From positions 1 through 36,572 of the forward strand of contig JAAYJD010000052.1 in the NCBI GenBank assembly GCA_012523135.1: DNA of 36,572 nucleotides, in the 5' to 3' direction. The notes under the pieces were generated by a model. That model was not told the origin of the DNA. It did not search any database and saw only the letters and a program-made list of their open reading frames with translations. Numbering within the stretch: the first letter of the stretch is position 1; each line of letters opens with the position of its first letter. Source of the stretch: Clostridiaceae bacterium (GTDB lineage Bacteria > Bacillota > Clostridia > Saccharofermentanales > UBA5734). The translations under genes were made by a program, and so were the position numbers. Shown here in pieces: positions 1 to 36,572 of the stretch.

Positions 1-72
1 GAATCGCGCATTGTTTTTCCTCACACAACGGGCACGGGTTGTGCCCCATTTTACCACAAAATCCGGCTGCTG

Positions 73-101
73 TTGACAGGTTATGGCCAGAACGCTATGC
101 T
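73..101 (+). promoter_or_regulatory. sigma-70-type promoter of the xylose operon
   Basis: A perfect -35 box TTGACA (73-78) and a -10 box TATGCT (96-101) are separated by 17 bases. This is the best match to the housekeeping consensus in the window. Transcription would start near 108. The ATG at 83 lies inside the promoter, so it cannot be the start of the regulator gene. Confidence 0.8.
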
Positions 102-111
102 GGAAATATAC

Positions 112-125
112 CGTGCTCGAGCACG
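112..125. promoter_or_regulatory. palindromic operator, probably for the LacI-type regulator
   Basis: The 14 bases CGTGCTCGAGCACG form a perfect palindrome with a central CG. A central CG step is typical of operators bound by LacI-family dimers. The site sits just downstream of the predicted start of transcription and upstream of the regulator's own coding start, where a bound repressor would block the promoter. Autoregulation of the regulator-xylA-xylB operon is inferred. Confidence 0.6.
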
Positions 126-157
126 AAGCCACATTGTGCCGGAAAGGGGGCCTCATT

Positions 158-1225
158 TTGGGCCTTTCCATGCGCCAGCTGGCCGAATTGGCCGGCGTAT
201 CCCGCGGAACCATCGACCGGGCCCTGAATGACCGTCCGGGGATCGCACCCGAGGTGCGCGCAAAAATCCTGCAGCTGGCCCAGGACCACGGCTACCGGTC
301 CAACCGGGCCGGCCGCATGCTCCGGCTGAACAAGTCCCCGCTCTTGATCGGCATCCAGATGCCGGCCCGCAACAACCCCTTTTTCCAGGCTGTCCGCGCC
401 GGCATCGAACAGGCCGCGCGCGATCTTGCCGATTTCGGCCTGTCGGTTGTCTGGCGGACGATGCCCGGTTATGACAGCGCAGCACAGGTCCGCCAGGTGC
501 AAGAACTAATCCAGGCCGGCGTGCACGGCCTGGCCCTGGTTCCGATCGACCAGGAACCGGTTCGCCGTGAACTGGCCGGACTGGCCGCACAGGAGATCCC
601 GGTCATTGCCCTGAACAACGATGTCTCGGATGGCCGGCGCCTTTGCTATATCGGCAACGATTACCTGCACAGCGGCCGCATCGCCGCGGGCTTGCTCGGT
701 CTTGCGACCGGGCCGGATCCGGTGCCAACCCTGATTCTGACCGGTTCGAACCAGATCCTGGGACACAACCAGCGGGTCAGCGGCTTTCGCGAGACCGTAG
801 CGGCCCGTTACCCCTGGATCCAGGTTGAGGCAGTCCGGGAAAATCTGGACGATGACGCCTTGTCTTTTTCCCTGGTCATGGAACACCTGGACGGTCATCC
901 CGAACTGCGGGCCGTCTACCTGGCCGCGGGCGGCGTGGCGGGCGCCTGCCGGGCCCTGGCCGCGCGCGGCCTGACCGGCCGCGTCAGGGTCGTCTGCTTC
1001 GATCTGCTGGACGAGACCGCCCGCTGCCTGCGTGACGGCCGGATCACGGCCGCGATCAGCCAGGAACCCGAGCGCCAGGGCTACCTGGCGGTCAAGACGC
1101 TCTACGACTACCTGCTGGACGGGACGCGCCCGCCCGACAGGATCATCACGAAAAACGAGATCATCATCCGCGAACATGAAGATGTTTCGGAACACACGGC
1201 CGCAGGCCAAAGGAGGATCCCATGA
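158..1225 (+). CDS. LacI-family transcriptional regulator of the xylose operon
   Basis: DNA-binding repressor or activator of about 355 residues. The N-terminal LacI helix-turn-helix reads [19 protein letters not shown] at about residues 5-23. It is followed by a ligand-binding domain of the periplasmic-binding-protein type (about residues 60-340), closer to the ribose-binding type than to LacI itself. I choose the TTG at 158 because a purine-rich GGAAAGGGGG (141-150) ends 7 bases before it. The in-frame ATG at 170 would also keep the whole helix-turn-helix, but its spacing is poor. The ATG at 83 is inside the promoter. The stop overlaps the start of xylose isomerase (ATGA), so the two are translationally coupled and the ligand is probably xylose or a derivative. 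Many Bacillota use a ROK-family XylR instead, so a LacI-type regulator here is a variation. Confidence 0.88.
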
Positions 1226-2535
1226 ACGCATTTTACCCCAGTGTCGGCAAAATCCGCTTTGAAGGCAGCCAGAGCGACAACCCGCTCGCCTTCAGGCACT
1301 ATGACCCGGACGCCGCGATCGCCGGCCGCACGATGCGCGAGCACCTGCGCTTCGCCATGTCCTACTGGCACACGATGGTCGCCGAGGGCACGGACATGTT
1401 CGGCGTCGGGACGGTCGACAAGCATTACGGCGCCACGGACCCGATGGCGCAGGCCCGCAACAAGGCCCTGGCCGCCTTCGAGCTGATGAACAAGCTGGAC
1501 TTCGACTTCTACTGCTTCCATGACCGCGATATCGCACCGGAAGCGGACAACCTAACCGAAACCAACCGGCGCCTGGACCAGATTGCCGATTTACTGGCCG
1601 ATCTGCAAAAGGATAGCGGCAAGCAGGTCCTCTGGGGCACTGCCAACCTGTTCTCCCATCCGCGCTACCGCCACGGCGCCGGCACGGCCTGCACGGCTGA
1701 TGTCTTCGCGTTCGCCGCGGCCCAAATCAAGAAGGCGCTGGAGCTGACCGTCCGGCTGGGCGGCGCGGGCTACGTGTTCTGGGGCGGCCGCGAAGGCTAC
1801 GAGACGCTGCTTAACACCGACATGCGCCTCGAGCTGGACAACCTGGCCCGCCTGATGCGCCTGGCAGTCGATTACGCCCGCTCGATCGGCTTTACAGGCG
1901 ATTTCTATGTCGAACCCAAGCCCAAGGAGCCGACCAAGCACCAGTACGATTTCGACGCGGCGACCGTGATCGGCTTTTTGCGCCAGTATGGCCTGGATCA
2001 GGACTTCAAGCTGAACGTCGAAGCCAACCACGCCACCCTGGCCGGCCACAGCTTCCAGCACGAGCTGCGCCTGGCCCGGATCAACGGGATGCTCGGTTCC
2101 GTCGACGCCAACCAGGGCGACCTGCTGCTCGGCTGGGACACCGACCAGTTCCCGACCAACATCTACGACGCCGCCTGGTGCATGTACGAAGTGCTCAAAG
2201 CCGGCGGCTTCACCAACGGCGGGCTCAACTTCGACGCCAAGGCCCGGCGGGCCTCAAGCAGCCTCGAAGACATCTTCTACGGCTATATCGCCGGCATGGA
2301 CACCTTTGCCCTGGGTCTCAAGCTGGCGGACCGGATCATCCGGGACGGACGGCTCGACCAGTTCCTGGCCGACCGCTACGCCAGCTGGAACGACGGACTG
2401 GGCGCGCGCATCCGCGCCGGGCAGGTCAGCCTGGCTGAGCTGGAGCGGTTTGCCCTGGCCAAGGGTGAGGTCGAAACCGGCAGCGGCCGCCAGGAATACC
2501 TGGAGACCCTGATCAACAACCTGATCATCGGTTAA
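1222..2535 (+). CDS. xylA: xylose isomerase
   Basis: Converts D-xylose to D-xylulose in the cytoplasm, the first step of isomerase-type xylose catabolism. The 437-residue length is that of class II xylose isomerases. Both family signatures are visible: [17 protein letters not shown] from residue 185, and the [12 protein letters not shown] segment from residue 267, which carries metal and substrate ligands. The catalytic-site histidine lies in the CFHDRD segment near residue 100. The start overlaps the regulator stop by 4 bases and is preceded by AAAGGAGG at 1209-1216. Xylulokinase follows after 15 bases. No xylose transporter is encoded in the window. Confidence 0.97.
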
Positions 2536-2550
2536 GGGAGGAGGCGCAGC

Positions 2551-4071
2551 ATGGCACGCGATATTCTGATCGGAATCGATGTGGGCACGACCGGCGTCAA
2601 GGTCCTGGCCGTCACCACGCAAGGCGACCTGGCCGCGTCGGCGATCGAGGCGTATCCGCTTTACACCCCGCAGACCGGTTGGACCGAGCAAGAACCGGCC
2701 GACTGGTGGCAGGCAACCAAACTGGCGCTCAAGCGCACGTTGGCCGCTTTGCCCGCCGACCGCTTGCTGGCGGTCGGGCTGTCCGGCCAAATGCACGGCA
2801 TGGTCGCCCTGGACGCGAAGCACCAGGTCGTCCGGCGGGCCATCCTCTGGAACGACCAGCGCACCGCCAGCCAGTGCCGCGAGCTGACCGACCTGGCCGG
2901 CGGCCCCGAGGCGCTGCTGGCGATGACCAACAACCAGATGCTGACCGGCTACACGGCCGGCAAGATCCGCTGGCTGCAGCAGGCGGAACCGGACAATTTC
3001 GCCCACACCCGCCTGATTCTCAACCCCAAGGACTATCTCCGTCTCTGCCTGACGGGCTCTGTCCTGACCGAGGTGTCAGACGCCTCCGGCACCGGCCTTT
3101 ACGATGTCCAGAACAACCGCTGGCACACCGGACTGATCCGGCGGGCCGGCCTGGATCCGGCCCTGTTTCCGCCCGTGGTCGCGTCGACAGAGGAGGCCGG
3201 CCGCATTTCGGAAGAAGCGGCCGCCCAGACCGGTCTGCCGGCCGGCCTGCCGGTCAGCGGCGGAGGCGGCGATGCCGTCATCTCGACGACCGGCCTGGGC
3301 CTGGTCCGGCCGGGACGGATCGGGATCACGCTGGGCACTTCCGGTGTCGTAGCCATGGGGCTTGATGCGTTCATGGCCAACCCTGAAGGCAAGCTGCAGG
3401 TGTTTCGCGGCAACGCGCCCGGCAGCTTCACCGCCATGGGCGTAACGCTGGCGGCAGCCGGATCCTACCACTGGTTCCGCCAGGCGCTGGGCCAGCATGA
3501 GCGCGAACAGGCCGGCCAGACCGGCCGCTCGGCCTTCCAGCTGCTCGACGAGGCCGCGGGCGCAACCGAGCCGGGTGCCGCCGGCCTGATCTTCCTGCCC
3601 TACCTGACCGGTGAACGCTGCCCGATCCACGATCCCGCTGCGCGCGGCGGCTTCATCGGCTTGACCGGCCTGCATGAGAAAGGCCATTTCGCCCGGGCCG
3701 TCCTGGAAGGCGTCGCCTATTCCCTGCGCCAGGTCCATGCCCTGATCGCGGCCAACAGCCCCGACCGGCAAGGTGAAGGCACCGTCATCCTGGCCGGCGG
3801 CGGCGCGGTCAGCCCCGTCTGGCGCCAGATCTTCGCCGATGTCTTCCAGCTGCCGGTCCAGACCGTGTACGGCAGCGCCGAAGGCGGTTCCTTTGGCGCC
3901 GCCCTGGTCGCCGGGGTGACAGCCGGCGTCTGGACCAGCCTGCCAGAAGCGGTCCGCCTGGTCCGGACCGAGAGCGAAACCTTGCCGGATCCGTCCCGGG
4001 CCGCTGTCTATGCCGCCTTGTATGACCGTTACACCCGGGCCTACGGGGCGCTGCAGCCACTGTTCGCGTAA
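2551..4071 (+). CDS. xylB: xylulokinase
   Basis: Phosphorylates D-xylulose to xylulose 5-phosphate with ATP, feeding the pentose phosphate pathway. It is a 506-residue FGGY-family carbohydrate kinase. The N-terminal phosphate-binding loop DVGTTGVK is at residues 10-17, the SGQMHGMV substrate segment near residue 80, the second nucleotide-binding segment ITLGTSGVV near residue 260, and the C-terminal AGGGAVSPVWRQ adenosine motif near residue 415. It is the last gene of the regulator-xylA-xylB operon, and GGGAGGAGG stands before the start. No clear intrinsic terminator follows; the downstream bases are A-rich. Confidence 0.96.
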   Translation: MARDILIGIDVGTTGVKVLAVTTQGDLAASAIEAYPLYTPQTGWTEQEPADWWQATKLALKRTLAALPADRLLAVGLSGQMHGMVALDAKHQVVRRAILWNDQRTASQCRELTDLAGGPEALLAMTNNQMLTGYTAGKIRWLQQAEPDNFAHTRLILNPKDYLRLCLTGSVLTEVSDASGTGLYDVQNNRWHTGLIRRAGLDPALFPPVVASTEEAGRISEEAAAQTGLPAGLPVSGGGGDAVISTTGLGLVRPGRIGITLGTSGVVAMGLDAFMANPEGKLQVFRGNAPGSFTAMGVTLAAAGSYHWFRQALGQHEREQAGQTGRSAFQLLDEAAGATEPGAAGLIFLPYLTGERCPIHDPAARGGFIGLTGLHEKGHFARAVLEGVAYSLRQVHALIAANSPDRQGEGTVILAGGGAVSPVWRQIFADVFQLPVQTVYGSAEGGSFGAALVAGVTAGVWTSLPEAVRLVRTESETLPDPSRAAVYAALYDRYTRAYGALQPLFA

Positions 4072-4126
4072 ATGGGGGCAGATCGGGCAAAAAAGTACAA
4101 AAAAAGACAGGGTGATGCTTAGACAG

Positions 4127-4196
4127 CCTCCCGGTTATCCCGGAGAATGATAGCGGCAGCCGTCTGCGCAACAAGCGCGGCAGCGAGTCCGGGAGG
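4127..4196 (+). promoter_or_regulatory. leader able to pair with the ribosome binding site (candidate RNA switch)
   Basis: CCTCCCGG at 4127-4134 is the exact reverse complement of CCGGGAGG at 4189-4196, which contains the ribosome binding site of the next gene. The CCGG at 4131-4134 can instead pair with CCGG at 4140-4143 across a short loop, giving a mutually exclusive local hairpin. The 54 bases between the long arms are GC-rich and can form internal stems. This is the geometry of a translational on/off leader. I do not recognise a known riboswitch class. Confidence 0.45.
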
Positions 4197-4201
4197 TTAT
4201 C

Positions 4202-5560
4202 ATGAAAGCGAAAGAATTGGTTCTGGCCGCCCTGCGCAACGAAGAAACCGAGCGCACGCCCTGGGTGCCCTTTGTCGGCTGCCATGCCGGCAAGCTGATC
4301 GGCACGACGGCTGACCGGTTCCTGCAGTCCGCGGACCTGATCGTCCAGGGCGTGGAAGCGGCGATCACACGCTACCGGCCGGACGGATTGCCGGTGGTTT
4401 TCGACCTCCAGATCGAAGCCGAAGCGATGGGCTGCCGCCTGATCTGGTCACAGGATAATCCGCCGGCGGTCGTCAGCCATCCGCTCGAGGAAGGGAAGAC
4501 GCTGGCCGACCTCAAGGTGCCGGGTGATGGCGACGGCCGTTTTCCGATCGTTCTCGAGGCGCTGCGCCGCCTGAAACAGGGCCCCGCCCGGGATATCGCC
4601 CTCTATGGCCTGATCACAGGCCCGTTCACGCTGGCCCTGCACCTGATGGGAACCGAAATCTTCTACCAGATGATCGACGAGCCCGAACAGGTCCACGCCC
4701 TGATGGAACTGACGACTCAGGTCAACATCCAGGCGGCCCGGCTCTACATGGAAGCCGGCGCGGACATCGTCGCGGTCGTCGACCCGATGACCTCGCAGAT
4801 CTCGCCGCAGAACTTCGCCGATTTTGTCACGCCCTATGCCCGGCGCGTCTTCGATGCCGTGCACGAACAGGGCAAACCCGGCACCTTTTTCGTTTGCGGC
4901 AACGCCAAGAACAACATCGAGGAAATGTGCCGCTGCCACGCCGACGGGCTCTCGATCGACGAGAACATCCCGCTCGATTATGTCCGCGACACCTGCCAGC
5001 GTTTCGGCCTGTCCTTCGGCGGCAACATCCGCCTGACGGTGACCATGCTGTTCGGGACGGCGGCGGACAACGTCAACGACGCCATGAACTGCATGGCGAT
5101 CGGCGGCACGCGCGGCTTTATCCTGTCGCCGGGCTGTGACATGCCATTCGATGTCCCGCCGGAAAACGTCGAGGCGATCACCGCCCTGGTCCACGGCGAG
5201 ATCGGCTGCTTCATGGCCGCCAGCGACCCGCTGGCTGACGTGACGCTGGATCTGCCCGACTACACGGACCGCTCGCATGTCTATGTCGACGTGGTCACGC
5301 TGGACTCCTCGTCCTGCGCGCCCTGCCAGTATATGATGGAGGCGGTCGCGCACGCCGCCCGCTCGCTGGGCAGCCCGATCGTCTGCCAGGAATACAAGAT
5401 CAAGAGCCGGGAAGGGATCCTGGCGATGAAGAAGCTGGGTGTCGAAAACATCCCGACGATCGTCATCGACGGCCAGGTTAGCTTCATCTCGGTGATTCCC
5501 GACGAGGCGACCTTTATCCAGGCCCTTCGCAAGGCTATGGCAAAAAAGGGCCTGGCGTGA
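4202..5560 (+). CDS. UroD/MtaA-like methyltransferase domain fused to a thioredoxin-like domain
   Basis: A 452-residue protein with two parts. Residues 1 to about 335 belong to the uroporphyrinogen-decarboxylase fold as used by MtaA/CmuA-type corrinoid methyltransferases. Residues about 357-452 form a thioredoxin/glutaredoxin-like domain with a CAPC dithiol at 372-375 and an IPT cis-proline motif near 417. In methyltransferase relatives a His-X-Cys pair plus a distant Cys bind zinc. Here the two cysteines are kept (C232 in FVCGN and C312 in GCDMP), but the expected histidine position is F230. No corrinoid protein or activator gene is near, so the substrate is unknown. The start has GGGAGG 5 bases upstream within the pairing leader. 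Heme-type UroD activity is unlikely. Confidence 0.82.
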   Translation: MKAKELVLAALRNEETERTPWVPFVGCHAGKLIGTTADRFLQSADLIVQGVEAAITRYRPDGLPVVFDLQIEAEAMGCRLIWSQDNPPAVVSHPLEEGKTLADLKVPGDGDGRFPIVLEALRRLKQGPARDIALYGLITGPFTLALHLMGTEIFYQMIDEPEQVHALMELTTQVNIQAARLYMEAGADIVAVVDPMTSQISPQNFADFVTPYARRVFDAVHEQGKPGTFFVCGNAKNNIEEMCRCHADGLSIDENIPLDYVRDTCQRFGLSFGGNIRLTVTMLFGTAADNVNDAMNCMAIGGTRGFILSPGCDMPFDVPPENVEAITALVHGEIGCFMAASDPLADVTLDLPDYTDRSHVYVDVVTLDSSSCAPCQYMMEAVAHAARSLGSPIVCQEYKIKSREGILAMKKLGVENIPTIVIDGQVSFISVIPDEATFIQALRKAMAKKGLA

Positions 5561-5571
5561 CGGCAAAAGGG

Positions 5572-5601
5572 TTGTCGGGCGGGCCGCTGCAATGTTACAA
5601 T
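5572..5601 (+). promoter_or_regulatory. promoter of upp
   Basis: TTGTCG (5572-5577) and TACAAT (5596-5601) are 18 bases apart, directly after the preceding stop codon. Transcription would begin near 5608, giving a leader of about 25 bases. Confidence 0.6.
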
Positions 5602-5632
5602 CGAAAAAATAGACGATGTGGAGGCCTGCCAT

Positions 5633-6262
5633 ATGGAGAACGTTTTTATCTTTGACCACCCGCTGATCCAGCACAAGATTTCCCTGATGCGCGTCAAGCA
5701 GACGACCACCAAGGAATTCCGCGAACTGGTTTCGGAAGTGGCCATGCTGATGGCCTACGAGGTCACCCGCGACCTGCCGCTCGAGGAGATCGAGATAGAG
5801 ACGCCGGTGGCGGTCGCCCGCACCAAGGTGCTGGCCGGCAAGAAGCTGGCCCTGCTGCCGATCCTGCGCGCCGGGCTCGGCATGGTGGACGGCATGCTGC
5901 AGCTGCTGCCGATGGCCAAGGTCGGCCACATCGGGCTCTACCGCGATCCGGAGACGCTCGAGCCGGTCGAATACTATTGCAAACTGCCGGAAGACGCCCG
6001 GGAGCGCGACACGATCGTGCTCGATCCCATGATGGCGACCGGCGGGTCGGCCTCTGCCGCCGTCACGTTCCTCAAGCAGAAGGGGATCTGCAACATCAAA
6101 TTCGTCTGCCTGATCGCGGCAACGGAAGGCATCGAGCGGCTGCACCGCGACCATCCGGACGTGCCGATCTTCTGCGCGGCCGAGGATAAGAAGCTGAACG
6201 ACCACGCCTACATCGTGCCCGGTCTGGGCGATGCCGGCGACCGCCTCTTCGGCACGAAGTGA
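5633..6262 (+). CDS. upp: uracil phosphoribosyltransferase
   Basis: Salvages uracil by transferring ribose 5-phosphate from PRPP to give UMP in the cytoplasm. The N-terminal [11 protein letters not shown] and the PRPP loop [12 protein letters not shown] (residues 131-142) are diagnostic, as is the C-terminal [14 protein letters not shown]. With the ATG at 5633 the protein has 209 residues, the usual length. GGAGG at 5620-5624 is 8 bases before it, so I prefer it over the in-frame GTG at 5618, which overlaps that ribosome site. The gene appears monocistronic with its own promoter. The glycerol operon promoter follows within 11 bases of its stop. Confidence 0.97.
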
Positions 6263-6272
6263 ACCGGTTAGC

Positions 6273-6301
6273 TTTACAGGGGCAGGCGGATCCGCTACAA
6301 T
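6273..6301 (+). promoter_or_regulatory. promoter of the glycerol-phosphate operon
   Basis: TTTACA (6273-6278) and TACAAT (6296-6301) have the ideal 17-base spacing. Transcription would start near 6308, leaving a leader of about 109 bases before the first coding start at 6417. Confidence 0.72.
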
Positions 6302-6331
6302 AACCTTAACTTAAGAACGAGATGCGGTTTC

Positions 6332-6349
6332 GGCTGAGAAAAGAGAGCC
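6332..6349 (+). promoter_or_regulatory. purine-loop stem upstream of the leader terminator (candidate GlpP target)
   Basis: GGCT (6332-6335) can pair with AGCC (6346-6349), exposing the all-purine loop GAGAAAAGAG. The 3' arm shares a base with the 5' arm of the following terminator, so stabilising this stem could disturb the terminator. GlpP of Bacillus subtilis is known to act on leader RNA. That this particular stem is its target is inference. Confidence 0.35.
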
Positions 6350-6387
6350 CGGAAGACGTCTGCGCGGCGTGTTCCGGTTTCTTTTTT
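6349..6387 (+). terminator. intrinsic terminator in the glp leader (attenuator)
   Basis: CCGGAA-G-ACG (6349-6358) pairs with CGT-G-TTCCGG (6368-6377) with one G/G mismatch and a 9-base loop. The U-tract TTTCTTTTTT (6378-6387) follows at once. The terminator lies after the promoter and before the first gene, so it must be read through for expression. A GlpP antiterminator is encoded in the same operon. Confidence 0.8.
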
Positions 6388-6416
6388 ATGCCGCTGACCG
6401 GAAACGGAGGTCAGAC

Positions 6417-7901
6417 ATGTTTGATGTCACGATCATCGGGGGTGGCGTGATCGGCGCCGCCATCGCCAGGGAACTGGCGCGCTACCGGCTGTCTGTCGTG
6501 CTGCTGGAGCGAAAAAGCGACGTCGCCGAAGGCACGACCAAGGCCAACAGCGCCATCATCCACGCCGGCTACGACGCCAAGCCGGGCAGCCAGAAGGCGC
6601 GTACCAATGTCGCCGGCAACGCTTTGTTCGAAGGCTGGTGCGCCGAACTGGACGTGCCCTTCCGGCGCAACACATCGCTGGTGGTGGCCTTCAGCGACGA
6701 TGACCTGCCGGGCCTAGAGGACCTGGTGGCGCGCGGGCGCGAAAACGGCGTGCCCGGCCTGAGCCTGATCGACGAGGCCGAACTGCGCCGGCGCGAGCCC
6801 AACATCGGGCCCAAGGCCCGCGGCGCCCTGCTCGCCGAAACCGGCGGCATCTGCTGTCCGTACGAGCTGACCATCTCGCTGGCGACCCATGCGCTGCTCA
6901 ACGGGGCGGAGATCCGCCTGAACACGCCGGTGACCGCCGTCCGCCGCGAAAACGGCGTTTTTGTTTGCCAGACGCCCCAGGGACCTGTCGCCAGCCGTGC
7001 GCTGGTCAACGCCGCTGGCGTTTACGCGGACACGATCAACAACCAGCTGAGCGAAGACACCTTCACGATCACGGCGCGGCGCGGCGAGTACCTGATGCTC
7101 GACAAGCGTTTCGGTCCGGCGTTCCAGGCGACCATCTTTCAGATGCCGACCCCGATGGGCAAAGGCGTCCTGATCACCCCGACCGTCGAAGACACCGTTA
7201 TCCTGGGGCCGACCGCGGAAGACATCGAGGACAAGGACGATGTGCGCACCACCGCCGGCGGGCTTGACCAGGTGCTGCGCGTCGCCGCGCTCAGCTGGCC
7301 GCAGATCCCGACCCGCCACTTCATCACGGCCTTCGCCGGTCTGCGCGCTCACTGCGACCGCAACGACTTTATCCTGGGCGAAGCCGCCGACGTGCCGGGC
7401 TTGTTCAACGCGGCCGGCATCGAGTCGCCCGGCCTGACCGCGGCGCCGGCCATCGCCGTCGAGCTGGCCGGCCAGGTTGCCGACCGCCTGAGCGCCGGAA
7501 AAAAAGACAGCTTCAAACCGCCCTATGCGACGCGCAAGCCGTTCCGCCTGATGAACCAGGCCGAGCGGGAAACGGCTGTCGCGGCCGACCCGGCCTACGG
7601 GCGGATCATCTGCCGCTGCGAATCGGTTCCGGAAGCCGAGATTCTGGAAGCGATCCGCCGCCCGCTGGGCGCGACGACCCTGGACGGCGTCAAGCGCCGG
7701 GCGCGCGCGGGCATGGGCCGCTGCCAGGGCGGCTTCTGCGCGCCGCGCGTCCTCGAGCTGCTCAGCCGCGAGCTGGGTGTGCCCCAGACCGAGCTGACCA
7801 AGTTCGGCGGCGCCTCGCGTATCCTCTGCGGAACACTCGGCGAGATGCCCGAGCCGCAGCCGCGCGCAGGACAGGAAAGGACAGGTGAGACGCATGCCTG
7901 A
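6417..7901 (+). CDS. glpA: FAD-dependent glycerol-3-phosphate dehydrogenase with C-terminal Fe-S domain
   Basis: Oxidises glycerol 3-phosphate to dihydroxyacetone phosphate. The 494-residue protein begins with a dinucleotide-binding GGGVIG motif (residues 8-13). The DAO-type FAD domain includes GTTKANSAIIHAGYD, and the protein ends in a BFD-like [2Fe-2S] domain with C399, C401, C436 and C441. This is the arrangement of the anaerobic GlpA type. The ATG at 6417 has GGAGG (6406-6410) 6 bases upstream. An in-frame GTG at 6369 falls inside the leader terminator and is not the start. The two following genes probably supply the electron-transfer partners. No glycerol kinase or facilitator gene is in the window. 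Confidence 0.9.
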   Translation: MFDVTIIGGGVIGAAIARELARYRLSVVLLERKSDVAEGTTKANSAIIHAGYDAKPGSQKARTNVAGNALFEGWCAELDVPFRRNTSLVVAFSDDDLPGLEDLVARGRENGVPGLSLIDEAELRRREPNIGPKARGALLAETGGICCPYELTISLATHALLNGAEIRLNTPVTAVRRENGVFVCQTPQGPVASRALVNAAGVYADTINNQLSEDTFTITARRGEYLMLDKRFGPAFQATIFQMPTPMGKGVLITPTVEDTVILGPTAEDIEDKDDVRTTAGGLDQVLRVAALSWPQIPTRHFITAFAGLRAHCDRNDFILGEAADVPGLFNAAGIESPGLTAAPAIAVELAGQVADRLSAGKKDSFKPPYATRKPFRLMNQAERETAVAADPAYGRIICRCESVPEAEILEAIRRPLGATTLDGVKRRARAGMGRCQGGFCAPRVLELLSRELGVPQTELTKFGGASRILCGTLGEMPEPQPRAGQERTGETHA

Positions 7902-9177
7902 AATCAGAAAGATTGACCTGGTGATCATCGGCGGCGGGCCGGCCGGCCTGGCCGCGGCGGTCGCCGCCTGGGACGACGGCTGCCACAGCCTGCTGGTCCT
8001 GGAGCGCGATGTGCGCTTGGGCGGCATTTTGCAGCAGTGCATCCACAACGGGTTCGGGCTGCATGTCTTCCACGAGGAGCTGACCGGACCGGAATACGCC
8101 GACCGCTATATCCGCCAGGTCCAGGAGCGGGGCATCCCGTTCCAGTGCGACACGATGGTGCTCGACATATCGCCCCAGCGTCTGGTCACCGCCGTCAGCC
8201 CCGCCCACGGGCTGGTGCAGATCCAGGCCGGCGCCATCATCCTGGCCATGGGCTGCCGGGAACGCCCGCGCGGCGCCCTGGCCATCCCGGGCACCAACTG
8301 CGCCGGGATCATGACCACCGGCACGGCCCAGCGCCTGGTCAACCTGGAGAGCCTGGTGCCGGGCCGGCGCATCGTCATCCTGGGCTCCGGCGACATCGGC
8401 CTGATCATGGCCCGGCGCATGACCTGCATCGGCGCCAAGGTGCTGGCCTGCGTCGAGCTGATGCCCTTTTCCAGCGGCCTGACCCGCAACGTCGTCCAGT
8501 GCCTGCACGACTACGACATCCCGCTGCTGCTCAGCCACACCGTGATTGCGATCGAAGGGCGCGAGCGCCTGACCGGCGTGACGATCGCTGAAGTCGATCT
8601 TGCCACCCGCAAGCCGATCCCCGGCACCGAGGAGCAGATCGCCTGCGACACCTTGCTGCTGTCGGTCGGCCTGATCCCGGAAAACGAACTGTCCCTGTCA
8701 GCCGGGGTCAGCTTGTCCGAGGTCACGCAGGGCCCGCTGGTCGACCAGAACCTGCTGACCGACGTGCCCGGCGTGTTCGCCTGCGGCAACGTGCTCCATG
8801 TCCACGACCTGGTCGACGAGGTTTCCGAAGAGTCGGCGCGCGCCGGCCTGGCCGCCCTGGCCTGGATCCGCGATCCGGCAGGTCCTGCCGGATCAAGCCT
8901 CGAGCCGATCCGGGTGCGCGACGGCAAGGGCGTGCGCGGCATCGTGCCGCAGCAGATTTCGCGCCCGGTCCAGCCGCCCAAACTGCACCTGACTTTCCGG
9001 CCGGACGCCGTCTACAAGCAGGCGACGATCCGGGTCGAGGTCGACGGCGAGACCGTGCTGCGCCAGAAGCGCCTGATCATGACCCCGGGCGAGATGGCCG
9101 TGGTCGATCTGCCAACCGGGCGGTTTGACCCCGCGTCAGCCCGGGAGATCACGGTACATGTGGAGGTGAGCGCATGA
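7894..9177 (+). CDS. FAD/NAD-dependent oxidoreductase, partner of glycerol-3-phosphate dehydrogenase
   Basis: A 427-residue flavoprotein of the pyridine nucleotide-disulfide oxidoreductase fold. The FAD motif GGGPAG is at residues 13-18. The second dinucleotide site begins at VILGSGDIG near residue 168, and GVFACGNVLHVHDLVDEV near residue 295 closes the FAD site. It overlaps the previous gene by 8 bases and the next by 4. In clostridial genomes this protein typically stands between the GlpA-like dehydrogenase and a DUF1667 protein, so it probably passes electrons to NAD. It is not sequence-equivalent to E. coli GlpB, though the role may be similar. An in-frame GTG at 7885 is a possible alternative start. 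Confidence 0.85.
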   Translation: MPEIRKIDLVIIGGGPAGLAAAVAAWDDGCHSLLVLERDVRLGGILQQCIHNGFGLHVFHEELTGPEYADRYIRQVQERGIPFQCDTMVLDISPQRLVTAVSPAHGLVQIQAGAIILAMGCRERPRGALAIPGTNCAGIMTTGTAQRLVNLESLVPGRRIVILGSGDIGLIMARRMTCIGAKVLACVELMPFSSGLTRNVVQCLHDYDIPLLLSHTVIAIEGRERLTGVTIAEVDLATRKPIPGTEEQIACDTLLLSVGLIPENELSLSAGVSLSEVTQGPLVDQNLLTDVPGVFACGNVLHVHDLVDEVSEESARAGLAALAWIRDPAGPAGSSLEPIRVRDGKGVRGIVPQQISRPVQPPKLHLTFRPDAVYKQATIRVEVDGETVLRQKRLIMTPGEMAVVDLPTGRFDPASAREITVHVEVSA

Positions 9178-9578
9178 GTGCGTCAAAACCCGATGTCCGC
9201 GAACTGATCTGCGTCAACTGCCCGATGGGCTGCCGCCTGCAGGTGACCGTCGAACAGGGCCAGGTGCGCACCGTCAAGGGCAATGTCTGCTCGCGCGGCG
9301 ACCGCTACGCCCGCGATGAGGTGCTCAATCCCAAGCGGATGGTGACCAGCCTGATCGTCGTGCCGGGCAGCCGCGAGCCGCTCAGCGTCAAGACACGGAC
9401 GGCCATCCCCAAGGACCGCATTTTCGATTGCCTCAAGGCGATCCGCGCCTGCCAGGTCCGCCTGCCGGTGCGGATCGGGGATGTCATTCTGCCCGATGTG
9501 CTGGGCACCGGCGTCGACGTGGTCGCGACCCGCAACTTGCCTGACGCGCCTTGCCAAGGCTCGGGCCAGACGGCATAA
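9174..9578 (+). CDS. DUF1667 iron-sulfur protein of the glp cluster
   Basis: A small protein of 134 residues with an N-terminal cysteine cluster (C13, C16, C20 and C39 in ICVNCPMGCRL and NVCSRG) that probably binds a [4Fe-4S] centre. The C-terminal half matches the DUF1667 pattern of KTRTAIPKD and LPVRIGDVIL. Its start overlaps the previous stop by 4 bases, so production is coupled. By context it is the third, electron-carrying component of the dehydrogenase complex, a place filled by GlpC in other bacteria. The last dozen residues are poorly conserved in character and overlap the promoter predicted for glpP. Confidence 0.85.
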   Translation: MSASKPDVRELICVNCPMGCRLQVTVEQGQVRTVKGNVCSRGDRYARDEVLNPKRMVTSLIVVPGSREPLSVKTRTAIPKDRIFDCLKAIRACQVRLPVRIGDVILPDVLGTGVDVVATRNLPDAPCQGSGQTA

Positions 9579-9579
9579 T
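9551..9579 (+). promoter_or_regulatory. internal promoter before glpP
   Basis: TTGCCA (9551-9556) and CATAAT (9574-9579) are 17 bases apart, at the very 3' end of the DUF1667 gene. The site would give transcripts of glpP and the G1P dehydrogenase gene that bypass the leader terminator, letting the antiterminator be made before the operon is induced. Confidence 0.55.
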
Positions 9580-9606
9580 AGGGGCAAAAAGACGGGAGCG
9601 TACCCG

Positions 9607-10176
9607 ATGGACATCCAGGCCCTGCTCGATGAGATGATCGCCAACCCGGTCATCGCCGCCATCCGTTCGCCTGAAGCGCTCAGCCAGGCGCTGCGTTCGC
9701 CGCCGACGGCGCTGTTCTTGCTGTCCGCTTCGATCAACGACGCCGCCGAAGCCGTCGGCAGCATCCGGGCGGCCGGCAAACGCTCGTTTTTGCATGTCGA
9801 CCTGATGGACGGCCTGCGCCCGGACGCGCAGGGCATGAGTTTTGTTGCCAGCCAGATCTGTCCCGACGGGATCATCTCGACCAAGCCGGGCTGCATCCGG
9901 ATGGCCCAGAGTATGGGGCTGTTGGCGGTCCAGCGGATTTTTTTGCTCGATTCCAGCGCCCTGCGCGACGGCGAGGCCAATATCCGGGCCTGCCGGCCGG
10001 ACCTGGTCGAGGTGCTGCCGGGCGTCGCCGTGCCGGCGATCCGCCTGGCGGTGGCCGCCTTTGACCGCCCCCTGATCGCCGGCGGCCTGATCCGCAGCCG
10101 CGAAGAGGTCATGGCGGCTCTCGGCGCCGGTGCGCTGGCGGTATCGACCGGCGAACGCTCGCTTTGGTCTTTATAG
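9607..10176 (+). CDS. glpP: GlpP-type glycerol operon antiterminator
   Basis: A 189-residue TIM-barrel-like RNA-binding regulator. In Bacillus subtilis GlpP binds glycerol 3-phosphate and prevents termination in leader RNAs of glp genes. Family features visible are the NPVIAAIRSPEAL start, the FLHVDLMDGL segment (residues 61-70), the DGIISTKPG segment, and the C-terminal PLIAGGLIRSREEV and GALAVSTGE phosphate-binding loops. The length is typical. GGGAG at 9594-9598 precedes the ATG by 8 bases. The matching attenuator is at 6349-6387, so the gene is both a member and the likely regulator of the operon. Confidence 0.92.
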   Translation: MDIQALLDEMIANPVIAAIRSPEALSQALRSPPTALFLLSASINDAAEAVGSIRAAGKRSFLHVDLMDGLRPDAQGMSFVASQICPDGIISTKPGCIRMAQSMGLLAVQRIFLLDSSALRDGEANIRACRPDLVEVLPGVAVPAIRLAVAAFDRPLIAGGLIRSREEVMAALGAGALAVSTGERSLWSL

Positions 10177-10199
10177 CGAAAACGAAAGGACGTGCCCCC

Positions 10200-11555
10200 A
10201 TGCCCAAAACCTTGCTTGACTATGCCCATGCCGATTACGTCTGTTCCTGCGGGAAACGCCACAGCACCAACCTGCGCAGCCTCCTGATCGCGCCGGACGC
10301 CGGCCGCCAGCTGGCCGATCTGCTCCGGACGCCGGCGTTTGGCCAGATCCGGTCCGTGCTGCTGGTCGCCGACGAAAACACCTGGCACGCGGCCGGAGAA
10401 CACGTCGCCGCCCGGCTCGGCGAAGCGGGCGTTCGCTTTTGCAAGGTAGTTTTCCCGGGCACGCCGGCGCTGGTGCCGGACGAACGGTCCGCCTTTGCCG
10501 TGCTCAACGCCCTGGACGACGAGGTCGGTCTGCTGGTGGCCATCGGGACCGGCACGCTCAACGACCTGACCCGGTTCGTTTCCAGCCGGGCCGGTCGCCC
10601 CTACGCCATCGTGGCGACCGCGCCCTCGATGGACGGCTACGCCTCGACAGTCGCTGCCCTGACCGTCGCCAACATGAAGCAGACCGTCGCGGGCCAGGGC
10701 GCGCAAGCGATCCTGGCCGACCCGGCCGTCTTGTCCGCCTGCCCGCAGGCGATGAGCGCGGCTGGTCTGGGCGATATCCTGGGCAAGTATTCCGCCGTCT
10801 GCGACTGGCGGCTCGGCCGGATGGTCGAAGGGGAGTACTACTGTGACGAAATCGCCCGCCTGATCCTGGACACGACGGCCGGCTGCCACGCCCAGGCGGG
10901 CAACAGCAGCCCGGAAGCGGCGTCCGAGCTGTTCTCGGCCCTGATCATGACCGGCATCGCCATGAGCTATGCCGGCAACTCGCGCCCGGCGTCCGGTTCC
11001 GAGCATCACCTGTCACATTTCTGGGAGATGGCCTTCCTGCGCCAGAACCGGCCCGCCGTGCTCCACGGCAGCAAGGTCGGCCTGGCTACGATCGTCACCT
11101 GCGCGCTCTACCACCGCCTGCTCGACCTCCAGCCGGACTTCGCGGCGGCCAGGTCGCAGGTCCGCCCCTTTGACCGGGAAGCCTGGACAAGCCGGATGAG
11201 TAAGGTGTTTGGCGACGGCGCGGAGGCGATCATCGAGCTGGGCCTGGGTTCCGGTGCGCATGAGCCGGAACGCATCCTGGCCCATATCGGCCGCCTGGAG
11301 GCTGGCTGGCCGGAGCTGCAAAGGCTGATCCGGACGAGCGTGCCGGCGCCGGAGGCGGTGCGCGCCGCGCTGGTCAAGGCCGGCGGGGCGACAAGCCCGG
11401 CGGAACTTGGTATCGGCATGGATATGGTCGAAGACAGCTTGCGCTATGCGGGCGAAATGCGCGACCGCTACACGGTGCTGCGCCTGTATGCCGACCTCGG
11501 ACTGACCGACGAGGCGATCCGGGTGGTCGGCGGACTGTTCAGCCCAGGTTATTGA
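10200..11555 (+). CDS. glycerol-1-phosphate dehydrogenase, AraM type
   Basis: Interconverts dihydroxyacetone phosphate and sn-glycerol 1-phosphate with NAD(P)H. It is a 451-residue member of the iron-dependent alcohol dehydrogenase / dehydroquinate synthase fold. The NAD loop GTGTLND is at 116-122, the APSMDGYAS substrate segment at 141-149, and histidine metal ligands lie in SEHHLSH near residue 268. Bacillus AraM is the characterised bacterial example. AAAGGA is 9 bases upstream of the ATG. Co-transcription with a glycerol-3-phosphate dehydrogenase set links both glycerol phosphate enantiomers. The 3' end overlaps the convergent DUF4956 gene by 7 bases. Confidence 0.88.
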   Translation: MPKTLLDYAHADYVCSCGKRHSTNLRSLLIAPDAGRQLADLLRTPAFGQIRSVLLVADENTWHAAGEHVAARLGEAGVRFCKVVFPGTPALVPDERSAFAVLNALDDEVGLLVAIGTGTLNDLTRFVSSRAGRPYAIVATAPSMDGYASTVAALTVANMKQTVAGQGAQAILADPAVLSACPQAMSAAGLGDILGKYSAVCDWRLGRMVEGEYYCDEIARLILDTTAGCHAQAGNSSPEAASELFSALIMTGIAMSYAGNSRPASGSEHHLSHFWEMAFLRQNRPAVLHGSKVGLATIVTCALYHRLLDLQPDFAAARSQVRPFDREAWTSRMSKVFGDGAEAIIELGLGSGAHEPERILAHIGRLEAGWPELQRLIRTSVPAPEAVRAALVKAGGATSPAELGIGMDMVEDSLRYAGEMRDRYTVLRLYADLGLTDEAIRVVGGLFSPGY

Positions 11556-12205
11556 AAATCGCCCGAAAAGCGTACCAGCGAAGCGGACTGGACGCCGTCA
11601 ATCTGCTGCAGCTGCTCGACCAGGCGCACGTCCTGGTTGCGCAGGGAAAGCTCCAGGACCGCTTCGAAGCCGGCGGCTGTCGCTGTTTTGCTCTTGAGCG
11701 TGTACGCGGGCAGGATCTGGCGCAGATCCGCCTTGAAACGGCTGTCGTAGCGGATGACCAGCAAAAAGGGCTTCTTGCGGCTGCCGGACTGCAGCGCCGT
11801 CGCCACCATGAGGACGGCGGCCAGGACCAGGCAGCCGACGACCGCCAGTTCGAAAAAGCCGGCTCCGGCGGTCAGGCCCAGGGCGATGGCCCAGAACATG
11901 TAGACGATGTCCAGCGGGTCCTTGAGAGCGGTGCGGAAGCGGACGATCGAGAGCGCGCCGACCATGCCGAGCGAGAGGACGATGTTGGAGCTGATCGGCA
12001 TGATGATCAGCGCGGTGACCATCGCGACCAGCAGCAGGGCCGTGCCGAAGCTGCGGTTGAACAGCACACCCCGGAAAGTAAACCGGTAGACGAACAGGAT
12101 CAATAGCCCCAGCAGCAGCGTGATCGCAAAGGTGATCAGGATCCGCGGCAGCTCCAGGGGCTGGTTGACGTTCACGTCGAGCAGTTTGGCTAGCAGTTCT
12201 CTCAT
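11549..12205 (-). CDS. DUF4956 integral membrane protein
   Basis: A 218-residue protein with four or five hydrophobic segments in its first 145 residues (about 21-43, 54-74, 76-93, 103-121 and 122-142). A soluble C-terminal domain of about 70 residues resembles ACT-type regulatory folds. The segment MVGALSIVRFRTALKDP between membrane helices is characteristic of DUF4956, and its basic and acidic residues suggest a functional membrane site. It is the last gene of the CotH-VTC-DUF4956 operon. The function is unknown; association with polyphosphate polymerases in many genomes suggests transport or anchoring of the product. An upstream GGAGG (TACCGCCCC side, minus strand) precedes the start. Confidence 0.88.
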   Translation of the reverse strand: MRELLAKLLDVNVNQPLELPRILITFAITLLLGLLILFVYRFTFRGVLFNRSFGTALLLVAMVTALIIMPISSNIVLSLGMVGALSIVRFRTALKDPLDIVYMFWAIALGLTAGAGFFELAVVGCLVLAAVLMVATALQSGSRKKPFLLVIRYDSRFKADLRQILPAYTLKSKTATAAGFEAVLELSLRNQDVRLVEQLQQIDGVQSASLVRFSGDFQ

Positions 12206-12258
12206 GGGGCGGTACCTCCGGTGTTCATGGGGCTTGAGTCAGGTCGGATCGGGTCGGG

Positions 12259-12984
12259 TTACATGTCTTCCCAGCTTTGCTGGCGGCACCAGGCGGCGCA
12301 TTGGACATACTTGCTGACCGAAAGGGGCGTCGCCCCGGCCAGTTCGAGCGCATCCCGGATGAAATCAGGTATGAAATGGTCAAATTTGACCTCCAAAATG
12401 ACCGTATCGGGCGGCAGGACCGGCACCAGGGCGGCGTCCGGATCCCACAGGTCCTGGCGGAACAGGCCGGTGGCAAGGCGCCGGTCGAAGGTGACCCGGA
12501 CGTTGCCGTCCGGCCAGAGCAGGGGCAGGCGGTGGTAGTCGACCAGCAGCGCGGGCCGCAGCAGCCGGGTCTGCCAATCCGTGTAAAAGCGGCCCAGCAG
12601 CGTGTGCTGCTCCTCTTTGCCGGCCGCCTGAAAGGCCGCGAAGAGCGGCTCGATGTCGCCGGCGAGCAAACGGTCGGTCAGCTCTTTCGACAGGGGGCAG
12701 CCGTGCTTGCGGGACAGGTTGCCGGACTTGGCCTTCATCTCCAGCCGGATCACCTGGTCGCTGTTGTTGTAGATGCGGACGCGAAACTTGTAGCGCGGGT
12801 CGGTGCCGGCCAGCTTCTCGAAAATGCCGCGCTTCGCGTCGTCGTCGAAATAGAGGCTGCGGATGCGGTAGCCGCCGTCGCCGTCCTCGTGCCGGTCGCG
12901 CCGCAGCAGCGGCCGCAGCCGGTAGTAGAGCCGCCCAAACGCGGCATCGTTGATCAGGAATTTCAGCTCGTGGCGCCAGGTCAT
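12259..12984 (-). CDS. VTC-domain polyphosphate polymerase-like protein
   Basis: A 241-residue protein of the CYTH/VTC tunnel fold, which in yeast Vtc4 polymerises phosphate from ATP. The expected basic and acidic tunnel strands are visible: RHELKF (residues 4-9), YRIRSLYFDD (about 39-48), KFRVRIYN (about 67-74), LEMKAK (about 81-86), and a late VILEVKFD strand. The SPX domain of eukaryotic VTC is absent, as usual in bacteria. The gene starts inside the stop of the CotH gene (ATGA overlap). Its position between a CotH-like kinase and a DUF4956 membrane protein suggests a polyphosphate- or nucleotide-linked envelope function. Catalysis is not proven. Confidence 0.87.
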   Translation of the reverse strand: MTWRHELKFLINDAAFGRLYYRLRPLLRRDRHEDGDGGYRIRSLYFDDDAKRGIFEKLAGTDPRYKFRVRIYNNSDQVIRLEMKAKSGNLSRKHGCPLSKELTDRLLAGDIEPLFAAFQAAGKEEQHTLLGRFYTDWQTRLLRPALLVDYHRLPLLWPDGNVRVTFDRRLATGLFRQDLWDPDAALVPVLPPDTVILEVKFDHFIPDFIRDALELAGATPLSVSKYVQCAAWCRQQSWEDM

Positions 12985-15900
12985 GAGAAATCCCCCGGGA
13001 AGAGCGCCTTCATCTGGCTGGCGGGCAGATTGAACGTCTCCTGCAGGATCTGGATCACCCGGCCGCGCTTTTCCGAGGTGATGCGGCGCAGCTCCTTGAC
13101 CTGATTTTCCCAGTAGGCGAGGGAAGACGGCCCGCCCCAGCGGGCGATCTGGCGCGGCATTTCGGGCCGGATCGTCTCGGTCATCTCGTCCAGGATCGCC
13201 AGCATGCGGTCGGTCTCGAACACCTCATTGAGATACCAGGCGTAGCGCGCGATGAAGGCCTCCCGGAAGTCCGGGTTCTGCATCAGCTTGACCTGGAGGG
13301 TGGCGTCAAAGATATCCTGCTGGCCGTGGCCGTTGGGGTCGAGCAGGTCGTACTTGAGGATGTTCTTCTGGTAGGTCGTCGGGAACATCGCCCAGTCGAG
13401 GTCGAAGAAGACCCAGCGCCACTCGGCCCCGTCTGCGCGTGCCCGCCAGAATTTCTTGTTGCCGGAGTCGAGGTTGTTGAAAAAGGTCTGCGTGATCACA
13501 AAATCCATCAGGCTGTGCTCATCGATCTGGCTGAGGACATAGGCGTAGGCCTCATCGTCGCGCATGTCGTGGTTCTTGACATAACTGAGCAGCTTGCCGT
13601 AGGCGTCGTAGTCGCCGTTCAGGATGATGCGGTTGCCCTTGATGATGTCGACCTGGTCCGGGTCGGTACCGTGGTGGGAGGCCATGTAGTACTGGTCGAC
13701 CTTCTCGCGCAGGTTGTACAATCCGAAATATTCGCCGTTGATGTAGACAATAATTGCGCGGTGGTCCATCGTGTCCTGGGCGGTATAGTCGGCGATCACC
13801 TCGGTCATGAAGGCGTCGCGCAGCTTGGTGAAACGCCAGTCCTGGCCGGATGTCCGCAGCACCAGGCGCTTGAAGGTCTGGACCGGGTTGCCCGGGAAGA
13901 AGGGGTAGGTGACCTGGCTGTCGCCGTACATCGTGCGCACCTTGAGCTCGAGCGATTTCTGCTTTTCCGTCCGGCTGTAAGAGCCATGCAGGGCGATGCC
14001 GGCCGAGAAGCCGACGCCCCGGGTGCCGTCGGCCTCGTAGAAATCGATTGTGGCCTCGCGCTCGATGTCGGCCTGGTAGTTGGCCCACAGGCCGTCAGCG
14101 GCGTCAAAAAAGTCGTCCGGGCGGCCAACGATCGACACGACCGGCAAGGTGTGGCGTTCGCCGGCCAGGAAGGTCCGCACAAGGTCCGGGCTGTCCAGGC
14201 TGCCGTCCAGCGTGGCCATGCAGCGGATCACCGTCGTCTGGTCGACCCGCAGCGGCTCGGTGTAGCGATGGCTGGCTGCGGTCGGCGGTGAGCCGTCCAG
14301 GGTGTAGTGGATGGCGGCCCCGGGCTGCGGGGAGGACAGGGTAACCAAGGCCGGCCCGTCCAGGTACAAACCGCTGAGCGGCGTCTGGTCGTTTTGCGAA
14401 ACCGCCGTTAGCGCGGGCGTCATGGCGATTCCGGTGGCCGCTTGGCCGCTGTTGGCCCGGCCCGGTGTCGGCTGGCGGTAAAAGAAACGGCTGTCCGCCG
14501 GCTCGGCGCCGTCCGTGTTGCCGCGGCCGCTGCTGACCTGGTTGGCCAGGGCGCCGGTCGTGAAGCGGTCGACCCAGACGCCGTCCGGGTCGGTGAGCTG
14601 CAGTGTCTCGCCGCTGCCGGATATGCCAAAAGCGGCCGGTTCGACCAGCGCGTAGCCGCCCGGCTCGATCACGAGGCCGGACAGCGTCTCCAGGAAGGGG
14701 CTTTTGGGATCGTCGCTCAGGCCGTAGCCGGTGAGGTCGACCGGCTCGTCCAGACCGTTGAAAAGCTCGATCCAGTCGGCTTTTGCGGCCTTGCTGCCGC
14801 GGGTGACCGTGGCCTGCAGGGCGATAACCTCGTTGATCCAGACACCCCGGTTTTTCAGCTGCAGGGCGCCCGGCAAGTCGGCGAAGCCCTGCGTGTCGTT
14901 GGCCCGTCCGGGCGTGGGCGTCGGAAAAAAGAACCAGCTGTCCGGATCAGCCAGGCTGCGGCCCCGCGAGACGTTGGCCGGCAGGGCCTCAACCTCCTGG
15001 GTGAGCAGCAGACGGCCGCGCGCGTCCGCCAGCAACAGCCGGCTGTCGTTGTCACCCAGCCGGAACGAGGCGGCCAGGGTGGCCGGCTGCCCCGGGATAT
15101 AGGCGGTCTGTTCCCCGCTCAGCCAGACCACGAGATACTCGCCCGGTCCGACCGTCAGGTCGGGAAAGGACCAGCGGTCAAGCTGGTCCGGATCGTCGGA
15201 GAGCGTGCAGCCGAGCAAGGGGAACGGTTCGCTGCCGGTGTTGTACAATTCGACCCAGTCCGGGTAGAGGCCGGCGGGGTCAGGCAGTTTGTCCTGGGCC
15301 GTGACATATTCATTGACGATCAGGGGACAGTCCGGCACCCGGATGGCGTCTTCGGCCAGCACGTGGCCGTCCTGGCCGTTGGGGCCGTGCGGGGTCGGTT
15401 CCGCGAAAAAATAATAGGGGTCGGTGTTGCCGGCCGCGCTGTCCTTGAGGCCCCAGGAGACATCCGTCGGGATCGCCGGCACGGCCAGGCGGGCCAGCAC
15501 GTTGCCGGCCGGGTCAGAAAAGATGAGGTCTTCGCCGGCTTGCGCCAGGCGGAACGCGGCGTGGATCTCGCCGCCGGCGAAGGCATCGTCCGCCTCCTTG
15601 CCGCTCAGGCCGGAGGCGTAGACCACCAGCCGGCTGCCGGGGGACAGCGTGACCGCCGGAAAAACCCAGTCCATCGGGCGGTTGAGGTTGTCGGACAAGC
15701 CGTAGCCGGCCAGGTTGACCGGGGCAGACGAGATGTTCCACAGCTCGATCCAGTCCGGGGTCTGCTGGTCCGCCGTCTGCAGGATCGAGCGGTTCGAAGA
15801 CACGATCTCGCTGATCAGGACCGGGCTGGCGACGACCGGTTTGACGGTTTCGGTCGGTTCGGGCGGTTCGGTCGTTTGGCTGCCGGTGGTGGTGGGGATG

Positions 15901-16049
15901 ACGGCCATGTCGTCGGGCAGCAGGCCGTGGCCGGAAAAAGCATAGAAAACGATGAGCAGCAGGACCAGGACAGCCAGCAGGATCAGCAGGCCGGCTTTTT
16001 CCCGGCTGCTGAATCGGTTCGGATTTCGACGGGCTGTTTTTTGGGTCAT
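12981..16049 (-). CDS. membrane-anchored CotH-family kinase with three lamin-tail domains
   Basis: A 1022-residue envelope protein. Residues 20-38 form one membrane anchor, followed by a Thr/Pro/Glu-rich linker (about 50-72). Three lamin-tail (LTD) repeats follow at about 75-190, 242-350 and 402-495, each ending near a PTPGRAN-like linker (about 219, 377 and 527). Then comes a chitobiase-like beta domain (about 565-628) and a CotH kinase domain (about 635-985). CotH motifs include INGEYFGLYNLREK (770-783), DIIKGN (801-806), FNNLDSGNKKFW and FFDLDWAMF (881-889), the last carrying the presumed metal-binding aspartates. CotH of Bacillus spores is an atypical protein kinase. Orientation after the anchor suggests an extracellular catalytic domain. 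The ATG at 16049 has AGGAG 8 bases upstream. Longer in-frame starts enter the promoter. Confidence 0.88.
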   Translation of the reverse strand: MTQKTARRNPNRFSSREKAGLLILLAVLVLLLIVFYAFSGHGLLPDDMAVIPTTTGSQTTEPPEPTETVKPVVASPVLISEIVSSNRSILQTADQQTPDWIELWNISSAPVNLAGYGLSDNLNRPMDWVFPAVTLSPGSRLVVYASGLSGKEADDAFAGGEIHAAFRLAQAGEDLIFSDPAGNVLARLAVPAIPTDVSWGLKDSAAGNTDPYYFFAEPTPHGPNGQDGHVLAEDAIRVPDCPLIVNEYVTAQDKLPDPAGLYPDWVELYNTGSEPFPLLGCTLSDDPDQLDRWSFPDLTVGPGEYLVVWLSGEQTAYIPGQPATLAASFRLGDNDSRLLLADARGRLLLTQEVEALPANVSRGRSLADPDSWFFFPTPTPGRANDTQGFADLPGALQLKNRGVWINEVIALQATVTRGSKAAKADWIELFNGLDEPVDLTGYGLSDDPKSPFLETLSGLVIEPGGYALVEPAAFGISGSGETLQLTDPDGVWVDRFTTGALANQVSSGRGNTDGAEPADSRFFYRQPTPGRANSGQAATGIAMTPALTAVSQNDQTPLSGLYLDGPALVTLSSPQPGAAIHYTLDGSPPTAASHRYTEPLRVDQTTVIRCMATLDGSLDSPDLVRTFLAGERHTLPVVSIVGRPDDFFDAADGLWANYQADIEREATIDFYEADGTRGVGFSAGIALHGSYSRTEKQKSLELKVRTMYGDSQVTYPFFPGNPVQTFKRLVLRTSGQDWRFTKLRDAFMTEVIADYTAQDTMDHRAIIVYINGEYFGLYNLREKVDQYYMASHHGTDPDQVDIIKGNRIILNGDYDAYGKLLSYVKNHDMRDDEAYAYVLSQIDEHSLMDFVITQTFFNNLDSGNKKFWRARADGAEWRWVFFDLDWAMFPTTYQKNILKYDLLDPNGHGQQDIFDATLQVKLMQNPDFREAFIARYAWYLNEVFETDRMLAILDEMTETIRPEMPRQIARWGGPSSLAYWENQVKELRRITSEKRGRVIQILQETFNLPASQMKALFPGDFS

Positions 16050-16097
16050 GCTCGCTCTCCTGTGCTGCTGCCGGGAAATGAGATGGATAACGCCCCT

Positions 16098-16126
16098 ATT
16101 ATTCCATATTTGCGGCTGTTTGTTAA
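16098..16126 (-). promoter_or_regulatory. promoter of the CotH-VTC-DUF4956 operon
   Basis: On the minus strand TTAACA (16126-16121) and AATAAT (16103-16098) are separated by exactly 17 bases. The transcript would start near 16091, about 40 bases before the CotH coding start. Confidence 0.65.
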
Positions 16127-16149
16127 GGGCGAGCTGGCGGCGCAGCATT

Positions 16150-16203
16150 CGGGAACATTTGACGCGTGCCGCGTCCGAAATGTTCCCGGCTGGCGCTTTT
16201 TTT
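16150..16203 (+). terminator. strong stem-loop with T-run in the cotH/glycosidase divergent region
   Basis: CGGGAACATTT (16150-16160) pairs perfectly with AAATGTTCCCG (16178-16188). The stem is continued by GACGC/GCGTC (16161-16165 with 16171-16175) after a 2-base bulge. Seven T residues stand at 16197-16203, 8 bases after the stem. No plus-strand gene lies directly upstream, so this may stop antisense transcription through the CotH operon, or the 11-base dyad may be an operator. Confidence 0.5.
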
Positions 16204-16232
16204 GATCCCGATTCGATAAATCGTGTTACACT
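16202..16232 (+). promoter_or_regulatory. possible promoter of the GH106-like gene
   Basis: TTGATC (16202-16207) and TACACT (16227-16232) are 19 bases apart, longer than ideal. The start would be near 16239, with AGGAGG at 16257-16262. The -35 box overlaps the T-run of the preceding stem-loop. Confidence 0.4.
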
Positions 16233-16267
16233 GTCTGAGGAACAAATCATTTCAGCAGGAGGTTTTT

Positions 16268-19200
16268 ATGCTCTACCCGCAAAACCAGCAGCCTTTTGAC
16301 CCGGACCTGTTTTGCAACCCCACGGCCGAATACCGGGGGACACCCTTCTGGGCCTGGAACTGCGCCCTTGATCCCGATGAACTGACCCGCCAGATCGATG
16401 GCCTGCAGGCGATGGGCTTTGGCGGTTTTCACATGCACGTGCGCACCGGCATGGCCACGCCCTACCTGAGCGACGCTTACATGACGCTGATCCGGACCTG
16501 TATCGACAAGGCCAGGGCCAACCGGATGCTGGCCTGGCTATATGACGAGGACCGCTGGCCGTCCGGCGCGGCCGGCGGCCTGGTGACACAAAACCTGGCC
16601 TGGCGCGCCCGCCATCTGCTCCTGACCCCGGTGCCATACGCCCAGGACGCGGGCGGATCGGAAGCCACGGATTCGTCCGCCCGGGCGTCCCGCACCGGCA
16701 ACGGCCGCCTGCTGGCGCGCTACGACATCGTCCTGGACGCGCAGGGCTGTTTGGCTTCGGGCCAGCGCCTGGCTGAAGGGGAGACGGCGCGCGGCACCTG
16801 CTGGTACGCCTACCTGGAAACGGCAAAGCCCAACCCCTGGTACAACAACCAGACTTATGTCGACACCCTGAACCCGCAGGCGATAAAGGCTTTCATCGCG
16901 GCGACCCACGAGCGGTACCGCGAGACCTGCCGCGACGATTTTGGCGGCGTGGTGCCGGCCATCTTCACCGACGAACCCCAGTTCTCCCATAAGACGCTGC
17001 TGGCCCATGCCGCCGACTCGAGCGATGTCGTTTTGCCCTGGACCGACGACCTGCCGGCGTCGTTTGCCGCCGCCTGCGGCGCCGACCTGCTGGCCGCCAT
17101 ACCGGAGCTGGTCTGGAACCTGCCCGCCGGCCGGGTGTCCGAGGCACGCTACCGCTACCACGATCACATCGCCGAGCGCTTTGCCGCCGCCTTCGCGGAC
17201 CAGATCGGCGCCTGGTGCCGGCAGAACAACCTGCTCCTGACCGGGCACATGATGGAAGAGCCGACCCTCAAAAGCCAGACCGCCGCGCTCGGCGAGGCGA
17301 TGCGCTCGTACCGCTCGTTCGGTCTGCCCGGCATCGACATCCTCTGCGACCGGCGCGAATGGACGACCGCCAAGCAAGCCCAGTCGGCCAGCCGGCAGTT
17401 CGGCTGCCCCGGTGTCCTGTCCGAGCTGTACGGCGTCACCAACTGGGACTTCGATTTTCGCGGCCACAAGCTGCAGGGCGACTGGCAGGCGGCACTGGGC
17501 GTCACCGTGCGCGTCCCGCACCTGTCCTGGGTCTCGATGGCCGGCGAGGCCAAGCGCGACTATCCCGCCAGCATCAACTACCAGGTGCCCTGGCATGCCG
17601 AATACCCCCTGATCGAGGACCACTTCGCCCGGGTCAACACGGCTCTGACCCGCGGCCGGGCCGTGTGCCGTGTCGGCGTGATCCACCCCGTCGAAAGCTA
17701 CTGGCTGCACTGGGGGCCGGAGGAGCAGACCGCGTCGGTGCGCACGTCGCTCGACGAACATTTCGCCCAGGTGACCGACTTTTTGCTGCGCGGCCAGATC
17801 GACTTTGATTTGATCAGCGAATCGCTGCTGCCCGAACAGTGCCCCCAGGCCACTTGCCCGCTGGAGGTCGGCCAGATGGCCTACGACACGGTCGTCGTGC
17901 CGGATCTGCTGATGCTGCGCCAGACCACGATCAGCCGCCTGGAGCAGTTTGCCGACGCCGGCGGCCGCGTCATCTTTTTGTGCCCGTGCCCGGCGCTGGC
18001 CGACGGAAAGGCCAGCGACGCGGCGAGGCCTTTGTACGCGCGTGCCGAAAAGGTCCGCCTGACCCGCCTCGACCTGCTCGAAGCGCTGGAGCCGTCGCGC
18101 CAGGTCGCTATCCGCGCCAGGGACGGACGCCTGTCCGACCGCTACCTCTGCCAGCTGCGCGAGGACGGGGCGGCGCGCTGGCTGTTCGTGGCCCATGCCG
18201 ACCATCCGGCCAACCAGGACATGTCCGGCGCCGAACCGCTCTCGCTAAAAATACGCGGCGACTGGACGGTTGCGCTTTGCGACACGCAGGACGGGACGAT
18301 CCGCCGCCTGGATGCCAGATCGGACGGCAGCTGGACCTGGCTGGAAACGATTCTGGGCGACCACGACAGCCTGCTGCTGCGATTGCTGCCGCCAGGAAAC
18401 GGTCATGACCTGCCGGCTGAACACCCTGCCGGGCGAAAGCCTGAAGCGCCGTTTGTCCCCCTGGACCTGACCTGCCCGGCTGTGCCGGCGCAGCTGTCCG
18501 AACCGAATGTCTGTCTGCTGGACATGGCCTCGTTTGCCCTCGACGACGCGCCGCTGCGCCCGGCCGAGGAACTGCTGCGCGCGGACAACATCCTGCGGGC
18601 CGAGCTGGGCTGGCCGCTGCGCCAGAAAGCCGTCGCCCAGCCCTGGACCGTGCCGGACCAACCGGCCGAACACCGCGTGCGCCTGCGTTTCGACGTCCGC
18701 AGTACAGAACGGCTGGACGGCTGCCAGCTGGCGCTGGAAATGGCCGGGCAGGCCCGGATCGCCCTCAACGGCCAGGCGGTTCCCGCGCTCACGACCGGCT
18801 GGTATGTCGACAAGGCGATCCAGACGGTCGCGCTGCCTGGGCTGGATGCCGGGCTCAACCGGCTCGACATCGACCTGCCTTTCGGCCGGCGCACCGACCT
18901 GGAATGGTGTTACCTGCTGGGCGATTTTTCCGTCCAGGTGACCGGGACCCGATGCACGCTGGGTCCGGCAGTCACAACCTTGGCTTTTAGCGACATCACG
19001 GGCCAGGGCCTGCCGTTTTACGGCGGCAACATCACCTACCGGGCACGCATCAAAACGCAAGCGGCACCTGCCGTGCTGCACCTGCCGCAGTACCGCGGTG
19101 CTCTGGTCATGGTCGCCGTCGACGGGGCGCGTGTCGGACCGGTCGTGTACAGCCCCTATGCGCTCAGGCTGCCGGATCTGGCGCCAGGCGTTCACGAGCT

Positions 19201-19384
19201 GGCGATCACCCTGTTCGGCAACCGCGTCAACACCTTCGGGCCGGTGCATAACAGCGATCGCCAGATGTCCTGGTTCGGGCCCAACGCCTGGCGGACCAGC
19301 GGCGACGCCTGGAGCTATTCCTACCAGCTGAAGGAGACCGGCCTGCTCAAGGCGCCGGAGCTGTCCGGTGCCGCCTGGATCTGA
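16268..19384 (+). CDS. large cytoplasmic glycoside hydrolase, GH106-like
   Basis: A 1038-residue protein without signal peptide or membrane segment. The N-terminal pattern NPTAEYRGTPFWAWN (17-31) followed by QIDGLQAMGFGGFHMH resembles the barrel start of GH106 alpha-L-rhamnosidases and related unclassified glycosidases. Candidate catalytic acids lie in YDEDRWPSG (92-100), FTDEPQ (233-238), HMMEEP (about 326-331) and ELYGVTNWDFDF (about 386). The C-terminal third looks like beta-sandwich modules, ending in GNRVNTFGPVHN. AGGAGG precedes the ATG by 5 bases; an in-frame upstream ATG at 16223 overlaps the likely promoter. The substrate cannot be read from sequence; a cytoplasmic rhamnoside or other deoxyhexoside is a guess from the family. 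Confidence 0.75.
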   Translation: MLYPQNQQPFDPDLFCNPTAEYRGTPFWAWNCALDPDELTRQIDGLQAMGFGGFHMHVRTGMATPYLSDAYMTLIRTCIDKARANRMLAWLYDEDRWPSGAAGGLVTQNLAWRARHLLLTPVPYAQDAGGSEATDSSARASRTGNGRLLARYDIVLDAQGCLASGQRLAEGETARGTCWYAYLETAKPNPWYNNQTYVDTLNPQAIKAFIAATHERYRETCRDDFGGVVPAIFTDEPQFSHKTLLAHAADSSDVVLPWTDDLPASFAAACGADLLAAIPELVWNLPAGRVSEARYRYHDHIAERFAAAFADQIGAWCRQNNLLLTGHMMEEPTLKSQTAALGEAMRSYRSFGLPGIDILCDRREWTTAKQAQSASRQFGCPGVLSELYGVTNWDFDFRGHKLQGDWQAALGVTVRVPHLSWVSMAGEAKRDYPASINYQVPWHAEYPLIEDHFARVNTALTRGRAVCRVGVIHPVESYWLHWGPEEQTASVRTSLDEHFAQVTDFLLRGQIDFDLISESLLPEQCPQATCPLEVGQMAYDTVVVPDLLMLRQTTISRLEQFADAGGRVIFLCPCPALADGKASDAARPLYARAEKVRLTRLDLLEALEPSRQVAIRARDGRLSDRYLCQLREDGAARWLFVAHADHPANQDMSGAEPLSLKIRGDWTVALCDTQDGTIRRLDARSDGSWTWLETILGDHDSLLLRLLPPGNGHDLPAEHPAGRKPEAPFVPLDLTCPAVPAQLSEPNVCLLDMASFALDDAPLRPAEELLRADNILRAELGWPLRQKAVAQPWTVPDQPAEHRVRLRFDVRSTERLDGCQLALEMAGQARIALNGQAVPALTTGWYVDKAIQTVALPGLDAGLNRLDIDLPFGRRTDLEWCYLLGDFSVQVTGTRCTLGPAVTTLAFSDITGQGLPFYGGNITYRARIKTQAAPAVLHLPQYRGALVMVAVDGARVGPVVYSPYALRLPDLAPGVHELAITLFGNRVNTFGPVHNSDRQMSWFGPNAWRTSGDAWSYSYQLKETGLLKAPELSGAAWI

Positions 19385-19389
19385 ACTTT

Positions 19390-19402
19390 GTGACATCGTC
19401 AC
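19390..19402. promoter_or_regulatory. palindrome upstream of trxA, Crp/Fnr-like half sites
   Basis: GTGAC-ATC-GTCAC is a perfect 13-base dyad, and TGTGA at 19389-19393 is the classic Crp half-site. The spacing between half-sites is one base shorter than in the E. coli Crp consensus. A Crp/Fnr-family gene is encoded 1.2 kb downstream, so it is a plausible target. A TACACT -10-like box lies at 19425-19430. Confidence 0.4.
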
Positions 19403-19466
19403 GGTCAGACCGCGCCGAAGCGTGTACACTGATCTCAAACGGCAACACCAACAAAGGAGAATGAAC

Positions 19467-19796
19467 ATGGCTGGAAAAAATGTATTGACCATTACTGAAG
19501 AGAACTTTGAGCAGGAAGTCATCAATTCCGAAGTCCCCGTATTGCTCGACTTCTGGGCCACCTGGTGTGCGCCCTGCCGCATGATCGCCCCGACGATCGA
19601 GTCCATATCCGATGAGCTGACCGGCAAGATCAAGGTCGGCAAAGTCAATGTCGATGAGCAGCCCAACCTGGCGTCCGCCTTCCGGGTGATGAGCATCCCG
19701 ACGGTCACATTGACCCGCGGCAAAACGCTCCTGATGCAGTCGATCGGGGTCAAGCCCAAAGAGGCGCTCAAGCGGGAGATCGAGGCCAAGATCTGA
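19467..19796 (+). CDS. trxA: thioredoxin
   Basis: Small cytoplasmic dithiol reductant of 109 residues, the normal thioredoxin length. The active site reads WCAPC (33-37) with Ala instead of the usual Gly between the cysteines. The cis-proline is P78 in SIPTV. The ATG at 19467 lies 7 bases after GGAG (19456-19459); an ATG two codons earlier is too close to the ribosome site. It shares the CAPC dithiol with the fused thioredoxin domain at 4202-5560. Neighbouring rhodanese and Crp/Fnr genes suggest a thiol or sulfur redox role. No thioredoxin reductase is in the window. Confidence 0.96.
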   Translation: MAGKNVLTITEENFEQEVINSEVPVLLDFWATWCAPCRMIAPTIESISDELTGKIKVGKVNVDEQPNLASAFRVMSIPTVTLTRGKTLLMQSIGVKPKEALKREIEAKI

Positions 19797-19855
19797 TCCG
19801 TCCGGCCAACCCGCTGCAATGAGCGGTCCGCGCCAGTTGTAACCCGTGTCTTCGC

Positions 19856-19885
19856 AAACGGCATAGCCCTTGGGTTATGCCGTTT
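19856..19885. terminator. long perfect stem-loop after trxA
   Basis: AAACGGCATAGCCC pairs with GGGTTATGCCGTTT over at least 13 base pairs with a minimal loop. The flanking T-tracts are short on both strands (CGTTT), so it may act as a bidirectional but weak terminator or protect 3' ends of transcripts. Confidence 0.55.
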
Positions 19886-19919
19886 CCTGTCGTGCGCCAT
19901 CCTGCGCTGCCGTCCGCGA

Positions 19920-19954
19920 AAAAGGGATCAGGCTGAATTGGCCTGACCCCTTTT
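19920..19954. terminator. bidirectional terminator between trxA and the rhodanese gene
   Basis: AAAAGGG-A-TCAGGC (19920-19933) pairs with GCCTGA-C-CCCTTTT (19941-19954) with one mismatch. T-tracts follow on both strands: four T here on the plus strand and five on the minus strand. It separates the convergent trxA and rhodanese genes. Confidence 0.75.
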
Positions 19955-19976
19955 AGGCTTTTCGCGCTGCGCGCGC

Positions 19977-20480
19977 CTATTCGGTCACGACCGCGTATGG
20001 CCAGTCGATGATGCCGCCCAGGTCGTACACCTGGGTGTATCCGGCCTTGAGCAGCAGGTCCGCGGCCGTCGCCGACCGGTTGCCGCTGCGGCAGTAGACC
20101 ACCAGCGGCGTCGCCTTGTTTTCCGGCAGCTCGCCAAGCCGGGCCTGCAGTTGGTCGAGCGGCAGCAGCTGCGCGCCTTCGATGTACCCGGACCGGAATT
20201 CGGACTCGGTGCGCACGTCGATCAGCAGCGCGTCGGGATCGCCGTCCAGGATGGACAGCGCTTCGTCGGCCCCGACCAGCTGCACCGCCGCGGGTTCTGT
20301 TGTCGCGGCTTGGGTTGGACTTGCCGCCGTGGTTGCCGTTGTGGTTATCTTGGTCGTTGTGTTTTGGGTTGTCGTGGGGGCGGGAGGCTGGACGCAAGCG
20401 GCCAGCATGAGCGCCGATCCCAGCAGGAGCGCCATGAGCGCGGTCCGCCGGTGCGTTATTCGGAATAAGGTTTTTTTCAT
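19977..20480 (-). CDS. rhodanese-domain lipoprotein
   Basis: A 167-residue exported lipoprotein. The signal peptide ends in the lipobox LAAC with the lipidated C29. A Thr-rich linker (about 35-62) follows, then one rhodanese domain. The catalytic cysteine is C130 in the active loop CRSGNRS, with YDLGGIIDWPYAV closing the domain. Single-domain rhodaneses carry persulfide sulfur from thiosulfate or other donors; this one would act outside the membrane. The ATG at 20480 has AGGTG 7 bases upstream, preferred over the GTG at 20489. It is divergent from a Crp/Fnr gene and convergent with thioredoxin. Confidence 0.92.
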   Translation of the reverse strand: MKKTLFRITHRRTALMALLLGSALMLAACVQPPAPTTTQNTTTKITTTATTAASPTQAATTEPAAVQLVGADEALSILDGDPDALLIDVRTESEFRSGYIEGAQLLPLDQLQARLGELPENKATPLVVYCRSGNRSATAADLLLKAGYTQVYDLGGIIDWPYAVVTE

Positions 20481-20497
20481 GATTAGCACCTCGCTTG

Positions 20498-20506
20498 TGA
20501 TATAAT
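20498..20506 (+). promoter_or_regulatory. extended -10 promoter of the Crp/Fnr gene
   Basis: TGA-TATAAT at 20498-20506 is a full extended -10 element. No good -35 box is seen, as is common for this class. It lies only 18 bases from the divergent rhodanese coding start, so the two transcription units share a very short control region. Confidence 0.6.
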
Positions 20507-20543
20507 CGATAGTGCGGCCGGGGAGCCGCGCAGGAACGTCTGG

Positions 20544-20561
20544 GCCGGTTCATAAACCGGC
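20544..20561. repeat. inverted repeat in the Crp/Fnr leader
   Basis: GCCGGTT-CATA-AACCGGC is a perfect 7-base-pair stem with a 4-base loop. It lies between the predicted start of transcription and the AGGAG ribosome site (20572-20576). It could be an autoregulatory operator or an RNA hairpin. Confidence 0.5.
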
Positions 20562-20583
20562 TGGACCCGAACAGGAGCACAGC

Positions 20584-21267
20584 ATGCCGACCAACGAGCA
20601 AATCCGTCAAATCGAACACTTGTTTCCCGTCCTGACCCGCATCGCGGCGTCTGACCGCCAGGTCATCTACGCCGCCGGGCAGCTGATCGACTTGCCGGTC
20701 GGCCAGATGCTGATGCAGCAGAATCAGCAGTGCCAGTTTATCCCGCTGGTCCTGTCCGGGCAGCTCAGGGTTTTCACCTTATCCGCCAGCGGACGCGAAA
20801 TGACGCTGTTCCGCACCGGACCGGGCGACACCTGCCTGCTGTCGATCGCCTGCCAGATCAAGCACCAGGATTTTCCGGCCCTGGCCCAGGTCGAGGAAAC
20901 GGCCAGTCTGTTCATGGTGCCGGTACCGGTCTACCTCCAGGTTCTTGCCGGCCAACCGGCCTGGAAGGACTACATCATCCTGACGCTCTACGGCCACCTG
21001 ACCTCGACGATGCAGACGCTGGAAGCCGTGGCCTTCAACCGCACGGACCGCCGGCTGGCCGAATGGCTGCTCAGCCACCGGGTCGGCTCCAGCGAAGAGA
21101 TCGTCTGCACCCATGAAGCGATCGCCATCGAACTGGGCACCGCCCGGGAAGTCGTCTCCCGCCTGCTGGGGGAACTCAAGAATCAAGGTGCGGTGGCGCT
21201 GGGCCGCGGACGGATCCGCATCCTCAAGCCGGCCATCCTGCGCGACCTGAGCGAGGCAAGCCGCTGA
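20584..21267 (+). CDS. Crp/Fnr-family transcriptional regulator
   Basis: A 227-residue regulator. The N-terminal cyclic-nucleotide-binding-type beta barrel spans about 30-120, a dimerisation helix 125-150, and a winged helix-turn-helix 155-215 with the recognition part THEAIAIELGTAREVVSRLL (176-195). It lacks the N-terminal four-cysteine cluster of oxygen-sensing Fnr. Cysteines at 50, 84 and 90 could be redox sensors, but this is inference. AGGAG at 20572-20576 sets the ATG at 20584. Divergence from a rhodanese lipoprotein and proximity to trxA suggest it senses sulfur or redox state. Confidence 0.92.
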   Translation: MPTNEQIRQIEHLFPVLTRIAASDRQVIYAAGQLIDLPVGQMLMQQNQQCQFIPLVLSGQLRVFTLSASGREMTLFRTGPGDTCLLSIACQIKHQDFPALAQVEETASLFMVPVPVYLQVLAGQPAWKDYIILTLYGHLTSTMQTLEAVAFNRTDRRLAEWLLSHRVGSSEEIVCTHEAIAIELGTAREVVSRLLGELKNQGAVALGRGRIRILKPAILRDLSEASR

Positions 21268-21318
21268 TGGACCCAGCTTAGCGCATCAGCGGCCCGGCTT
21301 CTGTAACCAGAATCACAA

Positions 21319-21348
21319 TTGAGCCGCATGCCTCTGGTATGATATAAT
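21319..21348 (+). promoter_or_regulatory. promoter of speD
   Basis: TTGAGC (21319-21324) is followed after 18 bases by a perfect TATAAT (21343-21348) with the TGA extension. The 11 bases TGATATAATCG are identical to the -10 region of the Crp/Fnr promoter. Confidence 0.75.
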
Positions 21349-21356
21349 CGCTTGCA

Positions 21357-21386
21357 TTGCCCCCGGGGCAAAACCAATTGAATTGG
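21357..21386. promoter_or_regulatory. two tandem dyads in the speD leader
   Basis: TTGCCCC-C-GGGGCAA (21357-21371) and CCAATT-G-AATTGG (21374-21386) are perfect palindromes two bases apart. They lie between the start of transcription and the GGAGGAGG ribosome site (21385-21392), the second overlapping it. They may be operators or translational control elements. Confidence 0.5.
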
Positions 21387-21405
21387 AGGAGGATACCGGC
21401 AAGAA

Positions 21406-22227
21406 ATGGAAAGAACGGAAAACGGAAAAATCAAGCTGCATGGCTTCAACAACCTGACCAAAACATTGAGCTTCAACATGTACGACATCTGTTACGCCAA
21501 ATCGGTTGAAGACCGCAATGCCTACATAGAATACATCGACGAGCAGTACAACGCCGAACGCTTGACGACGATCCTGGAGCATGTCACGCAGATCATCGGG
21601 GCCACCATCCTGAACACCGCCAAGCAGGACTATTATCCGCGCGGTTCGAGCGTCGCGCTCTTGATCAGCGAGGAAGGGCTGGTGCAAAACCCGGGCAGCC
21701 AGCTGCAGCCGGATGAGAGCACCCGCTCGACGCCGGAGATCATCCTGGCCCACCTCGACAAGAGCCACATCACGGTGCACACCTACCCGGAGTACCACCC
21801 GGACGGCGGCGTGGCGACCTTCCGGGCCGACATCGATGTCGCGACCTGCGGCGAAATATCGCCGCTCAACGCGCTCAGCTACCTGGTGCAGAGCTTTGAC
21901 GCCGACATCATGACCCTGGATTACCGCGTGCGCGGCTTCACACGCAAGATCACGGGGGAAAAGCTGTTCATCGACCACCCCATCACATCGATCCAGAACT
22001 ACATCCCCGAGTCGGTGCGGGAAAACTACCAGATGATCGATGTCAATGTCTACCAGGAGAACATATTCCACACCAAGGGCAAGCTGAAGAACTTCGATCT
22101 CGACAACTACCTGTTCGGCTCGTCCCAGGTGGATCTGCATCCGGGTGAGGTGCGCATGATCACGCGCAAGATCATGCGCGAGATGGAAGAGATCTACAAC
22201 GGACGCAACATGCCCTGGGTGAACTAG
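21406..22227 (+). CDS. speD: S-adenosylmethionine decarboxylase proenzyme
   Basis: Pyruvoyl enzyme that decarboxylates S-adenosylmethionine to supply aminopropyl groups for spermidine synthesis. At 273 residues it is the long, E. coli-like class rather than the short Bacillus class. The self-cleavage site is in [14 protein letters not shown], between K119 and S120, with S120 becoming the pyruvoyl group. The GGAGGAGG site is 13 bases before the ATG, longer than usual, with no alternative in-frame start between. No spermidine synthase (speE) gene is in the window. The following genes are unrelated in function, although co-transcription is possible. Confidence 0.95.
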
Positions 22228-22282
22228 AACCGTCGCCCGGCGGCAGCTTCTGAACAGGCGGACAGGAAATGGACAGCCATCA

Positions 22283-22663
22283 ATGAGCGACATGACCTTG
22301 TATCTCAATGTCCTGGCGATCAGCATCGCCGGCCTGACTGTCCTGATCCTCATGATCAACGCAGCCATTCTCCTGCTGCGCCCGATCGCCCGCCGTCACG
22401 CCGCCAAGACCGATCTCGACCAGGTCGGGCAGAAGGCGACGGTGGTCAAATCGATCCGCCCGGGCCGGCCCGGCCAGATTCGCTACCGGACCGAGGAAGG
22501 ATACCACCAGGCCGACGCCGAGGCTGACAACCTGATCCGCAACGGCCGGCCGGTCCTGATCCTGTCGGTCGCCCAGAACCGTTTCCGGGTCCGTCCGCTG
22601 ACTGAAGAAGAACAGGCCGCGGCCAGGCGCAGCGACGCCCCCGTCCGGGACGACACTGTATGA
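22283..22663 (+). CDS. small membrane protein with NfeD-like OB-fold domain
   Basis: A 126-residue protein with one N-terminal membrane helix (about residues 8-33). A cytoplasmic domain (about 47-107) has the NfeD pattern VGQKATVVKSIRPGRPGQI followed by a valine-rich strand and NRFRVRPL. Bacterial NfeD proteins usually pair with a stomatin-like protein or protease, neither of which is present here. The ribosome site is weak (AGGA about 14 bases upstream). The stop overlaps the next start (ATGA), so it is coupled to the radical SAM gene. The NfeD assignment rests on pattern only. Confidence 0.65.
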   Translation: MSDMTLYLNVLAISIAGLTVLILMINAAILLLRPIARRHAAKTDLDQVGQKATVVKSIRPGRPGQIRYRTEEGYHQADAEADNLIRNGRPVLILSVAQNRFRVRPLTEEEQAAARRSDAPVRDDTV

Positions 22664-24450
22664 CCCGCCTGCTTTTGTGTGCTTTCAACGCCCGCTTTGA
22701 CCACACCTGCCTGGCGGTGCGCGAGTTGGCCGCCGGGTTGCGCGCCAGCCGGATCGACGGCCTGACCACCGAGGTCCGGGAGTGGACGGTCAACGACCCG
22801 CTGCTGGCCCTGCTGCACCGCCTGGTCGCTGCCGCTGCCGATATCTACGCGTTTTCCTGTTACATCTGGAACCGGACCCTGACCGAGACGGTCTGCCTGG
22901 AGCTGAAAAAACTCCGGCCTGACGCGGTGGTCATCTGGGGCGGCCCGGAGGCGGAAACACAGCCGGCCGCGATCCTGGCGCGCGGTGCCGCCGATTACAT
23001 CCTGACCGGTGAAGGTGAGCTCACCTTGCCGCAGCTGGTCCGCTGCCTGCTCGGGCACGGCCCGAAACCGCCGCCCACAGCCTTGGCGGCCCTGCCGGGG
23101 CTGGCCTGGCTGAACCCGGACACGGGACGGCTGGAACAGAACGGCCCGCCGGATCCTCTGGCGGACGGCGCCTGGCCGTTTCCGTACCGGGACGAGGATC
23201 TGGTCCGGGACAAAGAAAAAATCCTCTACTATGAAGCCAGCCGCGGCTGCCCGTTCGGCTGCAGCTACTGCCTGTCCGAACGCGACCGGATCGTGCGCGT
23301 CCGGCCCCTGGAACAGGTGCTTGACGAGCTGGACCGCCTGCTCGCGGCCGATGTGCGCCTGGTCAAATTCGTCGACCGGACCTTCAACCTGCAGCCGGAA
23401 CGGGCCCGGCGGATCTGGCGCCACCTGATCGCGCGCAACCGGGCAAGCGGGGCGCGCACCTGCTTTCACTTCGAGTTGGGCGGCGACCTGCTCGAGACGG
23501 ACGACCTCGAGCTGCTCCGCCAGGCACCCGCGGGTTTGTTCCAGTTCGAAATCGGCGTGCAGAGCGCCCACCCGGACGTGCTGCGGGCCGTGAACCGCCC
23601 GGATCACCTGGACCGGCTGGCCCGCCAGGTCAGCCGGCTGCGCCAGGCCAACAATTGCCACATCCACCTGGACCTGATTGCCGGCTTGCCGGGCGAGACG
23701 TTTGAGCGCTTTACCCGGTCGCTGGACTGGGTCTGGGCGCTCAGGCCCCATCAGCTGCAGCTGGGTTTTTTGAAGCTCCTGCCCGGCACCTCGCTGTGGC
23801 GGCAGGCCCGGGTGCAGGGCTGGCGCTGGCTGGATGTGCCGCCCTATGAAGTCCTGGAAACGGATTCGATCGGGTTCGGCGAGCTGGGCCGGCTGAAACA
23901 GGCTGCCGAACTGCTCGAGCGCTACCTGAATGTCGGCGGCGAGCCCCGCGCCTTTGTCTTTGCCGCCTCCCACTGGCCGCGTCCCTGGCTGTTCCTGGAC
24001 GATTTGGCGCGCGACGGAGACCGCCGCGGCCTATTCGACCGCGCCCTGGGGGTCGAGGAGCGGCTGCGCCAGCTTTGGCAATTTGTCCATGCCAGCCACA
24101 AGCTGACCGATTCGGCCCTGGGCCAGCTGCTCGACCTGCTGCGGACAGACTTCCAGCTGATGGGCCAGAAAAGCCAGCCGGCCTGGCTCGGGTTCTGGGA
24201 GCAGAAAAAAGATGAGCCGGCGCGCGCACAGCTGCGCCAGCTGCGCCTGACGGTGCGCCAGGCCGGCTGGCCGGTCGCGGCCAACCGGCTGCGTTTCGAC
24301 CGCATCCGGCTCGACTGGGGCGCCCTGGAACTCGACGGGGAGGTCAGAGCTGGCGATTACCTGATGGTGTACGGGCGGGAAGAGGGCCGGCCGGTCTTGC
24401 TTGCCCACGGTCCGTTTGCCGCTGGCTTGCCGGCTTATCCGGCGAAGTGA
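22660..24450 (+). CDS. B12-binding-domain radical SAM protein, DUF4080 type
   Basis: A 596-residue enzyme. An N-terminal cobalamin-binding-type Rossmann domain spans about 1-140, and the radical SAM domain follows with the cluster-binding CPFGCSYC (C197, C201 and C204). The C-terminal half (about 380-596) fits DUF4080. Substrates of this family are unknown. The B12-binding fold lacks an obvious DxHxxG base-off histidine motif, so cobalamin may not be bound. It is coupled to the upstream small membrane protein. Its 3' end overlaps the convergent patatin gene by 16 bases with no terminator between them. Confidence 0.87.
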   Translation: MTRLLLCAFNARFDHTCLAVRELAAGLRASRIDGLTTEVREWTVNDPLLALLHRLVAAAADIYAFSCYIWNRTLTETVCLELKKLRPDAVVIWGGPEAETQPAAILARGAADYILTGEGELTLPQLVRCLLGHGPKPPPTALAALPGLAWLNPDTGRLEQNGPPDPLADGAWPFPYRDEDLVRDKEKILYYEASRGCPFGCSYCLSERDRIVRVRPLEQVLDELDRLLAADVRLVKFVDRTFNLQPERARRIWRHLIARNRASGARTCFHFELGGDLLETDDLELLRQAPAGLFQFEIGVQSAHPDVLRAVNRPDHLDRLARQVSRLRQANNCHIHLDLIAGLPGETFERFTRSLDWVWALRPHQLQLGFLKLLPGTSLWRQARVQGWRWLDVPPYEVLETDSIGFGELGRLKQAAELLERYLNVGGEPRAFVFAASHWPRPWLFLDDLARDGDRRGLFDRALGVEERLRQLWQFVHASHKLTDSALGQLLDLLRTDFQLMGQKSQPAWLGFWEQKKDEPARAQLRQLRLTVRQAGWPVAANRLRFDRIRLDWGALELDGEVRAGDYLMVYGREEGRPVLLAHGPFAAGLPAYPAK

Positions 24451-25211
24451 TGCGCGAGCAGCACCTGGCTGGCATCGCGATAGCCCTGGCGGATGTTGGC
24501 GTCGATCATCTCGTGGCGGATGTCCAGGATGCCGCCGATCGGTTTATCCGGCTTGATCGAGATCACCTGGGCGCCCTCGGGGTTGTAGGCGCGCACCAGC
24601 CCGATGCCGCCGACTTCCACCTCGATGATCCGGGTGAAGCCGCGTGACAGCAGCATTTCGGTCGGACGGTTGTTGTAGACGCCGCCGTCGACGAAGCGCT
24701 TGCCGTCGATCTTGACCGCCCGGAACAGGGGCAGGCTGGCGCTGGCCAGGATGTAATCGAACAGCTGGCCCGGGGGAACGTCGCCGCGGAAGACGCTGAC
24801 TGGATGAAATTCCGAGAGGGAATAGGTGAGAACGCCCAGGTCGATCGACGACCGGCGCAGGCGCTCCTCATCCAGGTAGCGGTCCATCTGGCGGCGCAGC
24901 GGGCTGGTGTCCAGCCCCCGCTCCTGGATGACCAGGCGGGTCAGGGTGGTCAGGTTGCGGTGGTCGAAGATGTTGTTGGGCTCCGGCAGCGGTTCGGGCA
25001 GCGCGACCAGGTCCTTGACCGACACCTCGTGCCAGGCCCGGTTGGCCAGGTCCCAGTCGCCCTGGCAGAAAAAAGCCCCGTTGATCGCCCCGATCGAGAC
25101 CCCGACCACGGCGCTGATCGGCACCTGCCGCTCAAGGAGCGCTTTCCAGACACCCAGCTGATACGCGCCGCGCGTGCCGCCGCCGGCCAGGACCAAGCCA
25201 AAACCTTCCAT
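24435..25211 (-). CDS. patatin-like phospholipase family protein
   Basis: A 258-residue serine hydrolase of the RssA/patatin type. The oxyanion loop GGGTRG is at residues 10-15. The nucleophile elbow GVSIG places S39, and the catalytic dyad aspartate is D175 in DGG. No signal peptide or membrane segment is seen, so it probably acts on lipids in the cytoplasm or at the inner face of the membrane. AGGAGG stands 8 bases before the ATG on the minus strand. Its promoter shares the -35 box with pgi. The physiological substrate is unknown. Confidence 0.92.
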   Translation of the reverse strand: MEGFGLVLAGGGTRGAYQLGVWKALLERQVPISAVVGVSIGAINGAFFCQGDWDLANRAWHEVSVKDLVALPEPLPEPNNIFDHRNLTTLTRLVIQERGLDTSPLRRQMDRYLDEERLRRSSIDLGVLTYSLSEFHPVSVFRGDVPPGQLFDYILASASLPLFRAVKIDGKRFVDGGVYNNRPTEMLLSRGFTRIIEVEVGGIGLVRAYNPEGAQVISIKPDKPIGGILDIRHEMIDANIRQGYRDASQVLLAHHFAG

Positions 25212-25242
25212 GCGCGTTCCTCCTCAGGCGTTCTCAAGACCC

Positions 25243-25294
25243 ATTATCCCGCGGTACCGGGTTCGTTGCAAGCATCTGGGGCATGCGCTATACT
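25243..25294. promoter_or_regulatory. divergent promoters sharing one palindromic -35 box
   Basis: TTGCAA at 25266-25271 is its own reverse complement. On the plus strand it is 17 bases from TATACT (25289-25294), the pgi promoter. On the minus strand it is 17 bases from GATAAT (25248-25243), the patatin promoter. Both spacings are ideal, so RNA polymerase could engage in only one direction at a time. Confidence 0.65.
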
Positions 25295-25353
25295 GAACCG
25301 GAATAATTACGCTCCGGCAGATGGTCTGCCGTCGAGCGACAGGAGGCAAAAAA

Positions 25354-26708
25354 ATGATTAAACTGCATTCGGGCAACGTTCTGCCGTTTGCCCGCCAGTC
25401 TGAACTTGACCAGATGCGTCCGCAGCTGGAAGCGGCCCATGACCTGCTGCACAAAGGCGCCGGCCCCGGCTGCGAGTACCTGGGCTGGCTGGACTGGCCC
25501 AGCGACTTTGATCGCGCCGAACTGGCCCGCATTCGCAAGGCCGCCGCCCAGATCCGGCGCGACTCGGATGTACTGGTCGTCATCGGTATCGGCGGCTCCT
25601 ACCTGGGCGCCCGCGCCGCGATCGAAATGCTGGGTCCGGGGTTCCCGCAGCTGCTCAGCAAGCGCCAGCGCAAGGCGCCCCTGGTCCTGTTCGCCGGCAA
25701 CAACCTCAGCCCGGACTATCTGGCTGAGCTGCTCGATGTCCTGGCAGACAAAAAAGTCTCGGTCAACGTCATCTCCAAGTCCGGCACCACGACCGAGCCG
25801 GCCCTGGCCTTCCGCGTCTTCAAGCGCTGGATGGAAGACCGCTACGGCAAGGACGGCGCCAAAACGCGCATCTACGCGACGACCGACCGTTCGCGCGGCG
25901 TGCTGCGCCAGCTGGCGGATACGGAGGGCTACGAGACCTTTGTCGTGCCGGACGACATCGGGGGACGCTTTTCCGTGCTGACGGCCGTCGGCCTGCTGCC
26001 GATCGCCGTGGCCGGCATCGACGTGCGCGACATGCTGCGCGGCGCCCGCGACGGAGCCAAGACCTGGCAGAAGCCCGACCCGGATGTCAACGACTGCTAC
26101 GCCTACGCCGCCTGGCGCAACATCCTGCTGCGCAAAGGCTACGGCGTCGAGATCATGGTCAACTACGAGCCCAAGCTGCACATGTTCACCGAGTGGTGGA
26201 AGCAGCTCTACGGCGAGAGCGAAGGCAAGGACGGCCGCGGCATTTTCCCGGCCGGCGTCGACAACACCACCGATCTGCACTCGATGGGCCAGTACGTCCA
26301 GGACGGCCGGCGCATGCTGTTCGAGACGGTCCTGCTCAGCGAACAGGCCGGCCGCGCCTTTGAGGTGCCGCTGGATCCGGAAAACCGCGACGGACTCAAT
26401 TTCCTGGCCGGCCAGGATTTTGCTCAGGTCAACCGCCAGGCGGCCCAGGGTACGGTCCTGGCCCATGTCGACGGCGGCGTGCCGAATTTGCAGCTCAGCT
26501 TCCCCGAGCGCAGTGCCTATTGGTTCGGCCAGCTGGTCTATTTCTTCGAGCTGGCCTGTGCGATCAGCGGCTACCTGCTGGCGGTCAACCCCTTCGACCA
26601 GCCGGGGGTCGAAAACTACAAGCAGAACATGTACGCCCTGCTGGGCAAACCGGGCTTTGAGCAGCGCCGCGCCGAACTGGAAGCGCGCCTTAACGGATCG
26701 GAGCGGGC

Positions 26709-26712
<4 letters not shown>
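25354..26712 (+). CDS. pgi: glucose-6-phosphate isomerase
   Basis: Interconverts glucose 6-phosphate and fructose 6-phosphate in glycolysis. The 452-residue length matches the short Bacillota-type enzyme. Visible motifs are [12 protein letters not shown] near residue 80, the sugar-phosphate loop [12 protein letters not shown] near 143, the [12 protein letters not shown] segment near 305, and the C-terminal [20 protein letters not shown] signature with the active-site lysine. AGGAGG (25341-25346) is 7 bases before the ATG. The stop overlaps the start of the TIGR03960 gene (ATGA), so a glycolytic gene heads a run of radical SAM and RNA-processing genes. Confidence 0.97.
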
Positions 26713-28578
<1,866 letters not shown>

Positions 28579-28589
<11 letters not shown>

Positions 28590-29247
28590 TTTACGCCTGG
28601 CCTATGCCCGCCGCGAACCGGCCATCTGGCTGGCCCACCTGGACATGATGCGGACCTTCGAGCGCTCCGTGCGCCGGGCCGGCATTCCGGTCGCTTACAG
28701 CGGCGGCTACAACCCGCGCCCCCAGCTGGCTTTCGCACTGCCGGTCGGCGTGGGCATCGCCACCGAAGCCGACTGGCTGGATGTCCGTTTGGACGAAGCG
28801 GCCGCCGATCACGACGATCAAAGCGCGCTTTGGTGCGCCCAGCTGAACCGCCATCTGCCGCCGGGCCTGGCCGTCCACAGCGCTTCGCGGGTCCTCGATA
28901 CCGGCCCCAGCCTGATGAGCCGGGTCCAGGCCGCCGATTACCGCCTGCAGACGCCGGGCCTGGCCGCGGCGGCCGACCAGTTGAGGCAGACCGCAGAGGA
29001 TTCCCCCTGGATCGCCGACAAGAACAGCAAGGGTCGGCTGGTCAAGACAGACATCCGGCCGCTGGTGCTGCGCTGGCAGACCGAAGCGGCGGATACGCTG
29101 CTCGTGACCGCCCTGGCCGGCAGCCGCCAGAATTTGCGCCCCGACCTGCTGCTGCAGGTCCTGACCGCACGGGGCGGCCTGGACGAGCTGGCCGCGGCCG
29201 ACTGCCAGGTAACGCGCACCCGCCTCTGGCTGGATACACTCCCGTGA
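28579..29247 (+). CDS. TIGR03936/DUF2344 protein
   Basis: A 222-residue protein whose N-terminus (LRLAYARREPAIWLAHLDMMR, with RAGIPVAYSGGYNPRP after it) is the DUF2344 signature. The real start is the TTG at 28579, 8 bases after GGAGGAGG (28563-28570), inside the end of the preceding gene. Upstream in-frame ATG codons would add a tail that only mirrors the coding sequence of the other frame. In some genomes DUF2344 is fused to the TIGR03960 protein, so the two act together, probably in RNA or cofactor modification. The function is unknown. Confidence 0.88.
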
Positions 29248-30311
29248 CAGCGGCGGACAAACCGGTGCAGGAGCTGGCGGTCTACCGCCGCCAGGAGAAG
29301 CTGTTCTGCGTGCTGCTCGAGGCCGGCCGGCCGGCCGAGGTCGTGGCGGCGCTGCCGGGCCAGACCTTTTTTCGCCAGAATCTTTACCTGGGCAAGGTGC
29401 GCCAGGTCACACCGGCCTTGAACGGGGCCTTCATCGACATCGGCGACAGCCACGACGCCCTGCTGCCCCTGGGCGAGGCGCCGCTCGGGATCAAGGCCGG
29501 CCAGACGCTGTGCGTGCAGCTCAGGAAGCTGACCGCGCCGGGCAAGGGACACCGCGTCAGCACGCGCTACGAGCTGCCCGGTCCGTATGCCGTCTGGCTG
29601 TCGGACGGGCACCCCCGGCGGCGCAGCAAGCTGCGTGAACTGCCGCCTGACGAACAAGAACGGCTCTATACCCAGGACCTGGAGCGGCTCGGCCGTTTCT
29701 GGCAGTCCCTGGAGCAGGAGATGGGAAAAGGCCCGGTGCCGCGGCTGCTCTACCCGCTGGGCGAGCCGTGCTACATCGCCCTGACCAGCTGGGCCGGACC
29801 GAACCTGGGGCGCATCCGCGTCGCGGAGCCGGACCTGTATGAGCAGATCCGCCAGCTGCTGGCCAGCCTGATGCCGACCGCCTTGCCGCTGCTCCATCTC
29901 CAGCCGGCCGCTGACCTCTTCGGCCTGGCGGACATCCTGGGCCTGGCCGACCTCGACGAGCGGCTGACCCGGCGCAAGGTCTGGCTGGACAAGGGCGGGT
30001 TTATCGTGATCGACACCACCGAGGCCCTGACGGTCGTCGATGTCAACAGCGGCAAAGACACGTCTGGCCGCTCCGGTCAGGAGTTGCGCTTGCGCACCAA
30101 TTTGCAGGCCGCCGCTGCCGTGGCCGCCGAACTGCGCCTGCGCAACACGGCCGGCATGGTCGTGATCGATTTTTTGCGCTTGCTCCGCGAGGAGGACAAA
30201 AAACAGGTCGACGCGGCGCTGCGCCGCCATCTGGGCCGCGACCGCGCCAAGTGCAAATGCCTGGGCTTCACGGCGATGGGCCTCTACGAACTGGTGCGCA
30301 CAGCCCTCTGA
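29244..30311 (+). CDS. ribonuclease G/E family protein lacking the C-terminal zinc-link region
   Basis: A 355-residue endoribonuclease. An S1 RNA-binding domain spans about 43-110. The DNase-I-like catalytic domain has aspartates D266 in VVDVNSGK and D309 in VVIDF, 43 residues apart as in E. coli RNase E. The protein ends at LGFTAMGLYELVRTAL, where family members normally continue with TRKR and a Cys-X2-Cys zinc link needed for dimer-of-dimer assembly. No continuation is seen in any frame after the stop, so this is a genuine short form rather than a local frameshift. The GTG start overlaps the previous stop (GTGA) and has little ribosome site of its own, so it depends on coupling. Confidence 0.85.
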   Translation: MTAADKPVQELAVYRRQEKLFCVLLEAGRPAEVVAALPGQTFFRQNLYLGKVRQVTPALNGAFIDIGDSHDALLPLGEAPLGIKAGQTLCVQLRKLTAPGKGHRVSTRYELPGPYAVWLSDGHPRRRSKLRELPPDEQERLYTQDLERLGRFWQSLEQEMGKGPVPRLLYPLGEPCYIALTSWAGPNLGRIRVAEPDLYEQIRQLLASLMPTALPLLHLQPAADLFGLADILGLADLDERLTRRKVWLDKGGFIVIDTTEALTVVDVNSGKDTSGRSGQELRLRTNLQAAAAVAAELRLRNTAGMVVIDFLRLLREEDKKQVDAALRRHLGRDRAKCKCLGFTAMGLYELVRTAL

Positions 30312-30315
30312 CACG

Positions 30316-30343
30316 TTGCAAATCTGATCAGACCTGTTACCAT
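30316..30343 (+). promoter_or_regulatory. promoter of the mgtC-like gene with a palindrome in its spacer
   Basis: TTGCAA (30316-30321) and TACCAT (30338-30343) are 16 bases apart, and TGT precedes the -10 as an extended element. The spacer contains the perfect palindrome TCTGATCAGA (30323-30332), a position where a bound protein would block RNA polymerase. Confidence 0.5.
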
Positions 30344-30375
30344 AGGGTTATTTCCTGGAGAAAGGTGTGAGGATC

Positions 30376-31038
30376 ATGACGGATATCCTGATCATGGCGG
30401 GGCGGCTGCTGCTCGCGGCTCTTTTGGGCGGCATCGTCGGCCTGGAGCGTGAAAGCAAAAAGCGCGCGGCCGGCTTGCGTACGCACCTTCTGGTCTCGCT
30501 GGGGTCGGCGCTGGTGATGGTGACCGCCGAGTACATGGTCACGGTCTACCAGGGGAGCGGCGTCGATATCGACCCGACGCGCCTCGGCGCCCAGGTGATC
30601 AGCGGCATCGGCTTCCTGGGAGCCGGCACGATCATCAAGCAGGGCGTCAACGTGCGCGGCCTGACCACGGCCGCCAGCCTGTGGGCTGTTGCCTGCGTCG
30701 GCCTGACCGTCGGCGCCGGCTACTATGCCGCGGCCGCCGTCGCCGTGGCCATCATCTTCGGGGCGCTGGTCCTGCTCGAAAAATTTGAAAAAAGCCGGAT
30801 CAGCCAGGCCAAGACCAACCCTGAGATCATCGTCCGGGTGGATAACACCCCGGGCAAGCTGGGTGAAGTCGCCTCCGCCATCGGCAGAGCCGGCGCCAAC
30901 ATCACCAACATCGAGATCGAAGGCGACGACGCGCAGTACACGCTGGTCCGCTTGTCGCTGCATCTGCCTAAAACCGTCAGCAAGGACCAGATCTTGGTGG
31001 CGCTCAAGACGATCGGCGGGCTGTTCCTGATCGAATAA
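30376..31038 (+). CDS. MgtC/SapB-family membrane protein
   Basis: A 220-residue protein with about four or five membrane helices in residues 4-130 and a cytoplasmic ACT-like domain (about 148-220, starting IIVRVDNTPGKLGEVASAI). MgtC signatures are GLERE (22-26), GLRTH, and GIGFLGAGTIIKQG with RGLTTAASLW. Family members are linked to growth at low magnesium and to ATP synthase inhibition in Salmonella, while many others are of unknown role. An in-frame GTG at 30367 is the alternative start. No magnesium-transport gene is adjacent. Confidence 0.92.
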   Translation: MTDILIMAGRLLLAALLGGIVGLERESKKRAAGLRTHLLVSLGSALVMVTAEYMVTVYQGSGVDIDPTRLGAQVISGIGFLGAGTIIKQGVNVRGLTTAASLWAVACVGLTVGAGYYAAAAVAVAIIFGALVLLEKFEKSRISQAKTNPEIIVRVDNTPGKLGEVASAIGRAGANITNIEIEGDDAQYTLVRLSLHLPKTVSKDQILVALKTIGGLFLIE

Positions 31039-31075
31039 CGGCAAACGCCGGGCTACATGCGTATTGAACCCTGGT

Positions 31076-31105
31076 TTGCCAGACTGCCGGGTCAAAAGGT
31101 ATAAT
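31076..31105 (+). promoter_or_regulatory. promoter of the SASA-sulfatase group
   Basis: TTGCCA (31076-31081) and a perfect TATAAT (31100-31105) are separated by 18 bases. A 7-base inverted repeat, GGCAAAC (31040-31046) with GTTTGCC (31074-31080), overlaps the -35 box and could bring a regulator to it. Confidence 0.7.
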
Positions 31106-31133
31106 ATCCTTACGATGCGTTCAGGAGTGCATA

Positions 31134-33179
31134 ATGGCCGCGAATCTCAGTCTTCCATCTTATTTCCAATCCGGCATGGTTCTGCAGCAGCAGGTGCCGT
31201 TCAAACTGCGCGGCCGCGCCCTGTCCGGAGCCCAGATTTTTTTTCACCTGGAAAGGCAGCCGTTTGACGGCCGCGCCGTATCGCCGCTGGACAGCCAGTA
31301 CGGGATCATCTTCCGTCAGCAGGTCCAGGCCGGGAATACGGGCTTTTTCGAGATTGAAGGTCCGCTTTGCGAGGCGTCGTTCGATCCCTACAGCCTGACC
31401 CTCGAGTCGGAAGGCGAGCGCATCGTGCTCGATGAGGTCCGTTTCGGCGAAGTCTGGATCGCCGGCGGCCAGTCGAACATGCAGATGCCGCTGTCGGCCG
31501 TGCTGAGCCACCAGGAGATCGAGGATCTGGCGAATGTCCATTATGTGCGCGTGCTCAGCCAGTCTGCGACCGGCCTGGGCCGGGGGCGGCCCCATTACGC
31601 CTATCATCCGGCTGACGACCTCTGCGAAGCCGTCTGGCTGCGCGGCGACCAGCCTCAGGATATCGCCGGTGTGTCGGCCGTCGGGTTTGCGTTCGCGCGC
31701 AGCCTGCATCTCGAACTGAAGATCCCGGTCGCGTTTATCGAGACGGCCCTGGGCGGCAGCTGCATCCATGCCTGGATCAGCCGTCCGTCGCTGGAGTCGG
31801 AAGAGGCGGTCCGGCAGCATGTTGTCGCGATGGGCTTTTACCGCGATGAGCAGAACTGGGACACCAGCCGCAACTGGGAAACCACCCAGTACCAGCCGGC
31901 TGCCTTGTTCAACAGCAAAATCGCACCGCTCGCCGGCCTGGGCGCCCGCGGGGTGCTCTGGTACCAGGGTGAGAGCGATGTCCACACCCCGCAGGTTTAC
32001 CGGATCGCATTCCACAAACTGGTCGGCGACTGGAACGAGGTCTTCACGCCTGCCCAGCCCGAAGGTCTGGCTTTTCTGATCGTGCAGCTGGCGCCGTACT
32101 GGTACGGCGACGCAAACGGCATGCGCCTTTGCATCTTCAACGAGATGCTGGCGGCCGTCCGGCACAGCCTCGGCAATCCGACGGCCATTTTGCCGGTCTA
32201 TGACCTGCCCTTGGATTATGCGGCGGCCCCGCTCGATTGGCGTCATCCGCTTCACCCGCTGGCCAAGCTGCCGGTCGGGCAGCGTCTGGCCCGCATCGCC
32301 CAGGGTCTGCTCTACAAACGCAAAGCGCCCGCGTCGGCGCCGGAATGCGTCGATATCGAGGTCGTCGGCAACAAGATGCTGCTCTCATTCAGCCAGATCG
32401 GGGAGGGGCTGCGCCTGACCGGCGGAGGCGAACGGCTGAACGGCTTTGCCATCTGCGGCCCGGACCGCCAGTTCCGGCAGGCTCAGGCACGCATCCTCTA
32501 CGGGGTCCGGGTGATGGTCTGGCATGACCAGATCCGCGATCCTCAGGCGGTGACCTACGCGTTCCAGGACATGAACCAGGAAGCCAACCTGATCAGCCGC
32601 GACCAGCTGCCGGTTGTGCCGTTCCGCTCGGACCGTTTCCAGTCCGAATACAGTCCGCCGCTGGAGTGGACCCACTGCGAGTCGCTGCGCCTCTGGTGTA
32701 CGCCGGACGCGTCGGATGCCCTGACAACCGGCTATCACCCGCGCTGGCGTGTCGTGCGCGGCCAGTGCGAGATCGGGATCGAAACGGTCAACAAGACAGA
32801 AGGAGACGGCGCCTTTTTGCTTCATTACCAGACCGATGAACAGAACGAAGTGGCGCTCGAGCCGTTGCTGCACTACGCATCGCTTAATCCGCCCCTGGAT
32901 CTGAGCGCCTATGACAAGCTGACCATGCAAATCTTCAACGCCGCCCAGCACATGAAGCATGCCCGCCTGGCGATCGCGGCCGGTGCGCCCGACGCGCCGC
33001 TGCACCTGCTGCCGGAGCGCCCGGTCGTTTTGGCGGCACTGCGCTGGCAGACGATCGGTTTCAAGCTGAGCGGCCTCAATTTGCCGCTGGAGCAGGTGCG
33101 CCGCCTGGTCTTGATCTTTGAAGACAAGAAAAAACGCGGCGAGCTTTATATCGACCAGATTTGCCTGACAAAATCATGA
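31134..33179 (+). CDS. sialate O-acetylesterase family (SASA) protein
   Basis: A 681-residue carbohydrate deacetylase candidate. The SGNH-type nucleophile is S114 in GGQSNM (111-116), and the conserved block LWYQGESDVH (275-284) provides the acid and histidine region. The N-terminal 100 residues form a beta-sandwich. Residues about 520-681 look like an added carbohydrate-binding jelly-roll domain. No signal peptide is seen, so it should be cytoplasmic, unlike many relatives. The ATG at 31134 has AGGAG 6 bases upstream. It heads the group with a beta-helix lipoprotein and a sulfatase, which suggests removal of acetyl and sulfate groups from imported glycan fragments. Confidence 0.87.
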   Translation: MAANLSLPSYFQSGMVLQQQVPFKLRGRALSGAQIFFHLERQPFDGRAVSPLDSQYGIIFRQQVQAGNTGFFEIEGPLCEASFDPYSLTLESEGERIVLDEVRFGEVWIAGGQSNMQMPLSAVLSHQEIEDLANVHYVRVLSQSATGLGRGRPHYAYHPADDLCEAVWLRGDQPQDIAGVSAVGFAFARSLHLELKIPVAFIETALGGSCIHAWISRPSLESEEAVRQHVVAMGFYRDEQNWDTSRNWETTQYQPAALFNSKIAPLAGLGARGVLWYQGESDVHTPQVYRIAFHKLVGDWNEVFTPAQPEGLAFLIVQLAPYWYGDANGMRLCIFNEMLAAVRHSLGNPTAILPVYDLPLDYAAAPLDWRHPLHPLAKLPVGQRLARIAQGLLYKRKAPASAPECVDIEVVGNKMLLSFSQIGEGLRLTGGGERLNGFAICGPDRQFRQAQARILYGVRVMVWHDQIRDPQAVTYAFQDMNQEANLISRDQLPVVPFRSDRFQSEYSPPLEWTHCESLRLWCTPDASDALTTGYHPRWRVVRGQCEIGIETVNKTEGDGAFLLHYQTDEQNEVALEPLLHYASLNPPLDLSAYDKLTMQIFNAAQHMKHARLAIAAGAPDAPLHLLPERPVVLAALRWQTIGFKLSGLNLPLEQVRRLVLIFEDKKKRGELYIDQICLTKS

Positions 33180-33217
33180 ATACCGAAAACAACAGGACAT
33201 TCTGACGGGAGCATGAC

Positions 33218-35242
33218 ATGATCGAATGGATTCGCAAGATACCGGGCAAGTCCCGCAGACTGCTGGCCAGTTGCCTGGTTGTCGGCGGCATTTGGGCCCT
33301 GGCCGGCTGCCTGCCGCCACCGACCTCGAACGCTACGCTGGCACCGACGGTCATTTCGGTGACCCCGACAAACGGCCAGGAACCGTCCGGGACACAGCCC
33401 ACGCCGCGCCCGACGCTGCCAGCCCGCCAGGAGCTGCAGCCGCTGGACCCGTATGGCGCTTTCGCGTCAGGCTACACGCTGGAGCTGCCGGACGGGGTCT
33501 GGCTGGACACGGGAACGGCCGGCCGGGTCAGCGCGGTGCGCGATCTGGTCGTGCGCGCATCCGGCGACGGACGGGCGATCCTGACCCGGGAAAGCGACGA
33601 CCGCGCGATCCTGACATTGACGTCCTGCGAGAACATCTTGTTCCGCCAGGTCCGCTTCGGCTACGACCAGCCCGACTGGCCGGACCAGGCCGAACCGGGT
33701 TCTATACCGCTGGTCGAGCTGGTCGACTGCATCAATGTCCGTTTTGAGGACTGCGCCTTCTTCGGCAGCGCCGCTGACGCGCTGCGCCTTGACAGTTCGG
33801 AAGGCGTCGTGCTGGAAAACTGCACCTTTTACAACAACGCCGGGTCGCCGCTGGCAACCGGCGATGCCTGGCAGACCAGCCAGGTCAGCGCCAGCGACTG
33901 CCTGTTCGAAACCGTCGGCAGTGGCATGCTGCCCCTGAACCTGGGCGCGTCAACCTTTACGCGCTGCGAGTGGATCGGCCGCCAGGGCTACCTGGTGCCG
34001 CTGGCCGCGGCCAACCGGCTCCAGGCAGAGGAACGGCTGCTGCGCGCGCCGCGGGCGACCCTGGTCGGGCACCTGACCCATGTTCTGGCCACACGGGTCG
34101 CTTCGTTTGCTGATGAGGACCAGGCGATCCGGATCCAGGACAACATTTTTGCCAGCCAGGAAGTCTTTGGGCTGTTTGACAGCCTGGAACAGACGCTGCC
34201 CGCTTTGCTGCCGCCGCCGACGCTGGCCTGGTCGCTGAGCGGTGAGAAGGCCGAAGAAACCGAACCGGGCCAGATGCTGGATCCGACCCTGGGACTGCAG
34301 GTGACGCTGCGAACCGAGATCGTCCCGGTGCCGACGACGACGCCGGTCGTGACCGACGCCGTAGCACCGACGATGAGCCCGACAGAACCGCCCGCGCCGG
34401 AGCGCCTCTACGACATCGGGCGGCTGATCAGTGCCCTCATGCCCTTCCGCCAGCTGGCCGGTCAGCTCGATCCGCTGATTACCGGCGCGGTCGATTTCGA
34501 ACTGCGCGACCAGTTCGGCAAAGACCTGTTGACGCTTGCCATCCCCATCGACAAGCTGCAGGAATGGATCGATGGCTCGCGGCCGGACACGCTGCTGGCT
34601 CAGGGCGGATTGCGGCTGCAAAACCCCGACCTGGTGCCCGCCGATTTCTGTCTGCGTGAAACCTGCGGCCTGCTGAGCGCCCGCTGGCAGCAAGCCCGCC
34701 TGAGCCGCGCGCTGGGCTGCGAACCGGCCCAGCAGATTGTCTACCCGGCCGGCGAGGCCTGCCTGGTCGAGCATCAACTCAGCTACGAGGGCACCACGCT
34801 GTCGGAGGCGACGGCCTGGCACCATTACACGTTTGGCGTTGAACGCACGGCCGCGCAAGGCCTGACCGAATGGAAACCGGTTGCGATCCTGGCCAGCCAG
34901 GCTGACGACGGCCGTTATTTCGTGACCCTGGCCGGCGGGACGGATCGTCTGCCATGCCAGCTGCCGGACGAAACGCAGCTGGCCCTGGTGCAAAGCTTGC
35001 TCGAAGAACCTGTTTCCGTAACGGCCGACGGCCAGGAACTGGCGCTGCAGATGCTGTCGGCCTGGCTGGAAGAACCCGCGCCCGTCTTGCCGCTGCTGGT
35101 GTTGTCTGCCGATGAAACACAGCTGACCGCCCTGGTCGTCCTCTATGACGAGGCATGCCGGCCACGGACCGTTACGCTCGAACTGGTTCTGGCTGACGAT
35201 ATCTGGACCATCCAGTCCGCTGAATTGCAGAAGGGAAGTTAA
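33218..35242 (+). CDS. lipoprotein with right-handed beta-helix domain
   Basis: A 674-residue exported protein. The signal peptide (residues 9-30) ends in lipobox LAGC with the lipidated C31, followed by a Pro/Thr-rich linker (about 33-70). Residues about 110-240 carry short repeats of the parallel beta-helix kind, for example CENILFRQVRFGY, CINVRFEDCAFFG and SEGVVLENCTFYN. A second Thr/Pro-rich linker lies near 370-395, and the C-terminal 270 residues match no family I recognise. Beta-helix proteins often bind or cleave polysaccharides, but no catalytic residues can be named. The start has GGGAG 6 bases upstream. The sulfatase start follows 4 bases after the stop. Confidence 0.8.
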   Translation: MIEWIRKIPGKSRRLLASCLVVGGIWALAGCLPPPTSNATLAPTVISVTPTNGQEPSGTQPTPRPTLPARQELQPLDPYGAFASGYTLELPDGVWLDTGTAGRVSAVRDLVVRASGDGRAILTRESDDRAILTLTSCENILFRQVRFGYDQPDWPDQAEPGSIPLVELVDCINVRFEDCAFFGSAADALRLDSSEGVVLENCTFYNNAGSPLATGDAWQTSQVSASDCLFETVGSGMLPLNLGASTFTRCEWIGRQGYLVPLAAANRLQAEERLLRAPRATLVGHLTHVLATRVASFADEDQAIRIQDNIFASQEVFGLFDSLEQTLPALLPPPTLAWSLSGEKAEETEPGQMLDPTLGLQVTLRTEIVPVPTTTPVVTDAVAPTMSPTEPPAPERLYDIGRLISALMPFRQLAGQLDPLITGAVDFELRDQFGKDLLTLAIPIDKLQEWIDGSRPDTLLAQGGLRLQNPDLVPADFCLRETCGLLSARWQQARLSRALGCEPAQQIVYPAGEACLVEHQLSYEGTTLSEATAWHHYTFGVERTAAQGLTEWKPVAILASQADDGRYFVTLAGGTDRLPCQLPDETQLALVQSLLEEPVSVTADGQELALQMLSAWLEEPAPVLPLLVLSADETQLTALVVLYDEACRPRTVTLELVLADDIWTIQSAELQKGS

Positions 35243-35246
35243 GCCG

Positions 35247-36569
35247 ATGAATGTACTTTACCTGCACATGCACGACATGGGCCGCTACAACAGCCTTTAC
35301 GGCCACGCCATCCGGACGCCGAACCTGGAAAGCGTGGCCCAGGGCGGGACGGTTTTTACACAGGCCTTCTGCGCCGGACCGACATGTTCGCCCAGCCGGG
35401 GCGCGTTGCTGACCGGCCTGTACCCGCACAGCAACGGCCTGATCGGCCTGGCGCACCGCGGCTTTGCCCTGGACGACCCCGGGCACCACCTGGCCCATCT
35501 CCTGCGCCGCAACGGCTACTACACGCTGCTGTGCGGCATCCAGCACGAGCACCGCGACCCGTTCGCCCTGGGCTACCAGGAGGTGCTGCCACACCCGGAC
35601 GAGCAGGCCGGCAAGCCGAACGCGCTTGAACGCGATCAGGCGACCGCCCGCGCCGCGGCGTCGTTTTTGCTCGACTGGGGCAACCGGCCGGACCGGCAGC
35701 CGTTCTTCCTGTCGGTCGGGTTTTTCATGCCGCACAGGCCTTACCTGCCGCACAAGGCGGTCGACCCGGACCGGGTTTTGCCGCCGCACTGCCTGCCCAA
35801 CAACCGGCAGACGCGCGAGGACGTTGCGGACTACATCGAAAGTGTCCAGGCCATGGACCAGCAGGCCGGCATCGTGCTGGACGCCCTCAAGCGGTCCGGT
35901 CGCTGGCAGGACACCGTGATCGTGCTGACGACTGACCATGGCATCGCTTTCCCGCACATGAAATGCAACCTCTACGACACCGGCATCGGGGTCACGCTGG
36001 TCCTGAGGATTCCCGGCCGGGAGCAGCCGCGCCTTTGCGACGCGCTGGTCTCGCAGGTTGACATCTTCCCGACCCTGTGTGAGCTGCTCTGCCTGGAGAT
36101 GCCCGAGGACCTGCAGGGCCGCTCGCTGCTGCCGCTGCTGGGCGGGAGCGAGAGCATCCGCTCCGAGGTGTTTGCCGAGGTCACCTACCACGCGGCCTAC
36201 GAGCCGATGCGCTGCATCCGGACCCAGCGCCACAAGCTGATCGTGCGTTACGACAGCGAGTTTCTCAAGTATGTGCTGCCTAACATCGACAACGGCCTGG
36301 CCAAGCGGTTCCTGCTGGTCAGCGGCATCGGGGACGTGATCCGCAGCCGCTGCGAGCTCTACGACCTGTACCTCGATCCGGCCGAACGCAACAACCTGAT
36401 CGACCATCCGGACTACGCGGTTACCTATGAGCAGCTGCAAACGCGGCTGGGCGACTTCCTGAAGGCGACAGACGACCCGATCCTCAAGGGCCCGGTGCCC
36501 AGGCCCAAGGGTGCGGTCGTCAACCAGAAGACGGGCATCCATCCGGAAGACGAACAGTACGAGAAGTAA
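35247..36569 (+). CDS. sulfatase, cysteine-type formylglycine
   Basis: A 440-residue alkaline-phosphatase-fold sulfatase without a signal peptide. The formylglycine motif CSPSR is at 47-51 with C47 as the residue to be oxidised. The second metal and sulfate motif TTDHG and the histidine in FMPHRPYLPHK also match type I sulfatases. Cysteine-type sulfatases in anaerobes need an anaerobic sulfatase-maturating radical SAM enzyme, and neither radical SAM gene in the window belongs to that family. GGGAAG (35233-35238) precedes the ATG by 8 bases. The stop lies 3 bases before the window ends, so whether more genes follow is unknown. Confidence 0.9.
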   Translation: MNVLYLHMHDMGRYNSLYGHAIRTPNLESVAQGGTVFTQAFCAGPTCSPSRGALLTGLYPHSNGLIGLAHRGFALDDPGHHLAHLLRRNGYYTLLCGIQHEHRDPFALGYQEVLPHPDEQAGKPNALERDQATARAAASFLLDWGNRPDRQPFFLSVGFFMPHRPYLPHKAVDPDRVLPPHCLPNNRQTREDVADYIESVQAMDQQAGIVLDALKRSGRWQDTVIVLTTDHGIAFPHMKCNLYDTGIGVTLVLRIPGREQPRLCDALVSQVDIFPTLCELLCLEMPEDLQGRSLLPLLGGSESIRSEVFAEVTYHAAYEPMRCIRTQRHKLIVRYDSEFLKYVLPNIDNGLAKRFLLVSGIGDVIRSRCELYDLYLDPAERNNLIDHPDYAVTYEQLQTRLGDFLKATDDPILKGPVPRPKGAVVNQKTGIHPEDEQYEK

Positions 36570-36572
36570 GGC

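Follow-up and report, generated by a model that had tools for sequence, protein, structure and literature searches.

A VTC polymerase homologue and a DUF4956 membrane protein encoded with an exported CotH-type protein: a candidate membrane-tethered polyphosphate synthase in a Clostridiaceae bacterium

What might a CotH-type kinase, a homologue of the VTC polyphosphate polymerase and a DUF4956 membrane protein do together? The question is raised by a DNA stretch of 36,572 nucleotides from a Clostridiaceae bacterium (contig JAAYJD010000052.1, assembly GCA_012523135.1; hereafter the window). Three consecutive minus-strand genes at 11549–16049 encode, in this order, a CotH protein of 1022 residues (12981–16049), a VTC homologue of 241 residues (12259–12984; Pfam VTC, E = 6e-33) and a DUF4956 protein of 218 residues (11549–12205; Pfam, E = 4e-13). 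The CotH stop codon overlaps the VTC start codon in the motif ATGA, and 53 bp separate the VTC gene from the DUF4956 gene, whose ATG is preceded by a GGAGG site. Each of the four further genomes in the genus keeps the gene order, which makes the arrangement far more than a chance one; the tight three-gene operon proposed in an earlier note on this DNA was confirmed. That proposal included a promoter of its own. A promoter-like site (TTAACA-17-AATAAT with TG before the −10 element; 16126–16098, minus strand), located by a consensus scan with matches at 10 of 12 positions, does lie about 50 bp upstream of the CotH start and coincides with the end (16126) assigned to the locus in the earlier note, but by itself it is weak evidence, the region holding three such sites where 0.8 would be expected. 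An ordinary sugar-metabolism (glycerol-phosphate) cluster on the opposite strand adjoins the trio, and its last gene (10164–11555) shares 7 bp with the end of the DUF4956 gene. The other flank carries a glycoside-hydrolase-like gene (16268–19384), also on the strand opposite to the trio.

The CotH reading frame spans 12981–16250, and the likeliest start is the ATG at 16049, behind the ribosome-binding site AGGAGAG. The translation (all coordinates on the minus strand) begins with a hydrophobic segment at about residues 24–46 (15912–15980), which reads as a signal anchor. It is followed by three lamin-tail stretches (Pfam PF00932, E = 2e-34, aligned in relatives), the first at residues 75–188 (15486–15827) and two more before residue 558, by a chitobiase/Fn3-associated module (CHB_HEX_C_1/Fn3_assoc, PF13290/PF13287) at residues 559–620 (14190–14375) and by the CotH kinase domain (Pfam CotH, E = 2.5e-38) at residues 685–990 (13080–13997). 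Catalytic positions were mapped using a profile match to Bacillus cereus CotH (PDB entry 5jd9) and two alignments of relatives; profiles were needed, as searches of solved structures with the single VTC and CotH sequences returned nothing relevant. Residues D861 (13467–13469) and D883 (13401–13403) are the equivalents of B. subtilis CotH D228 and D251, the mutants of which are inactive (PMC7821199), and both are kept in the window protein. The anchored CotH-like kinase with three lamin-tail modules is thus borne out by its domains and N-terminal segment, and the protein is predicted to be exported and membrane-anchored by design. It shares the kinase domain and both aspartates with the spore-coat kinase CotH of Bacillus, but differs in its anchor, its lamin-tail modules, its export out of the cytoplasm and the lack of spore-coat genes in its context.

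The VTC homologue was compared with yeast Vtc4. A profile of 25 diverse bacterial VTC sequences, the window sequence included, matched Vtc4 (PDB entry 3g3q) with E = 3.6e-22 as well as PDB entry 8i6v, and searched against solved structures it gave no credible match to any unrelated family. Residues K8, R68, R70, E82, K84 and K93 of the window protein correspond to Vtc4 K200, R264, R266, E279, K281 and K294, and R152, R163, E198, S224 and K225 correspond to R361, R373, E426, S457 and K458. All 11 are invariant in the 25 aligned sequences, which represent both classes of VTC described below. They include K200, R264, R266, K281, K294, R361, R373, E426 and K458, which we take to be the catalytic residues of Vtc4, so that the loss of catalytic residues, named in the earlier note as fatal to its proposal, is not seen. 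Since these residues are kept in both proteins, the VTC and CotH enzymes both look intact, retention being necessary but insufficient for activity; our literature search found no biochemical proof of polyphosphate synthesis by any bacterial VTC. The protein could instead be a tunnel enzyme of another activity, either a tripolyphosphatase or a phosphoryl transferase acting on a lipid-linked or surface polymer, with the operon serving to phosphorylate that polymer. The tunnel-enzyme superfamily has many activities, extracellular ATP is generally held to be scarce, and other bacterial CYTH proteins are reported to be triphosphatases (PMC3440374). Set against the specific match to the Vtc4 profile and the nine catalytic residues retained, we consider such an activity unlikely.

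The third protein passes the Pfam cut-off for DUF4956 (PF16316; 49.9 bits against 30.6). In an AlphaFold model (pLDDT 87, alignment of 57 sequences) a helical membrane part at the N-terminus is followed by an ACT-type domain at about residues 142–218, at the C-terminus; when modelled alone, the membrane part has five helices (residues 19–43, 51–68, 75–90, 97–114 and 118–141). Structure searches with the model gave matches to the ACT-type domain only. Among these are the C-terminal domains of MgtC proteins, 2lqj (Z = 8.4, 3.1 Å over 80 residues) and 7qa5 (Z = 8.1, 3.2 Å over 79 residues), tied with many other ACT-like folds. The model of the membrane part alone gave no usable match, either to a channel or to the membrane part of yeast VTC. 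The DUF4956 profile matches Escherichia coli YhiD (MgtC/SapB) over both the membrane and the ACT parts (E = 1e-6), and 34 of the 57 family members weakly match Pfam MgtC (best 2.5e-6), the window protein scoring 15.3 bits, below the cut-off of 31.4. Judged by these profiles, DUF4956 is MgtC-like, that is, related to MgtC/SapB without being a member: it shares the membrane region and the C-terminal ACT-type domain with YhiD and MgtC, but forms a distinct Pfam family, is always paired with VTC and carries the motif R89, R91 and K95. These three residues are invariant in all 57 sequences, adjoin a short helix and may contact phosphate groups at the membrane.

Co-occurrence was counted in 58 genomes of relatives, in 149 genomes sampled evenly across the same phylum and in 14 control genomes that were not part of this sample. 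The relatives gave 50 VTC matches; each of the 47 full-length ones adjoins a DUF4956 gene 119–252 bp downstream, and DUF4956 matches with no VTC nearby numbered two, both weak and below the cut-off. In the phylum sample VTC and DUF4956 occur in the identical 21 of 149 genomes, and each of these has as many copies of one as of the other (26 of either in total). Close neighbours make up 25 of these 26 pairs, mostly with VTC first; DUF4956 lies just upstream of VTC in four, CotH lies between the two genes in G182, and in the remaining pair (G115) both genes are near contig ends. The probability of this identical distribution under independence is 5e-26, a value that is too small because kinship among the genomes is ignored, although 19 genera are involved. 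The same three control genomes (Bacteroides ihuae, Corynebacterium glutamicum and Methanosarcina acetivorans) are positive for both families. VTC and DUF4956 are therefore an obligate pair, inseparable in the samples searched. CotH lies near 29 of the 47 loci in relatives and 17 of the 26 in the phylum sample, upstream or downstream, and from these counts the unit is VTC with DUF4956, with CotH its commonest but optional partner. The trio is present in related genomes (29 copies), where its absence would have spoken against the earlier proposal, but of the three families counted together CotH is no core part. PPK1 is also encoded in the window organism (contig C2), and in the phylum sample it is commoner in genomes with VTC (10/21) than in those without (14/128). 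VTC as a replacement for PPK1 was rejected on this basis; since the two occur together more than expected, VTC is no simple substitute.

Where CotH is missing, a second class of VTC has a carbohydrate-binding protein of the Cthe_2159 type just behind DUF4956. A tree of 100 VTC proteins places the Cthe_2159-linked sequences in one separate clade (support 100/100). Since both classes are found together in two genomes (G033 and G044), it is the gene partner and not the species that the difference tracks. The neighbours of the CotH-free modules are otherwise heterogeneous, and no one constant extra gene was found in them.

The earlier note had called the system undescribed, which is not the case. 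Whitfield et al. (2020; PMC7112168) described genes for CotH, a poly-phosphate polymerase and DUF4956 that lie side by side as accessories of the pelDEADAFG clusters of streptococci, clostridia and bifidobacteria, and a 2025 study of Streptococcus intermedius deleted SIR_1594 (CotH), SIR_1593 (VTC) and SIR_1592 (DUF4956) singly (PMC12345266). The window trio has the same families, adjacent, on one strand and in the same order. It differs in having no pel genes nearby, in a CotH protein of about twice the length with three lamin-tail domains, and in that the VTCs of its close relatives lie outside the Pel-linked clade of the tree. Using PelG as the marker for pel, none was found among the window genes scanned, so the locus lacks the pel neighbourhood of a Gram-positive Pel cluster, and PelG is absent from all five genomes of the genus, the organism's own included. 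Among the relatives 25 of 29 trios, the window's included, are in PelG-free genomes and four adjoin PelG; the phylum sample has 15 of its 17 trios in such PelG-free genomes. Of 16 named genomes with a pel-less VTC–DUF4956 locus, which in most cases includes CotH, 13 lack PelG altogether, among them Paenibacillus catalpae, Clostridium mobile, Evansella caseinilytica and a Bathyarchaeota bin (L079). Single absences are soft, as many of the genomes are metagenome-assembled, whereas the overall pattern is not. In the tree, 12 of 13 Pel-linked VTCs fall in one group of 16 nested within the CotH class, so that Pel linkage is mainly the property of one derived clade, and the window's close relatives (L050–L052) lie outside it.

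These counts bear on the simplest reading of the locus, namely that it is a Pel accessory set as published whose pel genes were lost from the window organism or fall in an assembly gap. Synteny with pel is conserved across the three published groups, and pel genes are present at 15 of the 80 loci fetched and beside the four relatives' trios noted above. Since PelG is missing throughout the genus and from most genomes across the phylum that carry the trio, and since the Pel-linked proteins are so confined in the tree, this reading is mostly refuted, and we hold it to be very unlikely. The trio exists without Pel, contrary to PMC12345266, whose authors report that their analyses found no such arrangement outside the Pel locus. 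Clostridium perfringens NELoc-2 (CP4_0460–CP4_0468; PMC2879425) offers a further published likeness, with two VTC genes and a CotH gene. Each VTC gene there is followed by a membrane reading frame of 222–226 residues that is annotated as a tubulin/FtsZ GTPase and is probably DUF4956; the locus is not pel, and unlike the window it has a chitin-synthase-like glycosyltransferase nearby.

A possible, though rather unlikely, alternative is that the genes form a phosphate- or ATP-responsive regulatory module for surface polymers and that no polyphosphate leaves the cell. DUF4956 would sense or tune the energy or phosphate state, VTC would produce a small polyphosphate or triphosphate as a signal in the cytosol, and the target phosphorylated by CotH would be either the export machinery or a regulator that is itself exported. 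Ligand binding is usual for ACT-type domains, and the DUF4956 model matches both these and MgtC C-terminal domains. Frequent extra neighbours include two-component systems, which together with RsgI-type anti-sigma factors are the commonest genes beside Pel-free trios; assignment of the former to PhoB/PhoR was rejected, as they are generic OmpR-type proteins and all score below the NCBIfam cut-offs. Five Paenibacillus loci encode a PelG that carries CotH at its C-terminus as a fusion, which ties CotH physically to polymer export where Pel is concerned. The S. intermedius study reports that strains lacking DUF4956 or CotH lost more than half of their aggregation in 10% artificial sputum medium, that the Pel level rose on deletion of DUF4956 and fell on deletion of CotH, and, citing other work, that Salmonella MgtC acts on ATP synthase and PhoR (PMC12345266). 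A regulatory module leaves unexplained the constant presence of a polymerase-type enzyme with all its catalytic residues and the exchange of CotH for a carbohydrate-binding protein.

The reading that we prefer, and to which we give about an even chance, is that the trio encodes a bacterial equivalent of the VTC polyphosphate synthase of eukaryotes, tethered to the membrane and joined by a surface effector. VTC would polymerize polyphosphate from ATP in the cytoplasm, as its active-site residues suggest, and while doing so would be seated on DUF4956 at the membrane, like Vtc4 on partners of its own. DUF4956 would tether the enzyme, as their constant pairing suggests, and would probably pass on or regulate the product at the membrane or gate its synthesis; export of the product may occur, as in yeast VTC. 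The third gene, which is exchanged between classes, would supply an exported effector outside the membrane. In the window organism this would be the anchored, lamin-tail-bearing CotH kinase, and in other genomes a shorter CotH or the Cthe_2159 carbohydrate-binding protein. Outside the cell CotH may phosphorylate a surface protein or polymer. The unit would have joined the pel exopolysaccharide cluster in some lineages and stands alone in the window organism; its repeated recruitment to pel would follow if cationic Pel binds the exported polyanion. The likeness to the Vtc4/Vtc3/Vtc1 complex lies in the VTC tunnel domain with all its catalytic residues and in an obligate membrane partner. The window protein, a bacterial one known from its sequence, nevertheless consists of the VTC domain only, with no SPX domain, and its partner is the MgtC-like DUF4956 rather than a Vtc1-type three-helix domain.

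Several observations weaken the membrane-synthase reading. To our knowledge MgtC proteins are regulators of ATP synthase and phosphate uptake, and we know of none that exports a polymer; PPK1 is present in the organism; and for the S. intermedius VTC mutant (SIR_1593) the available part of the study describes no effect on aggregation or Pel (PMC12345266). The earlier note's proposal of a system that makes or moves polyphosphate has such support as residues and gene pairing can give, with an invariant active site and a VTC inseparable from its membrane protein, and stands as a predicted activity. Modification of envelope proteins or polymers is plausible given the two CotH aspartates, the predicted export and the PelG–CotH fusions, but the modification itself is deduced from these features. 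A bolder version, which we judge quite improbable, would make VTC–DUF4956 a synthesis-coupled polyphosphate translocase of bacteria and archaea that delivers its product to the exterior and that Pel clusters merely recruited, with the exported CotH phosphorylating surface proteins or polymers from polyphosphate in place of ATP, which is lacking outside the cell.

What is new here is that VTC was not found without DUF4956, which links DUF4956 to a partner and to a role that can be tested; that CotH is optional and is exchanged for Cthe_2159 in a separate VTC clade; and that the trio stands without Pel and is thus more than a part of it, the window copy being a Pel-free, lamin-tail variant of the published gene set. 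The VTC–DUF4956 pair offers a simple candidate for a minimal polyphosphate synthase or translocase and a possible phosphate source for secreted CotH kinases. It bears on how bacteria, which have no vacuole, may use a VTC-type polymerase, and on a route by which polyphosphate may reach the cell surface.

The DUF4956 gene (11549-12205) and a glycerol-1-phosphate-dehydrogenase-like gene (10164-11555) overlap convergently by 7 bp at their 3' ends in the window. The latter closes a cluster of glycerol-3-phosphate type (2551-11555), which encodes an FGGY kinase, a URO-D family protein, a G3P oxidoreductase, an FAD protein, a G3P antiterminator and the G1P-dehydrogenase-like enzyme. The URO-D family protein (4202-5560) is joined in a single frame to a C-terminal thioredoxin-like domain. 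On the other flank of the trio lies a glycoside-hydrolase-like protein of 1038 aa (16268-19384), for which the family matches were weak and all below the cut-off.

Neighbours of VTC were also recorded in other genomes. In five Paenibacillus loci (L080, at 6083-9193, L086, L092, L096 and L118) CotH forms a C-terminal extension of PelG, which exports Pel, and the fusion gene immediately precedes VTC and DUF4956. At the Paenibacillus locus L081 (7823-9061) and six others from this genus, a divergent purple-acid-phosphatase-type gene adjoins VTC; this may reflect a phosphate link or merely shared ancestry. Of the 57 neighbours scanned, 5 (e.g. L062:7979-9046) are genes for RsgI-type anti-sigma factors that precede the VTC gene of Pel-free trios. 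One VTC gene (genome G018, contig C155, 16848-17561) contains a single in-frame TAG, representing either decay or a sequencing error, and the adjoining CotH and DUF4956 genes are open.

In the Clostridium perfringens locus NELoc-2, the ORFs CP4_0461 and CP4_0464, positioned behind the VTC genes, are annotated as tubulin/FtsZ GTPases (PMC2879425). Both match DUF4956 in length, and the GTPase name is probably wrong.
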